Assembly: GCA_022448265.1 (NCBI GenBank)
Contig: JAKVCC010000013.1
Span: forward strand, 73,354-134,855
Direction: 5' to 3'
DNA length: 61,502 nucleotides
Origin: Pirellulales bacterium
Lineage (GTDB): Bacteria; Planctomycetota; Planctomycetia; Pirellulales; Lacipirellulaceae
The position numbers were made by a program, and so were the translations under genes. The notes below the pieces were generated by a model, which saw only the letters and a program-made list of their open reading frames with translations, had not been told where the DNA came from and did no database searches. Position 1 is the stretch's first letter. Every line of letters begins with the position of its first letter. Shown here piece after piece: positions 1-61,502 of the stretch.

Positions 1-735
1 AATCGCGAACAGGGGCAATTTCCAATTTTCGCCCGCAAGCGGCTTTGCCATAAGGCGCGCTGGAACATTGATCACCACAAGAACGGGAATCACAAACGTA
101 AAAATATTCCGTAGCGGCGTCCCCCAACTGCCTTCATATATCTCCATCGGATAGCGGGAGAAATTCGTGATGTAAAACCAAAAGTCGTAAAGCGACTGGT
201 TGCGTCCCAACCAAATGCTTGTTGCCGCCAGCGCGATCATCACGCTGTACAGAATAAGGACACCCAGGCCAAGATAGAGCGGATACAGGACATACTGCCA
301 AACAGAAAGTTGCAATGTATCGATGCGCGGCAGTGCGTAGAACAACAACAGCAAGGCAACAAAGAAATTTCCCAAAGACGACCAATTCACTCGTTGCAGA
401 GAAATCAAAAACTGGGTGTCGACAGGCTTCAACAGAGCAAAATCCAGACCGCCCGTACGCACCAGTTCGCTGAGCTCCTGCATATTGGGCATGAAAAATG
501 CTTGCACCAAACTGTTAATAAACATCGTTGTGGCAATGAACACAAAAAACTCGTACTTGCCCCAGTCCGCAATATCGGGCGTGAATTGGTACACCAACGC
601 GTAGAACCCCAAATTCATGATCATCCACGACATTGACGAGATCGCTTCAATAATGAAGTTGGTGCGAAATGTCATGTCACGAATTAGGCTATTTCGCGCA
701 AACGTGATAAAAATGCCTAAGTAGGAAGGGGACAT
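1..735 (-). CDS. ABC-2 family transporter permease (3' end beyond window)
   Basis: An uninterrupted reading frame runs from an ATG at 733-735 to the left edge of the window (245 codons, no stop), so the C-terminus is missing. The translation begins MSPSYLGIFITFARNSLIRD and has about six hydrophobic segments, as in the ABC-2 permeases that pair with COG4586/COG4587-type partners. It is the third gene of a minus-strand set, after an ATPase (1674-2690) and a first permease (824-1642), with an 88-bp gap before it. Inference: the two different permeases and one ATPase form a single exporter. The substrate is unknown. Confidence 0.8.
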   Translation of the reverse strand, partial: MSPSYLGIFITFARNSLIRDMTFRTNFIIEAISSMSWMIMNLGFYALVYQFTPDIADWGKYEFFVFIATTMFINSLVQAFFMPNMQELSELVRTGGLDFALLKPVDTQFLISLQRVNWSSLGNFFVALLLLFYALPRIDTLQLSVWQYVLYPLYLGLGVLILYSVMIALAATSIWLGRNQSLYDFWFYITNFSRYPMEIYEGSWGTPLRNIFTFVIPVLVVINVPARLMAKPLAGENWKLPLFAI

Positions 736-823
736 GAAAATATTTGGTGTTAGATCTAAGATTGATGTCGTGAAAAAGCGTGCGGTTGCAGATCCAATCT
801 GCAATCTCGCATCTTACATCTTT

Positions 824-1642
824 TTATCCTCCGAAGCCGCTGTAGCGATTAAAGCCTGCTCGCATCATATTTCGGCAGGCCACAACAAAAATAACGACCC
901 AGCAGGCTTGGATGAATAGGCCCTGCCACATCGCATCTCCTTCAATCTTGCCTAAGAAAACCGCGGCAGGAAAATATGCCATATACTTGAACGGCATGAA
1001 ATCCACATAGGTCCGCCACGGGGTCGGCAAGAAATCCAGGGGGAACATGTGCCCCGAGAAGAAAAATGTGAATAGCATGTAAATAAATAGGAGCGAAGTG
1101 ACTTCCAAAAACCAGAAGGCGATCATTCCCATCGACGCTTCAAGAAAGAAGCCCAGCAGGAACGAGAGCAACAGCGAGCCAACGAAAACCACAAAAACGG
1201 TCGGCTCGGGCCAACCGGGGAAGTAATCGCGACACAGATAATAAACAAGGGCAAAGGGCCCCGTGGCAACCAGATAGTAGACCACCTTGTGGGCAATGCG
1301 AGCCAACAGCAGATAGCTGACCAAATCAATGGGTTGAATTAAAAACTTCTTAATCTCCCCATCCCGAACCTGACGGGCAATGCCTGAAGCAAGCCCCGGC
1401 ATGCTGGAAAACGCTCTGGCTAACATCGTCAACAGATAGTAAGCGATGATGTCCGTCGAGCTATAACCCGCGATGTCGCCCGACTTCGCCGCCGCGTAAA
1501 CGGCCGTCCACAGAAAAATCTGTGTAACAATCGGGAGAAATCGCATCAGCGTGCCTAGCGCAAAATCCCCCCGGTAGACCAAACGTTCTTCAACGCAGAT
1601 CTTTAGAATCGTCCACCAGGCTTGTGCGCGGGCAAGAAACAA
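824..1642 (-). CDS. ABC-2 family transporter permease
   Basis: A 272-residue integral membrane protein with about six hydrophobic helices. Its N-terminus (a [19 protein letters not shown] segment before the first helix) resembles the COG4587 class of uncharacterised ABC-2 permeases. It starts 31 bp after the stop of the ATPase gene and is followed by a second, different permease, the usual ATPase-permease-permease order of this family. The C-terminal helices are intact ([20 protein letters not shown] is typical). The substrate cannot be read from the sequence. Confidence 0.85.
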
Positions 1643-1673
1643 ACAGGTTTAGGTGGGACTGGGATTGGGGCGG

Positions 1674-2690
1674 TCAATGTACGTCGACAGGCGCAGCAGC
1701 CGATTCGTTTTTCTCGGCAGATAGCACAAACATCTCGGCAATCACTTCTTCCAGAGGCGGATCTTCAACACTGACGTCCTCAACCGTGTGATTGGCGAGA
1801 ACCGACGACAAAACTTCGGCAATCTTGCTACGATCAACACGCAAGCGGGCCTTGGGTTCGACGATTTCGAGTACCTCGCCATACTTGGCCAAGTCACTCG
1901 GCATAGTTTCGTTGCCGAACTGAAGCGATAAGACCTTGTGCCCGCTGAATCGATCGACGATGCCCGTCAGCGAGCCGTCGTATATAATTTCGCCATGGGC
2001 GATGATCACGACTCGTTGGCAAAGAGCGGCCACATCTTTCATATAGTGGCTGGTCAGCAAAATGGTAATCTTGCGCTGTTGCTGATAGTGCTTCAAGAAA
2101 TTTTGGATGTTGCGTTGCGCAATAACGTCTAAACCGATTGTCGGCTCGTCGAGAAAAAGCACCTCCGGCGAATGCAACAAGGCGGCGATCAATTCCATCT
2201 TCATTCGCTCGCCGAGCGACAACTCTCGGACCGGGCGGCCGAGCAAAGACTGGACTTCCAACAAGGCGGTCAATTCGTCGCGTGTCTGCGCAAACGTATC
2301 GGGTTCGATACGGTAGATTTTTTCGTGAAGGCGAAAAGACTCCTGAGCCGGGAGATCCCACCAAAGCTGGTTTTTCTGGCCCATGACCAGGGCAAACCGG
2401 CGTCGGTACTCGTTCTCTCGTCGCCAAGGTACGTGGCCCAACACCCGTGCCTCGCCACCGGTGGGACTGATCACGCCCGAAAGCAGCTTGAGCGTGGTCG
2501 TCTTGCCCGCGCCATTGGGTCCGAGAAATGCGACGAATTCGCCCTGCTCGACATCCAAATCAATGCTGCGCACCGCATCAACTGAACGATAGTCCCGACG
2601 AAATAGCCCCGTCAACGAGGCTGCGAGGCCCTCTTTTTTTTGGTAAACACGATAGGACTTCTGTAGCCCACGGATTTCGATAGCGCTCAT
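1674..2690 (-). CDS. ABC transporter ATP-binding protein
   Basis: A 338-residue nucleotide-binding subunit. Walker A is GPNGAGKTT, the signature region reads [20 protein letters not shown], and Walker B is VLFLDEPT. The insertion after the first strand ([19 protein letters not shown]) is typical of the COG4586 class. The frame stays open upstream to 2771, but the ATG at 2688-2690 gives the normal family N-terminus ([16 protein letters not shown]), and the extra 27 residues do not look like protein. It is first in the three-gene exporter set and is divergent from the rhomboid-like gene across a 242-bp spacer. Confidence 0.9.
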
Positions 2691-2932
2691 ACGACGCCGA
2701 TTATAGACCTGGAGTGGTGACCGGGACAGTGGCGCAAGGGACAGACGAAGGGTTGTGCCGTTTTGGGGCAAAGCGGGTAAACAAAAAATGCCTAAGGACC
2801 AAAGGGCCGTCGAAAAGCAGTAAAATAGCGAGGACCTCGGACACGGGGCCTATGGCCGTGGGACATGAGAGCAAAGCCATCGATCATTCTCCCTTTCCCG
2901 GCTCGATCTATAATTGTAAAAAGAGTACTCCC

Positions 2933-3784
2933 ATGTCTTTCCTCAAGCGGCTGGAATCGCGATTTGGTCATTGGGCAATTCCCAATATTACCGGCATCAT
3001 CATTGCTGGCCAGGTGATTCTATATAGCCGTAACTTTTTTCTGGCCACCCGAAATGCGGGAGGCGACCCCGTCACCCAGCTCACCCTGCTGCCTTCCAAG
3101 GTTTTCGGGGGCGAAATTTGGCGACTCGTAACGTTCCCGTTCGTGCCACCTGACACTTCGCTGATTTGGGCCGCCATCACCTGGATGCTTTTTTATATGT
3201 TTGGCACCTCTCTGGAAAGAGAGTGGGGAACGGTGCGCTACAACATCTTTCTGGCCATCGGATGTCTAGCAAATGTTGCTGCGTCTTTCATCGCTTGGGG
3301 AATCGGCAGCAACGCGGTAGCAGACAATAACTTTCTCTACGGCACCGTTTTTCTTGCCTTTGCTCAAATATTTCCCAACTTTGTAATCCATGTTTTTTTT
3401 GTCCTGCCAATTCAGATCAAATGGCTGGCTCTGCTGGCCTGGATTACTTATGCCTACCAATTCCTGATAGGGAGTGGGACGGCGCGGATGCTGATTGTGG
3501 CTTCGGTACTCAACTATTTGGTTTTCTTTGGACGTGAACATTGGCGCGAAGTCAAGGCCCGCCATAGGCGTCAAAGCTACCAAACAAAAACTAGGCAGGC
3601 CACAAAAAAAGTCGCCCACGCGTGCCGCGTTTGTGGGCTCTCCAGCAACGACACCCCTCGGACCCTGTTTCGCTACTGCTCCAAGTGCAGCGGCCAATCG
3701 TGTTATTGCCCTGAGCACATTCACGACCACGAGCATGTGTTGGCCGAGGAGCCCGACCCGAGCGATTCGGCGCTGGCCGATTGA
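2933..3784 (+). CDS. Rhomboid-like membrane protein lacking the catalytic motif, with C-terminal Cys/His zinc-ribbon-like tail
   Basis: A 283-residue protein with about six hydrophobic helices. The rhomboid-type lead-in GGEIWRLVTFPFVPP and the later FGTSLEREWG motif place it in the rhomboid-like superfamily. The GxSG serine loop expected in helix 4 is absent (the segment reads NNFLYGTVFLAFAQ), and no catalytic histidine is evident in the last helix. After the helices comes a basic linker, then four Cys in two pairs (CRVCG, CSKCS) and a further CYCPEHIHDHEH cluster that probably binds metal. I chose the ATG at 2933. The open frame continues to 2714, but the upstream 73 residues are unlike protein. 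Inference: a pseudoprotease or membrane-substrate binder, not an active rhomboid. Confidence 0.75.
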   Translation: MSFLKRLESRFGHWAIPNITGIIIAGQVILYSRNFFLATRNAGGDPVTQLTLLPSKVFGGEIWRLVTFPFVPPDTSLIWAAITWMLFYMFGTSLEREWGTVRYNIFLAIGCLANVAASFIAWGIGSNAVADNNFLYGTVFLAFAQIFPNFVIHVFFVLPIQIKWLALLAWITYAYQFLIGSGTARMLIVASVLNYLVFFGREHWREVKARHRRQSYQTKTRQATKKVAHACRVCGLSSNDTPRTLFRYCSKCSGQSCYCPEHIHDHEHVLAEEPDPSDSALAD

Positions 3785-3820
3785 TTCAGCGAGAGCCTGA
3801 CAGCCCTATCCATGCCGCTC

Positions 3821-3838
3821 CCCGTTCATGAGAACGGG
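3821..3838. terminator. Hairpin between convergent genes
   Basis: A perfect 7-bp stem, CCCGTTC and GAACGGG, with a 4-base loop. It lies between the convergent ends of the rhomboid-like gene (3784) and waaA (3860). No long T tract follows on either strand, so it may be a weak bidirectional terminator or only an RNA end-protecting hairpin. Confidence 0.35.
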
Positions 3839-3859
3839 AAAACCGGGCGATTTCATTTT

Positions 3860-5188
3860 TCATGCCGCCGAGGGCGCGGGGATCGAATCGATCGCACCAA
3901 GGGGCCGCAGAAGTAAATCCACCGTTCGTTCGGTAGCACCTTGCTGCGAAACCACTAGGTCGTGCGCACGCTGACCCAATGCTTCCGCCCACGTGGGATC
4001 TTCCAGAACCCGACGGACAAATCGGGACAGCGATTGCTGATCGGTAACGACCTCCGCTCCCCGAGCGGCAAGCAATTGCGATACGATGTCGCGAAAGTTG
4101 CGCGTATTGGGACCAAAACAGGTCGCCACCCCATAAGCGGCGGGCTCAAGCATGTTCTGCCCCCCCCGGCTCCCAAAGCTGCCGCCCACAAAACCGGCGG
4201 TCGCCGCACCCCACCAATCGCCCAATTCGCCCACCGAATCGACGAGGATCACAGACTTCGGACTGGAAAGTGGGCGGTGCAATGCATTTAGCTCAGTCCT
4301 ACGTATCCACGGAAGTCCCGATTGGTCGAGCAGGGATGCGACTTCGTTGAAGCGCTGAGGATGACGGGGGACAAGTACCAGTTTTAGTTGCGGATGGTCC
4401 TGCACAAGCTCTTGAAAAGTGCAGATCGCGCACTCCTCTTCGGGGTTCTGGGTGCTGCCTGCGAGAAAAACGATGTCGCCCTCCGCGAGGCCGGCAAGTG
4501 TACGCAGAGTGCGCGTCTTTTCGTTGTTACGGATAGTTTGCGCACGGTCGAATTTCAGCGATCCGGTCACGTGAACCGCCCGCGGATCGGCGCCAAGCAG
4601 GCGAAAACGATGGGCCGTCTCTGCGTTTTGAGCGGCAACGACGTCGACTTCACGAAGCACGCGTGCGACGAGCGGGCGCAGTCGGCGATAGTTGCGCAAG
4701 CTTGTGTCGCTCAGCCGGCCGTTGACAATGGCCACTCGCGCCCCGCGAGAACGGGCAGCCTGAATGAGATTTGGCCAAAGTTCCAATTCGGCAAGCACGA
4801 GCAGGCTTGGCCGTACGCGCTGCATCGCTCTCCTGGTCGCCCAACTAAAATCGAGCGGACAATAAAAGACTGTCTGCCCTGGATATTCTTTCCGGGCCAG
4901 GTCAAAACCAGTCTTGGTTGTGGTCGAGATTACAAACTCCCAATTGGGTCGGCTTGCGCGGAGCGCGTCCAGCAAAGGACCGAGCAGATTCACTTCTCCC
5001 ACACTCACCGCATGCAGCCAAACACAAGGAAGACCGCCTCTGCGGAGCGGCACACGCCCCAGAAGCTTGGCAGCAAACCCTTCGCGATATTTCCCATACT
5101 TTAGTGCCGACCAGCCAAGCCAGGGAAGCGCTAAGAGAATGGCGCTCAGATAGGCAAGATTTAACAGCCAGGCGAAAAGACGATTCAA
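3860..5188 (-). CDS. waaA: 3-deoxy-D-manno-octulosonic acid (Kdo) transferase
   Basis: A 442-residue glycosyltransferase that adds Kdo from CMP-Kdo to lipid A precursors at the inner face of the cytoplasmic membrane. One N-terminal membrane helix is followed by WLHAVSVGEV, which carries the catalytic Glu region of the family. Later come ATTTKTG-like and VPRHPQR segments, and GQNMLEPAAYG of the nucleotide-binding half. Length is close to the usual 420-430. The start codon is TTG at 5186-5188, 7 bp after the secA stop. No in-frame ATG gives a complete N-terminal helix. The gene implies that this organism makes a Kdo-containing lipopolysaccharide core. Confidence 0.9.
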   Translation of the reverse strand: MNRLFAWLLNLAYLSAILLALPWLGWSALKYGKYREGFAAKLLGRVPLRRGGLPCVWLHAVSVGEVNLLGPLLDALRASRPNWEFVISTTTKTGFDLARKEYPGQTVFYCPLDFSWATRRAMQRVRPSLLVLAELELWPNLIQAARSRGARVAIVNGRLSDTSLRNYRRLRPLVARVLREVDVVAAQNAETAHRFRLLGADPRAVHVTGSLKFDRAQTIRNNEKTRTLRTLAGLAEGDIVFLAGSTQNPEEECAICTFQELVQDHPQLKLVLVPRHPQRFNEVASLLDQSGLPWIRRTELNALHRPLSSPKSVILVDSVGELGDWWGAATAGFVGGSFGSRGGQNMLEPAAYGVATCFGPNTRNFRDIVSQLLAARGAEVVTDQQSLSRFVRRVLEDPTWAEALGQRAHDLVVSQQGATERTVDLLLRPLGAIDSIPAPSAA

Positions 5189-5195
5189 AATCGGC

Positions 5196-8100
5196 CTAGC
5201 CCCCTCTTTTCATACAGCAGCTCTTGTATTTCTTTCCGCTTCCGCAGGGGCAAGGTTGGTTGCGGCCAACTTTTTCGCCCCGATTGCGAATCGGTTCCAT
5301 CTTCTGCTGTGTCTCCGTGCCTTGGATGGCCGCTTCCTGCTGCTGAGCGATGTCCGACGTTCCCGGTGCCTGCTCGTGGACGGCTGCCGTTTCCACCCAG
5401 GTACTACCGACAAAGGCTTCGTCAAGCTGCTCCATCTTGAATATCAAGTCAGTCACATAACTGGCCGCCGAGCTCCACATTTTCTCAAACATGCGCATGC
5501 CCTCGCGCTTGTACTCGACCTTCGGATCGATTTGCGCATAGCCTCGTAGTCCGACGCTAGAGCGCAGATGATCCATCGACAGCAGATGTTCTTTCCAACC
5601 CTGATCCAGGATTTGCAAGAGCAGGGACCGCTCCATTCTCCGCATCTCCGGCCGATACCGATTCTCGACCAGTTGCGAAACCCGCCGCTGCGCCTGATCC
5701 AAATCAAGCTTGGCCAACTCCTTACTGCTCAACTCACAAGCACACGACTCGTTGAGCCAATTGCTCAAGTCGTCAAGCTTACCATTGTTGCCGGTAACCC
5801 GGCCCAACGTAACTTCGGTGCCAGATTCAGAAAACAAAGCCAGTACGCGCTGCTGGGCCTCGGCTGCTACCTCTGCCGCTCGAATACTGTTCTCTCGACT
5901 ATGCTTCAGTAGCAGTGCGTGAACTTCTCCACTCTGCTTATTGCGCAAATCGTCGAGTGTCAAACTGATGTTAAAACGCTTATTTGCCCATGCAATCAAC
6001 TCTTCACGCCGAAATCCATGCTTGTTGCCGGCGCGATCGCGCGATGCAAACCGCAATAGTCCGGCCAAGACAGGGAATTCCGACTCGCGAGCATCATAAG
6101 CATTCTGGGCTCGTTGATGAGCCAAGGCGATAAAATCGTTCGCTTCGAGGTCCACCACCTCATCGAGGGCAAGCTCTATCCCAAACTTGTTGTGCAACCA
6201 CGCACACGCAGTCTTCACTCCGAAGTCGGGCTCCACCATGTGCTGGCAACTCGATAGATCAATTTTTTCTATTGCTTCATTGGCATCGCGAATCAACACT
6301 TCCGCCAGTTGGTCGTGGCCAATCTTCTTAAGATCGCGGTCCCGGTAGTTGGTGCCCCAACGCTGAGCCGACCATTTGCTGAGCGCCTGCCAATTCCATT
6401 CCGAGGAATCTTCTTCGCTTGGCAGGTTTTCTTCGATTGCGTCGAGTACGTTCGACTCGGCAAGTCGAAATGCTTCGTCGCGCGCCTGCCGTTCGGCGTC
6501 GTCCCAACCGCTGTTGCGAAAATTTCGCGATTCAAGCTGAACGTTTAGCAAGCCACTCGCAGCAGCCGCAATAGAATCGGTTCCGTAGTCAGAGTCGAGG
6601 ACTGTTTGCAGATACTCGTCGAGCTGTTCGCTGATCATCTCCATAATCAGATCGCGGCAATTCACGCCGTCGAGAATCTGCTGACGATAACCGTAAACAC
6701 GCTTACGTTGCTCATCCATGACCTCATCGTATTCGAGCAAGTTTTTGCGTATCTCAAAGTTCCTCTCTTCGACCTTCTTTTGCGCGCCCTCAATCCGCCG
6801 AGTCACGAGCTTGCTTTCGATCGCCTCGCCATCTTGCATGCCCAGTCGAGTGAGAATATTCTTCACCCATTCGCCAGCGAAAATTCGCATCAGGTCATCT
6901 TCTAACGACAGGAAAAACCGGCTGCTACCTGGGTCGCCTTGACGACCGCAGCGCCCGCGAAGCTGCAGATCGATGCGCCTCGATTCATGCCGCTCGGTAC
7001 CGATAATGTGCAGGCCGCCGATCGCCTTGACCTCTTCCCCCTGTTCTTTCATTTTTTCGCGACGCTCTATCTGGCTCACAAGCTGTTCCCACTCCTCCGC
7101 AGGAACTTCCAGGCGCGTCGGATACTTGTCCTGCAACTGAGCCCAGGCCATAGTCTCTGGATTGCCGCCCAAAACAATGTCGGTACCGCGGCCCGCCATG
7201 TTAGTCGCGATCGTTACCGCTTCGCGTCGCCCGGCCTGGGCAACGATCTCCGCTTCTCGCTTGTGTTGTTTCGCATTAAGAACTTCGTGCTTGATGCCCC
7301 GTTTATCGAGCAAACTCGCCAAACGTTCGCTTTTTTCAATCGATACCGTACCCACTAGAATAGGCCGCCCCGGTTGCTGAATCCCGGCGACCTGATCGCG
7401 GGGGATGGTTTCCTTCTGCCGCGACTCCAGAGATTCAAGCGTCACCGACTGATCGTCTTCGCTGACGATCCTACCTACGCATTCGGAACCGTTTTTCCGC
7501 ATCACCGTAGTGAACTTATTAAGTTGCTCAATCTCGTCTGCAATTGCAACGTACTTCTCTCGTTCGGTCCGAAATATGGAGTCCGGGTGTTCCGTGCGCT
7601 GCATCTCGCGATTGGTCGGCACACCGATCACGTCAAGCTTGTATATCTTCCAAAACTCACCTGCCTCGGTGAGCGCAGTTCCGGTCATCCCTGAGATTTT
7701 TTTGTACAGCTTGAAGTAGTTCTGCAGCGTGATGGTCGCCAATGTCTGGTTCTCTTCCTTGATTTCAACACCCTCTTTAGCTTCAACCGCCTGATGCAAG
7801 CCGTCGCTCCACTGCCGGCCTTCCATCAAACGACCGGTAAACTCGTCGACGATAATTATCGCGCCGCCTTGGATGACGTAATTGACGTCGAGCTTATAGA
7901 GATGGTGCGCCTTGAGCGCGTTGTCGATCAGGTGGGGCCATTGCATGTTGCCCGCCGTATAAAAACTCTCCACACCGGCAATTTTTTCCGCGGCGCGAAC
8001 GCCTTCGTCGGTCAAATGGGCTGAATGCTCCTTCTCCTTCACTTCAAAATGCGATTGGGGCGTGAGTTGGCGAGCAATCTTGTCTGCCTGCGCATATTTG

Positions 8101-8888
8101 TTCGTATCGTCGCGCGCCGGTCCAGAAATGATCAACGGCGTACGTGCCTCGTCGATGAGAATATTGTCGACTTCGTCCACAATGGCATAATGCAGTTGGC
8201 CCTGCACCTGCTGTTGATGCTTCGGGTACTGCTCGTCACCCTGAGCCGCATGCTTCATGTTGTCGCGCAGATAGTCGAATCCAAACTCGTTGTTGGTTCC
8301 GTAAGTAATATCGCATGCGTAAGCTTGTTGCCGCTCGTCAGGCTCCATCCCCGACCATATCGCTCCGAAGGTGAGTCCCAGCCCCTGATACAGAGGGGCC
8401 ATCCATTCCATGTCGCGCCGTGCCAGGTAATCGTTGACGGTAACAATATGGACGCCCTTGCCTTCCAACGCATTGAGATAGCTGGGCAGGGTTGCCGACA
8501 AGGTCTTTCCCTCGCCGGTTACCATTTCGGCAATATTGCCTTCGTGCAAAATCATGCCGCCAACAAGCTGCACATCGTAATGCCGCATCCCCAAAAACCG
8601 GCACCCCGCTTCCCGGCAGACGCCAAATGCCTCGACCAGCAAGTCGTCTACAGTCTCACCCGCATCAATACGCTGGCGAAATTCGTCGGTCTTAGCCCGC
8701 AACTGCTCGTCGCTAAGCTTCTGGTAAGCCGGTTCCAGCGCACTGATCGCATCGACTTTGGACTTCAATCGCTTCAAAAACCGAGCATTCGCCGAGCCAA
8801 ACAAAGACGTAATACCACGCTCGAAACGACCCAATAAGCCATTTCCTACACCGGCCAGAAGTTCCCAGATTCTTTCTAATACTTCCAT
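5196..8888 (-). CDS. secA: Protein translocase subunit SecA, enlarged form
   Basis: The ATP-driven motor of Sec secretion, 1230 residues against about 900 in E. coli. Visible are the N-terminal motor (VTGEGKTLSATLPSYLNAL, YGTNNEFGFDYLRDN, DEVDNILIDEARTPLIISGP), the second motor domain (VTIATNMAGRGTDI, GGLHIIGTERHESRRID, QLRGRCGRQGDPGSS), the helical scaffold (QILDQGWKEHLLSMDHLR) and the C-terminal zinc SEC-C motif (CPCGSGKKYKSCC). The extra length is in two places: about 45 residues near 455-501 just before the VGTVSIEKSE motif, and roughly 200 residues in the helical scaffold region near 790-1050. Both look planctomycete-specific. The waaA start follows its stop by 7 bp, so co-transcription is likely. 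Confidence 0.97.
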   Translation of the reverse strand: MEVLERIWELLAGVGNGLLGRFERGITSLFGSANARFLKRLKSKVDAISALEPAYQKLSDEQLRAKTDEFRQRIDAGETVDDLLVEAFGVCREAGCRFLGMRHYDVQLVGGMILHEGNIAEMVTGEGKTLSATLPSYLNALEGKGVHIVTVNDYLARRDMEWMAPLYQGLGLTFGAIWSGMEPDERQQAYACDITYGTNNEFGFDYLRDNMKHAAQGDEQYPKHQQQVQGQLHYAIVDEVDNILIDEARTPLIISGPARDDTNKYAQADKIARQLTPQSHFEVKEKEHSAHLTDEGVRAAEKIAGVESFYTAGNMQWPHLIDNALKAHHLYKLDVNYVIQGGAIIIVDEFTGRLMEGRQWSDGLHQAVEAKEGVEIKEENQTLATITLQNYFKLYKKISGMTGTALTEAGEFWKIYKLDVIGVPTNREMQRTEHPDSIFRTEREKYVAIADEIEQLNKFTTVMRKNGSECVGRIVSEDDQSVTLESLESRQKETIPRDQVAGIQQPGRPILVGTVSIEKSERLASLLDKRGIKHEVLNAKQHKREAEIVAQAGRREAVTIATNMAGRGTDIVLGGNPETMAWAQLQDKYPTRLEVPAEEWEQLVSQIERREKMKEQGEEVKAIGGLHIIGTERHESRRIDLQLRGRCGRQGDPGSSRFFLSLEDDLMRIFAGEWVKNILTRLGMQDGEAIESKLVTRRIEGAQKKVEERNFEIRKNLLEYDEVMDEQRKRVYGYRQQILDGVNCRDLIMEMISEQLDEYLQTVLDSDYGTDSIAAAASGLLNVQLESRNFRNSGWDDAERQARDEAFRLAESNVLDAIEENLPSEEDSSEWNWQALSKWSAQRWGTNYRDRDLKKIGHDQLAEVLIRDANEAIEKIDLSSCQHMVEPDFGVKTACAWLHNKFGIELALDEVVDLEANDFIALAHQRAQNAYDARESEFPVLAGLLRFASRDRAGNKHGFRREELIAWANKRFNISLTLDDLRNKQSGEVHALLLKHSRENSIRAAEVAAEAQQRVLALFSESGTEVTLGRVTGNNGKLDDLSNWLNESCACELSSKELAKLDLDQAQRRVSQLVENRYRPEMRRMERSLLLQILDQGWKEHLLSMDHLRSSVGLRGYAQIDPKVEYKREGMRMFEKMWSSAASYVTDLIFKMEQLDEAFVGSTWVETAAVHEQAPGTSDIAQQQEAAIQGTETQQKMEPIRNRGEKVGRNQPCPCGSGKKYKSCCMKRGG

Positions 8889-9445
8889 CGACTACTCAAT
8901 TCAAAATTGGCTTCCAAAGATTTGCGGCTAAGATTTTGACCGCTGGAACTTCCGCATGGCCAATAGTCTGGCGGAACAGGAGAGAATTTGCGCAACACCT
9001 TACCAGCAAAAAGTTTATTGCGATCTCGCCTTTCGGTCAAGGTAGGTCCGCGCTGAACTGGAGCGCGCAAGTCCTTGCATACAAACAGCTTGCAGCTTCG
9101 CCCTAGCTGCGGTCGGGCGTCACTGACCGGCCAGCCCTATTTAGTCACCGTTTCGCCCTGAAAGCGGCACGCCCTTCGTATAACCTACGTCTGCGCCAAA
9201 CACACGGTGAAACAATTCCGCGGTTATCACATTGCCAAGCGCGCTGGATTAAAAAAAGTTTTAGGAAGTGGCTAGTGAATAATCCCAGCGGAACGACAGA
9301 TCATGCGTACAGCAGCCAGAATGCTTTCATGCATTTCATGGGCATCTTGTCCGGGGACGCTGTCGGATCGCGGGATACAGGAAGTACCATTAACGGCCTC
9401 AGAGTCTGACTCGCGAAGGGAGCGGAGACCCACGCGCGCCGCAAC
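8889..9445. other. Intergenic region, 557 bp
   Basis: This is the 5' side of secA and the 3' side of the NPCBM gene, both on the minus strand. I see no coding frame with protein-like composition, no tRNA and no convincing promoter hexamers. A short inverted pair, CGCCC and GGGCG (9097-9101 and 9113-9117), could be a weak hairpin. The secA promoter presumably lies here. Confidence 0.5.
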
Positions 9446-10726
9446 CTACTCCAGCCGGGCATCGATCCAGTTGGCGTAGTCGCACTGGTCCCCTTGGTCC
9501 GCGTAGTCCGCGACCAGCGCAATCTGGCGAGCACTGCCTAGTTCGACAGAAACCCCTTGAGGGGATTCTCCTCCGCGCAAGATAGGACTTTGGTAGGCCT
9601 GTTCCCAGAAGCCTGCTCCGCCGGACAAGTACACACTAAAAACTACGCTTCCAAGCTTGGCCGCGGCCTCGTCCAGGGCGATCTGGGCGCGAAAACGAAC
9701 ATGCTTTTCTGCCTCGCCCTTTTCGGGCGTTGGCAAATCAAAGGTCAGTCGCGAAGCCGAGTGCATTCCCAGCCCCTTCGCATAGCTGCGGCCCGCCACC
9801 GTCAGGGGACCACCCAGTACATTCCGGTCGCGCTTTTCCGGCCACGGAATCTCTAGGTAGGGCACGTGTCGATAGGCAGACTCCACTCGATCTGATAAAT
9901 AACTAACCCTGGCCTGACGCGACCGCAATGATTCCACTAGGTCGACGCTGCGCCCAGTCAGCTTCTGGCCACAGGCTAACTGCACTTGCAGATTATCGGC
10001 GTTGGCAATGAGCGACTGCGCAACCAATAGGGTGCCGTCGCGGAGGCCTACCACCATTTCTTTGCGCTGCTGCAGGCCGTTTTTCGCCGGACTAGCAAAC
10101 GCGACCGCGGCGACGCGCTCGTCCAGAGGCAATTCCAGCGGAACCGTTTGCGCGCGATTAGACAGCGGGTTCGTCGAAACCTGCCCCGTCGCAAACCGAA
10201 TCGTCGTGCCAATTTCTAGACATCGCCCAGCGACCATATCACCACTCGACATCATCATGCGATCTTCTGCCTGCGGCTCCAATAATTCTTCCAAGAACTG
10301 GGCCCGCTCCACAAGCCCGACCGGCGTTTGACGCAAAATTGCTCGCAACAGCTCACGCGAAAATGATACGTCGCCAAACAGCTTGGTCTTGACGCGAACC
10401 CTCTCAGCGCCGAGCTCCACTGCGGGATTGCCGCTCCAAGAATCGGCTAGCACCAAATGACTCCCGTCGGTGAGGACCACTGCGGGTTGGCCGCCCCGAA
10501 CCCGCGGCGCCGACCAGCGCACCAGTTCCTGCAGGGTGACCTGCTCGGACTGTTCACCAATGCGAAACTCCAACGAATCTGCGGAGGTCGACCGGAGCAG
10601 GGTGGCGAACGCCTGATCCTGGCCGACCCGCAACAACGGTAGCGGCTCGGCCAGCGCGCAGCAGCAGCCCCACAGACAGCTGGCCGCCAGAACTAGTGTC
10701 GCTACAATTGTGCCGCGCAAATGCAT
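9446..10726 (-). CDS. Secreted NPCBM domain protein
   Basis: A 426-residue exported protein. Residues 1-26 form a signal peptide (hydrophobic VATLVLAASCLWGCCCALA). The C-terminal third matches the NPCBM module (PF08305 family): GGPLTVAGRSYAKGLGMHSASRLTFDL, then a beta-rich segment with the VVFSVYLSGG motif. In known proteins NPCBM binds carbohydrate or sits beside glycosidase domains. Here no catalytic domain is recognised in the middle portion. It is the last gene of the moxR/vWA operon and starts 3 bp after the stop of the terpene-cyclase-repeat gene, so it is translated in the same unit. Its specific role is unknown. Confidence 0.8.
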   Translation of the reverse strand: MHLRGTIVATLVLAASCLWGCCCALAEPLPLLRVGQDQAFATLLRSTSADSLEFRIGEQSEQVTLQELVRWSAPRVRGGQPAVVLTDGSHLVLADSWSGNPAVELGAERVRVKTKLFGDVSFSRELLRAILRQTPVGLVERAQFLEELLEPQAEDRMMMSSGDMVAGRCLEIGTTIRFATGQVSTNPLSNRAQTVPLELPLDERVAAVAFASPAKNGLQQRKEMVVGLRDGTLLVAQSLIANADNLQVQLACGQKLTGRSVDLVESLRSRQARVSYLSDRVESAYRHVPYLEIPWPEKRDRNVLGGPLTVAGRSYAKGLGMHSASRLTFDLPTPEKGEAEKHVRFRAQIALDEAAAKLGSVVFSVYLSGGAGFWEQAYQSPILRGGESPQGVSVELGSARQIALVADYADQGDQCDYANWIDARLE

Positions 10727-10729
10727 CGA

Positions 10730-11776
10730 TCACCGTTGCAGAATGGGAAGATAATTATTGGGCACCTGTAAGACAATTGTCGCCATGGCCGTGCCATACT
10801 CGGCGCAAATAGAGTCCATCCACGAGCCATCGGCCCGCTGCCGCGCCACGAGATGGTCGCGAATCGCCGGGAACCATCGCTGCCAAGCGGGGCCCCCTGC
10901 ATGCCACATCGCTTGTGCCGCATAGTACTGCCCGTAAAAGTAATAGCCACTGCCACCGCTGCCTTTGTCCTTGTCGGGAAAAAATTGCATGAGATAGGCC
11001 AGGCCCCTTTCAATTTCTGGTCCCTCATAAATACCTCCGTTGTAGAGCGACACTACTCCCGCAGCCGAGCGGGCGAATTCGCTGATGGGAGCCCGTCCGG
11101 CCGACAACATATAACGAAACCCACCGTCGGGGTTCTGGCACGCCTTGACATAAGCAATCGAACGGTCAATCGTCTCTCGCGGCACAGAAATCCCAGCATT
11201 CCGGGCTGCCCGCAAGGCCATCACCTGGCACACGGTCACCGAAATGTCGGCGGCAGAGGACTCAGGCTGATAGCGCCAGCCCCCTTCGGCATTTTGTGCC
11301 TCCACAATAACTTGCACCGCCTGCCCGATCGTGTCGCGCAATCCTGGTTGCTCAGACATGCCATACGCTTCGCACAAAAACAGCGTTGCAAAGCCGTGGC
11401 CATACATGGGCCCCCGGCTGCTGGCATCGACCGCAGCGATAAAACCTTCGGCGCTGCTGTGTGCAAGCAAGTACTCGATACACTGGTCGATCTTTCGGGC
11501 GTACACCCCGCGTCCCGGAGTGCTGCCGCTAGCCAAAAAGGCCATGCCGGCAAGACTGCAAACCCCAACGTTCCGCGCATAGCCACGGGTGCCGAAGGAA
11601 CCGTCTTCGCGTTGCTGCTGGGCCAGAAAAGTGAGTCCTCGCTTGATCGAATCCAGCGACGAGTCCGTGAGCAAGCTCGCGTGACTAGGGTCAACCTGAT
11701 CGGCAACCGGAGGAGCGGCCTGCGCCGGGTGCCAAAACGGGCCCATGCACAAAAGTGCCGTGCACATCCAGCGCAT
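10730..11776 (-). CDS. Secreted prenyltransferase/squalene-cyclase-type repeat protein
   Basis: From the ATG at 11774-11776 this is a 348-residue protein. It starts with a signal peptide (MRWMCTALLCMGPFWHPAQA), followed by several alpha/alpha-barrel repeats with the family pattern GLTFLAQQQREDGSFG, AQNAEGGWRY, CQNPDGGFRY and RQRADGSWMD. These repeats occur in terpene cyclases and protein prenyltransferases. No DxDD or other cyclase catalytic motif is visible, so it is probably a non-enzymatic planctomycete family that uses the fold. The frame is open back to a TTG at 11921-11923, 5 bp after the previous stop. That longer form would hide the signal peptide behind 49 unlikely residues, so the shorter start is preferred. 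Confidence 0.75.
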   Translation of the reverse strand: MRWMCTALLCMGPFWHPAQAAPPVADQVDPSHASLLTDSSLDSIKRGLTFLAQQQREDGSFGTRGYARNVGVCSLAGMAFLASGSTPGRGVYARKIDQCIEYLLAHSSAEGFIAAVDASSRGPMYGHGFATLFLCEAYGMSEQPGLRDTIGQAVQVIVEAQNAEGGWRYQPESSAADISVTVCQVMALRAARNAGISVPRETIDRSIAYVKACQNPDGGFRYMLSAGRAPISEFARSAAGVVSLYNGGIYEGPEIERGLAYLMQFFPDKDKGSGGSGYYFYGQYYAAQAMWHAGGPAWQRWFPAIRDHLVARQRADGSWMDSICAEYGTAMATIVLQVPNNYLPILQR

Positions 11777-11928
11777 CGCAACTGGACAAATGCCACCACT
11801 CGGCTGGCCTCCCCAAGCTGCGCGTCGCCACCCATCGTAATGGCCAGCGATTGAGACAGGAGTGACAGCACGAGCGGTTCGCGGGAACAACTTCACATGA
11901 ATAGCCAACCAACCAGTCCTCAAAATTT

Positions 11929-12615
11929 CTATTCCGGCTCCGCAAGCTTGCGAAAATAGGCTTCGATCTCGGCAGCATACTGGGGTAGGAATTCAGCGCT
12001 TAAGGGTTGCAATATTTGTTCGCGCTGCCGCTCCGGAAGATGCCCCCACAAGTCCTTGATCAATTCGGCCGCATGGCCGAGCGACTTAGAGAACCGATCA
12101 GTGGGGCCCGTGGTGGACGGCGACGCGGCGCCCGGTATTTCTCCCTCCTGGCCCGTGCCCGATGACGCGATCCCCGCATCCAAAGGCAATGGTTTCTTGC
12201 ATTGTCCCCCACTGTATTGGCTCTTCTTTTCGCCCAGGTCTGCGATCAGCAAATCGAGACCGGCCACCGCCCGGGCTTGGGAAACTGTTGCTCGTCGCAG
12301 CGCATGCGGCCGCGCTAGTAAGGAACCCGCTTGCGCCATGTCCGCGACCACTTGCGTCAGTCGCCCACCGTTCTTTTGCGACCCGGCCCCCGTAATTTCA
12401 TTCGGCGAGTGCAGCAAAGGCAGATCGCTCGACAGGCGATCGCTGGCGGCGACGGGCTCTAGCAAGGCAGCGCCCAAATCTTCCAGGGACGGCTGTTCGT
12501 TTACAGCTGAATCGCTCCAGCAGTCACCCGTCCACATCGCGCCCATGAGCAAAGCCCCGATGAAAACCACTAGTCTTGCCGGCGACGTCCGCACGAAAAA
12601 AGTTAACCGTTTCAC
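11929..12615 (-). CDS. Small exported hypothetical protein of the vWA operon
   Basis: A 228-residue protein with an N-terminal signal/anchor (RLVVFIGALLMGAMWTGDCWS), a low-complexity middle and a conserved-looking C-terminus (LWGHLPERQREQILQPLS, then AEIEAYFRKLAEPE). Such tails recur in planctomycete operons of this type. The start is GTG overlapping the preceding TGA (GTGA at 12615-12612), which shows translational coupling to the giant gene upstream. I cannot assign a function. The amphipathic C-terminal helix suggests a protein-protein contact on the periplasmic side. Confidence 0.75.
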   Translation of the reverse strand: MKRLTFFVRTSPARLVVFIGALLMGAMWTGDCWSDSAVNEQPSLEDLGAALLEPVAASDRLSSDLPLLHSPNEITGAGSQKNGGRLTQVVADMAQAGSLLARPHALRRATVSQARAVAGLDLLIADLGEKKSQYSGGQCKKPLPLDAGIASSGTGQEGEIPGAASPSTTGPTDRFSKSLGHAAELIKDLWGHLPERQREQILQPLSAEFLPQYAAEIEAYFRKLAEPE

Positions 12616-15600
12616 GGCCTGTCCCGCTCCTTGTTAAATTCTGGATTGTGTTCTGGATCGGCGCCAAACGGCGTAGTGGGTCCCCCGTTCGGGAGCCACT
12701 CGCCTGAACCGACACCGGTAAACTCAAGTTGCAATGCTTCGGCCACATTGCTTAGCTGACGCTGCTGCTCAGCCAACCTGGCCGCCCGAATGCGAAGCCC
12801 CTCATGGAGCGGTTCAGCACCCTCGGCCAGTTTCAATTCTAACACCTGCGTCTGCTCCTGCAGCGCGAGTTGCATCGACTTGAGCAACTTCGCCTGGCCC
12901 AGCAGGATTTCGATCGCCTCCACTTGGACCGGATCGCGGTCCTGGCCGGCAGTTCCGGGTTGGCCGCCTGCCCCTTTTCCACCGGTCTGACTGGACCTGG
13001 CGGCCAGATTATGCTTGCCGTGGTTCACCACTACGGCCAACTGCCGCAATTGCTGGACTGCTTCGCGGGCTGCCTGCTGGGCCTCGCCTCCTGTAGCGTA
13101 CTTCCGCAATAAACGGCTCACCTGCTGCATGTGCCGACCGGCAGCACGGATCGCGTGAACAAAAACAGGCAGCGATTCAAGGCCCTCGGCCAGCGCAAAA
13201 ACCTCAGCGCGCAAGGTCGCCTGCTGTTCGCCCAATTTTGCGGCACCTGCCTGCTGGTCCGCAGCGAAGTTGCCTGACGAATCGCGCAATTGTTCAAGCC
13301 GTATCAATTCGTCAACGACCTTCTCCTGACGAACTGCATAGTCATTCACCAGTACGTCGATGCGGTCCATTTCCACACGGACCATAGCCAACTGCTCCCG
13401 CCTCCGCTGGTTGGCAAGGTCTCTTTGTGCAGCCTCCAACCGCTCCGCTGCCCAGGCGGTCTCTGGGGCCCGGGCCGGTTCCCGCCAGAGTGCGGCAGCG
13501 GCCTGGCCCGCAGCATTCGCTGCAGCAGGAATCCGCAGTTTTCCGATCAGTTCAACCAGCGATTCGGTTTGCTCGGCCAGCGACAATCGTTCACGGCGTA
13601 AACGCTTCGACTGCTTCGATTCCAGGCTAACGGACTGCTCCGCTAGCTGCGCCTGACGCAACTCGGCAATCCGCGACCTCAGTCGTGACAACTGGTTCTC
13701 GACTTCCCGCATGCGCGCGATTCGTGTGCGGGCCGCAGCAGGATCGTCGCCGCGAAGACGATGCAACAGCTCCTGTAAATTACGAACAGCCTGTTGCTGT
13801 CGGCGCGCAGCACGACCTAAATGGCGCTTGACCAGCTCGTCTGCTGCCTGCCCCATCTCCGCTTGAATAGCCAACTGCCGCGCACGCGTCACGGTCGCAT
13901 CAATGCGACCGGACGCCGCCGGATTCGTTGTGGCCAGTCGTTCGGTAGAACCGGACATCCGCCGCAACAACTGGGCGAGCTGTAGCGATAGGCGCCGTTG
14001 GTCCGTGGCGGCACGACCCATGTCCTGGGCATCTGGCCCGGAGGTGGTCGTCAAGGCGCGTGGAATGAGGCGGCCACAATCACGTGCCAGGTCGCCTTGG
14101 GCCCGCACAAGCTCCTCCAATTCCCGCTCGAAGCGGCCGAGCAGCTCACTCGGCCCAAGACGGGCAAGGGCGCCTTCCAAAGCCGCAATGATTTCCTCCT
14201 GAAGACGGGCAATGTCGGCGTCCCCCGGTGGGCGCGCCGACTTGCCCAAACCTGATTCCGCGTGCCGCACAAAGTTGCTCAACAACAGGTCGACGGAAGT
14301 CAACGGATGATCTGCCAAATGGCGCAGCATGCGCTGCACGTCTTGCAGCCGCGAGGTCACTTCGGGGCGTTCCAAACCGTTTATCAAAAAGTCGTCTAAG
14401 AGGTCAGCTATTCTCGCACTTACCGAATCGGGGTTGTCAATCAACTGCGAGGCTATTTGTCGTTGCCGCAGCAGCACGACATTGGCCTGGCTCGCCCAGC
14501 GCTCGGCCGACCAGTCAGGCGACTCAGACCAGGTGGCCGTTCTAGCGCGCTGCGCCCGCTGTTGGCGCAACAGGCGCTCAATTGCTTCATACACGCGAGT
14601 CTGCTGCTGGCGGAGCGCGGCGAGCACTTCGCCAGGCGAAACGATTAATATCCGGAGTGGATAATCCGTCTGCCCGCGACCGTCTCGATAGTCGCTAGCC
14701 CGCCCGCAGATCTCTACTATCGTCCCGGGCACAAGATCCAACGGAGCAAGTTTCCACAGATACTCCACGCGTTGCCTGCGGAGCCCTTTTTTGCCCCTCG
14801 CGACCGCCGCATCGTGCCAAAGGGGTAACTCGAAATCGCCATCCTCCGACCGATCAGTTCGCCGATAAACTACCCCGATATCGCGCACAGCTAGGTCATC
14901 CTCAGCCGCCACCACCAAAGGCACCCGGGCCTTGGGTACCAAGGTCAAATCGACCAGCGGAGCCAAAAACCGAACTACTGGCGGTGCGTCGGCCAATACA
15001 TCGAGCACCAGCAAGGGCTTGGTCTTTGTGCGCACCCCGGCCACCGAGGTAAGCTGTAGAGAATAGGTGTCGGTATGCTCCGCCCGCCATGAACCAAGAG
15101 GCAGATGAAAACTGTGCCCATCGGCAGACAACCGCACTTCAAGGGGGCGGCCCAAATCGCTCTCCAACTGCGCCCGAGCAAGACGCACATCGACTCGTCC
15201 CTGCAGTTCCAACAGACTTCCGGCAAGGACTTGTCCCCGCGCCGCCAAAGCCTTTGGCGCCAAGCCCGTATACGCCGGGAAATGAGCCGTGATTCGCACA
15301 GCCGAGAGCTGGGGCGGCGGCACGACCTTCAGTTTCTGCCACGGCATACTCTGATGATCGCCACCGGTCGCCCGATACTCCAGCGACTCCTGCACATGCT
15401 CGCGCCGAACCGCCAGTTCGGGGCCCCTGACGGTGAGTTGCTCCTGCTGCTGGTACCAGCGTCCATCGGCCCCATCCCGTGTGCGCCATGTGCGATAGTG
15501 CATGGTGACCTCCCCGGGCAAGCGCCCGCGCGTATCGCAAAGCGCAAGCACCAAATCGTCACCGGCGGCCAAACGCGCAGGTGGGTCGACAAACTGCAGA

Positions 15601-16181
15601 TCGTGAACCCTCGGCCACTCGGCAGTGCTCAAAGGATTTAGCAGCCGCGTCACACCGACACCGAGCGCATGCGGGGCCCACCAAGCCAGGCCCATCCCCA
15701 CGACCATGACTGCAGCGGCTACCCACGCTGCGCGCCGCAAGGGCCCCAGTGACACCAATTGCTGCCAATCTACCTCTTCCATCTCCTTCGTTGCCCGCAC
15801 AACGACGGCCCGGCGTAGCGCTAAGGATCCGGCCCACGGATCAGTTTCCTGCTGCTCGCTAAACTCGAGGCCACTGGTAATCAAGTCGCGAAGTTGCGGA
15901 TGCTGACGCTCCACCTGACGGGCCACGGCATGCAAGGTGATCGCCGGACTCCGCACCCGCACGATCCAGTGTCGCAGGGCCAGCACCAAGCAGGCGGAAA
16001 AACTGATCGTCCAAATCGCACGGCCCGCCAGATCATGGACGCCGAGCAATCGATCGAGGCCAACTAGGACGAGCCCAGCCGTCCCAACCAGCGCCAACAA
16101 CCAGCAAGTGGCAGTCACCCACTGACGGCGGACTTGCCGACGCCTGGTTTGTTCGATCCGAATGGCAACGTTTTGGAACAT
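12612..16181 (-). CDS. DUF4175-like giant membrane and coiled-coil protein
   Basis: A 1189-residue protein. It has two closely spaced membrane helices near residues 20-75 (VTATCWLLALVGTAGLVLVG and AIWTISFSACLVLALRHWIV) and a third near 155-175. A beta-rich extracytoplasmic part follows (VVPPQLSAVRITAHFPAYTG is an Ig-like lead-in). The C-terminal half is very long, Arg/Gln/Leu-rich and helical, and probably coiled coil. The layout matches planctomycete DUF4175-type proteins encoded beside vWA genes. The ATG at 16179-16181 lies 2 bp after the stop of the vWA gene upstream. The frame is open to 16355, but that part overlaps the neighbour and looks non-coding. Probable role: a structural partner of the MoxR/vWA complex. 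Confidence 0.8.
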   Translation of the reverse strand: MFQNVAIRIEQTRRRQVRRQWVTATCWLLALVGTAGLVLVGLDRLLGVHDLAGRAIWTISFSACLVLALRHWIVRVRSPAITLHAVARQVERQHPQLRDLITSGLEFSEQQETDPWAGSLALRRAVVVRATKEMEEVDWQQLVSLGPLRRAAWVAAAVMVVGMGLAWWAPHALGVGVTRLLNPLSTAEWPRVHDLQFVDPPARLAAGDDLVLALCDTRGRLPGEVTMHYRTWRTRDGADGRWYQQQEQLTVRGPELAVRREHVQESLEYRATGGDHQSMPWQKLKVVPPPQLSAVRITAHFPAYTGLAPKALAARGQVLAGSLLELQGRVDVRLARAQLESDLGRPLEVRLSADGHSFHLPLGSWRAEHTDTYSLQLTSVAGVRTKTKPLLVLDVLADAPPVVRFLAPLVDLTLVPKARVPLVVAAEDDLAVRDIGVVYRRTDRSEDGDFELPLWHDAAVARGKKGLRRQRVEYLWKLAPLDLVPGTIVEICGRASDYRDGRGQTDYPLRILIVSPGEVLAALRQQQTRVYEAIERLLRQQRAQRARTATWSESPDWSAERWASQANVVLLRQRQIASQLIDNPDSVSARIADLLDDFLINGLERPEVTSRLQDVQRMLRHLADHPLTSVDLLLSNFVRHAESGLGKSARPPGDADIARLQEEIIAALEGALARLGPSELLGRFERELEELVRAQGDLARDCGRLIPRALTTTSGPDAQDMGRAATDQRRLSLQLAQLLRRMSGSTERLATTNPAASGRIDATVTRARQLAIQAEMGQAADELVKRHLGRAARRQQQAVRNLQELLHRLRGDDPAAARTRIARMREVENQLSRLRSRIAELRQAQLAEQSVSLESKQSKRLRRERLSLAEQTESLVELIGKLRIPAAANAAGQAAAALWREPARAPETAWAAERLEAAQRDLANQRRREQLAMVRVEMDRIDVLVNDYAVRQEKVVDELIRLEQLRDSSGNFAADQQAGAAKLGEQQATLRAEVFALAEGLESLPVFVHAIRAAGRHMQQVSRLLRKYATGGEAQQAAREAVQQLRQLAVVVNHGKHNLAARSSQTGGKGAGGQPGTAGQDRDPVQVEAIEILLGQAKLLKSMQLALQEQTQVLELKLAEGAEPLHEGLRIRAARLAEQQRQLSNVAEALQLEFTGVGSGEWLPNGGPTTPFGADPEHNPEFNKERDRP

Positions 16182-16183
16182 GA

Positions 16184-18526
16184 TTACAACATCCCATGCC
16201 GACGGCGCAAAATCCACTCTGAGCAAAGTATCGCCACGAAAACCGCCATTACCAGGTGCGTATTCCACAAAGACTGACGAGGCTGCTCTTCCAGGCTCAC
16301 GCTGCGCGGTTGGGGTAGTTTGTCTGCCAGTTCCTCCGCGCGATCCAGCGTGCAAAAACTGCCACCGGTCAACTCGGCAAGAGCTCGAAGCGCTGTGTGG
16401 TCGGCGGCAACTCGGTGCAACTCACGCGGCGGGGCCGCAATACTAAACCGGGCTTCCGCCCCGTGTTCACCCATATCAGGCCGTGCCAGCAAGGCCGTGT
16501 AGTCCCCCGGCCCAAGATCAGGACACTCCGCGGCAAAGGTGCCCCGGAAGTTCAAACGCCGCTCGAGTCGCACCTCTCGGGGCGAGCCGAGGGCCGTTTG
16601 CAACTGCACGACCACTTGGGCATCGCCGGCGGGAGCACGCGTCGGATCACGAAACCTAGCTTGAAGCCGCACCGTCTCGCCCGGAAGGTAATGCGGGCGG
16701 TCTGCCGTTAGTAGCACGCCCTGTCGCCCCGACGCCAGTCGCCCGCGCCCCAGCCGGCGTACTACTTGACCCCAGTAACGGGCAAAATACCGGTCGTCGG
16801 TTTGCCAGCGCCAGCGCCACGTTTCGTCGGTCGCATGTAAGAAAACTTCGCCCGCACCAACGTAATGGCGTAACACAGCAGGTCTCGGTTGACCGCTCGG
16901 ATCAGTGCGCCGCGGAAACTCTGCGAGCACCTGTACGCCCGGCTTGACGCGATCAATCTCCAACAGCCACATGATGGGCGGCAACTGCCGCCAGATAGAT
17001 TCCGATTCGGCCCGGGTACTGCCCAATTGCAGACTGGGATCCTGCCATCCCAGGGCCGTAGGTTGGATCCGATAGGATTCTTTTCCATCCGCTTGCCAGC
17101 GCAGCGGATTGTGCGACTGCAGATCGATGGGCAACAATAACTCCATCGATGAATTGCCACGATAGGATGATGGCATAAACTGCGGACCGGCGATGCAGGC
17201 GAGCCCTCCGCCATGCTGTACGACAAACTGCTCCAAGAGGGGCCCGACCGCGCGCGGCAATGCGTCGGGATCTACGTCACCCCACAGGACAACATCGTAC
17301 TGGTAGAGCCCGGCAGCGCTAGCGGGAAAGGTTCGCAGGGCTGCTTGGTCTACCTGGGCAAAGTCGACATCCGCCTCTTGTAATACCACACTTAATTCGA
17401 CCACCGGATCCCGCTCGAGCAGGCTCTTGAGCGCGCGGTACTCGTAACTTGGAATCGACTGTACCAATAAAACACGAACCTTGTCGTCGCGAACCTCGAC
17501 GGAACGGCGCAACACATTGTTCTCGAGATTCACTTCGCCCGGCATACACTCAACCGCAAGTTCGAGTTCAAGCTTACCAGGCTCCTCAGGACGCATGGCA
17601 AGCCGCACCATCTGGGTGGTCCCGTCGGCAGGAAGTTCCATTGTCGTTTGGGCAAGAATCAGGTCGCGCCCCGTTTGCCGAAGCGTGACCTGTGCGGATT
17701 GCCCAGCATAACCGGTCGCGCGCAGGCTCGCGGCGACTTGCAGGCGATCCCCAGGCAAGACAATATCTTCCACCAACAAGTCCTCCAGTCCAATATCTGC
17801 GGGCGGGTGTTCACGGCCAATGGCCACCGTGAACAGCGGCACGCGCAGACCTTCAGCGATCTGTGCCGCTTCGCGCAGCGGGCGTCCGCCCGTGGAGACT
17901 CCATCAGAAAATACCACGATTGCCGCCGGCGCCGGACCTGGCAATTCGCGAAGCGCGTAGAGCACCGCATCACCAAGTCGCGTGCCGCCATTTGAATCCG
18001 CAGACAGAGTCAGAAATCGCAACTTTGAAAACAATTCATCTGGGCTCGCGGCAAGCCGCATGAACTGCTGATCAAACGTTACTACCTCGAGTTGATAGGA
18101 CTGCTGCCACCGACTGAGAAGCGAATTCTCTTCGCCGGACAACGTTGCCTGCCAAGCTTCCATACGCGACGAGCTTTCCGCGAGGCCTGCAGCATCGACC
18201 GTGCCCATGCTGGCAGACCGATCCAGTAGAACTACCAAACCCGGCCTAGTGAGCCGATACCACTCCCGCACCGGCTGGGCCAGCATCACCAACGCAAGCC
18301 CGATGCCCGCCAGACGCAATAGCACCAATAGTCGGCGAAGTCGCTTTCCGGCAACCGGGTTTTCCCGAGCATACACGGCAATCACCCAGATGGCGGCGAG
18401 TATGGCCAGCAGCAGGCTGGTCCACAACGGTAATTCCCAGTTCCAGCGGATATGATTTCGCAGCAGGCCTTCTCCCTGCTCCGCAAGCGGAAGCAACAGT
18501 CGAGTCTTCCAGGCGCAACTGATCAT
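16184..18526 (-). CDS. vWA and glutamine-amidotransferase-like membrane protein
   Basis: About 780 residues. Two N-terminal membrane helices (LPLWTSLLLAILAAIWVIAVYA and LLVLLRLAGIGLALVMLAQP) precede a von Willebrand A domain with the metal-site motif DRSASMG and a later VVFSDGVSTGG. A class I amidotransferase-like fold follows (YQYDVVLWGDVDPDALP, HGGGLACIAGPQFMPSSY), but it lacks an evident catalytic Cys. A C-terminal helix (LVMAVFVAILCSEWILRR) ends the protein. The ATG at 18524-18526 overlaps the stop of the preceding gene as ATGA. A GTG two codons upstream is possible. The gene belongs to the moxR-DUF58-vWA operon. By family analogy it assembles or activates periplasmic metalloprotein or envelope complexes with MoxR. 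Confidence 0.88.
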   Translation of the reverse strand: MISCAWKTRLLLPLAEQGEGLLRNHIRWNWELPLWTSLLLAILAAIWVIAVYARENPVAGKRLRRLLVLLRLAGIGLALVMLAQPVREWYRLTRPGLVVLLDRSASMGTVDAAGLAESSSRMEAWQATLSGEENSLLSRWQQSYQLEVVTFDQQFMRLAASPDELFSKLRFLTLSADSNGGTRLGDAVLYALRELPGPAPAAIVVFSDGVSTGGRPLREAAQIAEGLRVPLFTVAIGREHPPADIGLEDLLVEDIVLPGDRLQVAASLRATGYAGQSAQVTLRQTGRDLILAQTTMELPADGTTQMVRLAMRPEEPGKLELELAVECMPGEVNLENNVLRRSVEVRDDKVRVLLVQSIPSYEYRALKSLLERDPVVELSVVLQEADVDFAQVDQAALRTFPASAAGLYQYDVVLWGDVDPDALPRAVGPLLEQFVVQHGGGLACIAGPQFMPSSYRGNSSMELLLPIDLQSHNPLRWQADGKESYRIQPTALGWQDPSLQLGSTRAESESIWRQLPPIMWLLEIDRVKPGVQVLAEFPRRTDPSGQPRPAVLRHYVGAGEVFLHATDETWRWRWQTDDRYFARYWGQVVRRLGRGRLASGRQGVLLTADRPHYLPGETVRLQARFRDPTRAPAGDAQVVVQLQTALGSPREVRLERRLNFRGTFAAECPDLGPGDYTALLARPDMGEHGAEARFSIAAPPRELHRVAADHTALRALAELTGGSFCTLDRAEELADKLPQPRSVSLEEQPRQSLWNTHLVMAVFVAILCSEWILRRRHGML

Positions 18527-20631
18527 GCCCACCCCCGACCCAGAAACCAGGCTAAAGTCAGTTCAACAAATAGGAGTGCCACCACGGTCGCCAGCAATAT
18601 CCGCGCCCAGGAAAAATCGCCGGCGGCGACTTGGATTTCCGCCGCAGGGGCCGATGTAGTGATTCCCTCCGGCAATTTATCAGCGGCAACTGCGGCCAGC
18701 ATACTGTCGCTCCGCGAGGAAGAAGCGTCGAGGTTCACCGCAAAGCGGGCGAACTCCTGGCCACCGGCGTGCATGGCGTAGACACCGACCTGTTGGGTTC
18801 CGCTAAACAGGATCTGACCACGGTCTTCTGGGCCCGGTGCAGATAGACCGGTTGATTGGCCTGTTGGCAAACGCATCTTATATCGTTGACGACCATGGAG
18901 CGGCGCCAGCGCACTCACTGCCGATTGACCTAGATACAGGTTGTGACGGTCAAACCGGCTGTCGCCCACCAGGTAACCGACCAACTCACGCATCACCGGC
19001 AAAAAGCTGGGACTCACAGCAAAGCTCGACCAAGGGGCCCCTTCATGCTCTTCCAGAGAAGCGGGAAGTGCGAGCACGGCAACGCGGCCCAAACCATGCC
19101 GTGCGACCACCAGTGCGGGATCGCCGGAGTCGAAAGCCAGCACGGTCTCCGCATGTTCGGCAGGTTCCATGCGAACGTATCTCGATATCAGTACGCCCAA
19201 GAGCCCGGATTTTTCGCGTCCGCGAAATGGTTGCACGATGGGGTGGTGATAGCCCAGTGGATCAAAACGATACTCTCCCGCAACGACCGGCGCGATGATT
19301 TTCACCGGCAGCATCTCTGTGGAAACGGACGCGTCGCCCAGCAGCACCGCCACCGCCCCTCCCGCGCTCACAAAACTAGACAGTTGAAATTGCTCGCGCG
19401 GCGAAAGATGCGTCCCGCGGGCTAACAGGGCCGCATCGTACGCAGTCAAGTCCAACGACTGCAAGCGACTGATGGGGAAAACCTCGGTCTCAACTGCCCC
19501 TTCGGTAAACGAGAGGGCCCGCACCACATCCTCGACTCCCCCAGCCGATCCGACCAGACAGGCGACGCGCAGCTTGGACCGCACACTGACGACTAAATAG
19601 CGATTATTATCCGCCGGCAAGCAATCGGCCTCGGGCCCAATTGTCGCCTCAATGGTAGCTTCGCCTTCGTCCACGAACCGATGCGAAAAACGTACCGCCT
19701 GCTCCCCGCCTGCGGGCAAATCAACTGACTGGGAGTTGATGGGCACGCCATCCAAAAAAAACTCGACTCTGAGTCCCATCCGCGGCTGCTCGCCAAGGTT
19801 CTGGAGCGAGGCAGTGAAGGCTACCTCACGTTGACGCAGCACGGTGACCGGATCGATCGACAGATCGGTTATCGCAATATTTTCGCGCTGGTCATCGCCG
19901 ACATCAATAACCGTGAGCGCAGCGCGCTGGGCCAAGGCATTCAGGGAGACCTGCTCGCTTGGGGCCGCGCCCCACGTGTTGCGGCCCAGATCCGTAAGAA
20001 AGAAGACGCGATGGATCGCACCGGGGGGGATTTCTTGATCGGCCCGCTCAATGGCGGAAGATACCGCGCGCAGGGCCACATCCAGGTCGGAAGATGTGTA
20101 GCCGGGAGACAAACGATCAACGACTGACTCGGCAAGTCCTCGATCGGAAGTTGGACGGCCGACAAGGTTTTCTGCCTGGGCACCCCATGCGATAATAGTG
20201 ACAGTGTCGGCCTTGGCAACCAGTTGTCGCGCCTTCTGTTGGGCGCGGGCAAAGCGTGTGGTGCCCTCGCGCACGCATCGCATGGAATAGGATTGATCGA
20301 CAACCAGGACGCAGTGCACATGTCCCTCGGCCAGTCCCATCGTCCACTCCCGCCATACCGGTTGGGCCGCAGCGAGCGCCACAAACAACAAGATGGCCGT
20401 CCGCACGGCCATCAACAACCATTGCTGAATACGAGTACGCATCGCCTGCTTTTCGACCGCCGCCAACAGCAACGCCATCGCTGCCCAGGATGTCGTGCGA
20501 TGGCGCCGGCGGAACCAATAATGGACAAGGCAGGGCAGAATCCCTGCTCCCAGCCACCCGAGCATGGAATAACTAACAAAGTCGAGCGTCGCGGGCGGGA
20601 GCAGTGGAAGGACGAACATTGGAAGAGGCAC
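18523..20631 (-). CDS. BatA-type vWA membrane protein
   Basis: A 702-residue protein with the BatA N-terminal module: a first helix (YSMLGWLGAGILPCLVHYWF), an RRRHRTTSWAAMALL segment, then a second helix (LLMAVRTAILLFVALAAAQP). The vWA domain has the metal-site motif DQSYSM and FFLTDLGRNTWG. It is followed by beta-rich CARDB/Ig-like segments (NIAITDLSIDPVTVLRQREV) and a final membrane helix. The start is GTG at 20629-20631, which shares its base with the preceding TAG. The ATG at 20617-20619 would remove four residues. It sits between the DUF58 gene and a second vWA gene, the standard order for this system. Confidence 0.87.
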   Translation of the reverse strand: MPLPMFVLPLLPPATLDFVSYSMLGWLGAGILPCLVHYWFRRRHRTTSWAAMALLLAAVEKQAMRTRIQQWLLMAVRTAILLFVALAAAQPVWREWTMGLAEGHVHCVLVVDQSYSMRCVREGTTRFARAQQKARQLVAKADTVTIIAWGAQAENLVGRPTSDRGLAESVVDRLSPGYTSSDLDVALRAVSSAIERADQEIPPGAIHRVFFLTDLGRNTWGAAPSEQVSLNALAQRAALTVIDVGDDQRENIAITDLSIDPVTVLRQREVAFTASLQNLGEQPRMGLRVEFFLDGVPINSQSVDLPAGGEQAVRFSHRFVDEGEATIEATIGPEADCLPADNNRYLVVSVRSKLRVACLVGSAGGVEDVVRALSFTEGAVETEVFPISRLQSLDLTAYDAALLARGTHLSPREQFQLSSFVSAGGAVAVLLGDASVSTEMLPVKIIAPVVAGEYRFDPLGYHHPIVQPFRGREKSGLLGVLISRYVRMEPAEHAETVLAFDSGDPALVVARHGLGRVAVLALPASLEEHEGAPWSSFAVSPSFLPVMRELVGYLVGDSRFDRHNLYLGQSAVSALAPLHGRQRYKMRLPTGQSTGLSAPGPEDRGQILFSGTQQVGVYAMHAGGQEFARFAVNLDASSSRSDSMLAAVAADKLPEGITTSAPAAEIQVAAGDFSWARILLATVVALLFVELTLAWFLGRGWA

Positions 20632-21536
20632 TAGCGTCTGAGCCCCCCCCTGCGCTTCGTCAACACGCGTTCGAGGCTCAGGCCGAACGACTCATCACTG
20701 CGCAATAGCTCGTAGTCGGCTTGCATCGACCGACAAGCGGCCTCGACGCGCCCCACAAACTGAGCAAGCTCTTTCAAGTAGGCCTGGCGCACCCCGCGCG
20801 GCTCAGTGAGTACGGAAGACAGCCTTTCGAGCCCTCGGAACCGGGTCGCATGCTCGAAGGGAAACTCCACCTCAGCCGGGTCGAGCAAATGCAACACAAG
20901 TAACTCGTGACGATCATGCCGGAGATGCTTGAGCCCCGAGATGAGCGAATCGGTATCTCCCAACAAGTCGCTGAAGACCACCACCAAACCCGGACAGCGC
21001 AGCCGCTGCGAAATTTCATGCAACACTTTCCCCAAGCTCGACTTGCGCTCCAGGCGAGAACGCTCCAAGACCTCAACCAACTGGTGCCAGTGCGCGGGGT
21101 TGCCGCTTGCTCGCACAAGTTCGCGCACATCTTGATCGAATGTCATCAAACTCACACTATCTCGCTGACGCAGCACAAGGGAAGCCAATGCCGCGGCCAG
21201 GCAATGCGCGTATTGAGACTTTGAAAGTGCAACACCCTCACTTTGATAGCTCATGCTTTCGCTCACATCTACTAGCAAATAGCACACTAGGTTCGTCTCT
21301 GCTTCGAACCGTTTGAGGTAGACCTTATCGGTCTTGCCATAGACTTTCCAATCGACGTAACGAAGGTCATCGCCCTGCGAATATTCGCGGTGTTCGGTGA
21401 ACTCGACCGATTGTCCATAATGCGCGGAGCGGTGCATTCCCGACAGGTACCCGTCGACAATGTAGCGCGCCCGCAACTGGAGGCCTGCCAGCTTGGAGAG
21501 CGTTTGTGGGTCGAGAGAAAGAGGGGCCGAATGCAC
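20631..21536 (-). CDS. DUF58 domain protein
   Basis: A 301-residue cytoplasmic protein with the DUF58 hallmarks: HREYSQGDDLRYVDWKVYGK in the first third, followed by a vWA-like fold with DVSESMS in the metal-site position. The start is GTG at 21534-21536, 33 bp after the moxR stop. DUF58 proteins are nearly always encoded directly after MoxR AAA ATPases and are thought to act with them on vWA partners. The gene order here (moxR, DUF58, vWA, vWA) fits that. Confidence 0.92.
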   Translation of the reverse strand: MHSAPLSLDPQTLSKLAGLQLRARYIVDGYLSGMHRSAHYGQSVEFTEHREYSQGDDLRYVDWKVYGKTDKVYLKRFEAETNLVCYLLVDVSESMSYQSEGVALSKSQYAHCLAAALASLVLRQRDSVSLMTFDQDVRELVRASGNPAHWHQLVEVLERSRLERKSSLGKVLHEISQRLRCPGLVVVFSDLLGDTDSLISGLKHLRHDRHELLVLHLLDPAEVEFPFEHATRFRGLERLSSVLTEPRGVRQAYLKELAQFVGRVEAACRSMQADYELLRSDESFGLSLERVLTKRRGGLRR

Positions 21537-21569
21537 AGATTTACCTAATTCAAAAATAATTAGGGGACG

Positions 21570-22589
21570 TCAATCATGTCCCAGAGGAATATGCGCTAAC
21601 AAATGCTCAACAATCGCATCGGTGGAAACGCCATCGGCCTCGGCAGTGAAGTTAGCAATAATCCGGTGCCTAAGTACGGGCGCCGCAACCGCACGAATAT
21701 CCTCCGTGCCAACACAATAGCGACCCAAGAGGGCCGCCCGGGCCTTGGCAGCAATCACGAGGTACTGGCTCGCCCGGGGGCCCGCCCCCCAACTGACGTA
21801 TTTGGTCACCAACTCCTTCGTGGCGTCCGCCACCTGCACTGCCTCCTGCCCCAAACGCGTTTGGCGGGACAGCTGCAGCGCATAGCGGGCCAAATGGTCA
21901 GCAATGGGTACCCGCCGTACGAGACACGAAAACGCATGGATTTCTTCGGCATTGAGCGTGGGGGTCACACTCGGCACGAAGGCCGATGTGGATTGCTTGA
22001 CCACTTGCAGCTCCGCCTCTTCGTCAGGATAGTCCACCAAGACCTGAAACATGAATCGGTCGAGCTGCGCTTCGGGCAAAGGATAGGTGCCCTCCTGCTC
22101 AATGGGATTCTGCGTTGCTAACACAAAAAACGGCTGGGGAAGCGGGTGCCGCTCACCGCCGGCGGTGACCTGATGTTCTTGCATGGCTTCCAAGAGAGCC
22201 GCCTGTGTCTTGGGAGGAGTGCGATTGATTTCGTCGGCCAATAGCACATTGGAAAAAATGGGACCGGGCAAAAAACGAAAACTCCGCTCTCCTGAAGCGC
22301 GGTCTTCCTGGATCACCTCGGTGCCCGTAATGTCGGCAGGCATCAGGTCCGGCGTAAACTGCACGCGGCTGAAGTCGAGCGCAAGCGCCTCGGCAAGTGT
22401 CCGCACCAAGAGTGTCTTCGCCAACCCGGGCACGCCGACCAGCAGACAGTGGCCTCCGGAAAATAGTGCGATGAGAAGCTGCTCGATCACTTCGTACTGC
22501 CCGACGACCACCTTGCCGACTTCCTGCTGGAGGTGCCCATAGACTTCGCTCAGTCGATCGATCGCTTGTACATCTTGCTCATCAGCCAT
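21570..22589 (-). CDS. moxR: MoxR family AAA+ ATPase
   Basis: A 339-residue AAA+ chaperone-like ATPase. Walker A is GVPGLAKT (residues 52-59), Walker B is LLADEINRTPPKTQAALLEAM, sensor 1 is FVLATQNPIEQEGTYPLPEAQ, and the C-terminal lid includes WGAGPRASQYL. The ATG at 22587-22589 gives the normal N-terminus. The open frame upstream to 22664 is not supported. It is the likely catalytic head of the downstream DUF58/vWA genes, remodelling or activating client proteins through the vWA subunits. Confidence 0.95.
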   Translation of the reverse strand: MADEQDVQAIDRLSEVYGHLQQEVGKVVVGQYEVIEQLLIALFSGGHCLLVGVPGLAKTLLVRTLAEALALDFSRVQFTPDLMPADITGTEVIQEDRASGERSFRFLPGPIFSNVLLADEINRTPPKTQAALLEAMQEHQVTAGGERHPLPQPFFVLATQNPIEQEGTYPLPEAQLDRFMFQVLVDYPDEEAELQVVKQSTSAFVPSVTPTLNAEEIHAFSCLVRRVPIADHLARYALQLSRQTRLGQEAVQVADATKELVTKYVSWGAGPRASQYLVIAAKARAALLGRYCVGTEDIRAVAAPVLRHRIIANFTAEADGVSTDAIVEHLLAHIPLGHD

Positions 22590-22620
22590 GAAGATAGTTT
22601 TCCTATTCGTTTCGGCGTTC

Positions 22621-24639
22621 CTAAAAGCGGCTCCGATATACCGTAATCTGACTCGGCTGCACAACGATTAAATAGTCGCCCGACGCTACGAGGTTGGCCG
22701 CTCCCGACACCGGGAGCGGCAGAGCCTCCCAGGCTGATCGACCCGTCTCTAAACTCAGCCCATGAATTTTCCCACCACTCGGCCACAAGATCCGTTCACC
22801 AACAATTATCGCCCTACCCTCCAGGGGCAGCTCGTCGCTGGCCCCGATCACCTTTCCCGTGCCCGCATCGAGTATTTGCAGCCCCGCGTCTGCCAACAGC
22901 AGTTTACCATCGTGTGCTCCGCAGAGCAGCGCGTCCTCGCTCACCAGGCCGCGTCGCCACTGCACAGCGCCGGTGACCCCGTCGAGGGCCAATAGTTCCT
23001 TACCGTCGGTGGGCAAGGCAAATAATCTTCCGCAGTGATAGATGCCCGGATTGGGTCCACGATAGTAGGCACAGCAGCCCTGCGCATCTAGAGGCGCTGC
23101 CACCCGCGGGTACGTCCGTATCCAGAGAATGCGGCCATTATCGGCGCGAACTGCAGCAATTGCGCCCAAGTTAGTTACCCAATAGACGATCCCCGCATCC
23201 GCGGCGACAGCCGGGCCCCTATGCATGTCGCCATCGGTGGTTAGCAGCGCCGCAGCCACCCGGTGGCTCGATCCGGTAGCCGGCGTGTTGGCGCGGCACA
23301 ACCACCGCTGCCAACTCCAGCGCTGCGAGTCCAGATCATAGCAACCCACTGCTGCCCGCGCAACACGGTCGTGCCCGCGCAGCGCCACCAGCAACTGGCC
23401 CGGCTCGCCAATCATGACGCTCGAAAATGCGACCCCTGCCTTCTCGCTGGTCAACTGCAGCATGAATGCCCCATCGCGATCTAGATCGATACCCCACAAC
23501 GCACTGGCTGCGACTTCCGCTTGTCCGCCCTGCCGCAGACCTACCGGTATGCCGGACGCGCCAAAAACAAGATCCCCCGCAGCAGCAAGTGCGGGAACCG
23601 GTAGTTCCCGCATCCGGTGCGAAGCGGGCTCAAAAACTTTCTGGGCTATGGCAAAGCGCTGGGTACCGGTAGCCAACTCAACGGCCAGAACAGCGGACTC
23701 GTCCTGGTAGACCAACAAACCATCGACTACCAGAGGAAAAACTTCTCGACTCGCACCGCGCACCAGCGCGAAGTGCTGGTCGTAGTGCGTGTCGGCAGTG
23801 GCCGCCACGCTGGTGCGGGTCGAGCCGCCAGCGAATGTGGGCCAGTCCCGATTAGCTCGCACTGCGCTACTCCCACGGGCCCGCTCAAGTAGGGCCGCCA
23901 GATGCTCGGCATAAACGACTTTGCGCCCGCCCAGTTTGCCGACTGCCGCGGGGTGTTTAAGTTGCAGTTCGGCCAATTGCTCCTCGGCGCGCGCCCAATC
24001 CCGGGCCCGCACGGAAACCAGCAACAGCCGGGCCCTCAGATCCGCCAGATCCATTTGGCTGTCAGGATAGCACAAACCACTGGGCTCACTGAAAATCTGC
24101 GGGCTGATGCGCTGCCAACATCGACGCGCCTCGGCATACCGCCCCCGCTCCAAAGCAATCTCGCCCAAGGCCCACAGCGCGTCGTCGCCCCAGGTGCTGC
24201 AAAATGCATGATCGACAATCTGTTGCAGCAACGGCGCATCCCGCTGGGCAATTCCACGGCGATACCAGACTTCCGCCCCTTCATCGACAAGCTGGCGATA
24301 CTGCTCAAGCGGCTTGCCAGGCAATTGCGAGAACAACCGGTGGCAATACTCCTGCACGCTTATGTAAAGCTCCGGACCCACTGCGACGACCGCCCCGCTA
24401 TCGCTCGCCAAAAGCTGCGCCCCGGCGTCGAATGCCTCCTGCCAATGCGTCTCTTCCAGAAATCGCTCCAACCGGTCCAATAAGCGCCGCTCACCGTCGC
24501 GCGCTTCATACAAGCGCGCGGGCACCGCCTGCCAACTGTCCGCACCCTCTGCGGCCTGCGCCGATTCTCCAATGGCACACCCCAGGACCAACGCGGCCAC
24601 CCAGATGTACCTGCTCGGCGGTACGCAACGGCGGGTCAT
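22621..24639 (-). CDS. Secreted PQQ-like beta-propeller protein
   Basis: A 672-residue exported protein with a signal peptide (YIWVAALVLGCAIGESAQA). Residues 30-260 are helical and TPR-like (ALGEIALERGRYAEARRCWQRI). The remainder carries repeated beta-propeller blades of the PQQ/BamB type (AAVRADNGRILWIRTYP, LLALDGVTGAVQWRRGL, LETGRSAWEALPL). It precedes moxR by 31 bp on the same strand and probably heads the operon. No enzyme active site is visible. A scaffold or ligand-binding role in the periplasm is likely. Confidence 0.82.
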   Translation of the reverse strand: MTRRCVPPSRYIWVAALVLGCAIGESAQAAEGADSWQAVPARLYEARDGERRLLDRLERFLEETHWQEAFDAGAQLLASDSGAVVAVGPELYISVQEYCHRLFSQLPGKPLEQYRQLVDEGAEVWYRRGIAQRDAPLLQQIVDHAFCSTWGDDALWALGEIALERGRYAEARRCWQRISPQIFSEPSGLCYPDSQMDLADLRARLLLVSVRARDWARAEEQLAELQLKHPAAVGKLGGRKVVYAEHLAALLERARGSSAVRANRDWPTFAGGSTRTSVAATADTHYDQHFALVRGASREVFPLVVDGLLVYQDESAVLAVELATGTQRFAIAQKVFEPASHRMRELPVPALAAAGDLVFGASGIPVGLRQGGQAEVAASALWGIDLDRDGAFMLQLTSEKAGVAFSSVMIGEPGQLLVALRGHDRVARAAVGCYDLDSQRWSWQRWLCRANTPATGSSHRVAAALLTTDGDMHRGPAVAADAGIVYWVTNLGAIAAVRADNGRILWIRTYPRVAAPLDAQGCCAYYRGPNPGIYHCGRLFALPTDGKELLALDGVTGAVQWRRGLVSEDALLCGAHDGKLLLADAGLQILDAGTGKVIGASDELPLEGRAIIVGERILWPSGGKIHGLSLETGRSAWEALPLPVSGAANLVASGDYLIVVQPSQITVYRSRF

Positions 24640-24742
24640 AGGGAGCGTCGCACGGGTGCTGAGAAAACGAAACCAACGATGGGACCATTATAGACGTGTA
24701 TCAGCCCGTCAGCAGCCCCCACATGACGCGAAGAGAATCAGG

Positions 24743-24925
24743 TCATTGGTCGTTTTTTTCGCCACCATACCTTTGTAGCGTATAGCCCAGCACAAACACG
24801 CCCACCGCTACGCAAAGAAACTGCAGCATCTCGCCAGTCTTGATTGCCCCATTAAACTGAGCCACCATCACCAGCGGCGGAATCGCCAGACCAAACATCT
24901 GCATTAAGCGAGCAAGCGCGTGCAT
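24743..24925 (-). CDS. Tiny membrane protein, about 60 residues
   Basis: From the ATG at 24923-24925 this is a 60-residue protein with two hydrophobic segments (LARLMQMFGLAIPPLVMVAQ and MLQFLCVAVGVFVLGYTLQR). An AGGA ribosome-binding core lies about 7 bases upstream, which decides against the longer open frame to 25000. It is the last gene of the respiratory run. Similar two-helix miniproteins are common in planctomycete genomes. The function is unknown; it could be a small accessory subunit or an unrelated neighbour. Confidence 0.6.
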   Translation of the reverse strand: MHALARLMQMFGLAIPPLVMVAQFNGAIKTGEMLQFLCVAVGVFVLGYTLQRYGGEKNDQ

Positions 24926-25135
24926 GAGTCCTACCAAACAACATAGGGTACAGGTGCGCTGGATCTGGTCCAATTTTCGGCCGACCCGGCCGTTTAGCAC
25001 TTAGGCGCGCAAGCCGAAAACCTGGACCTGCATCCCTCAACTCCGCGAGTTAGCAATGTTTAAATGTGGGCCTGGCTGATCCTACCGGTTGGCGATGCTT
25101 ACAGGTCTACAAGTTGGTGACATCTACAGGCGGGG

Positions 25136-25378
25136 CTAAATTTTCCGTGCTCGGCGAATCGACAAATAGGCTGCGCTGCCGAAGGTGCCGATAATCAGGA
25201 AAGGCATGGCCATCATAAACACGATGCTGTAGTAATACCCTGCGGCCGTGGCTCTTGTGGCGGGATCATTCTCCGCCAAGCCGTCTTTGCATGTGGGACA
25301 TGCCACCAGATCAGTGGCTGTCAGCAGCACGGCTGCCAGCATCACAACCATCAGGACAATACGGATAACGGGCTTCAT
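25136..25378 (-). CDS. Small membrane protein with periplasmic CxxC
   Basis: An 80-residue protein. A signal-like first helix (IVLMVVMLAAVLLTATDLVA) is followed by CPTCKDG, a short polar stretch, a second helix (YYYSIVFMMAMPFLIIGTFG) and a basic tail. The CxxC would face the periplasm. It follows the DUF420 gene by 29 bp and precedes the 60-residue gene. Context suggests an oxidase assembly or accessory role, for example copper or thiol handling, but this is inference only. Confidence 0.7.
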   Translation of the reverse strand: MKPVIRIVLMVVMLAAVLLTATDLVACPTCKDGLAENDPATRATAAGYYYSIVFMMAMPFLIIGTFGSAAYLSIRRARKI

Positions 25379-25407
25379 AAGACAAAATCTCCAGCACTCA
25401 TTCTATT

Positions 25408-25896
25408 TCATCCGGCGCCCGGAGGCCAGAGGTGATAAAGCATCGCATACACCACCACTCCGCTAATCGATACGTAAAGCCAAATTGGGAATGTCCAATG
25501 GGCTAGGCTGCGATGCCTAGCCAGCAGGACCGCCCGGCGCTCGTCGGTGAGGTTGGCCCTCCAAACTCCGGTCCCCGCGAGGGCAAAATAGATGGTCCAC
25601 AGGGCCAGAAAGGGGACGGCCGCAGCCAGAGGAATATGCGTAAATAGGATCGTCATATAAACATAGCGCACCACACCTGGATGCGTAAATCTTACGCTTC
25701 CTACTTGCGCGTGGTAGCACACATAACTGGTAAGAAAAAGACAAGAAACCGCAAATGCCGCCAGCATCACCCGGCCATGCGCCTGCCGGCGTCCCCGTTG
25801 GATCAACACGTAACCGGCTAGGAGTAGCACAGTTGCCGAGAGGTTGAGCCCTGCATTGAGGTGAACCAGCGGGTGGGCTACAGCAGCCACGATCAT
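25408..25896 (-). CDS. DUF420 family membrane protein
   Basis: A 162-residue protein with four to five hydrophobic helices and the DUF420 pattern: HPLVHLNAGLNLSATVLLLAGY at the start, conserved HxxVG and THI motifs (CYHAQVGSVRFTH, LFTHIPLA), and AHWTFPIWLYVSISGV at the end. Its ATG overlaps the SCO1 stop as ATGA (25896-25893). DUF420 genes are typically found with cytochrome oxidase and SCO genes, and some relatives are implicated in heme A or oxidase assembly. Confidence 0.85.
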   Translation of the reverse strand: MIVAAVAHPLVHLNAGLNLSATVLLLAGYVLIQRGRRQAHGRVMLAAFAVSCLFLTSYVCYHAQVGSVRFTHPGVVRYVYMTILFTHIPLAAAVPFLALWTIYFALAGTGVWRANLTDERRAVLLARHRSLAHWTFPIWLYVSISGVVVYAMLYHLWPPGAG

Positions 25897-26573
25897 GCCG
25901 CCACCCCAGCCTGTTGCCTGGTGTCTTGCCCTGCTTCATGTCCCTCTTGCTGCCCGGCCTCTTCCCCAACCGAGACGTCTTCCGCCAAACACTCCTGGAT
26001 TAAATCTATCAGCCTGGCATGCTCGCTAGTTTTGTTGAGGTTGTACGCACCTCGAACCTGACCCTGCCGGTCGATCACCACGCCGTAGTCGCTGTGGTCG
26101 CGCCATAGCACGGGCAGCGAGAAAAACTCCTGTCCGATGCGGCGCACGTACTTGAAGTCTCCCCGGCAAAAAAGCCACCGCTCGGGATCGGCATCAAAGC
26201 GATTTGCGTAGTCCCTTAGTACCGGTAGTGTATCGGTATCCGGATCCACCGAGATGCTCACCCACACCACCTCGGAAAGCTCTTCCTGCTGGTGAAAACT
26301 CCTAATGTTGCTATTCAGTTTTGCGCACGATCCCGGACACGTAGAAAAAAAGAAACTAGCCACCCACACGCCACCCTGCATGTCACCAGAATGAAACGTC
26401 TTGCCGCTCCGCTCGGTAAGTTGAAACTCCTGAAGCGGTGGTCCCGTACCCTCAATGCCACCGACCGCGCGACGCTGCTCAAACTGCATCACTTGCCACC
26501 ACTTCCAGCCGCCGTAACTTGCCGTTAGCAGCACCAGCAGCGAAAGCCAATAGGGAAGCGTCGAATTCTTCAC
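25893..26573 (-). CDS. SCO1/SenC-type copper chaperone
   Basis: A 226-residue membrane-anchored thioredoxin-fold protein that delivers copper to the CuA site of Cox II. An N-terminal helix (YWLSLLVLLTASYGGW) is followed by the CxxxC motif FFFSTCPGSC (Cys79 and Cys83). The distal His is in WRDHSDYGVV. The start is GTG at 26571-26573, overlapping the preceding TGA, with GGGAGA upstream. The open frame to 26660 would bury the helix. It is flanked by an ABC permease and DUF420. Confidence 0.9.
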   Translation of the reverse strand: MKNSTLPYWLSLLVLLTASYGGWKWWQVMQFEQRRAVGGIEGTGPPLQEFQLTERSGKTFHSGDMQGGVWVASFFFSTCPGSCAKLNSNIRSFHQQEELSEVVWVSISVDPDTDTLPVLRDYANRFDADPERWLFCRGDFKYVRRIGQEFFSLPVLWRDHSDYGVVIDRQGQVRGAYNLNKTSEHARLIDLIQECLAEDVSVGEEAGQQEGHEAGQDTRQQAGVAA

Positions 26574-27361
26574 AGCAAATCTCCCGTCGTCCGCGTGCCA
26601 GCAATGCGCCAGGCCAAGACGAGCATGGCCGCTGCAAACGCGACGGAAACCAACCAGCAAACCGCCAGCGACGGCAGGCCAGCGGTGGAAACGGCCGCTC
26701 CTTCAAACTGCAAATAATGGCGCAAACCGGCTACCCCGTAGGTAAGAGGGTTGAAGTGCGAAACGCGTGTGAGCCATGCGCCCGGCTCGGCGGGAAACAG
26801 CGATCCCGACAGAAGCCACATCGGAAATAAAAACACACTCATGATCGCATGAAAACCCTGGGTCGAATCCATGCGCCAGGCAATAAGAAAGCCGAGCGAC
26901 GTGAGGGCCACCGCCATGACCTCCATCATCAGGATGGCCCAAACCACCTCGAGCATCGAACTGGTAAGCCCAAGCGCCAACCAGCCCAGCACCAAGAATA
27001 ACAATGCCTGCAGCATGGCGATTTCTGCCCCACCGGCAATTTTTCCCACTACCATTGCCCACCGCGGCGCGGGCGATACGAGCACCGATTGCAAAAACCC
27101 TTCGCGGCGATCTTCGATAATCGAGATGGTGGCAAAGATGGCCGTAAACAACAAAATCATCGCCAACGTTCCGGGAAAGAAAAACGCATGTCCTAAATCG
27201 TTCGCACGCAGCCCCGCGCTAAACAGGAGCCAAAACATGATCGGCTGCACTAGGGCACCGACAACCCGATTGCGCTGCCGAAAGAAACGCACAATTTCGC
27301 GCTCCATAAGCGTACCAATCACAGCGCCGACCGAAGTCAAAGATAACGTGTTAGTAGCCAT
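26570..27361 (-). CDS. ABC-2 type transporter permease
   Basis: A 263-residue, six-helix ABC-2 permease. It shows the cytoplasmic lead-in MEREIVRFFRQRNRVVGALVQP, the FATISIIEDRREGFLQSVLVSP motif and the LLSGSLFPAEPGAWLTRVSHFNPLTYGV motif typical of the family (DrrB/NosY-like). It follows its ATPase gene after a 174-bp spacer and overlaps SCO1 by 4 bp. Placement between Cox IV and SCO1 suggests a role in oxidase maturation, as NosFY has beside nitrous oxide reductase. This is inference. Confidence 0.88.
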   Translation of the reverse strand: MATNTLSLTSVGAVIGTLMEREIVRFFRQRNRVVGALVQPIMFWLLFSAGLRANDLGHAFFFPGTLAMILLFTAIFATISIIEDRREGFLQSVLVSPAPRWAMVVGKIAGGAEIAMLQALLFLVLGWLALGLTSSMLEVVWAILMMEVMAVALTSLGFLIAWRMDSTQGFHAIMSVFLFPMWLLSGSLFPAEPGAWLTRVSHFNPLTYGVAGLRHYLQFEGAAVSTAGLPSLAVCWLVSVAFAAAMLVLAWRIAGTRTTGDLL

Positions 27362-27397
27362 AAGGCGTACAGCCTAAGGTTGTCGTCGTGGGTCGTT

Positions 27398-27424
27398 GGT
27401 GTCAGGTGTCAGGTGTCAGGTCAT
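27398..27424. repeat. Tandem 7-bp repeat GGTGTCA, three copies
   Basis: Three exact tandem copies of GGTGTCA followed by a partial GGTCA, in the spacer between the ABC ATPase and its permease. This is short simple-sequence DNA with no coding frame. Confidence 0.8.
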
Positions 27425-27535
27425 CTGAATAGAAAACGGCTTTCGTACTAGTCAGGCAACGGAAATGCCATCCGCCAAAAGCGCTTTTCTGAGCCAAGCA
27501 AGATTACTCGCTGGCCGTCGGCTCAACCTCGCTAC

Positions 27536-28465
27536 TCACTGCTCAACATAGGGCGCTCCCGTACAATCAATAAACACATCCTCCAGCGTCGGCTTTCCCA
27601 ATGTAACCGATTGGATCTCGCTTGGAAAAGCTTCTACCAGCTTGCTAATCCAAAGGTGTCCGCACGGTTGTTCGAGCCGGATCGCGCCATCCAGCAATAC
27701 CGCTTCCCAAGAAAACTTTGCACGAATCGCTTCAACAAGTTCGGCCGGTTTAGTTGAGCGGATGGTAATCGAATCCCCGCCTACCGAGGCTTGCAAGGCG
27801 GTCGGGGCGTCAAGGGCAGCCAGACGGCCTTCGTGCATGATGGCAATTCGGTCTGCACGCTCCGCTTCTTCGAGCAAGTGGGTCGTCATCACCACCGTAA
27901 CACCATCTTGCTCGCGGATCTGTCGCAAATATTTCCATAGCTCCGCCCGGGCGCCCGGGTCCAAACCAGTACTCGGCTCGTCCATCAGCAGCAAACGCGG
28001 TCGGTGCAACATACCCTTGGCCAGTTCTACTCGGCGCCGCTGCCCTCCCGAGAGCTTTTCGACTCGCTCCCCCTCCCGGTCGGTTAGCCCCAGGGCCCCA
28101 AGCATAAGATTGCTCCGCTCACGGATCTCCGCAGCCGACAATCCGTAGAGTCGCCCCTGATGCTGCAGGTTTTCAGCGACGGAAAGTTTTTTATCTAGAC
28201 TAGGTGCTTGAAATACGACTCCCAACTCGTGTCGCACCGCGCGGAGTTGCGCGCGTAGGCTACGTCCCAACACGGTCACCTCGCCCGCTTGAAGCGGAAT
28301 GAGTGTGGAGAGTATGCGGAACAGGGTCGTCTTGCCGCTGCCGTTGGGACCGAGAAAGACGAATATCTCGCCCGCGTCGACCTCCAGCGACAGCCGGTCG
28401 ACAGCCACACGCTCTCCGTAGTGGTACGAAACCTCGGAGATTGTTAATGCGGGGGTAGCGGGCAT
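27536..28465 (-). CDS. ABC transporter ATP-binding protein (oxidase cluster)
   Basis: A 309-residue ABC-2 class ATPase. Walker A is GPNGSGKTT, the signature is LSGGQRRRVELAKGMLHRPR and Walker B is LLLMDEPSTGLD. The C-terminal extension (VTLGKPTLEDVFIDCTG) is typical of DrrA/NosF-type subunits. The ATG at 28463-28465 is chosen because the upstream open frame overlaps Cox IV and is not protein-like. The stop of Cox IV at 28476 lies 10 bp upstream, consistent with one transcript. Confidence 0.9.
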   Translation of the reverse strand: MPATPALTISEVSYHYGERVAVDRLSLEVDAGEIFVFLGPNGSGKTTLFRILSTLIPLQAGEVTVLGRSLRAQLRAVRHELGVVFQAPSLDKKLSVAENLQHQGRLYGLSAAEIRERSNLMLGALGLTDREGERVEKLSGGQRRRVELAKGMLHRPRLLLMDEPSTGLDPGARAELWKYLRQIREQDGVTVVMTTHLLEEAERADRIAIMHEGRLAALDAPTALQASVGGDSITIRSTKPAELVEAIRAKFSWEAVLLDGAIRLEQPCGHLWISKLVEAFPSEIQSVTLGKPTLEDVFIDCTGAPYVEQ

Positions 28466-28475
28466 GAATAGATGC

Positions 28476-28985
28476 TTAAGCGGCAGGACGAACTTCTTCG
28501 TCGTGCTCGTGCGTTTCTTGTGATTGCCCAGGAGTTTCCTGCAGATGCTCTTGCGCGTCGTGCAAATGATCGTCACCCGAGCCCTCGAGTGTAGCACCTT
28601 CGTTGGCCGGAACCTCTGCGGCATATATCATGCGATCGTGCGAGGCATGACGCATGCGAAGCCCTACATCAGGCACCAGCGCAAAAATCAAGAGCGCCGA
28701 CATAAAGCTTGCTGGAACCGTGAGTACCCACTTCCAATTGGCCTCCCACTTGAGATGCATAAAAAACATAATCACCAGCATCGCCTTAGTGCAGGATACG
28801 GCCATCATAAAGGCCCGGCTCACACCTACCGGTACGCTACTGCGCCAGAATGGAAAATAGGTGAGAAACGAAAAGCTGGTCAGAACACAAAGGGCTACAA
28901 AGATGGAAAGGTATAACCCAATGCTGCCATGCGACTCGTGATGATCCGACGAGCCGTGCGGGCCGTCGTGCGATGATTCAGACAT
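28476..28985 (-). CDS. Cytochrome c oxidase subunit IV, caa3 type
   Basis: A 169-residue protein with a His/Ser/Gly-rich N-terminus and three membrane helices. The helices match bacterial Cox IV (YLSIFVALCVLTSFSFLTYF, FMMAVSCTKAMLVIMFFMHL, WVLTVPASFMSALLIFALVP). The KAMLVIMFFMHLKWE motif is characteristic. The C-terminal tail is acidic and His-rich. It follows Cox III by 88 bp in the oxidase operon. Confidence 0.88.
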   Translation of the reverse strand: MSESSHDGPHGSSDHHESHGSIGLYLSIFVALCVLTSFSFLTYFPFWRSSVPVGVSRAFMMAVSCTKAMLVIMFFMHLKWEANWKWVLTVPASFMSALLIFALVPDVGLRMRHASHDRMIYAAEVPANEGATLEGSGDDHLHDAQEHLQETPGQSQETHEHDEEVRPAA

Positions 28986-29073
28986 GAAGGGCTCGGTGGA
29001 AGGGTGCTAAAGCAGAAGGAAAAAAGCGACAAGGGTCAGCCAACAGACGCTAGCCGCCAGCGGGTGACCTTTT

Positions 29074-30195
29074 CTAAAACAAATACAATAGGGGAAACAA
29101 AAATATCCACACCAGATCGACAAAGTGCCAGTAGAGACCAACGTTTTCGATCACTCCAGCGTTTGCCTTGCCAAGAGTCATCATCAACAGGATCGCAAAG
29201 GCTATCAAGCCGATAACCACGTGCAGGGCATGAAAACCGGTGAGCAAAAAATAGGTGCTAGCCCACATGTTTCCGCCAGGTATCATGATCGGCAATTTCA
29301 GCCACTCATATTGATCATTCAAGCCCACTAGATGCCCTGAAGCGTCGTGACCCGCCACAGTCTCCTCCCCATCTTGGAGATTGGCCAGCAGGAACGGACT
29401 CTCCGACTGCTCACCGACCGCGCGCCGATCGCGATGGGCGGCATCAGAATTACCAGTATCGGGATGCCCATGGTCGGGATGGCCATGGTCGGGATGACCA
29501 GCATGCCCCACGCCGCGATGCTCGTGCACGCTAGCACGTGGGTAAATCTTATCGGACAACTTCCATAGCAACTGCCGCCCCAGGGGCGCGTCTGGATGGT
29601 CTCGCAGCGCTTCCTCGGCAGGCGCCACAAGCTCGCGGGAGATGTCGTCAATCAGGGCTATTTTTTCATCCTGCTGTTTGGTGCGCTTCTCGACATTCTG
29701 CAGCGCACCTTTTATTTCACCGAGCCGTTTACGCACCGCCTGGGAATAATAAACGTCCGGCTTTTCGTAGATTCCGCTATGCGGGTACTGCGGATAAATG
29801 CCATGAGAGAATTTCTGACCGTATTCGTACATCTTGATGCCTAGGAAAACTGTGCCCAACAATAGCGTGAGCAACATCCATCCTTTGGCGAGGCCCGAGT
29901 TATTCTTTTTGGCTGCCTCGAGGGCCAACACAATCGTGACACTAGAACAGATCAGTACAAACGTATTGACGGCTCCCCAGATCTCTGCCAAATGCACATC
30001 ATGCGTACTTGGCCAAGCGATCGCACCAAATCGGAGCACAATGTAGGTGCCGATTAGCGCGGCGAAGAACATAATTTCCGTCGACAAAAATAGCCACATG
30101 AACGTCTTGCCGCGGGAGATCGGCAGCGCAGGCTGATGCTCGAAGTGGTGGCCGAGGCCCGAGCTAGAGTCGTGGTCGTGGTCGTCGTTGCTCAT
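29074..30195 (-). CDS. coxC: Cytochrome c oxidase subunit III with His-rich insertion
   Basis: A 373-residue Cox III homologue, longer than the usual 200-270. Conserved segments at both ends are [55 protein letters not shown] and [21 protein letters not shown]. The extra length is a polar, partly helical loop between helices, about residues 140-285. It contains a tandem (GHPD)n stretch with many His near residues 225-255. The loop should face the periplasm or cytoplasm beside subunits I and II; its function is unknown. The overall fold looks complete. Confidence 0.9.
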
Positions 30196-30248
30196 GGTTC
30201 TACTTTTTGCGTTTCATCAAAATCGTGGGTAAGCATTGCCCGCCCCAC

Positions 30249-31163
30249 TTAAAACGTGACAACTAACAACATCGCCATCCAGGCAGGGAGGTACAGGAGG
30301 GTCGCGCGGAGCAGCATGCGGGCCGACTTTTCGTTGCGATAAATGGCAAAACTCACTGCCAAGCCCAATTGGGCCATCCCCAGAAAAAAAGCCCACACGA
30401 AATAAACGAGCGGACTGCCGCCAGTCGGCATCACCGCAGGAATCAAACTCACGGGAATCAGCAGCAGCGCCCCCATAACCGCCTGAGCACCACACCGCGC
30501 ACCCGACGGATCGACCACCGGTAGCATCTGATGCCCAGCGCGGGCGTAATCGTTACGGTATAGCCAGGCGATCGCCATGAAGTGCGGAAACTGCCACAGG
30601 AACAATACGGCAGCCAAGGCGAAGGCCATCAGATTCATCTCCGCGCCCGTGGCCGTCCATCCCATCAGTATGGGAATCGCGCCCGACACGGCACCCACAA
30701 CCGTATTGAGCGAGGTGCGCTTTTTAAGGGGTGTATAGAGCAAAACATAAATGCCCCAACTCGCCAAACCAAGGGCTGCGGTTAGCAGGTTGACGCGAAG
30801 CACTAGCCAGCTCATTCCGACGGTCAGTGTTAGCGCAGACAGACACAGCGCCTCGGCGCCGGTCACGCGCCGTGTCGGCAATGGGCGATTGGCGGTGCGC
30901 TGCATCTGCGTATCGGCTTCGCGCTCCCACCAACTGTTAGCCAGGCTGGCACTGGCGGCGACTAACGCCGTGCCAAATAGGGCATGCATTACAACCACCG
31001 CGTCCAGTCCATGGGGCATCGCCACACAGGCCGCCACGCCGGCTACAATTAGCTCCAGCGCCACGATGCGGGGCTTGGTCATTTCCAAGTAGTCGGCCAA
31101 GCGTCTGGCAATCGCATGCCCGGACCGGTCCGCAGTCCCCAATGTTTGGATCGATGCGCTCAT
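30249..31163 (-). CDS. ctaB: Heme O synthase (protoheme IX farnesyltransferase)
   Basis: A 304-residue UbiA-family prenyltransferase that adds a farnesyl group to heme B. Markers are LADYLEMTKPRIVALELIVA, the first Asp-rich motif region NSWWEREADTQMQRTANRPLP, YTPLKKRTSLNTVVGAVSGA and WQFPHFMAIAWLYRNDYARAG. About eight helices are present. Its ATG overlaps the ctaA stop as ATGA (31163-31160). The longer open frame upstream to 31484 lies inside ctaA and is rejected. Its product feeds CtaA for heme A. Confidence 0.95.
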   Translation of the reverse strand: MSASIQTLGTADRSGHAIARRLADYLEMTKPRIVALELIVAGVAACVAMPHGLDAVVVMHALFGTALVAASASLANSWWEREADTQMQRTANRPLPTRRVTGAEALCLSALTLTVGMSWLVLRVNLLTAALGLASWGIYVLLYTPLKKRTSLNTVVGAVSGAIPILMGWTATGAEMNLMAFALAAVLFLWQFPHFMAIAWLYRNDYARAGHQMLPVVDPSGARCGAQAVMGALLLIPVSLIPAVMPTGGSPLVYFVWAFFLGMAQLGLAVSFAIYRNEKSARMLLRATLLYLPAWMAMLLVVTF

Positions 31164-32167
31164 GACACGGTCTCTCCCTGGCCAAAACGGACCTGCGGCA
31201 GTTTGGCCAATCCATAATCCAACTGTCGGGCAACGCGCAAGGCAATCACCAGCGATGCCGCCAGGATCAATGACCCGGTCGCAACGTGACTGGTCACAAG
31301 CGCGGCTTGCAGCCCATCGTCTGCATGATTGACGAAGGTCCTTTCGCCCAAGAGCCTGGTGGCCCAACTTGGCATACCATATTTTACGAGCCAGCTCCCC
31401 AAACCAAGACAAATCTGCATCGCCACCAAGGCCAGCAGGGCCAGCCCGGTCACGCGCTGCAACCGATGGCGGAAGCACTTCCACGCCAACAGAAATACGT
31501 ACGCTACGATCAAAGCCGCTAACACCAGATGGAAATAAACGGCCAATTGAAAAACGCCTCCCGCCGACTCATGTGTCATGCGAGGACTATGCCGCAATGC
31601 GGCGCCCACCACCAATTGCAAATAGGCGAGCCCCGTACAAAGCACGGCCAGACGAAAAACTTTTGCGGCGGGCCCCTTTTCCGCAAGAGTCACCCCACTC
31701 TTCCACCAGCGCGAGGTCACCACCACCATCATCACGCAGAGCAAGAAGAACAACGGCCCCGTGCACCCGTGAATCAGGGCCAGCACGCGCTCGTCGAGTA
31801 CCACCCGCATGCCTCCCAAAACTGCCTGCAGGACCACACTGGCCAAAACTAAGAGGCTTAGTTGACGCACCCAGCCGCGTGATTCACACCGCCAGGTAAC
31901 AATCGCTAGCCCAAGCGACAAGAAGCCGGCCAGCGCCCCCAGCAGCCGATGACCATGCTCGACAAATTTGTCGCCCGCCGCGCTCAGCCAGTCATAAAAG
32001 AGAAAAAACGTTCCGTCAGAGGTCAACCAATCGCGAAACGCCATGCCCGCATCGTTCGTGGTTACCAGCCCCCCAACCCAAATGAGCGGGAAGGTGGCGC
32101 AGGCAAGGAGCCAGGCCCAACGGTGGGGCCAAGGGGAAGGACGAATTTTTTCGTTGTTGCGGGTCAC
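31160..32167 (-). CDS. ctaA: Heme A synthase
   Basis: A 335-residue COX15/CtaA-type membrane protein that converts heme O to heme A. An N-terminal helix (WAWLLACATFPLIWVGGLVT) is followed by four-helix bundles carrying conserved His: FVEHGHRLLGALAGFLSLGL, DERVLALIHGCTGPLFFLL, YFHLVLAALIVAYVFLL and ALVTSHVATGSLILAASLV. The start is GTG at 32165-32167, 19 bp after the Cox I stop. Together with ctaB it shows that the oxidase is an A-heme enzyme. Confidence 0.93.
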   Translation of the reverse strand: MTRNNEKIRPSPWPHRWAWLLACATFPLIWVGGLVTTNDAGMAFRDWLTSDGTFFLFYDWLSAAGDKFVEHGHRLLGALAGFLSLGLAIVTWRCESRGWVRQLSLLVLASVVLQAVLGGMRVVLDERVLALIHGCTGPLFFLLCVMMVVVTSRWWKSGVTLAEKGPAAKVFRLAVLCTGLAYLQLVVGAALRHSPRMTHESAGGVFQLAVYFHLVLAALIVAYVFLLAWKCFRHRLQRVTGLALLALVAMQICLGLGSWLVKYGMPSWATRLLGERTFVNHADDGLQAALVTSHVATGSLILAASLVIALRVARQLDYGLAKLPQVRFGQGETVS

Positions 32168-32186
32168 TGGTTCATTGAATCATAAG

Positions 32187-33953
32187 TCATTTGGTTTTGT
32201 CGACCGCGGGCGGCGGCATCGTCTGCGGATAATAATCGTCTTCCACCTCCGGCGCCCCATACTCGTAGGGCCCGCGGTGGATGATGGGTTGGAAGTCAAA
32301 ATTGCCGTGGCCCGGCGGGCTGGGGGCCTGCCATTCAAGGCCATTGGAATGCCACGGATTGCGGCCCGCGCGGGGTCCAAAAAAAATGCTGCCTAAGAAG
32401 TTAATCACAAAGATGACCTGCATGCCGACCATCGCAAAGGCGCAGTAGCTAATAAACTGGTTCATCGGCAGCGCATTGCGGAAGGTTTCGTAATGGTACG
32501 GATCGGCAAGCCGCCGCGGAAAGCCCTGCATGCCCAAGATGTGCATCGGGTAGAAAACACAGTTGAGCAATGCAAACGTGACAGCAAAGTGGACCTTGCC
32601 CCAGGAGTCGTTCATCATGCGACCAAACATCTTTGGAAACCAATAGTAGATCGCACCGAACACAGCCATCGCCGTACCAGAGAAAAGTACGTAATGAAAA
32701 TGGGCCACAATGAAGTAGGTGTCATGAATGAAGATGTCGATGGGCGTGGCGGCCATGAAAATACCGCTGAGGCCGCCGATGATAAACATCGAAACGAATG
32801 ACACGGCAAAGAGCATGGGTGTAGTAAACTGGATCTTGCCGCCCCACATCGTACCCAGCCAATTGAAGGTCTTAATCGCACTCGGTAGGGCGATCAGCAT
32901 GGTCGAAACCATGAAGGTCATGCCCAGCATGGGGTTCATGCCCGAGACAAACATATGGTGGCCCCAAACAATGAATCCCAGACCGGCGATACCCGAGATG
33001 GAATAGACCATGGGCTTATATCCGAACAGCGGCTTCCGTGCGAAGCAACTAATTATGTCGGAAACCATACCCATGGCCGGCAAGATCATAATGTAAACGG
33101 CCGGGTGGCTATAAAACCAAAACAAATGTTGCCATAGAAGCGGCTGCCCGCCGCCCGAGGCCATGGGCCGGTTATTTGTCGACCAGCCCTCCGGAATGAA
33201 AAACCCGGTGCCCAGCTTCAAATCGGTTATCTGCATAAAGCTGGCAGCGGTCAGCACCGGCAAGGCAAAGGCCTGTAGTATCGCCGTGATGAACATGGCC
33301 CAAATGGTCATGGGCAAACGAAACATCGTCATGCCGGGAGCCCGCATTTGGATGATCGTAGTCATGTAGTTGACCGATCCCATCATCGACGAGATGCCCA
33401 CCAAGGTAAGCCCCGTTAGCCACAAAAACTGCCCAGTACCCTGGGTAAGCGCAAAGGGTGGATAGGCCGTCCAGCCCCCCTGGGAGGCACCTCCTTCCAC
33501 GAAAAAACTGCCTCCCATGCAAACAAATGCTGGCCACATAAACCAATAGCTCAGCATATTGAGCGTCGGCACGGCCATATCGTCGGCGCCGATCATCAAC
33601 GGAATCAAGAAGTTGCCGAACGCCCCGGTCAACACCGGGATAATGACAAAGAATATCATCACCGTCGCGTGCATGGTGACGAGCATGGTGTAAACTTCGG
33701 GCGCGATCTGGCCACCCTCGGCACCGGCCAACAGGTCGCCCAAAATGGGCATGGGCCGCCAGGGATACGCCAACTGCCAGCGAATGCCAAGCGCCAACAG
33801 ACCGCCGATCAAAAACCAAATCAGCGAACTGAACAAGAACTGCAGTCCGATGATCTTGTGATCGAGCGAGAAGACATAGGTCGATAAAAACCCACCGGCG
33901 TGCCCCGTATGGGCATGGGCATCGGCGTGGGTATCGGCAGTCGCAGTGCTCAT
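32187..33953 (-). CDS. ctaD: Cytochrome c oxidase subunit I, A2 type
   Basis: A 588-residue, twelve-helix catalytic subunit. Heme and CuB ligands are visible: MLVTMHATVMIFF, YSHPAVYIMILP (Tyr281, His283, Tyr287), GHHMFVSGM (CuB His pair), and AHFHYVLFSGTAMAVFGAIYYWF (heme a3 and heme a). The Glu that follows HP in A1 oxidases is Ala here, and the YS pair before HP marks the A2 class, which uses a different proton donor. A His-rich N-terminus precedes helix 1. It lies 161 bp after Cox II. Confidence 0.97.
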   Translation of the reverse strand: MSTATADTHADAHAHTGHAGGFLSTYVFSLDHKIIGLQFLFSSLIWFLIGGLLALGIRWQLAYPWRPMPILGDLLAGAEGGQIAPEVYTMLVTMHATVMIFFVIIPVLTGAFGNFLIPLMIGADDMAVPTLNMLSYWFMWPAFVCMGGSFFVEGGASQGGWTAYPPFALTQGTGQFLWLTGLTLVGISSMMGSVNYMTTIIQMRAPGMTMFRLPMTIWAMFITAILQAFALPVLTAASFMQITDLKLGTGFFIPEGWSTNNRPMASGGGQPLLWQHLFWFYSHPAVYIMILPAMGMVSDIISCFARKPLFGYKPMVYSISGIAGLGFIVWGHHMFVSGMNPMLGMTFMVSTMLIALPSAIKTFNWLGTMWGGKIQFTTPMLFAVSFVSMFIIGGLSGIFMAATPIDIFIHDTYFIVAHFHYVLFSGTAMAVFGAIYYWFPKMFGRMMNDSWGKVHFAVTFALLNCVFYPMHILGMQGFPRRLADPYHYETFRNALPMNQFISYCAFAMVGMQVIFVINFLGSIFFGPRAGRNPWHSNGLEWQAPSPPGHGNFDFQPIIHRGPYEYGAPEVEDDYYPQTMPPPAVDKTK

Positions 33954-33979
33954 AGTTGGCGGGTAAGGGGGTAAGGTTG

Positions 33980-34004
33980 GGGATTGACGGTTAGGGATTG
34001 ACGG
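33980..34004. repeat. Direct repeat GGGATTGACGG in the Cox II to Cox I spacer
   Basis: Two exact copies of the 11-mer GGGATTGACGG, separated by TTA, within a G-rich degenerate spacer (33954-34060) that continues with related GGxAATCxAGGG units. There is no coding potential. Confidence 0.7.
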
Positions 34005-34114
34005 CTGGCAATCAAGGGCCGGTAATCGAGGGTTGGCGGTAAAGGTTGAACCTCGCAGAAACTGCTAGACAACCCAGTCGGGCTCTCCACTGGGCTAACG
34101 GCCCACTTTGCTCA

Positions 34115-34894
34115 TCATTCGTCATCATCCTCGGGAACTCCGACGCGCATAGTGTTTTGTTCTTGGCGCATTTCTTCCAGCTTTTCTTCGTACTTGGAAC
34201 GTGGCAAAAAATAGACGCGGCCCTTCATTTTGTAGTGACCCCAGCCACAGAGTTCGGCGCAAACAATGTCGAATCCGCCTACGGCTTTGGCTTTGAACCA
34301 CATGCTTTGGTCCATGCCGGGAATGACGTCCTGCTTGAGACGCAAATTAGGCAGAAAAAAACTGTGCAAAACATCGGCGCTGGTAATCTTCAACAGCACA
34401 TCTTCGTTCACCGGCAAATAAAGCCTTCCATCGGTACGAACGATGTCGTCGATGGTATAAAGCTTATTGTCAGGCCCTGGGTAACGAAAATCCCAGTTAA
34501 ACTGCCGGCCGGTAACTTCCACCAGCGGCGCGATATCAGGCGGCTTCATCTTCGCCCTCGCCCACGCCTCCATTTGGAAAACCGCGATGAATAGCAGCGT
34601 CACCGCGGGTAGAATCGTCCACACCAATTCCAGGGCATGGCTCCCATGAGAATACTTAACCGGCGCGTTATTCGAGTTGGCGTCGTATTTCCAGGAAAAG
34701 TAGAAAAGGGCACCCTCGGTTACAACAAAGACAACTCCCGTGAGTGCCAGGATAAACATAAACAAGTCGTCAATCGTCCGCCCATGCTCGGAAACATCAA
34801 CAGGCAACCAAAGACGCAAGTAGGGCGCAGCCACAAAGGTGGCTACCCCGCCAACGGGCACCAAAAAAAACAGGAAGCTCCAAAAACGTTTCAC
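34115..34894 (-). CDS. coxB: Cytochrome c oxidase subunit II
   Basis: A 259-residue CuA subunit. Three N-terminal hydrophobic segments precede a periplasmic cupredoxin domain with complete CuA ligands: His177 (DVLHSFFLPNLRLKQD) and CAELCGWGHYKM with Cys212, Glu214, Cys216, His220 and Met223. GRQFNWDFRYPGPD is the expected Trp-rich entry loop. No cytochrome c domain is fused, unlike caa3 enzymes, so electrons must come from separate carriers such as the neighbouring cytochromes or cupredoxins. The start is GTG at 34892-34894. Confidence 0.95.
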   Translation of the reverse strand: MKRFWSFLFFLVPVGGVATFVAAPYLRLWLPVDVSEHGRTIDDLFMFILALTGVVFVVTEGALFYFSWKYDANSNNAPVKYSHGSHALELVWTILPAVTLLFIAVFQMEAWARAKMKPPDIAPLVEVTGRQFNWDFRYPGPDNKLYTIDDIVRTDGRLYLPVNEDVLLKITSADVLHSFFLPNLRLKQDVIPGMDQSMWFKAKAVGGFDIVCAELCGWGHYKMKGRVYFLPRSKYEEKLEEMRQEQNTMRVGVPEDDDE

Positions 34895-34900
34895 GTTGTT

Positions 34901-34950
34901 ACTCCGGGCTGCGATTCTACTCCGGGCTGCGCTATGAACGCGGGCTGCGC
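34901..34950. repeat. Short direct repeats in the spacer before Cox II
   Basis: ACTCCGGGCTGCG occurs exactly at 34901-34913 and 34919-34931. A shorter copy (CGGGCTGCG) lies at 34941-34949. They sit just upstream of the Cox II start on the minus strand, between it and the diheme cytochrome gene. Confidence 0.7.
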
Positions 34951-35014
34951 ACCGAAAAAACTCCTGACTGTTTCAGGGGCGAATCGTCTTTCAGATGCAT
35001 ACTGGGTTGGTTAG

Positions 35015-36382
35015 TCATAGGACTTCGTCCACGTTTACCGGCAGGGCCTTAAGCGGCTGGCTAGGAGGCTCATAAGGCAACGACAAAACATAATCGACAA
35101 GATTCCACATTTGAGCCTCGGTCAACGTTCCCTTGGCTCCCGGACTGGCCGGGCCGCTGCCCGGCATCGGTGTGCCGGCAATGCCCGTGAAGACGCGATG
35201 AAAAATATCGATCCGCCGCCTACCACCCCGATAGATACCTTGTCGTAAGTTGCGGGGGATGGCATTGCGAGGCTTGTACAATGTCGCGGCCACTCCCTGC
35301 CAGCGCGCCAATTCAACCCGATCGTTAATAAGCTGCTGCTCAGCTGCTTTGTCCAGCTCTCCGTCGCCCACACGCTTAACGATGGACTCTGATTTGCGAC
35401 CGATCTCGACCAGGAATTCATGGTGGACCTTGTTCCAATTATCGTAATCCGTTTGCTGGCCATCGCCCAGCGCCGTTGGGCCATGGCATTTTTTGCAATC
35501 CGCCTTGCCATAAAAGAGCTTGCGGCCCGCCTCGGCCGAAGCCAAAACTTCTTCCGGCAAGCGATCGTCTCCGGGAATCTGATCCTCGGCCGGCACGATA
35601 ATCTGCTCGTTGGCCGTATTCCAGCCCTCCATAAGCTCTTCCAAATAGCTCAGTATCTCTTCGCGTTGCTCCGGGTAGGTTGCCGGATTGAGAGGCGTGC
35701 GCTGCAACAAGGGTTCGCCTGCTTCGTCCCGGCGCGGTTCGCCGTTTTCGTCGACCACCTCTTCTTCTTCCAACTCGTAAACGACCATGTGCAGGGCGCT
35801 TTCCATTTGGCCACGAATGCTCAAGTACTTAACGTACTCGACCAAGGCTTCGACCTCTGATCCAGGCAACAGGGAAAACGAAGGCATCGCCGTTCCGGGA
35901 ACGCCGTTCATGAGTACACGATGCAAATCGGCATCGGTCGGCCGCGCCGCATTGAGCGTAGACTTGAACTTGTAGACGGCCGGTCGATAGTCGCGAGGAT
36001 AGGGATTGAGAAACCGGGCAGTCGGGCCGCGGCCATCGCCGGTCACGCCGTGGCAGTGAACACAATGTTTGCGGTAGAGGCCAAAATTAGTGCCCTTCTT
36101 ATCACTCCAAGCGGGGCCCGCCGCCATGTCAAGCTTGGCCTGATCAAGCCCCGTTTCGGCCAAAGCGTAGGGCTGGTCTGGGGTACCAAACATAGCGCCC
36201 AGCACGTCGGAAATTTCCTGCGAGTATTCGGGGGGTGTTTCTCGCACCACCGCCTCGACCATATTAAGCCGGAACGCGGGAGGCTCCGCCGTATCACAGC
36301 CGGCCGCGAGCACTACGGCAAGGACACACAGACCTTGCAGCTTGGTAAACGCTTCCAGCTTGTTAAGTGTAGGGTAGTTCAT
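35015..36382 (-). CDS. Diheme cytochrome c lipoprotein
   Basis: A 455-residue exported protein with a lipobox (VLAAGC, Cys29) and two class I-type heme sites: CVHCH at residue 107, with a following PGTAMPSF Met-ligand loop, and CKKCH at residue 296, with AGTPMPGSGP near the end. The two domains are joined by an acidic helical linker (YELEEEEVVDENGEP). It lies between the cupredoxin-like genes and Cox II. Inference: a membrane-tethered electron shuttle from the bc complex to CuA, replacing the heme domain missing from Cox II. Confidence 0.9.
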   Translation of the reverse strand: MNYPTLNKLEAFTKLQGLCVLAVVLAAGCDTAEPPAFRLNMVEAVVRETPPEYSQEISDVLGAMFGTPDQPYALAETGLDQAKLDMAAGPAWSDKKGTNFGLYRKHCVHCHGVTGDGRGPTARFLNPYPRDYRPAVYKFKSTLNAARPTDADLHRVLMNGVPGTAMPSFSLLPGSEVEALVEYVKYLSIRGQMESALHMVVYELEEEEVVDENGEPRRDEAGEPLLQRTPLNPATYPEQREEILSYLEELMEGWNTANEQIIVPAEDQIPGDDRLPEEVLASAEAGRKLFYGKADCKKCHGPTALGDGQQTDYDNWNKVHHEFLVEIGRKSESIVKRVGDGELDKAAEQQLINDRVELARWQGVAATLYKPRNAIPRNLRQGIYRGGRRRIDIFHRVFTGIAGTPMPGSGPASPGAKGTLTEAQMWNLVDYVLSLPYEPPSQPLKALPVNVDEVL

Positions 36383-36411
36383 CTTCCGACCGACAAAACC
36401 TGTTGCTGTTG

Positions 36412-37359
36412 TTAGCCGCCCAGGGCGGAGGCAGGAACCGTCAGATTAAGTACCTTCTCTTCATTTTCTTCTAGCCGAATCTTGAATCGCCCTTTTCTCG
36501 ACCACTTGAGCGATTTGGCCTCGGGGGTCTCCAATACCAAAGGTCCGCCGTCACGGGCTCCCACACTTTCGTGCCAAACCTGAAACTCCAAGACTTCGCC
36601 AGCCGGCACGTTCGCAATTTCAAACGAACCGTCAGCGCCCGTAACCGCGTGGTACCCATTGGCACGTGGCAGGAAGTAGGCCGCCATCCACGGGTGAATA
36701 CTGCACGCCACACTCACTGGCACCGGCTCCTCTTTCTGCGGGGAAAACACAAGGGTCTCGTTCGCGGGAACACTTTGATTGAAAACGTTCTTTCGACCTT
36801 CGATTTTTGTATTGTGGCCCATGGGATCACTATTCTTGATCTCTAGCGTTTGGCCCACCGTCATGGCCGCCACATGGGTAAGAAAGACGCACTCCTTTTG
36901 ATCAAACACGATCGATTCATCGTTAGGTTGGGCTGATTCGTGCACACGCGCCGCGTCGCGGATAAAAATCACGACGTTGGCAATTCCCATGGTTTCTGGA
37001 TCAACCAATAACGTCTCCTGAAGCGGAGCCTTACCGGCGCGGGAGCACTTGGCTCGATCCTCACCTCGAACATCGTAGGGTTTCATCTGGGGCGGGGTGC
37101 CGTCGTACACAAATTGGCCCCTGAGCGTTGCCCAACCGGTTCCGGTTGCGATTGCCGCCCCGTCACTGGCCAACGCGTCCGCACCGCTGGAAAACGCCTG
37201 GCGAATCTCGGCAACTGACGCCGGTTCGGCCACCGGTCCTAGCTCTTCGGCGCGCTGGCAACCGGTCACCATCAAGAAACACACGACTGACAGAAACGCA
37301 GCCGATAATCGGCAACGGACCAAAAGCCCCGAACAGGTTAGGATAATATGTGTATTCAT
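36412..37359 (-). CDS. Cupredoxin-like lipoprotein with carboxypeptidase-regulatory-like domain
   Basis: A 315-residue lipoprotein (lipobox VTGC, Cys34). It has a cupredoxin-like fold whose copper-ligand pattern can be read directly: His182 in MGHNTKIE and CSIHPWM with Cys219, His222 and Met225. The C-x2-H-x2-M spacing is that of amicyanin/pseudoazurin-type blue copper sites. A small beta sandwich follows (GSFEIANVPAGEVLEFQVWH). The ATG at 37357-37359 is preferred to a TTG at 37387-37389. It is a paralogue of the next gene and lies in the operon between cytochrome c genes. Related proteins are sometimes annotated as methylamine-utilisation-like. Inference: an electron carrier or copper-binding subunit. 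Confidence 0.75.
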   Translation of the reverse strand: MNTHIILTCSGLLVRCRLSAAFLSVVCFLMVTGCQRAEELGPVAEPASVAEIRQAFSSGADALASDGAAIATGTGWATLRGQFVYDGTPPQMKPYDVRGEDRAKCSRAGKAPLQETLLVDPETMGIANVVIFIRDAARVHESAQPNDESIVFDQKECVFLTHVAAMTVGQTLEIKNSDPMGHNTKIEGRKNVFNQSVPANETLVFSPQKEEPVPVSVACSIHPWMAAYFLPRANGYHAVTGADGSFEIANVPAGEVLEFQVWHESVGARDGGPLVLETPEAKSLKWSRKGRFKIRLEENEEKVLNLTVPASALGG

Positions 37360-37385
37360 ATTTATTGGGCAGGAAGGTCCTAAGA

Positions 37386-38174
37386 TCAAAGCCTTAAGGC
37401 CGATGCGGATACTTTGATTTCACCTAGGTCCAATGTCTTTCCAGCGGCAATGTCCAACTTGACCCGACCCTTCCTGTCGGTTTCCTTCTTACCGACGGCC
37501 ATGCCGCGCATGCCCGCGGGGTCATGCCAAAAAATAAACTCGTGTGGTCCAGCAGGAATATCTTTGATCTCAAAATTCCCCCTGGCATCCGAGACAGCCA
37601 TGTACGGGTTGTCGCGGATGAGTACAAATGCTTTCATCCAGGTATGGATATTGCAAGCTGCGGGGGCTGGGAACGACTCCCTTTTTTGGAACATCCTCGT
37701 CTCCGGTTTACCGTTGACAACCATTTGATTGAACGGCGGGTTGGAAAACAATGTTTGTAAATTCGTATTATGCCCAACACCCATATCGGAATTTCGGATC
37801 TCAAAAGGCTGCCCCGTACGTACCAGGAGCGCGCGCGGGTGAAACCGGCACCCCTTGTTATCCAGCACGACCGGCTTGTCGCTAGGCTCTGCCAGATCCG
37901 GATGCACAGCAACCGTTTTGCCTTTTTTCAGGTACAAATAGACAAACGCATTGGCCAAGCCCCTTTCTTCCCCTACCACCAGTGTTTCATCAACCAGCTC
38001 GTTCTTCGAACAAAACTCGGTGTCCGGAGCAATATTCTGAATCGACTTGGACTCTGGCGGCGTGCCATCGAATACCAGCTGGCCTTTGAGGGAACCCCAT
38101 TCCGCAGCGCCTGCGCACAACGGCATTACAGATGTTACCAGCACCGCCATCCAAAGGCTCAACACGTGTCTCAT
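37386..38174 (-). CDS. Cupredoxin-like periplasmic protein
   Basis: A 262-residue exported protein (signal peptide SLWMAVLVTSVMPLCAGAA). It is paralogous to its downstream neighbour: both start WGSLKGQLVFDGTPP or WATLRGQFVYDGTPP. The blue-copper-like ligands are His135 (VGHNTNLQ) and CNIHTWM with Cys174, His177 and Met180. A C-terminal beta domain (GNFEIKDIPAGPHEFIFWHD) follows. An AGGAAAG ribosome-binding site precedes the ATG. Extra conserved Cys (55 and 109) may form a disulfide. Placed directly after the octaheme cytochrome gene, it could move electrons between the bc complex and the oxidase. Confidence 0.75.
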   Translation of the reverse strand: MRHVLSLWMAVLVTSVMPLCAGAAEWGSLKGQLVFDGTPPESKSIQNIAPDTEFCSKNELVDETLVVGEERGLANAFVYLYLKKGKTVAVHPDLAEPSDKPVVLDNKGCRFHPRALLVRTGQPFEIRNSDMGVGHNTNLQTLFSNPPFNQMVVNGKPETRMFQKRESFPAPAACNIHTWMKAFVLIRDNPYMAVSDARGNFEIKDIPAGPHEFIFWHDPAGMRGMAVGKKETDRKGRVKLDIAAGKTLDLGEIKVSASALRL

Positions 38175-38240
38175 AAGATTCTTTCCTGGGGATACTTTCT
38201 TCGGTTTTTTTCTCTTGTTTTGTTTAGCCGCACACTCCGG

Positions 38241-41200
38241 TCATCTCTGAGAAGACTCGGCGTCCGTCGCTGCGGATGTATTGGGATCACTGTTCGCGGC
38301 GGATTCTTCCACCAGCGGCGTAATGGGCGTCTGCCGACGCGCGTAGGTGTCAAAATTCATCAGCAGATCGACTAAGCCATCCAATTGTTCGATACTCGTG
38401 CCGCGGAATAACTCCTCGGCAATACCCGACGCGCCCGGCTTGTAAGGAATATTCACGGGCATGCCAGTGTAGGGCAAAATGCGTTTCGGGTTGGCCACCC
38501 ACTTGCGCAAGTACTCCGGCCTAAGCCGCCGATGGACGTCGGCTAAATTCGGGCCAAAGGTAGTCGGATCGCCATTGGGCTCAAAGTCTTCTACTGCGTG
38601 GCATTTTACGCAGTAGTTCGGATTGACGACAATATTCATGCCCTCCTGCATGCGATCCGGATATCCGGATTCTTGCTCCGCCAGATAACTGGCCCTTTGC
38701 CGCGACTTATACTCGTAGGGAAACTCGGAATCAGAAACAGCGGCAAAGTAATTCACCAATTTCGCAGCATCTTCCGTTGACATGTGAAAGTGAGGCATGC
38801 GCATAATTGCGGCCGGGCGAATCGGGACCGGGTCCATCAGAAAACCGTGCAACCAGTCCGTTTGCACTTTCTCGCCTTCCGCCATGAGTGGGGGCGGCAA
38901 CCAACCCCAGGCCTCTGCACCTTTCGCCTGCGGATTGGTCCGCTGCGTCTCAGCAATCACACGCGGGAATAGGTAACGCGTCAATTTACCGCCCCATGCA
39001 GGGTGGGCCTTGCCGACCGCGGGGCCGTAACGGTCACGGGCAGCGGGCACCAGCAAGTCCTGCATCCCCACCAGCCACGCTTGACCATCCACCAGACTAT
39101 CTTTCCACAATTTAAACCGATAATAAGGATCGGACTCGTCGTCGTCCGCCTCCAGCGGCGTCGCTTCATCATCGACCCGTTGGGCCAGACCGGTCTCCTG
39201 GCTCATCAATGGCTGCCCGTGAAGACTTACGTGCATGAGGCCACGCGCATCAGTTCTCTTAGAGGCTGCAGTTTCCTTGTCCGAGAATGATCTACCCAAG
39301 AAGGGAAAATCGACCACTGTCGAAGGCGTGTCGAACTGACCCTCCTCATAGGCAATGTCCCACCGCTCCATCCGAAGCGTGTGGCACCCGCCACAATTAA
39401 ACTTTTCGAGGACATGCGCCCCTTCCACAATGGCCTGCTGCCGCGCATCGGGACGATAAACATACTTTTCCGCCGGCGCTTCGTTGGCTAGGCCCAGCAC
39501 AAAGGTAATGATCGCTTCGCGCTCCTCCGGGCTCAAGGGAAACTTGGGCATGCGCAGCCGCTCATTGTATCCTTTATTTTGGGTCGTCTTGTAATCGTAG
39601 CTGCGCGGCATACGAAGTTTTTGCCAGATAAATCCGTCGCGGGAATGTGAGTTGAGCGACTGGATGTAGTAGCTGGTATCCGAATCGAAATCAGCCGGGT
39701 CGAGATGGCCATGCTCAACATGCGCATTATGAACATCGTCTCCGCCTACATGGGCCTGAAGGCCGGGATTACCCGCGCCTTCCAAGAACTTGTGCATATT
39801 CTCAAACGCCAGCTTAGATGAGTCCTTGCGCCCCCATTCCGCCAAAGCCGTGCCGATGGGCTTGGCGTCTTCAAACCCTGGTATGTCGTGGCAGCCGAAA
39901 CAGCCGTACTTGCTAATCGTGCGGCGGGCCACGTACTGACTCAGACGCTGTGTCCGATTGACATTGCTCAGTCCGATCAGGATTTTTTCGTCCGCCTTTA
40001 GTTTGGGTTCCAGGTGCGATGGGATTCCATTGCCATGAATAAAACTCTCCGCGCGGGCCGACGGAATGGCGTCGCTAGTAAGCCATTCCTGGGCCAGATC
40101 GGCCAGGTCTTTTTCCTGGCTAGGCGTCCACTCGCGCTCGTGATTAGGAACGATCCAATCCGTTTTTGCGGCTAACAAGAACGCGGTGATGTCGGCCGCC
40201 GGATCGGTAAATCGGCCTGTTGGCTTGCCGGTTTCATCTTTTTCTTCAATGGGGTCGAGAAATAACTCCGGCATTTTGGTCCGCACGTGATAACGGTGCG
40301 GCTGTTTGACCCAAGAATAAAGCCACAGTGCACCATTGGTGTTATCAAGTTTTTTGCTAATGCGCGACAAGTCGGGCCCCTGGTCAGCGGCAATGCCCGG
40401 GAAGCTGCTGTGCGAGTGGCAGGCCAAGCAGCCGCGCGATTCGAACTGCCACTTACCCCGTTCGGCCGATGGCTTCTCCGTCACTGTTTCCGGCGGCGAC
40501 AGATAACTAAAATCGCTGCTGGCGGCGAGTAAAAACTCTGTCAGGGCGCGAATCTCGACTGGCTCAAACTTTTTGGCAGTTTCGAGTTCGTCATTGTCTT
40601 CGGAATCCAGCAAATGCTCGTGCAAGTTGAAAAATTGTGGCATCCGCGTCGAAGGCCGGAAGTTGGCCGGCTCCTCAATCCAACTATAGAGCCAGTCGAA
40701 GTCGACTTTCGATCCCAAGAAGCGGAGGCTCGGCCCTACCTTGCGATACGATCCCGGCGCTTCTACGTCTTTGAGCGAGACCGCTAGTTCATGAGTGCCC
40801 GCGCTCAAGCTCGCCGTGGCGCCCGCCTCGCCCCGCTTGGCCAACTCGGCATCTTTCAGAATCGCGACGGCCAGTTCCCTGCGGGCTCGATCGTCGCCCG
40901 GCGTCTGAACCAGCGTCTCAGCTACGGTGCGCTGCTGGGCCGAAAGTCCGCCATCGCGAAGTATCTGCTGGGCAACTTCGCTGTAGTTGGGTGCGAGCCG
41001 GATGTCGGGCCCGGTGCGAGAATCGGGACCATCGAAGCCTCCAATTTCGTGGCAGCCGAAGCAGCCATACTTTTCGACCAGCGTCCAGCCTTGCACCAGT
41101 TTCGGCGCGGGAGTATCCGGGAAGCGATCGCTGGCCTCCAATGCCCCTTTATCGAAATGGCACTTGAGACAGTTGCTCTCCGCGAAGCGCGCGGCCTTCA

Positions 41201-42854
41201 TCGGAAAAATCCAATGGTGATTATCAAACCAACCGTGCTCGCGAGTCCACTTGAGCTGCTGCTCGGCGTTGTCGGGCGTGTGCGAAGTCCAGGGGAACTC
41301 GGTTCCGCTCCCCTGCCCATCATGGCAAATCGTACAGCCAACCACTTTTTCGGGGTGGGGACTAGAATCCGTCAGGTAAAGGTCGAGCCGCGGATGTGAC
41401 GTAAACGGGTGATCAAAGCCACGGCGAATCGACAGCGAGGCCGCCCGCCCCCAATCAGACCGATTGAGCAGATACTCCGCGACCGTTTCGCGATCGTAAA
41501 CAGGCTGGTCACCGGCCAGGCGAATGACGTCGCCCGACTCAAGCCCGGCCTTCGCTGCGGCACTCTCGGGCAACACATAATGAACCGTCACGTCGGCGGA
41601 GTCCATTACCCCTTCATCTGCCAAATTCAAGCCGTAAACCGCCGGCAAATCCTCTGGAGAAGCACTCTCTAATTCCGGCGGAGCGCCGGGTGTGGCTAAC
41701 TCAATCACCAGGTCGCGATGGTGCGCAGGCAGAGTTGGATAGGCTGGCTCTGTAGCTGTGCCTGCGGCGGTTTGCGAAATGGCTTGATGGCAACTCTTGC
41801 AGCGATCGAAGCGCGCCACTTGCGAAAAATTATAATTGATTGTCATGTCGGGCAGCCAGATCTGATCGATCCGCACGTTGCCATCGTAGAGCGCATTGAG
41901 TACGGGCCACCGGGTGACCCACTCGCCGACATTCCAGGTATTCTTGCTCGCAACATCGTCCAGTCGGGCTAATTCGGTGGAGATGGCCTGGCGCTGCTTA
42001 GTGACCTTATTCTTGGCAGCGTCGATTCGGCCGATAATCGATTCCAAGTCCATGCGATACGTCTTGGCAAATCCGATCTGACCCGTAAGTTCTGTAATCT
42101 GGTCGGAATAACTCTGAATCCGTGCTTGCAACGCCTCAATCACTCCTTGGTCTGCCCCCTCGCCGACCTTCAGGCCCTTTTCGCTCACTGCAGCGGTGCG
42201 GTCGGCACTGACAAACTTCCGCCGACCGACAAGCTGCTTCTCACGTCGCTTTGCTTCCCGAACGAACCTGGAAAATTCGCCCATCAAGACTTTTCGTGCG
42301 GCGAGCGCTGCCTGCCGATTGGTCACCAGCGCAGCTTTTAGCACGGTGTCCACCCGTTTATGCGTTGTGTCGCCCGAAGCTTTCTCCGCTGCGCCCGCCA
42401 TGGCCTGATCTACCACCGCGCCCACTTGGTTGATTTCGCCGCGCGCTACTCGGGCCGCATCAGCGTATTGGCCATACGCGGCAAACTCAGCGTCGAGCTT
42501 TGCAAAATTGCCAGCCTTCTCTTCCCTGCCCGCCTCCGCCAGCCGTGCATCCTCGCTCGTTACTAGGTTCTTGAACTGTGTGACGTGCTCCTCAGCAATC
42601 GATTCGATGGCAATCCCTTGCAGCTCGCCGTCAAATGCTTCCATCTCAGCGGCAAACTGGGTACTCAGCTTTTCGCGGCGGGCCCGAGTCATCCAGGCTT
42701 CCTTTTTCCGATCTTCAAGCTGCCAATCTTTCCACTCGCGATTGTGATCGCTGGCCATCATCCACAGCGTAGAAATCACCATCACCAGCGCAGACGCACC
42801 AAAGACGACGTGCATCACTTTTTGATTGCGCCAGGTTTGTTCAGTTGCGGGCAT
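38241..42854 (-). CDS. Giant octaheme cytochrome c with PDZ domain
   Basis: A 1537-residue protein. One N-terminal membrane helix (residues 14-33) is followed by about 300 residues of Glu/Lys/Ala-rich helix, probably coiled coil. Eight CxxCH heme sites follow, at Cys352, 507, 562, 598, 809, 985, 1154 and 1415. A PDZ-like domain lies between the first two (about 385-485; ESAAAKAGLESGDVIRLAGD). Met-ligand loops recur (STRMPQF, RTKMPELF, RLRMPKF, IMRMPHF, YTGMPVN). The frame is unbroken. It sits next to the split cytochrome b genes, where simple bc or b6f operons carry cytochrome c1 or f. Inference: a huge heme c subunit of the bc complex that wires it to the oxidase. Confidence 0.9.
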   Translation of the reverse strand: MPATEQTWRNQKVMHVVFGASALVMVISTLWMMASDHNREWKDWQLEDRKKEAWMTRARREKLSTQFAAEMEAFDGELQGIAIESIAEEHVTQFKNLVTSEDARLAEAGREEKAGNFAKLDAEFAAYGQYADAARVARGEINQVGAVVDQAMAGAAEKASGDTTHKRVDTVLKAALVTNRQAALAARKVLMGEFSRFVREAKRREKQLVGRRKFVSADRTAAVSEKGLKVGEGADQGVIEALQARIQSYSDQITELTGQIGFAKTYRMDLESIIGRIDAAKNKVTKQRQAISTELARLDDVASKNTWNVGEWVTRWPVLNALYDGNVRIDQIWLPDMTINYNFSQVARFDRCKSCHQAISQTAAGTATEPAYPTLPAHHRDLVIELATPGAPPELESASPEDLPAVYGLNLADEGVMDSADVTVHYVLPESAAAKAGLESGDVIRLAGDQPVYDRETVAEYLLNRSDWGRAASLSIRRGFDHPFTSHPRLDLYLTDSSPHPEKVVGCTICHDGQGSGTEFPWTSHTPDNAEQQLKWTREHGWFDNHHWIFPMKAARFAESNCLKCHFDKGALEASDRFPDTPAPKLVQGWTLVEKYGCFGCHEIGGFDGPDSRTGPDIRLAPNYSEVAQQILRDGGLSAQQRTVAETLVQTPGDDRARRELAVAILKDAELAKRGEAGATASLSAGTHELAVSLKDVEAPGSYRKVGPSLRFLGSKVDFDWLYSWIEEPANFRPSTRMPQFFNLHEHLLDSEDNDELETAKKFEPVEIRALTEFLLAASSDFSYLSPPETVTEKPSAERGKWQFESRGCLACHSHSSFPGIAADQGPDLSRISKKLDNTNGALWLYSWVKQPHRYHVRTKMPELFLDPIEEKDETGKPTGRFTDPAADITAFLLAAKTDWIVPNHEREWTPSQEKDLADLAQEWLTSDAIPSARAESFIHGNGIPSHLEPKLKADEKILIGLSNVNRTQRLSQYVARRTISKYGCFGCHDIPGFEDAKPIGTALAEWGRKDSSKLAFENMHKFLEGAGNPGLQAHVGGDDVHNAHVEHGHLDPADFDSDTSYYIQSLNSHSRDGFIWQKLRMPRSYDYKTTQNKGYNERLRMPKFPLSPEEREAIITFVLGLANEAPAEKYVYRPDARQQAIVEGAHVLEKFNCGGCHTLRMERWDIAYEEGQFDTPSTVVDFPFLGRSFSDKETAASKRTDARGLMHVSLHGQPLMSQETGLAQRVDDEATPLEADDDESDPYYRFKLWKDSLVDGQAWLVGMQDLLVPAARDRYGPAVGKAHPAWGGKLTRYLFPRVIAETQRTNPQAKGAEAWGWLPPPLMAEGEKVQTDWLHGFLMDPVPIRPAAIMRMPHFHMSTEDAAKLVNYFAAVSDSEFPYEYKSRQRASYLAEQESGYPDRMQEGMNIVVNPNYCVKCHAVEDFEPNGDPTTFGPNLADVHRRLRPEYLRKWVANPKRILPYTGMPVNIPYKPGASGIAEELFRGTSIEQLDGLVDLLMNFDTYARRQTPITPLVEESAANSDPNTSAATDAESSQR

Positions 42855-42919
42855 GATGGAGTTATTTGCTGTTGGCTATCAGCTCTGTTTGCCGAGAGTT
42901 GTAAGCGGAAAGGCTCTGA

Positions 42920-44326
42920 TCAAAAATTGAAAAAATATTCCGGGATTGCGATCAAATACTTGAGGTTGAAAACCCAACGGAGGACCATTTTTATGGGCAG
43001 GGCCGCCATAAAAAGGAGCAGGTTGGCCATTACCATAAAACGGATGAATCCCATGCGGCTGTAAAACTTGCGAAACACCGTGAGCGCCATGACCGGCGGC
43101 AGTGCGATAAAGTAACCCAGCACCAGCAAGGTTCCAGGCAGCTCACGACCAAACAGAAGTCCCAAAAACTGGCCGAACGGCCGCAGCAGAACCGGCCAAT
43201 TCTCCAGGGCAGGCGTCCCGGGCAGGGACATATTAAACAATTTGTTCCAGATCGCTTCTGAAAGATTCACATTGTTTAGCGCTTCGACCTTGTGCGCATC
43301 CCAGTACTCATAGGGACCAAAGAAATTCCAATTCGGCCCTCGCAGCAGTGTGCCCAACACGATCAGCGTCACCCACATTTCCAGAAAACCAAACTGAAAT
43401 ACCGCATAGCTGAACTTGCGATCCTTGATCGTGTAGTAGCCATTTCCCTTTTTGTTGAAGTCGATATAGGGAATCGCCATGAGCCCCGCGACGATCAAAC
43501 TAGGCAGCACCACGCCGGCCATCCAGGGATCGTAATAAACGAGCATCTCCTGTAGGCCCAAAAAGTACCAAGGCGCCTTGGAGGGATTGGGAGTCTTGAC
43601 ACTACTGGCCGGCTCTTCAAGGGGAGCCTGGAGCGCAATCGCCCAAAAGATAAGAAAAGCCGTCAACGCAATCATGCAAATCAGCTCGGTGTAGACCAGG
43701 TCGGGCCACACCAGCACTTTTTCGTCGTTGACTTTTTCCCGGGGCGGCTCACCCCGCTCGGCACGGCGGTCGTTCTCCACAGCCTGCGACGTACCCAACC
43801 AGGTAAAGAACGCCAACAGGAACACCAGCATCACAATGGGCACATTGTCAGGCTTGGCGACGATTTCATAGAAATCGCGATCGGTCATCGACAAACCCAA
43901 AAACAGCCACATCAGGTTCCATATCCACCATGCAACAGCCGGCCGAACGAAGAAGGAACGGAAGAAGTACAGCACGATCAGGCCCAATGTCGTGCCGACA
44001 CTGTAAATAACCGGCCCTGTGCTTTTATTGATCGTTTCGCGCCACAGCGAGGGCAACGAGAGCGCCGCAACCGCCGATCCAGCTGACCATGCCAGGGCAC
44101 CCAGAATGGCAAATACGGTCGCAACCAGCAGCCAGATCTGCGCGTTGGTGATCTGAATCTTCTTGCCCACAAGGGGGAGGGGAACGCTGAACCAACCTCG
44201 CGTCTGGCCGGTGCGCCAAATGTAGAGTGCGGCCAGCCCGTTCATCACCGCCAGCGCAACATAAAACGGCCCCAAAAAAGAGGCGACCATTTCGTAAAAC
44301 TGTGCGTCGGTCAGTCCGTGCGTCAT
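42920..44326 (-). CDS. Cytochrome b C-terminal (subunit IV type) with extra helices
   Basis: A 468-residue polytopic protein. The middle part matches the C-terminal half of cytochrome b: the quinol-site loop reads NPSKAPWYFLGLQEMLVYYDPW, where most bc1/b6f enzymes have PEWY. Then comes VVLPSLIVAGLMAIPYID. The first ~190 residues add about four helices, and the C-terminus adds two or three more, making it nearly three times the size of b6f subunit IV (about 160 residues). It follows the cytochrome b6 gene after a 126-bp spacer with a strong hairpin and precedes the octaheme gene. Confidence 0.85.
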   Translation of the reverse strand: MTHGLTDAQFYEMVASFLGPFYVALAVMNGLAALYIWRTGQTRGWFSVPLPLVGKKIQITNAQIWLLVATVFAILGALAWSAGSAVAALSLPSLWRETINKSTGPVIYSVGTTLGLIVLYFFRSFFVRPAVAWWIWNLMWLFLGLSMTDRDFYEIVAKPDNVPIVMLVFLLAFFTWLGTSQAVENDRRAERGEPPREKVNDEKVLVWPDLVYTELICMIALTAFLIFWAIALQAPLEEPASSVKTPNPSKAPWYFLGLQEMLVYYDPWMAGVVLPSLIVAGLMAIPYIDFNKKGNGYYTIKDRKFSYAVFQFGFLEMWVTLIVLGTLLRGPNWNFFGPYEYWDAHKVEALNNVNLSEAIWNKLFNMSLPGTPALENWPVLLRPFGQFLGLLFGRELPGTLLVLGYFIALPPVMALTVFRKFYSRMGFIRFMVMANLLLFMAALPIKMVLRWVFNLKYLIAIPEYFFNF

Positions 44327-44354
44327 GAATCAGGAGGCCAGCGACCAGGGCTGA

Positions 44355-44417
44355 GGGCTAGGCACCGGGGACCAGGGAAGGGGAGGACCAGGAAACCGTT
44401 TCCGGTGCGCCTAGCCC
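44355..44417. repeat. Long imperfect inverted repeat between the two cytochrome b genes
   Basis: The arms 44355-44368 (GGGCTAGGCACCGG) and 44402-44417 (CCGGTGCGCCTAGCCC) pair over 14 positions with a 2-base bulge. The loop is purine-rich (GGGAAGGGGAGG) and ends in a smaller palindrome, GGAAACCGTTTCC (44391-44403). There is no T tract, so it is unlikely to be a terminator. It could be an RNA processing or stability element between the cytochrome b6 gene and the subunit-IV-type gene. Confidence 0.6.
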
Positions 44418-44452
44418 CAAACCAGGAGCCCCAAACTCGTAACCCCAGGTTC

Positions 44453-45229
44453 CTACAGCGGTCCGCTAATGCCACCGTCCTTTCTTACCCGCCAAAAGTG
44501 GATTGCCAGGAGCAAAGCCACTGCAAGTGGGATGGCAATACAATGCAAAATATAAAAACGATTGAGCGTTTCTTCGCCTACTTCGCGCGCACCTAAAAGC
44601 GCAAAGCGGGCGTCCGACGCGTTGGTAATCATGTCCACACCGCCGAGGGTAAGCAATTGCTGACCGGGACCCTCGTGTCCCAAGAAAGGTGTTGCACGGG
44701 CCATATTCGAACCTACCGTGATGGCCCAAACGGCCAACTGATCCCACGGCAACAAATAACCGGTGAACGATAAAAGGAGGGTCAGCAACAGCAAAAACAC
44801 TCCCACAACCCAGTTAAACTCGCGAGGCGGCTTGTAGCTCCCGGTGAGGAAAACACGGTACATGTGCAGCCACACCGTTATGACCATCGCATGAGCGCCC
44901 CAGCGATGGATCTCGCGCATGATTCCCAACGAATGAACATCTCGCAGCATTTGAATATCGGTATAAGCCCACTCCACCGTCGGCCGGTAATAAAACATCA
45001 GCAGCACGCCGGTGACAGTCTCGACCAGAAACAGAAAAAACGTGACCCCCCCCATACACCAAGTATACGAAAGAGCGATGCCCTGCTTCTTGATCGACAC
45101 CGGATGCAAGTGCAGGAAAAAGTTGGTCAGCATCACCACAATACGATTGCGGCGATCAACCGGCATGGGATGCCGGAAGACGCTTTTCCAGATCTGAGAT
45201 TCGCGAACGATGTCGCTGAGTGAGGGCAT
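44453..45229 (-). CDS. Cytochrome b6-type subunit
   Basis: A 258-residue, four-helix cytochrome b N-terminal half. The two b-heme pairs are His108/His229 and His122/His244, with 14- and 15-residue spacings as in b6. Cys58 in TWCMGG aligns with the Cys that covalently binds heme c-n in cytochrome b6. [20 protein letters not shown] and GISGPL at the C-terminus are also b6-like. It is the second gene of the bc operon, 257 bp after the Rieske gene. The split b6/IV arrangement matches b6f-type complexes rather than fused bc1. Confidence 0.95.
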
Positions 45230-45486
45230 GAGTGTGGGGGCTGGTCCGCTGCGGGTTGGCGTTCTGCCCGTTTGGGCATTCCGTAGTTTACAAGATCTAG
45301 TGAATTAGGGGGGGGCGCGGGGTGAAACCCTACAGCGTAAGGAAGCTGGTTAAGGGGATACAGTCACAAACTTGCGAAAGGACCTGCGTCGAAACCATCA
45401 ACGTTTCGGACAGCCGGTTCCGCGCACCTATCTTGCTAATCGCAATTCGTAACTCGGATTGGTCAATCATATTCTCCAAACGAAAT

Positions 45487-46515
45487 TCATACGGGTATGT
45501 AGCAGGCCGCGTCCTCCCACTGGCCCATCTCTTCCTGAAACGTGCGGCTCTTGTCAATTTCTATCTGGCCATCGTCGGCAATTCGGATGGCACACCGCTC
45601 CAGGGGCCGCGGCGCGGGGCCCTCAAAGTTGATCCCGTCCTTGTAAAAACCACTACCATGACAGGGACATTTGAACTTTTGCTCAGCCTCCAACCAACTG
45701 GGCGTGCAACCCAGATGGGTACAAACCGACTTGAGTGCGTAAAGTTGCCGCTGGCCGTTGTACTCAGCGTTCGAAATCCAAACCCCGAACTGAGCCTTGA
45801 ATTTTGTCTGTACCTGCCCGGCAGGAAAGGAGTCGGGAAACCCGACTTTGAACTTACTGGGCGGCTCGCGACGCACGTTGGGAAACATAAACTTCAGCGT
45901 CGCAAATGCCCACAGCGCCGACACGGCCCCCAGCGACCAGAAGCCGATGCCCAGAAACGTACGCCGCTCTTCGTCCGCGGCGCCCTTTGCCTTGGCCTTA
46001 GGCACTGAGGGCTGCAACCGCGCATAGGCCGGCTTTTCCGGCAAGGGTGGCACAACAATCTTTTTCGCCTTGGCGGCAGGGTCAGCCTTCGACTTTGCCG
46101 CGGCCTCGGCCTTACTCATGGGGCCGGCCTTCGACGCCTTGCGTGCAGCGGCGAGAATGCTTGCAGTGTCCCGCGGCTCGGCGCTAGTTGCGGCCACAGT
46201 TTTTTTTGCCGCCGGCTTGGCAGCATCTTTCCCAGAGGAGGACTTTCCAGGCGAGGGTTTCTTCTCAGCTGGCACTGCACCGCCCGACTTTTCTGCGCGG
46301 GCCATCGCCAACATCTCAGCCACCGACGGACGGCCTCCCGAGGCCGACTTCGCTGGCACGGGTTTCGCCGGGGCCGACTCGGCCGCGGGGGTGGAATCCA
46401 CTGGAGGCGGATCTGCCGGCGCAGCGTCAGTCGAGTCGGGCGTCTGGCTACCTCCATCGGCTTTTCGAGCCGCTGCCAGCATCTCTTCGACCGACATCCT
46501 TTTCTTATCAGCCAT
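45487..46515 (-). CDS. Rieske iron-sulfur protein with long repeated N-terminal extension
   Basis: A 342-residue protein. The C-terminal 130 residues are a standard Rieske domain: CTHLGC (Cys265, His267, disulfide Cys270) and CPCHGSG (Cys283, disulfide Cys285, His286), with GPAPRPLERCAI after it. One membrane helix spans about 188-210. The first 185 residues are Ala/Pro/Lys/Ser-rich and carry three copies of an ML/IL-AxAR motif (at about 7-22, 63-78 and 116-131), predicted to be cytoplasmic and flexible. It is the first gene of the bc operon. Confidence 0.93.
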   Translation of the reverse strand: MADKKRMSVEEMLAAARKADGGSQTPDSTDAAPADPPPVDSTPAAESAPAKPVPAKSASGGRPSVAEMLAMARAEKSGGAVPAEKKPSPGKSSSGKDAAKPAAKKTVAATSAEPRDTASILAAARKASKAGPMSKAEAAAKSKADPAAKAKKIVVPPLPEKPAYARLQPSVPKAKAKGAADEERRTFLGIGFWSLGAVSALWAFATLKFMFPNVRREPPSKFKVGFPDSFPAGQVQTKFKAQFGVWISNAEYNGQRQLYALKSVCTHLGCTPSWLEAEQKFKCPCHGSGFYKDGINFEGPAPRPLERCAIRIADDGQIEIDKSRTFQEEMGQWEDAACYIPV

Positions 46516-47182
46516 TGCGTCTGGTCCGCTCGCTGAGCAGCCGGTTGTGAGAACTAAATATTTTGATCCCTAGGCTTGCCACCGGTAGACGCTTTGCGCC
46601 AGGTAGTTCACCCGACCCATCGACCTGCCATGGCCACCTCTTGGCGGCGGATTAGAGCCGCAAACCTCTTCACAGTAAATACTTGCGACATCCTGAGAAG
46701 CGGCCCAATAGTTTGTGACATTTTTCACAAACTGCCCCTCCCACTTTAGCGTTCGCTCAAGCCGAATGTCAACCGCTCTTTCTAGCAGATTACCCGCCAG
46801 AGACCTAGCAAAAAGCAGCCTGAACAGACCAAAAAGTGTCTGTTGCGGTTGCCGCGTAGTCGCGTCTTGTTCAGCGGCGACGCCATCAAGGGCGGTGCGC
46901 CTCTAACTGGCTTTCTTAACCGTCACAGTAATGAACACATAACCAAAAACTACATCACAACGATACCTTCCGGAAAACCAATCTCCTGCAGAATATTTGG
47001 TCATGGGTTGCTTTTCTCCACTGTGAGGCGAACGGGACCGTTTCTCGGCACATCATTTTCCCCATTTGGCTTCCATGGCTTCCACCTCGCCCAGATCCCC
47101 ACTAAAATCACACCGCTGTTCCGCCGAGTGCACCGCACGCAGAGAGACGGCTCGACGGCGGCAGGGTGAGGAAGGTTCTGGA
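46516..47182. other. Divergent intergenic region between the Rieske gene and purD, 667 bp
   Basis: It separates the minus-strand respiratory operon from plus-strand purD. Short open frames here lack protein-like composition. It holds the CRP-like palindrome listed separately and, near its right end, the purD ribosome-binding site (GAGGAAGG, about 8 bases before the ATG). I see no RNA gene. Confidence 0.6.
46710..46733. promoter_or_regulatory. CRP/FNR-family operator, perfect TGTGA-N6-TCACA palindrome
   Basis: The 9-base arms AGTTTGTGA and TCACAAACT are exact reverse complements separated by CATTTT, and they contain the full CRP consensus TGTGA-N6-TCACA. The centre lies about 206 bp upstream of the Rieske start and 461 bp upstream of purD. 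No clear -10/-35 pair could be fixed beside it. A TATTTA at 46676-46681 (minus) is a weak candidate. Confidence 0.6.
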
Positions 47183-48469
47183 ATGAAGGTACTGGTGGTG
47201 GGAGGTGGCGGTCGCGAGCACGCCCTGGCGTGGAAAATAGGCCAAAGTTCGCGCGTGACACAAGTGTTTGTGGCCCCGGGTAATGCCGGCACGGCGCTCG
47301 AAGCTGAGCACAAAATCGAAAACATCGACATCGGTGATGCAGATGTACCCCGGCTCCTCGAGTTCGCTAAACAAAACGCGATCGGCCTAGCCGTGGTCGG
47401 GCCCGAAGGGCCCCTGGCAGCGGGCATTGTCGATGCCTTCTCGGCAGCCGGCGTCCGGACGTTTGGCCCCTCCGGGCACGCGGCCGAACTCGAAGCGAGC
47501 AAAGTCTTCTGCAAGAATCTGCTGCGACACGCTGATGTGCCGTCAGCTGAGTTCCGCACGTTTGGCGACGCCGCGAGCGCCGCAGAACATCTAGCGGCCC
47601 GCGAGGATGTGCCGGTTGTAGTCAAAGCTGACGGATTGGCCGCGGGCAAAGGGGTCATCGTTTGCAACAATCGATCCGAGGCCCTAGAAGCGGTACAGCG
47701 GATTGCCAAGGACCGGGAATTCGGGGAGGCCGGCAACCGTCTCATTATTGAAGAACGACTGGTCGGGCAAGAGGCCAGCGTACTGGCAATCACCGACGGA
47801 CAAACGATCGTGACGATGCCAGCCGCCCAGGACCATAAGCCGGCCCACGATGGCGATAAGGGTCCCAATACGGGAGGCATGGGTGCGTACAGCCCGGCGC
47901 CACTGGTAACCGACGAGATCATGCGGGCAGTCGAAGAAAAAGTACTGGTGCCCACCGTTCACCAAATGAAACGCTCGCGGCGTCCGTTTCGGGGCGTGCT
48001 TTACGCGGGACTAATGATCACCAAGCAAGGCCTTAAGGTACTTGAGTACAACGTGCGCTTCGGCGATCCCGAATGCCAGCCGCTAATGATGCGGCTTCAA
48101 AGTGATCTGGTAGATGTATTGGAAGCCACCACCACCGGGCAACTGGACGAGGTCGAGACGATGCATTGGGATCCGCGGCCCGCTGTGTGCGTGGTTATGG
48201 CCAGCGAAGGCTATCCAGGCAGTTACAAAAAAGGGCACGCGATCCGGGGCCTGGAACAGGCTGGCCAGTTGCCGGATGTGAAGGTTTTTCATGCAGGAAC
48301 GGCGCTCCGCGATGGGCAAGCCACCACCAACGGTGGGCGGGTGCTGGGCGTGACGGCCCTGGGTGAGTCGATCTCCACCGCAAAACTTCAGGCCTACACC
48401 GCAGTGAAGTGCATCCGCTGGGACGGGGCCTGGTGCCGCAAAGACATCTCGGACAAGGCGCTGTCCTAG
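47183..48469 (+). CDS. purD: Phosphoribosylamine-glycine ligase
   Basis: A 428-residue ATP-grasp enzyme for the second step of purine synthesis (phosphoribosylamine + glycine + ATP to GAR). Family motifs are MKVLVVGGGGREHALAWKI, VVGPEGPLAAGIVDAF, VVVKADGLAAGKGVIV, the HDGDKGPNTGGMGAY loop, and VRFGDPECQPLM. Length is normal. The ATG at 47183 follows GAGGAAGG; the 39 in-frame residues upstream are rejected. It is a single gene on its strand, followed by a hairpin. Confidence 0.96.
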   Translation: MKVLVVGGGGREHALAWKIGQSSRVTQVFVAPGNAGTALEAEHKIENIDIGDADVPRLLEFAKQNAIGLAVVGPEGPLAAGIVDAFSAAGVRTFGPSGHAAELEASKVFCKNLLRHADVPSAEFRTFGDAASAAEHLAAREDVPVVVKADGLAAGKGVIVCNNRSEALEAVQRIAKDREFGEAGNRLIIEERLVGQEASVLAITDGQTIVTMPAAQDHKPAHDGDKGPNTGGMGAYSPAPLVTDEIMRAVEEKVLVPTVHQMKRSRRPFRGVLYAGLMITKQGLKVLEYNVRFGDPECQPLMMRLQSDLVDVLEATTTGQLDEVETMHWDPRPAVCVVMASEGYPGSYKKGHAIRGLEQAGQLPDVKVFHAGTALRDGQATTNGGRVLGVTALGESISTAKLQAYTAVKCIRWDGAWCRKDISDKALS

Positions 48470-48510
48470 CCGGAATTTCTCTCCACCACTGGACAAAGGG
48501 TCCGCAGCTT

Positions 48511-48534
48511 GCGCGCTCGGGGGAGAGAGCGTGC
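48511..48534 (+). terminator. Hairpin downstream of purD
   Basis: An 8-bp stem, GCGCGCTC with GAGCGTGC (one G-T wobble), with an 8-base loop, 42 bp past the purD stop. No T tract follows, so it may act as a weak or factor-assisted terminator. Confidence 0.3.
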
Positions 48535-48547
48535 CTGCGCGATTCGC

Positions 48548-48577
48548 TCGACTTATTGACGGCCACAGGCGTATAAT
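48548..48577 (+). promoter_or_regulatory. Candidate sigma-70-type promoter for the Cys-rich peptide gene
   Basis: A perfect TATAAT at 48572-48577 with TCGACT (four of six matches to TTGACA) at 48548-48553, spacing 18. Transcription would begin near 48584 and leave a leader of about 90 nt before the TTG start at 48674. The leader contains an AGCAC/GTGCT inverted pair. Confidence 0.4.
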
Positions 48578-48673
48578 GGGGCCCCGGAAAGAAGCATTAC
48601 CTGAGTAAGCACGCCTGACTAAGTGCTCTGTTTCTGGATGCTCTGCTGCTGGGTATCTGCGCGAGGCTTCTCT

Positions 48674-48844
48674 TTGAAATACTTTGATCCGAAATCACTG
48701 GTCCGCCCGCTGCTGGCCGTGGCCGCACAAGTGGGTCTCGTACCACCCGCTCTGGCAATGTGCTGCGAGTGTGAAACATGCACTTGCCAATGCAATAGCA
48801 AGGGCTGCAACGGCTGTAAATACACTTGCTGCCTTCCTGCTTAA
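48674..48844 (+). CDS. Secreted-looking cysteine-rich miniprotein
   Basis: From the TTG at 48674 (GAGG core 7 bases upstream) this is a 56-residue protein. A basic start (KYFDPKSLVR) is followed by a hydrophobic stretch (PLLAVAAQVGLVPPALA) that reads as a signal peptide. The 28-residue remainder contains 10 Cys, in CC, CxC, CxxC and CxxxCC spacing, and ends in LPA. The frame is open to a GTG at 48623 and an ATG at 48638, which would add Cys/Trp-rich residues before the signal. No family is recognised. The Cys density resembles metallothioneins or disulfide-knotted peptides, but this is appearance only. Confidence 0.5.
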   Translation: MKYFDPKSLVRPLLAVAAQVGLVPPALAMCCECETCTCQCNSKGCNGCKYTCCLPA

Positions 48845-48949
48845 GGCAGCCCACAATCGCAAGGTCATAAGATGTCCCTCGGTCGCCCCTGGCTGCCGAG
48901 GAATTATTTTCTCCCCCCGCGAAACCAATGGTTTTGGCATAATAGAATC

Positions 48950-51900
48950 ATGTCGCCCATCGGCTTTCTCCTGACCAGTCTGTGGCATTATCGCCGCGTC
49001 CATCTCGCCGTACTGGCGGGTGTGGTAGTCGCCACGACGGTCATTACCGGCGCGCTGCTGGTTGGCGACTCGGTACGAGGCAGCTTGCGCGGACTGGCGC
49101 TCGCGCGGCTTGGGGACATCGAAACGGTACTCACCGCCGAACAGCCGTTTCGCGCCGAGTTGGCAGCCCAACTCGCGCCACACGCAAACGTCGCGCCGCT
49201 GCTACTGGTGCCAGGCTCGCTGAGGACGGTCCACCAGCAGCGGTCCCGGCACGCGACGGGTCTGTCGATCGTCGGCTGCGAGCCACAGTTTTGGAAATTT
49301 GGCGTGGGGCCCTCCCCTGCCCCATTGACGGTCAATCAGATAGCCCTGACCGGTCCCTTGGCCGTGGAACTTGGCGCGGAGATCGGCAGTGAAGTACTGC
49401 TCCGCGTTAACCGACCAAGTCGCTTACCTGCCGACAGCACACTGGGCGAAAAGAGTGAAACGATCTCCTCCCAACGGTTGCGAGTCGCTACGATTCTACC
49501 CGCGCGAGGGCTCGCCAATTTTTCACTCCGGCCTAACCAACAGCCGCCGCGCAACGCGTTCGTCTCCTTGGCGACTTTGCAAGATCTGTTGGAACTTCCA
49601 GCCCGCGCCAATGCCCTGGCCCTTGGGCCGGCAGAACCCCACGTGTTGGAAGAGGCCCTCCAGCCCACACTCGACGATTTCAACATCCTCGTCGAGCAGG
49701 CGGATGCCCAAATTGCGAGCGTCACAGCGCAGCGATTGGTGCTGCCGCCGGCGATTGTCAACGATGTCCGACGGCAACTGCCTCAAACGGAAGTTCAGGC
49801 AGTGATTACCTATCTAGCGAATACGATCTCGCTCGGCGCGCGACAGATTCCTTACTCGACCATTTGCGGGGTAGATTCCGTGCCACAACTGGGCCCGCTG
49901 CTTGACGAGTCCGGCGCGCCGATCGTGCTCGCTGATGACCAATGCGTGCTCAACGACTGGGCGGCCCAGGACCTGGACGCCCAAGTTGGCGACCAGGTGA
50001 GGATTCGCTTTTACGAGCCGGAAACAACGCACGGCGACCTGCAGGAAGCCCCGCCCGTGCTGCTTTCGGTGCGGGCTGTTGTGCCACTACTCGATGCGCA
50101 AGGCCAGAAGACCGCTGCGCACGATCCTCGCTTGACGCCGCGGCTGCCCGGAGTCACCGACCAAACTTCGATCGGCAATTGGAGGCTTCCCTTCGAATTG
50201 GTCGAGACCATTCGGACCATCGACGAACAATACTGGGACGCTTACTCCACCACGCCCAAGGTTTTTGTCTCGTACGCGCTGGCAAAACGCCTGTGGAACA
50301 CGCGCTGGGGAACCGACAGCGTGCTGCGGATCCCCGTTGCTGCCGGTCTGACCACCGCGGATATCCAACAACGAGTGCGTCCCACGCCGGGCGAAAACGG
50401 GCTGCGGCTGGTGCGGGCAAAGGCCCAAGGACTCACCGCTGCCAATGGTACGACAGCCTTTGAGGGGCTTTTTCTTGGATTCAGCTTTTTCCTCATCGCC
50501 TCATCAATCATGCTGATCGCGCTCCTATTTCGCTTGGGTGCGGAAGGAAGATGCGCGGAGGCAGGTCTATTATCGGCCATCGGGATGAAATCCGGCCAAC
50601 TACGGGGGCTGTGGTTAAGCGAGGCAGCTGCAGTTGCAATTGCTGGCGCTTTAGTGGGCAGCGCAGCCGGCATTGGTTACGCGCGGCTTATGATCCATGG
50701 ACTCACCACCTGGTGGCTGGCAGCGACGGTAACCCCCTTTCTGGAATTGCATTGGTCCGCCACGAGCCTCGCGTTAGGATTTGTCGGCGGCGTGCTGGCG
50801 ACGCTGCTGACAATTGCCTGGAGTTTACGAAAGCTGCTGCAGATTTCCCCCGGCCACTTGCTCGCCGGTAATTGCGTGCCGCAGCAAGCCGCGGGCACCG
50901 CGAGCGCGACTCAGCGATGGCTACCTTGGGCCATGCTGGGCGCCGCGATTGGGCTGGCAGTGCTGGCTCAGAGCCTCCCGGTCGACTCGCAGGCGGGGGC
51001 GTTTTTCGGCAGCGGAAGCTTTGTCATGCTCTCGCTGCTGACATGGCTGTCGCGCACCTTGCGCGAATCCAAAACGTCTGGCCTCAAGATCTTGTCGCTG
51101 GCAGGGCTCGCCACCCGCAACGCAGGGCGCTACCCGAGCCGCACAATTCTATCGGTTGCGCTCACCGCGGTCGCGAGTTTTTTGATCGTGGCGCTCAGTG
51201 CCTTTCGCCTCGCACCAACCCGCCAGGGCACAGGCGGATTCGATCTGATTGGCACCGCTGACCAACCGATCCATTTTGACCTGGATACAGCCGCCGGTCG
51301 CGCGGAACTCGGCTTCGGACAGCAGGCTGAAAATGCCTTAACCTCGGCAACGGTGCACGCGTTTCGGATTCGTGCGGGCGAAGACGCCAGTTGTTTGAAC
51401 CTTTATCAACCTTCTGAGCCGCAATTGATCGGCGTGCCGCGAAATTTTTACGGCGAAAATCAGTTTTCCTGGGCGGCCCGCAGCAATGGCCCCATCGACC
51501 AGCCGTGGCAATTGCTGGATGGCAACCTTGGCCAGGACGATCAGGGGCGTGACATCGTACCGATCGCGCTCGACAAAAACACATCTGCCTACAGTCTGCA
51601 TCTGGGTGGGATCGGCGCGCAAATGAAGATCCGTGACGCGCAGGATCGTCCCGTCACGCTGCAGGTGGCCGGACTTCTCTCCGGAAGCATCTGGCAGGGC
51701 CATGTGCTTATGAACGAAGCCCGTTTATTGAAGCTCTTCCCCGACACGGCCGGTAATCAAATGTTTTTGATCCGCGCCCCAGCCGGGGGCCCTGCAGGCG
51801 ACGATCTGGCAGAAATCCTAGAGACCCAATTGGAGGATCACGGTTTCGACGCAACGATTGCTTCGGAGCGATTGGCCGCATTCCAGGCCGTCCAAAATAC

Positions 51901-52279
51901 TTATCTTTCTACCTTCCAATCACTGGGTGCCCTCGGCCTCTTATTGGGAACCGTTGGTCTTGCCGTCGCCCAGCTCCGGAGCGTGGTCGAGCGTCGCAGC
52001 GAATTGGCTCTGCTCGGCAGTGCCGGATTGCGACGCAGCCGCATCGCTAAATTGGTATTGTACGAAAATGGCATAGTGCTTCTGACAGGATTGGGGATCG
52101 GCTGCGCCGCAGCACTGACGGCTGTTGTCCCGCATTGGTGTCTACAAGAGGCGACCACTCCTTGGCAAACCCTGGTCGCGCTCCTGGCCTGCGTCGCTGC
52201 CGCCGGCTTGGCAGCCGGGACGCTGGCGGTACGCTCTGCCCTGCGGGCGCCCCTGCTCCCCGCGCTGCGCGGCGACTAG
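48950..52279 (+). CDS. FtsX-type ABC permease, large and without adjacent ATPase
   Basis: A 1109-residue membrane protein. An N-terminal helix (LAVLAGVVVATTVITGALLVG) is followed by a long extracytoplasmic region. Then come the first FtsX core (GLFLGFSFFLIASSIMLIALLF, AAAVAIAGALVGSAAGIGYA), more helices, a second periplasmic region and a final FtsX core (LGALGLLLGTVGLAVAQLRS, VVERRSELALLGSAGLRRSRI). This is the double-FtsX plan of LolC/MacB-like or YbbP-type permeases. No ATP-binding gene lies beside it, so its partner must be elsewhere. The ATG at 48950 is used, and the short upstream frame is unlikely. Confidence 0.82.
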   Translation: MSPIGFLLTSLWHYRRVHLAVLAGVVVATTVITGALLVGDSVRGSLRGLALARLGDIETVLTAEQPFRAELAAQLAPHANVAPLLLVPGSLRTVHQQRSRHATGLSIVGCEPQFWKFGVGPSPAPLTVNQIALTGPLAVELGAEIGSEVLLRVNRPSRLPADSTLGEKSETISSQRLRVATILPARGLANFSLRPNQQPPRNAFVSLATLQDLLELPARANALALGPAEPHVLEEALQPTLDDFNILVEQADAQIASVTAQRLVLPPAIVNDVRRQLPQTEVQAVITYLANTISLGARQIPYSTICGVDSVPQLGPLLDESGAPIVLADDQCVLNDWAAQDLDAQVGDQVRIRFYEPETTHGDLQEAPPVLLSVRAVVPLLDAQGQKTAAHDPRLTPRLPGVTDQTSIGNWRLPFELVETIRTIDEQYWDAYSTTPKVFVSYALAKRLWNTRWGTDSVLRIPVAAGLTTADIQQRVRPTPGENGLRLVRAKAQGLTAANGTTAFEGLFLGFSFFLIASSIMLIALLFRLGAEGRCAEAGLLSAIGMKSGQLRGLWLSEAAAVAIAGALVGSAAGIGYARLMIHGLTTWWLAATVTPFLELHWSATSLALGFVGGVLATLLTIAWSLRKLLQISPGHLLAGNCVPQQAAGTASATQRWLPWAMLGAAIGLAVLAQSLPVDSQAGAFFGSGSFVMLSLLTWLSRTLRESKTSGLKILSLAGLATRNAGRYPSRTILSVALTAVASFLIVALSAFRLAPTRQGTGGFDLIGTADQPIHFDLDTAAGRAELGFGQQAENALTSATVHAFRIRAGEDASCLNLYQPSEPQLIGVPRNFYGENQFSWAARSNGPIDQPWQLLDGNLGQDDQGRDIVPIALDKNTSAYSLHLGGIGAQMKIRDAQDRPVTLQVAGLLSGSIWQGHVLMNEARLLKLFPDTAGNQMFLIRAPAGGPAGDDLAEILETQLEDHGFDATIASERLAAFQAVQNTYLSTFQSLGALGLLLGTVGLAVAQLRSVVERRSELALLGSAGLRRSRIAKLVLYENGIVLLTGLGIGCAAALTAVVPHWCLQEATTPWQTLVALLACVAAAGLAAGTLAVRSALRAPLLPALRGD

Positions 52280-52412
52280 GCCCACCTCTTGCACAGTGGG
52301 GCTTATATAGTGCATAGACGTGATAGACAGCAACGCCTATCCTACGAGCGGCCGCCGCCCAAACGACAGGGCGCTGGCGTTCGACACCGACAATCCGAAC
52401 CTCCGACATTCA

Positions 52413-53492
52413 ATGCGTAGCATTCTGCTGGTCATCGGTTCTTTCGCGATCACGATCCTCGCCTGGGGAATCTATGGGCCGGTGCTGCACTGGGGCCAGA
52501 GCCAAATGTCGACTATGGCCGGCAGTCATGCGCGTCTGCGGCCATTCGTTTGCGTCGGTCTGGCCTATTTTGTGATAGGCGTGTTGGTGCCCGGGCTGGT
52601 GCTGAAGCTCAAGGGGGAGCAAGGCCAATGGACCCTGCGCGGACTCACCTTTAGCTTGGCCGGAGGCGCGCTGGGCGCCGTAGGCGCACTGGGTATTATC
52701 TTGGCGTTTAACTTTGGCGGCAACGCAACCTATGTGATGCCGCTCGTGTTTGGTGGCGCACCGGTTGTCAACGCGTTTTTGACAATCTATCTGGGCCGGC
52801 GGATGAAAGAAATTGGCCCCTTGTTTCTGACCGGCCTGACAATGGTGCTGCTGGGAGCAGTCACTGTATTCGTATTTGCCCCGCGTAAAGATCAACTGAG
52901 TGCGGACCATGCGACCGCAGCCGCAAGTGACACCCGCGCTGAGTCGGGCAATGCCCCGCAACCGGAACTGGTAGGCAACAAATTTTCGCGATTTGTTCTT
53001 CAATTGCTCTCCATCGCGGTCGTCATTCTGTGCTGGGGGTCCTATGGGCCGGTCCTGCACCATGGGCAAGCTGCCATGCACCACAGCCGTCTCCGCCCGT
53101 TAATTTGTGTGGGGCTGGCCTATTTTGCGATTGCCGTTGTAGTGCCCAATCTTCTACTGGTGGCACTACCCGAGGAAAGCACGTACAGTCACCTATCCGG
53201 AACGATGTGGAGTCTCGGCGCAGGGGCGGCGGGCGCAATCGGCGCCTTGGGCATTATCTTAGCGTTTAACTTCGGCGGTAAACCAGTTTACGTGATGCCC
53301 CTGGTGTTTGGCGGCGCGCCAGTTGTCAATACGCTGTTTACGGCGATGGTGGGCCATTTATGGGACCGGGTCCACCCGTTTTTTTTGTCCGGTTTGATTT
53401 TGGTCATTGCCGGCGCAGCGATGGTACTGGTTTTTGCCCCGAGGCCGGCACTGCCTGGAAAGGTTGAGGGCGCGGTCGACAACCCAAGCTAG
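52413..53492 (+). CDS. Internally duplicated ten-helix membrane transporter (DMT-like)
   Basis: A 359-residue protein made of two homologous halves of about 155 residues, joined by a polar linker (160-190). Exact matching motifs are YGPVLH (21-26 and 211-216), GALGIILAFNFGG (91-103 and 277-289) and YVMPLVFGGAPVVN (107-120 and 293-306). Each half has about five helices, as in the drug/metabolite transporter superfamily, though no EamA signature is certain. The ATG at 52413 gives a clean first helix; a GTG at 52320 would add 31 polar residues. The substrate is unknown. Confidence 0.8.
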   Translation: MRSILLVIGSFAITILAWGIYGPVLHWGQSQMSTMAGSHARLRPFVCVGLAYFVIGVLVPGLVLKLKGEQGQWTLRGLTFSLAGGALGAVGALGIILAFNFGGNATYVMPLVFGGAPVVNAFLTIYLGRRMKEIGPLFLTGLTMVLLGAVTVFVFAPRKDQLSADHATAAASDTRAESGNAPQPELVGNKFSRFVLQLLSIAVVILCWGSYGPVLHHGQAAMHHSRLRPLICVGLAYFAIAVVVPNLLLVALPEESTYSHLSGTMWSLGAGAAGAIGALGIILAFNFGGKPVYVMPLVFGGAPVVNTLFTAMVGHLWDRVHPFFLSGLILVIAGAAMVLVFAPRPALPGKVEGAVDNPS

Positions 53493-53547
53493 GTATTGCG
53501 TCCGACGCAGTGGACGCCTCTGGAAATCAAACGCAATTCGCAACCGC

Positions 53548-53895
53548 ATGTCTTATCACGAAGTGATGCACCGCATTGACGCCCTAGTGAGCCACGTATG
53601 GATGGTGCGCACTTTCATCAAACACTCGGAAGAACTGGAGGACGATCCCGAATTGAGCGATGTCCAGCGCACGCTATACGACTATATGCTTGCCCTAGGC
53701 GCGGCGTGGAAAGCACAAGACGCCGAAGCTTATATTGCCCAAGCGAAAAAAAAGCTGTCGAAACTGCGCCAAGCCACTGACGACTTCGCCCGCCTCCAGC
53801 CCGAGGTCTCGACACACATGAACTATCAAATGGCACTGCGGTCACTGCAGCATGCCGTGAAAGACATAGAAACGCTGCTCGGCGCTGATGACTAG
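53548..53895 (+). CDS. Small helical hypothetical protein
   Basis: A 115-residue, soluble, mostly helical protein (MSYHEVMHRIDALVSHVWMV, then EELEDDPELSDVQRTLYDYM, and a basic KKKLSKLRQATDDF segment). There is no signal peptide and no Cys. It follows the transporter gene by 55 bp. The ATG at 53548 is chosen, because the upstream open frame overlaps the previous gene. The family is not recognised. Confidence 0.65.
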   Translation: MSYHEVMHRIDALVSHVWMVRTFIKHSEELEDDPELSDVQRTLYDYMLALGAAWKAQDAEAYIAQAKKKLSKLRQATDDFARLQPEVSTHMNYQMALRSLQHAVKDIETLLGADD

Positions 53896-53945
53896 GCGCC
53901 CCGTAGCGGACAGCTCCCCGCGGTTCTCATCCCTCGCCTGTATAG

Positions 53946-54623
53946 TCATTTCCCCCGCACTGCGCCAAACCATTCGATTTGTTTTCGTGGGCAAAATTTC
54001 CAGCCTCGCTTTTCACAATGGGGCGACAGCCAAGCCGATCGCTCAAGCAGTTCTTCCTGGGTGACTCCTTGTGGCATCAGCAGCACCCGCTGAGGCGCGA
54101 CCTCCGGAAACGCCTCGAGAAAATGTTCCACCTCGGGCAAATCGTGCGGCTGGTCGATCACGAATTTGAGCTGATAGTCGTACTCCGCCATAAGCGCGGC
54201 GAGTACATCCGCTTGGTAGCGCTGCCGCTCGTGCCGACGGCTCCAACGGGCGGACGAGGGTCCGCTGCCTGCCAGCTTGGGGCTGATGGACATCAGGTCG
54301 CAGACAACCGGCAGGTACAACGTACCTGCCGTTTCGATTGTGATATGCCAGCCACGTTCACGCAAGAGCTTTGCCAGAGGCATTAGCTCGGCGAAGAGCA
54401 TGGGCTCGCCACCAGTCAGCACCACGTAACGGCAATCCCACTCCTCGACCTGAGCTACCGTTTCATCGACGGAAAGATCTGTCCCTTCCGGCTCCCACGA
54501 GGCATAAGGGGTATCGCAAAACCAGCATCGCAAATTACACCCACTGGCGCGCACAAACACGCTCGGCGTACCGGTGAGTAAGCCTTCACCCTGAACCGAT
54601 TTGTAGATCTCAGCGATTTTCAT
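53946..54623 (-). CDS. queE: 7-carboxy-7-deazaguanine synthase
   Basis: A 225-residue radical SAM enzyme of queuosine and preQ1 synthesis, converting carboxytetrahydropterin to carboxydeazaguanine. The iron-sulfur motif CNLRCWFC supplies Cys29, Cys33 and Cys36, preceded by [20 protein letters not shown]. Further markers are [10 protein letters not shown] and [12 protein letters not shown]. The ATG at 54621-54623 lies within the end of queC (14-bp overlap), so the two are coupled. The frame upstream to 54716 is not used. Confidence 0.94.
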
Positions 54624-55404
54624 TGTCGAAGCGCAAGTGGTGAGGCGCAGGGCGCGAGTCCTTCGCGTGTCTGGCAGCGCATGCCTCGCTACTTGCCCTA
54701 GTTCCCCGATACTCAATCGGATCTACCAGCCCCGCTTCGGCAAAACCTTTGAGCCTGAGTTGGCAGGCATCGCACGTACCGCAAGAAACACCTGCAGTGC
54801 TCGGCGCATAACAGGTGTGCGTCAGCCCGTAATCAACCCCCAACTGCTGGCCACGCGTGATGATCTCGGCTTTGGTGAGATCGACAAGAGGCGTGTGTAT
54901 ACGAAACTGGATCGATCCCTCCACGCCCGCCTTGGTAGCCAAGTTAGCAACCCGCTGGAATGCATCAATGTACTCTGGACGACAATCAGGATACCCGCTG
55001 TAGTCGACCGCGTTGACTCCAATAAAAATGTCTCCGACTCCCAGCACTTCGGCAAAGCCGAGTGCCAGCGACAGCATCACGGTATTCCGAGCCGGCACAT
55101 AAGTAACAGGGATTCCTGCCGCCATTTGATCACCTGTGCGACCGCGCGGCACGTCGATCTCGGAGGTCAGTGCGCTGCCGCCCAGCGCTGCCAAGTCGAT
55201 CGACAGTACTTTATGTTCCGCGACACCTAACGCAACGGCAACGTGGCTCGCCGCTTCCAACTCAAAACGATGCCGCTGCCCGTAGTCGATGCTCAGCGCA
55301 TGCAGTAAAAACCCCCTTTGGCTGGCAATGGCCCCGACCGTCGCCGAGTCGAGCCCGCCCGAAAGGAGCACAACCGCCCTTTTGTGTTGCTGGTCCGTAT
55401 CCAT
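54610..55404 (-). CDS. queC: 7-cyano-7-deazaguanine synthase
   Basis: A 264-residue ATP-dependent enzyme that makes preQ0 from carboxydeazaguanine and ammonia. The PP-loop is [17 protein letters not shown]. Conserved regions are [52 protein letters not shown] and the zinc cluster [20 protein letters not shown]. The C-terminal ~35 residues after LVDPIEYRG are an extra tail. It is first in a queC-queE pair and divergent from queF across 163 bp. Confidence 0.95.
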
Positions 55405-55567
55405 CAGAAGGCCCTAGCCGTTTAGTCCGCCGGCAGTCCCAACGCGTACAATCCACAATCTCCAGGCTCAAATCTCCAATCCTAAATCCCCACACCCTAC
55501 CCGTCCCTTTCCGCCCCAACCTTATCATGCCACAATAGGAGGATCGACGAAAGGAGAACCCGCTACG

Positions 55568-55924
55568 ATGAGTGACTTCCGCAATCTGCTAGAAACCTTC
55601 GAAAACCAGTTTCCCCAGCGCCAATACCAAATCGAAATCGTCTGTTCCGAGTTCACCTCGGTTTGCCCGAAGACGGGCCAGCCCGACTTTGGAACGTTAA
55701 CGATCACTTATGCGCCGGCTCAAAAATGCGTGGAGCTCAAGAGCCTTAAGTTCTATATGCAAAGCTTTCGCAACGAAGGTATTTTTTTCGAACACATAAC
55801 GAACGTCATCCTGGAAGATCTAGTCAGTGCCCTGGAACCGCGGCAAATGAAAATTGCGGCTGCATTCAATTCTCGGGGTGGAATGGCCGAAACGGTAACG
55901 GTAGAGCATACCGATGAGCAATAG
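55568..55924 (+). CDS. queF: preQ0 reductase, short QueF type
   Basis: A 118-residue NADPH-dependent nitrile reductase that converts preQ0 to preQ1. Markers are the catalytic Cys in FTSVCPKTGQPDFGTL, and ELKSLKFYMQSFRNEGIFFEH, which is the QueF motif. The length fits the single-domain YkvM class rather than the 280-residue E. coli type. An AAGGAG site precedes the ATG. With queE and queC it forms a nearly complete preQ1 set; queD is not in the window. Confidence 0.94.
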   Translation: MSDFRNLLETFENQFPQRQYQIEIVCSEFTSVCPKTGQPDFGTLTITYAPAQKCVELKSLKFYMQSFRNEGIFFEHITNVILEDLVSALEPRQMKIAAAFNSRGGMAETVTVEHTDEQ

Positions 55925-56171
55925 GGCATGGATGACCAATCGCGCATACTCGAAGGACCGCTAGAGGCATCCCACCGGAGGCATTTTTTTCTGTTGGGTC
56001 ATAAGAACCTATCCCAAGACACAAGACCGTTACACGACGGGCCGGATACTGGTATCCCACGAACCGTTTTGGGGTAGGCTCTATGTCATTGGGAAGATCT
56101 TTGGTCCTCGAAAGGCCGCCCATGCTGGCCCCCACTTCCGATTTCCCGTCCCCGTAGCAAGCGGTCACTCC

Positions 56172-57200
56172 ATGCCGTCACCCCCCCGCGTCATTCTCTC
56201 TGGATTTGCAGACGAAGCAGCCATCCACAAGACGGCCGTCGAGCAGTTCGCCGCATTTGCGGCCCTGGGTCTGCAATACTACAGCCTTCGCTCTGTGGAT
56301 GTCGGTGGCGGGATCAAAAACGTGATGCAGCTCACCAAACGTGAAATTACCAAGCTGCGCCACCTCGAAGACGAATACGGCATGAACGTAGCCTCGATTG
56401 GTTCGCGGATCGGCAAAGTCAAACTATTGGATGTCGACGATGGCACGCAGAACAACTACGTGCCAATCGAGAAATACCTAGAAACAGAAGTCAATAAGGC
56501 CTGTGAACTGGCCCATGCCTTTGAAACGAAACTTATTCGCGGTTTTTCATTTTATCATCCCAAGGAAACCGACCCGTGGGCGCACTTACCGCAAACGGTT
56601 GACCAACTGAGCGCGATTGTCGAAATGTGCCATCGCAGCGACCTCACCTTCGGCTTGGAAGTCGAAGCGAACCTTGTGGGGCAAACGGGCCAACTGCTGG
56701 CTGAATTGCACCGCCGGATCAATCATCCAGCCCTGGTCACCATCTTTGACGGGGCCAACATCGTTTGCCAGGGTTTTGACACGGCCGAAACGTTTGCACA
56801 GTATCAGGCCATGAAGCCAAGCATCGGCTGGATGCACATCAAGGATTATCATGATCCAGGACGAGCGAGGCAGAACTCTCCCCTGGAAATCTCGCATGTA
56901 GAGGAAAGCATGCTCAAAAACTTTGTCCCTGCCGACGTCGGGGACTCGGGGCATGTGCAAATCCTGCAAGATTTTTCCGAAGAGATTCCGGCGCTGGAGC
57001 GGCGCCTCAAAAAGCGTGGCATCCCCGGTGTCATCTTGGATCTAGAACCGCACTTAAAAGGTGGCGGTCAGTTTGGTGGGTTCAGTGGGCCAGACGGCAT
57101 GGCCGTTGCTCTGCGGGCTCTGGTGCGGGTACTTGATTACGTCGGTATCGAGTATCACCTGCGCGACTTCGAAGACGTTCGAGCCGATCGCGGTTTTTAA
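56172..57200 (+). CDS. Sugar phosphate isomerase/epimerase-like TIM barrel
   Basis: A 342-residue member of the xylose-isomerase-like (AP endonuclease 2 type) TIM barrel superfamily. It has a starting strand VILSGFADEA, a Glu metal ligand in FGLEVEANLVG, a HINH-like region (HRRINHPALVTIFDGANIV), WMHIKDYHDPG and a final Glu in ILDLEPHLKGGG. No signal peptide. Its substrate cannot be read. In planctomycetes this fold is highly expanded. It stands alone on its strand, 247 bp after queF. Confidence 0.85.
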   Translation: MPSPPRVILSGFADEAAIHKTAVEQFAAFAALGLQYYSLRSVDVGGGIKNVMQLTKREITKLRHLEDEYGMNVASIGSRIGKVKLLDVDDGTQNNYVPIEKYLETEVNKACELAHAFETKLIRGFSFYHPKETDPWAHLPQTVDQLSAIVEMCHRSDLTFGLEVEANLVGQTGQLLAELHRRINHPALVTIFDGANIVCQGFDTAETFAQYQAMKPSIGWMHIKDYHDPGRARQNSPLEISHVEESMLKNFVPADVGDSGHVQILQDFSEEIPALERRLKKRGIPGVILDLEPHLKGGGQFGGFSGPDGMAVALRALVRVLDYVGIEYHLRDFEDVRADRGF

Positions 57201-58001
57201 ACCCGTTTAGGCCTGGGTCCTGCTGATCAGTGGCAGCTTCAACGGCGCCATCGACAGGAAGGGGTGCGTTTCAACTGACATCTCAGCCAGTGTTGCGGAT
57301 TCCCAGCAACCCTTGCGAATGATTCACATCAACAGTCCCAATAATTTGTAACCACCCAGGCCGCCAATCGCAGCAGAAATAGAGCCACCCCAGAAGCAGG
57401 GATCGTGGTTGCTCAGCATAGCGAGCATCTGATGAAATTCACCCCGGTCGTATCTACGGTCAGAGCGGGGCCAAGCCGAAAATGCATATTTTGCGGGTTA
57501 TAGGAAAAAGAGGTTCACCCCTGGTGGTCGCTGGTCGATGACAGATTGTGGACTAGGCCTTACTCGCGGGAGGGCCCTCCCCTGGCACCAGACCGATTCC
57601 AGAAAATTGCAAATTGTCTAAGACAAGTGACTTAGCCAGGGGGATCGTGCGGCGGGGGCTGTAGGACAAAAGTCTTTTCGTGATAACTACTTAGAGAAAA
57701 TCAGCAATAAGAAAACGAGAGAAAAACCACCGTTTTTGGCCGCCTGACCTTTTTACCGGGTATTACGTACTATAGTTACGGTGCATCTTGAATTTAGTCT
57801 CTCCCACCTTGGGGCGAAACGGATTGATGCACCACCGGGCACTAGGCGCAGCAGGAGATTGGAGCCCCTCACGCCAATGGTGCGAACAGAGAACAGAGCA
57901 AATAAACGGACGCGACACTGCAGGGTAATGGCCAGCTAACTGGCAAGATCGATTATCCAAGGAAGCCAAGTGTCGTGGCCTAGCGGTAAAGTGAACAGAC
58001 C
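57201..58001. other. Intergenic region without recognised gene, 801 bp
   Basis: Six-frame reading shows only short frames of non-protein composition, including one on the minus strand at 57763-57969. A perfect palindrome, TTGTC-TAA-GACAA, lies at 57614-57626 and is operator-like. An A-rich stretch at 57690-57725 precedes the dksA-type gene. No tRNA, riboswitch or known ncRNA could be recognised. Confidence 0.5.
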
Positions 58002-58406
58002 ATGGCTCGAAAAGACTCGATTACAAAACTGCGAGAGGTGCTTGTTCTGCGCCGAGACGCACTCCGCAAGGCATTAGCTGGGGATTTAAGTTTGCTCAAG
58101 TCGCTCCCCGAGCAGACAGGTGGCGACGTTGTTGACGCCGCGCTCGACACGGCGCAAGACGAGATTAGTTCTCAACTTGCAGAGGTCGAAAGTCGAGAGT
58201 TAGCCCAAATCGAAACCGCTCTCGAACAGATTCACAAGGGGACGTACGGGCTTTGTGAGATTTGCCGGGGCAAGATTCCCCTGGCGCGGCTGAACGCCCT
58301 GCCCTATGCGTCGACCTGTATCGATTGCCAGCGCAGTGCCGAGACGGGTGTCAACATCACAGGGGATTGGAGTCGCATAGGCGATGTTTCCCTCAGCGAC
58401 TTGTAA
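58002..58406 (+). CDS. DksA/TraR-type zinc finger protein
   Basis: A 134-residue protein. A helical N-terminal half (LRRDALRKALAGDLSLLKSL and a following coiled coil) is followed by a four-Cys zinc finger with CEICRGKIPLARLNALPYAS and CIDCQRSAE, as in DksA/TraR. Such proteins bind the RNA polymerase secondary channel or act as general regulators. The acidic Asp pair of E. coli DksA at the coiled-coil tip is not clearly present (the region reads DAALDTAQDE). It precedes the protease gene by 82 bp. Confidence 0.88.
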   Translation: MARKDSITKLREVLVLRRDALRKALAGDLSLLKSLPEQTGGDVVDAALDTAQDEISSQLAEVESRELAQIETALEQIHKGTYGLCEICRGKIPLARLNALPYASTCIDCQRSAETGVNITGDWSRIGDVSLSDL

Positions 58407-58488
58407 ACTCTATAAATGCGGGCTCATTTCAAGTGCATTCCAAGTGCATTTTGTGTTCGTATGATTTGTGTTTCGGGGAATTCTTCCA

Positions 58489-59652
58489 ATGCCTTGCCGA
58501 AGCTACCCACACTTGGTGAGTCGCTTCCCTGGGTGGCGATCGCGGGCCGTCTTGGCGGCCATACTTTCTCTGTGTGCACTTCCACTGTACGCCCAGCAAG
58601 TCAATACGTCCGACAAAGCAGATAAGAACCGCGAACAGCTCTTTACGGAATTGGCACAAGATGTCAAATCGCTTGACCGTGAACTGAGCATTTACAAACG
58701 CGTTGCCAAATTGGTTTCGCCATCGGTCGTACACATCGATAGCAAGCCTCTGCCACAATACAGTTTTCGTCGCGACGTTGAAGAGGCAGGCTCTGGCGTA
58801 CTTGTCCGCTATCGCGGCAAGGACTACGTACTAACAAATCGTCACGTCATCAAACATTCAAAAGAGGATTTGATCTGGCTGGAATTGGGCGACGGGCGTC
58901 AGTTGCAGCCAACCCGTATTTGGAGCGATGTCGAAACCGACATTGCGGTCATGTCGGTCGAATCTGCCAATCTGCTGCCAGCACGAATCGGCAACAGTGA
59001 TGGCGCCGAAATTGGTGATATCGTCCTGGCCTTTGGCAGCCCCTTTAATCTGCGCCGCAGCGTTACGCGTGGGATCATTAGTGCAAAAGGGCGCTCAAAC
59101 CTGGATCTGGGTGACGGCGAGGTAGTTTATCAAAAGTTTTTACAAACCGATGCAGCCATCAATCCAGGTAATAGCGGCGGACCTCTGGTCAACTTGCGCG
59201 GCCAAATCATTGGACTCAACACGGCAATTGCCAGCAATTCGGGCGGCAATGAAGGCATCGGTTTTTCGATTCCAATCAATGTCGCCGTGCGAATCATGCG
59301 CCATCTTATCGAAGACGGCCACGTCGAACGTGGCTTTCTGGGAATTCGGCTCGATGGCAGCTTCGATTCAAAAAAAGCTCGCTATGTTGGTCTCCATCAA
59401 CTGCAAGGCGCGCGGGTGAAGGAAATCACGGCGGGTACACCGGCTGCCAACTCCAATCTGTTGGTGGACGACATCATCCTAAAGTTCGACAGCCTGGAGA
59501 TCGAGGACGACAAGCATTTGATCAATCTGGTAAAGCGGACTGAGATAGGACGCATGGTTGAGTTGGTTGTCTTCCGCGACCGGCAAGTCCGAACCGAGTA
59601 CGTCGAAATTGGAAGACGCGAAGATTTTGTCGATAAGGCTGATCGCCGTTAA
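58489..59652 (+). CDS. HtrA/DegP-type serine protease with one PDZ domain
   Basis: A 387-residue exported protease. The signal peptide is VLAAILSLCALPLYAQ. The trypsin-like triad is His119 (LTNRHVI), Asp151 (SDVETDIAVM) and Ser229 (AAINPGNSGGPLVN). One PDZ domain follows (residues ~290-375; GTPAANSNLLVDDIILKFDS). The ATG at 58489 with GGGGA upstream is preferred to a GTG at 58468. It probably handles periplasmic protein quality control. It stands beside the DksA-type gene, possibly in one transcript. Confidence 0.93.
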   Translation: MPCRSYPHLVSRFPGWRSRAVLAAILSLCALPLYAQQVNTSDKADKNREQLFTELAQDVKSLDRELSIYKRVAKLVSPSVVHIDSKPLPQYSFRRDVEEAGSGVLVRYRGKDYVLTNRHVIKHSKEDLIWLELGDGRQLQPTRIWSDVETDIAVMSVESANLLPARIGNSDGAEIGDIVLAFGSPFNLRRSVTRGIISAKGRSNLDLGDGEVVYQKFLQTDAAINPGNSGGPLVNLRGQIIGLNTAIASNSGGNEGIGFSIPINVAVRIMRHLIEDGHVERGFLGIRLDGSFDSKKARYVGLHQLQGARVKEITAGTPAANSNLLVDDIILKFDSLEIEDDKHLINLVKRTEIGRMVELVVFRDRQVRTEYVEIGRREDFVDKADRR

Positions 59653-59862
59653 CGCACATTTCTCACTACTCTTGTGCTACAAGTCGGTAGCTTGATTCTG
59701 GAAGCATCGCGGGTGCGCAGTTTACTTTCTTGACGTATTCGCACCTTGAAATGTCGTTGGACTATGTTTTTCGAGGTTTACGGAAATTCCTCGAGTGATC
59801 ACGTCCGTCGTGTCATCCAACGCCGGTCGCCCGGCAGAACGAAGCCGAGACAGGCTGACAAC

Positions 59863-61059
59863 TCACTCGCGAAATTGCTCAAAGTAATAGACACCCTTTT
59901 TGTTCGATGACACCACGTCAAGGTATCCATCCGCATTGACATCGGCTACTTCGAACTGCGTGCCCGGCCCACTGTCGTGATCGAATTGGTGACGAATCCA
60001 GATGGGACGTCCGCCTTCCCGCCGCAATTCAAACCAATAAAACGCAGCTGGTTGATCCGCGCCTGGGTCTGCCCCGCCATGTGCCCACCAGCGTTTTCCC
60101 GTCACAAAGTCCATTAGCCCGTCGCCATTCATGTCGGCCAAACATACTCCATGTGTTTGCGAGAAACTCGCATCGATTTCCTGTTTCCGCCACTGGCCGG
60201 GAGCCTGCTGTTCATGCCACCAGATTCCAAAGGCATGCGGGCTGCTCGTGAGGACATCCTGATCGCCATCGCCGTCGAAGTCATAAACAAATATTTGGGC
60301 TCCCGAACCAAACGGGACCTCGTGAAAACTCCAGGCCCCGGAGGGTTCCTCTGGGCCTTCCCACCAACCGGCTTCACAAACGATATCCTGTCGCCCATCC
60401 AGATTGACATCTCCGATCCCTAAACCGTGTGAATAGCGGTTGCACCCCTGCGCACCTGCAGCGGACACCGCATGGACATCCCAGGGATCGGTCGGGTTTT
60501 CCCCGCGAGTGAAATAACCCATTTTCTTTTGCGGACCATCAATATCAACAGCGTCGGGGTTAAATGCGGCCACAAATTCACGCGTACCATCCATATCAAG
60601 ATCGACCATTTGGGGACTCTCGTTGTTCGTCACTGGGGTAAGGACGTGCCGCGTCCATTCCTTTCCGTTCTCCCGCGGGTTCTCATACCACCATGTTGGC
60701 GTTCCCGGGAAATCGCAAATGATAATATCGGTCCAGCTATCACCATTCAGATCTTCTGCAAAGGCACAAAAGCAATTGGAATAACCCTTTGGTTGAAAGT
60801 GTGCCGGCGTCTCGATCAGTGCGCCATTCTTCCAAGGGTGTTTCGTTGATACAACCTGCAATTTCCAGTCGGGAGCTGCATACCACACAAAACCGGCCGC
60901 AATATCATTCAGTCCATCGTGATTGAAATCGCCCACTGCAACCCCTTCGCTGCGGAAGCGATGGTCGAGCTGTACCTTCCTAAAACGGACCTCTGGTGGG
61001 TCCGCCATGGAAAGTGGGGCGAAAAGGGACAGACCCATTAAGGATAGCACGAGTCGCAT
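59863..61059 (-). CDS. Secreted FG-GAP/VCBS repeat protein
   Basis: A 398-residue exported protein (signal MRLVLSLMGLSLFAPLSMA). It has repeated Asp-rich calcium-binding loops of the FG-GAP/VCBS type: GDFNHDGLNDIAAGF, EDLNGDSWTDIIICDF, VDLDMDGTREFVAAF, GDVNLDGRQDIVCEAG, YDFDGDGDQDVLTSS, ADMNGDGLMDFVTGK and ADVNADGYLDVVSS. This predicts a seven-bladed beta propeller. No catalytic domain is visible. Many planctomycete genes of this class are predicted to be extracellular carbohydrate-related. A CTTGT-CAC-ACAAG inverted repeat lies at 61074-61086, just upstream of the start. Confidence 0.9.
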   Translation of the reverse strand: MRLVLSLMGLSLFAPLSMADPPEVRFRKVQLDHRFRSEGVAVGDFNHDGLNDIAAGFVWYAAPDWKLQVVSTKHPWKNGALIETPAHFQPKGYSNCFCAFAEDLNGDSWTDIIICDFPGTPTWWYENPRENGKEWTRHVLTPVTNNESPQMVDLDMDGTREFVAAFNPDAVDIDGPQKKMGYFTRGENPTDPWDVHAVSAAGAQGCNRYSHGLGIGDVNLDGRQDIVCEAGWWEGPEEPSGAWSFHEVPFGSGAQIFVYDFDGDGDQDVLTSSPHAFGIWWHEQQAPGQWRKQEIDASFSQTHGVCLADMNGDGLMDFVTGKRWWAHGGADPGADQPAAFYWFELRREGGRPIWIRHQFDHDSGPGTQFEVADVNADGYLDVVSSNKKGVYYFEQFRE

Positions 61060-61304
61060 GGGTGGAAACCTTTCTTGTCACACAAGTGAGTGAGGATGCC
61101 GATTGGGCCCCCGCTGGCATCTTGCAATGTTAACGAAATTGTCCCGAGGATTCACGGGGGCGCAGCACAGCACGCGCCTCGAAGTTTTCCAAAACGCGAG
61201 CCATGGCGATGCCCTCGCTCTGGAATAATGACCTTCGTCGTTCTCGCACGTTCGGCAACAACTGGAAATGAGGACACGACGCCGAGCGACGCGACCGCCC
61301 CCAC

Positions 61305-61502
61305 TTATTCCTTCATGCGTTCCTGAAATCGCTCTCGAGCCTGTCGGAAGATCGCCTCAACACTTTCGCGGTCAGGACGGCTGGGATAACGATCCCTTGT
61401 CTGCACGACGCGCAATAACTGATCGATCCAGCCCACGAAATAACTGGCGTCCTCCGCATTGCGAATGGGACGTCCGCCCACGTGGACAAACACGGGACTC
61501 GT
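61305..61502 (-). CDS. CehA/McbA-type metallohydrolase, C-terminal fragment (5' end beyond window)
   Basis: A frame open to the right edge of the window encodes the last 65 residues of a protein: TSPVFVHVGGRPIRNAEDAS, then YFVGWIDQLLRVV and a charged helix. This resembles the C-terminus of CehA/McbA-family (PHP-like) metallohydrolases. The start and catalytic residues lie outside the window. The ATG-like GTG at 61491-61493 is internal. It is upstream of, and on the same strand as, the FG-GAP gene. Confidence 0.6.
   Translation of the reverse strand, partial: TSPVFVHVGGRPIRNAEDASYFVGWIDQLLRVVQTRDRYPSRPDRESVEAIFRQARERFQERMKE

Follow-up and report, generated by a model that had tools for sequence, protein, structure and literature searches.

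An octaheme cytochrome c with a PDZ insertion in the cytochrome f position of a b6f-type operon common in Planctomycetota

The window, meaning the whole 61,502-nucleotide stretch of a Pirellulales bacterium contig that was analyzed, carries a minus-strand respiratory gene cluster in the order Rieske protein, cytochrome b, subunit IV, octaheme cytochrome c, two cupredoxins, diheme cytochrome c and aa3-type oxidase. Successive intergenic gaps from the Rieske gene to the ctaA-like gene are 257, 126, 65, 66, -4, 29, 120, 161 and 19 bp, and ctaA-like, ctaB/UbiA-like and cox3 genes complete the cluster (29074..32167, minus strand). The features are as follows.

45487..46515, minus strand: Rieske [2Fe-2S] protein (P0004); N-terminal extension rich in Ala, Lys and Pro; C-terminal tail ...EEMGQWEDAACYIPV (Pfam Rieske, 7.8e-09)
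44453..45229, minus strand: b6-type cytochrome b (P0003); C58 as the heme cn cysteine, H40/H42 in the HLHP motif (Pfam Cytochrome_B, 4.7e-39)
42920..44326, minus strand: enlarged subunit IV (P0002), 468 aa, with KAPWY (Pfam Cytochrom_B_C, 21.7 bits; cutoff, 20.7)
38241..42854, minus strand: octaheme cytochrome c (P0001), 1537 aa (open reading frame; homologous to anammox L063:7813-10659, E 2e-69)
42750..42821, minus strand: its N-terminal membrane helix, residues 12-35 (hydropathy 2.06, the sole such stretch)
41925..42746, minus strand: proline-free arm, residues 37-310, probably helical (0 Pro in 274 residues)
41787..41801, minus strand: heme 1 site C352KSCH
41409..41645, minus strand: PDZ domain set between hemes 1 and 2 as an insertion, residues ~404-482 (Pfam and model)
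41322..41336, minus strand: heme 2 site C507TICH
41157..41171, minus strand: heme 3 site C562LKCH
41049..41063, minus strand: heme 4 site C598FGCH; proposed ligand M738
40416..40430, minus strand: heme 5 site C809LACH in a SoxX-like cytochrome c domain (model residues 445-561 against SoxX, Z 12.1); proposed ligand M861
39888..39902, minus strand: heme 6 site C985FGCH; proposed ligand M1102
39381..39395, minus strand: heme 7 site C1154GGCH; proposed ligand M1353
38598..38612, minus strand: heme 8 site C1415VKCH; proposed ligand M1465
37386..38174, minus strand: cupredoxin protein 1 (P0007) with H135, C174, H177 and M180 (model pLDDT 93.2)
36412..37389, minus strand: cupredoxin protein 2 (P0006) with H192, C229, H232 and M235 (ligands conserved in the same pooled 175 sequences as those of P0007)
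35015..36382, minus strand: diheme cytochrome c (P0005), probable lipoprotein (Pfam Cytochrom_C, 1.1e-18, two stretches)
34115..34894, minus strand: cytochrome c oxidase subunit II with a complete CuA set (TIGR02866, above cutoff)
32187..33953, minus strand: cytochrome c oxidase subunit I (Pfam COX1, 1.4e-146)
31160-32167, minus strand: ctaA-like (COX15-CtaA, 4.2e-12)
30249-31484, minus strand: ctaB/UbiA-like (UbiA, 7.9e-48)
29074-30195, minus strand: cox3 (Pfam, 1.1e-14)

P0001 contains exactly eight CXXCH motifs (C352, 507, 562, 598, 809, 985, 1154 and 1415), whereas 2,000 shuffled versions averaged 0.004 and never had more than one. A preliminary description of this DNA, which gave no strand for the gene, had claimed eight heme sites and a single N-terminal membrane helix, and both hold, the helix being confined to residues 12-35. 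The arm that follows (residues 37-310) consists of 54% A, E, K, R, L or Q with no proline in 274 residues, a composition that fits long helices, which may include the coiled coil of about 300 residues proposed earlier. A profile search returned no match of P0001 to the cytochrome f family up to E 0.1. Local profile matches were to FixO (residues 704-760) and SoxX (residues 1415-1474), and a Foldseek search with the whole AF2 model, from which the helical N-terminal arm was left out, had PDZ and SoxX chains among its listed matches. P0001 shares local matches with CcoO/FixO and SoxX, and the SoxX fold at heme 5, but these are parts of other enzymes and one heme domain is matched in each case. 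PF14537 had 0 matches in the organism's own genome (P0001 scanned alone scored 23.1 bits; cutoff, 25), and membership of octaheme_Shew, the tetrathionate reductase family, was rejected (TIGR04315, 12.9 bits; cutoff, 375).

Octaheme homologues were compared in an alignment of 136 sequences, comprising three sets (39, 66 and 30) and the window protein. It begins 40 residues before heme 1, leaves out the N-terminal arm and split or seven-heme open reading frames, and admits only sequences with exactly eight CXXCH, so that conservation of CXXCH itself is by construction. Outside these motifs, H487, H500, H525, M738, M861, M1102 and M1353 are present in 136/136 sequences and M1465 in 134/136. The five methionines lie in xMP loops, of which P0001 has six, in agreement with the earlier count of at least five RMP/KMP/GMP-type loops; the sixth, M1082, is absent from the residues common to >60% of homologues. 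Three bis-His and five His/Met hemes are therefore predicted from the sequences, and the conserved histidines would pair with hemes 1 to 3. A conserved candidate second ligand at each heme means that no open catalytic heme is expected, on which ground a tetrathionate-reductase-type enzyme was also rejected. Heme number was counted in open reading frames of >600 residues with four or more CXXCH, and whole octaheme frames had exactly eight in 39/39, 60/64 and 30/31 cases in the three sets. Fewer than eight were found, in frames uncut by a contig end, at L120, L142 and L146 (each split into two frames), L155 (seven) and L197 (six).

The neighboring genes specify the remaining parts of a b6f-type complex. 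The four cytochrome b histidines H108, H122, H229 and H244 are conserved in 133/133 sequences and the heme cn cysteine C58 in 124/133, while K250, P252, W253 and Y254 of subunit IV are found in 145/145. The cluster resembles cytochrome b6f in its split cytochrome b (two His pairs) and subunit IV, its Rieske protein and the heme cn cysteine, but differs in having the octaheme protein in the place of cytochrome f and KAPWY instead of PEWY, the Qo motif of canonical complexes. The earlier placement of the octaheme protein in the cytochrome f/c1 position is borne out in this respect. Downstream, the P0007 model resembles plastocyanin and amicyanin (Z about 9-10) and its copper ligands are conserved in 166 to 174 of 175 pooled sequences; P0006 has no Pfam match. 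A type 1 copper His-Cys-His-Met set is predicted in both proteins, and the P0007 model provides the fold. The diheme cytochrome has a Met candidate at both hemes (M166 and M406, 68/68) and a lipobox-like Cys29 (65/68), and the CuA ligands H177, C212, E214, C216, H220 and M223 of oxidase subunit II are conserved in 64/64. A search with the window cox1 found no second copy in the genome, although a distant oxidase type could escape it.

The closest known system is that of anammox Kuenenia, in which the octaheme Kustd1485 is described as a subunit of the Rieske/cytochrome b complex Kustd1480-1485 (PMC12954380). On sequence grounds, P0001 is the orthologue of Kustd1485. The best solved relative of the window Rieske protein is 9rk3, which is Kustd1480 (E 3.1e-39), and the Rieske protein of the anammox locus L063 is identical to 9rk3 over 117/117 residues. 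L063 and the window agree in gene order and encode homologous forms of the octaheme protein (eight CXXCH, E 2e-69), the Rieske protein, b6-type cytochrome b and subunit IV. In addition, H40 of the window cytochrome b corresponds to Kustd1481 His62, proposed as carrier of an extra heme b (PMC12954380); in L063 the HLHP motif begins at residue 62. The two differ in that L063 includes a pyridine-nucleotide oxidoreductase gene (Pyr_redox_2, 2.1e-39) and has no cox match beside the octaheme gene, whereas the window has no NAD(P) oxidoreductase open reading frame between the Rieske and cox genes and adds cupredoxins, diheme cytochrome c, aa3 oxidase and the PDZ insertion. Furthermore, the octaheme protein has 1537 residues in the window and 948 in L063, and subunit IV 468 and 277, respectively. 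Another Kuenenia complex, Kuste4569-4574, likewise has b6-type cytochrome b, subunit IV, Rieske protein and a multiheme c-type protein for cytochrome f, as reported in PMC12954380, but the loci that fit it (L194 and L198) have six-heme and eight-heme open reading frames unmatched by the window octaheme protein. Alternative complex III was rejected, since a genome search (E <= 0.001) with PF03916 for its NrfD-like membrane subunit gave no match.

Association with cytochrome b extends across the phylum. The octaheme gene lies on the same strand within 3.5 kb of cytochrome b in 34/40 loci picked by octaheme and in 32/40 picked by cytochrome b, the latter being regions hand-chosen to spread families among the strongest matches listed (E to ~1e-93), with some places at contig edges skipped. 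A Rieske gene adjoins the octaheme gene in 36/40 and 31/40 of these loci. The preliminary description was to be refuted if such homologues never adjoined cytochrome b genes, and these counts show that they often do. At six of the 40 octaheme-picked loci, no cytochrome b gene lies beside the octaheme gene on its strand: L059 and L068 have it among other cytochromes, L069, L070 and L077 have a Rieske gene but no cytochrome b, and at L057 cytochrome b is on the opposite strand. Eight of the 40 cytochrome b-picked loci lack a full adjoining octaheme gene. At L174 a fragment of the gene lies at the end of a contig; at L185 the gene occurs together with a Rieske gene, some 10 kb away from cytochrome b; L194 and L198 have a hexaheme/HAO-like arrangement; and L170, L181, L193 and L195 have no octaheme gene beside cytochrome b. 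At L159 the gene is present, masked in the open reading frame listing by wrong-frame open reading frames, and L196 has two cytochromes b in one stretch, one without an octaheme gene.

Among 36 other genomes of the same order or class, tallied by hand, 18 had strong matches to both octaheme (E < 1e-50) and cytochrome b (E < 1e-60) and 18 had neither; five of the 10 same-order genomes sampled lacked a strong match to either. Matches were absent in 107 of 292 genomes for octaheme and in 102 of 292 for cytochrome b. The arrangement is common yet patchy in the phylum. In the contig search for relatives, 79 of the best 80 of 516 were labelled planctomycetes or a Kuenenia bin (L138). One contig labelled "Nealsonbacteria" (L144) falls within the PDZ clade of the tree and is probably mis-binned. 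The cultured species Lacipirellula limnantheis (L134) and Adhaeretor mobilis (L082) carry the operon. We found no published account of the phylum-wide arrangement, the 3 + 5 ligand plan or PDZ domains at three inter-heme sites.

The PDZ-like domain claimed between hemes 1 and 2 is confirmed by both profile and fold. Pfam PDZ_2 matches residues 417-479 (27.8 bits against a cutoff of 27; 32.2 bits for the segment alone), the pLDDT of the AF2 model is mostly 86-94 in this region, and the modelled region superposes on PDZ structures with up to Z 11.7 (84 residues, 1.9 A). PDZ domains are inserted at three different inter-heme sites, in 56, 6 and 1 of the 136 homologues, and were not found in the other 73, which indicates that the domain is an addition to the electron-transfer core. 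It is a lineage-specific module that lies outside the redox core and probably serves docking, for which the preliminary description put forward the C terminus of another subunit as a possible target. The presence of PDZ domains at three positions within a single respiratory cytochrome suggests that docking has been needed more than once. A long gap between hemes 1 and 2 was rejected as a proxy for PDZ, since L159, L161, L167 and L183 hold other insertions there. A PDZ domain inside a cytochrome c has precedent in MamP and MamE, described as combining PDZ and c-type heme domains in one protein (PMC3971196), but these are magnetosome proteins with magnetochrome domains and no bc complex.

The partner of the PDZ domain may be a periplasmic protease or assembly factor, or misfolded termini, with a function in biogenesis of the complex. 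Weak sequence matches to HtrA/DegP/RseP-type PDZ domains and a parvulin-like match, below cutoff, at a different site of insertion (L051) give this reading some chance of being correct, although PDZ_2 is a broad family and uninformative on partner. It is decidedly unlikely that the domain clamps the C terminus of the operon's own Rieske protein, holding or guiding the mobile Rieske head. A Rieske tail -[SC][FY][VIYFL]x[VA]-COOH, which we take to resemble a class II PDZ ligand, occurs at 39/43 loci whose PDZ lies between hemes 1 and 2 and at 12/73 others, where the pattern was picked after the tails had been viewed and PDZ class was assigned by hand from gap length for L121 and L095, the Pfam scan having given counts only. 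In agreement with a clamp, the Rieske protein of L125, which lacks PDZ inside the PDZ clade, ends in Gly. However, the comparison in essence sets a single clade against all others, the tail matches at only 1/7 loci with PDZ elsewhere and is present at 11/66 loci without PDZ, and L046 has PDZ but no such tail. A broader scheme, in which the octaheme arm replaces a one-heme subunit, separate lineages inserted PDZ at different points to hold a partner's C terminus, and the Pirellulales partner is the Rieske tail, tethering or timing the head swing that governs bifurcation, is more doubtful still.

P0001 is very probably a membrane-anchored octaheme c-type subunit that replaces cytochrome f in a b6f-like complex, orthologous to Kustd1485 and common among those Planctomycetota with a b6-type cytochrome b, and in this lineage it would pass electrons onward to the oxidase. 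A role of the octaheme protein in bc function is well supported, and we infer that it is present in the physical complex, as in published AF3 models of the anammox complex, which include Kustd1485 with its long helices around the Rieske protein (PMC12954380). Quinol would be oxidized at cytochrome b and subunit IV, and the Rieske center would reduce a heme near the membrane. Electrons would then move along a fixed row, through bis-His hemes 1-3 and His/Met hemes 4-8, and in this lineage would leave through the type 1 copper proteins and diheme cytochrome c to CuA of the aa3-type oxidase; both the direction of flow and the link to the oxidase are inferred. The wire to the aa3 oxidase envisaged in the preliminary description is in keeping with the downstream cox genes of the same operon and the cupredoxin and diheme genes between, but was rejected as a general role: cox1 is near the octaheme gene in 17/40 and 6/40 loci of the two phylum-wide sets, and the anammox locus has no cox match beside the octaheme gene.

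The heme row could instead be a charge store that buffers electrons when the oxidase is slow. This is unlikely, though eight hemes are far beyond the needs of one-electron transfer, and Hauser et al. state that the need for so many c-type hemes is not entirely clear (PMC12954380). That the octaheme protein is a separate periplasmic hub or reductase, merely cotranscribed with the bc genes, is improbable: L059 and L068, and L185 with its distance from cytochrome b, are consistent with it, but cytochrome b and Rieske genes adjoin at most loci, octaheme and cytochrome b are jointly present or absent in all 36 of the order and class genomes tallied, a candidate second ligand exists for each heme, and the window has no other c-type gene between subunit IV and the cupredoxins.

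Bc complexes are defined in part by their c-type subunit, which in textbook examples is monoheme. In a large part of this phylum, cultured species included, this subunit would have eight hemes ligated according to a fixed 3 + 5 plan. The octaheme principle is already published for anammox bacteria; what appeared an anammox oddity in Kustd1485 becomes a widespread planctomycete trait that reaches beyond nitrogen metabolism. Retention of the octaheme protein in operons with cytochrome c oxidase and without NAD(P) oxidoreductase means that it cannot serve only NAD(P)H formation or nitrite chemistry. The same argument applies to the histidine proposed to carry the extra heme b, which is invariant in the 133/133 planctomycete cytochromes b examined. 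Lacipirellula limnantheis and Adhaeretor mobilis, both cultured, make the system testable without anammox reactors.

The octaheme cytochrome c of the preliminary description is encoded as follows:
38241-42854, minus strand, octaheme cytochrome c ORF

Its architecture was correctly described, and the finding is larger than was then thought. The protein (P0001) has eight CXXCH motifs (2,000 shuffles of the sequence gave at most one), a single membrane helix at the N terminus (residues 12-35), no proline in residues 37-310, and a PDZ domain between hemes 1 and 2, found by profile and in the structure model. An AF2 model built from 62 sequences covers residues 338-1537, with a mean pLDDT of 86.5 and a pTM of 0.83. 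Structures of PDZ domains match the PDZ part of this model (best Z 11.7 over 84 residues at 1.9 A), and the heme 5 domain resembles SoxX (Z 12.1 over 96 residues at 2.0 A).

Outside CXXCH, H487, H500, H525, M738, M861, M1102 and M1353 are present in 136/136 aligned eight-heme homologues and M1465 in 134/136, the next most conserved His or Met residues being M552 (119/136) and H546 (98/136). A separate, smaller alignment (40 sequences) agrees, except at H500 and H525 (there >90% and invariant). The three conserved His lie around heme 2, hemes 4 to 8 are each followed, in order, by one conserved Met, and these candidate ligands (three His plus five Met) match the hemes in number. From this conservation, hemes 1 to 3 are predicted to be bis-His and hemes 4 to 8 His/Met coordinated, with no open site.

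The minus-strand gene order is Rieske, b6-type cytochrome b, enlarged subunit IV, octaheme, two cupredoxins, diheme c, cox2, cox1, and then ctaA-like, ctaB-like and cox3, with short gaps. The proposal that the octaheme protein is a subunit of the bc complex is well supported, as octaheme and cytochrome b genes lie on the same strand within 3.5 kb in 34/40 loci chosen by octaheme, 65/80 named loci (the best 80 of 516 relatives) and 32/40 loci chosen only by cytochrome b. The named set derives from one scan of genome contigs, many of them short; of its 15 loci missing the pairing, 14, many on short contigs, show no cytochrome b match in the stretch examined. Exactly eight CXXCH motifs occur in 39/39, 60/64 (best 80 of 516) and 30/31 ORFs not cut by contig ends, respectively. 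Two loci, L059 and L068, carry octaheme homologues without adjoining cytochrome b; their neighbours are a cupredoxin gene, a large ORF and several further multiheme cytochromes, and the octaheme there is perhaps the same component used in a different electron chain.

In the enlarged subunit IV (P0002, 42920-44326), the Qo motif at residues 250-260 is KAPWYFLGLQE, replacing the usual PEWY glutamate, and E260, a few residues further on, is kept in 143/145 sequences. The genome itself (3.64 Mb, 97% complete) has a second, distant cytochrome b/Rieske pair on another contig (G000:C34, about 129424-130217).

Searches of an open-access library found octaheme complexes of this kind only for anammox bacteria; they may have been mentioned before in other publications, particularly Kartal 2013 and reviews on how Rieske/cytochrome b complexes evolved. 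Hauser et al. (PMC12954380) describe a hexa- or octaheme cytochrome in the place of cytochrome f in anammox bacteria, and state, citing de Almeida et al. 2016, that all subunits of the Kuste4569-4574 complex co-migrate. In their AF3 model, long helices of the octaheme Kustd1485 wrap halfway round the Rieske-containing complex (PMC12954380). Among solved structures, the window's Rieske protein is closest to 9rk3 (E 3.1e-39), which is Kustd1480 according to the same paper. In an anammox-type locus, L063, the Rieske protein is identical to 9rk3 across all 117 residues, and its gene precedes those for cytochrome b, a pyridine-nucleotide and iron-sulphur oxidoreductase of 566 residues, subunit IV and an octaheme of 948 residues that is homologous to P0001 (E 2e-69). 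Rieske identity, the same type of gene order and octaheme homology indicate that P0001 is an orthologue of Kustd1485, L063 being equated with the Kuenenia locus from Rieske identity, gene order and the position of His62. A C-terminal extension of roughly EExGQWxDPxS[FY]V is conserved among Rieske proteins of the window's type and also occurs in Kustd1480.

His62 of the cytochrome b Kustd1481 is the proposed ligand of an extra heme b (PMC12954380). It corresponds to H40 of the window's cytochrome b (P0003, 44453-45229), and the HLHP motif of L063 begins at residue 62; both HLHP histidines of P0003, H40 and H42, are invariant in 133/133 planctomycete sequences, operons without the oxidoreductase included. 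Conservation of H40 is only a hint of an extra heme b, because HLHP-like motifs occur in other bacterial cytochromes b too.

The open-access library searches found no report of PDZ in such an octaheme complex, although other publications may contain one. Purpose-built profiles place PDZ between hemes 1 and 2 in 56/136 eight-heme homologues, hemes 5 and 6 in 6/136 (L047, L048, L049, L052, L053 and L054) and hemes 6 and 7 in 1/136 (L050), the other-site loci being relatives of the same class, and found none in the remaining 73/136. With Pfam, 55/60 scanned long heme 1-2 gaps match PDZ, as do all seven other-site loci, of which four (L047, L048, L049 and L050) reach the cutoff. Under parsimony, a FastTree built from 749 columns needs six changes: one gain and three losses of the heme 1-2 PDZ, and a single gain each of the 5-6 and 6-7 states. 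Support is 0.80 for the heme 1-2 clade, with some internal nodes weak (0.38-0.41); the 5-6 state arises inside PDZ-less relatives, where the enclosing node has a support of 0.99 and the 5-6 group 0.54. As PDZ occupies three different inter-heme intervals, it was apparently inserted at least three times, the other-site PDZs being separate insertions, or the domain moved. The heme 6-7 insertion of another locus (L051:9623-10420) weakly matches Rotamase_2 (parvulin-type prolyl isomerase; E 0.0012, below cutoff).

The Rieske C terminus fits -[SC][FY][VIYFL]x[VA]-COOH in 39/43 loci with a heme 1-2 PDZ versus 12/73 elsewhere; this possible tail-PDZ association is a lead, because the pattern was picked after viewing the tails and the comparison comes close to setting one clade against the rest. 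The exact Rieske end (P0004, 45487-46515) is nearly fixed in PDZ-bearing Pirellulales.

H-C-H-M ligands are common to both cupredoxin proteins (166-174/175 pooled sequences), and the model of the first (P0007; pLDDT 93.2) matches cupredoxins with a best Z of 11.1 (plastocyanin and amicyanin, about 9-10). In the diheme protein, each heme has a candidate Met ligand in 68/68 sequences, and the CuA ligand set is complete in 64/64. Because of gene order and cofactor type, electrons would pass from Rieske to octaheme, cupredoxin, diheme c and CuA. Cupredoxin genes are nearby in 32/40 octaheme-chosen, 63/80 named (best 80 of 516) and 19/40 cytochrome b-chosen loci, and cox1 in 17/40, 37/80 (best 80 of 516) and 6/40. 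The earlier view of the octaheme as an electron wire to the aa3-type oxidase is plausible for the window's lineage but, given these cox1 counts, does not hold as a general role. In the genome itself, the window's cox1 matched only itself, a search that a distant oxidase type could escape, and NrfD had no match.

Octaheme matches at E <= 0.001 occur in 185/292 planctomycete genomes, a maximum for true orthologues because weak cytochrome matches are counted, and cytochrome b matches in 190/292, about 55 of them weak (E above 1e-60, hand count). These matches suggest that the complex is common but patchy in Planctomycetota. For Phycisphaerales, one paper (PMC11266412) reports alternative complex III and absence of bc1. 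Half of the sampled same-order genomes (G107, G177, G217, G246 and G250) are without a strong octaheme or b6-type cytochrome b match, which suggests gain or loss of the complex as a whole. A hand tally of a further 36 genomes from the window's order or class found strong matches to both proteins in 18 and to neither in 18.
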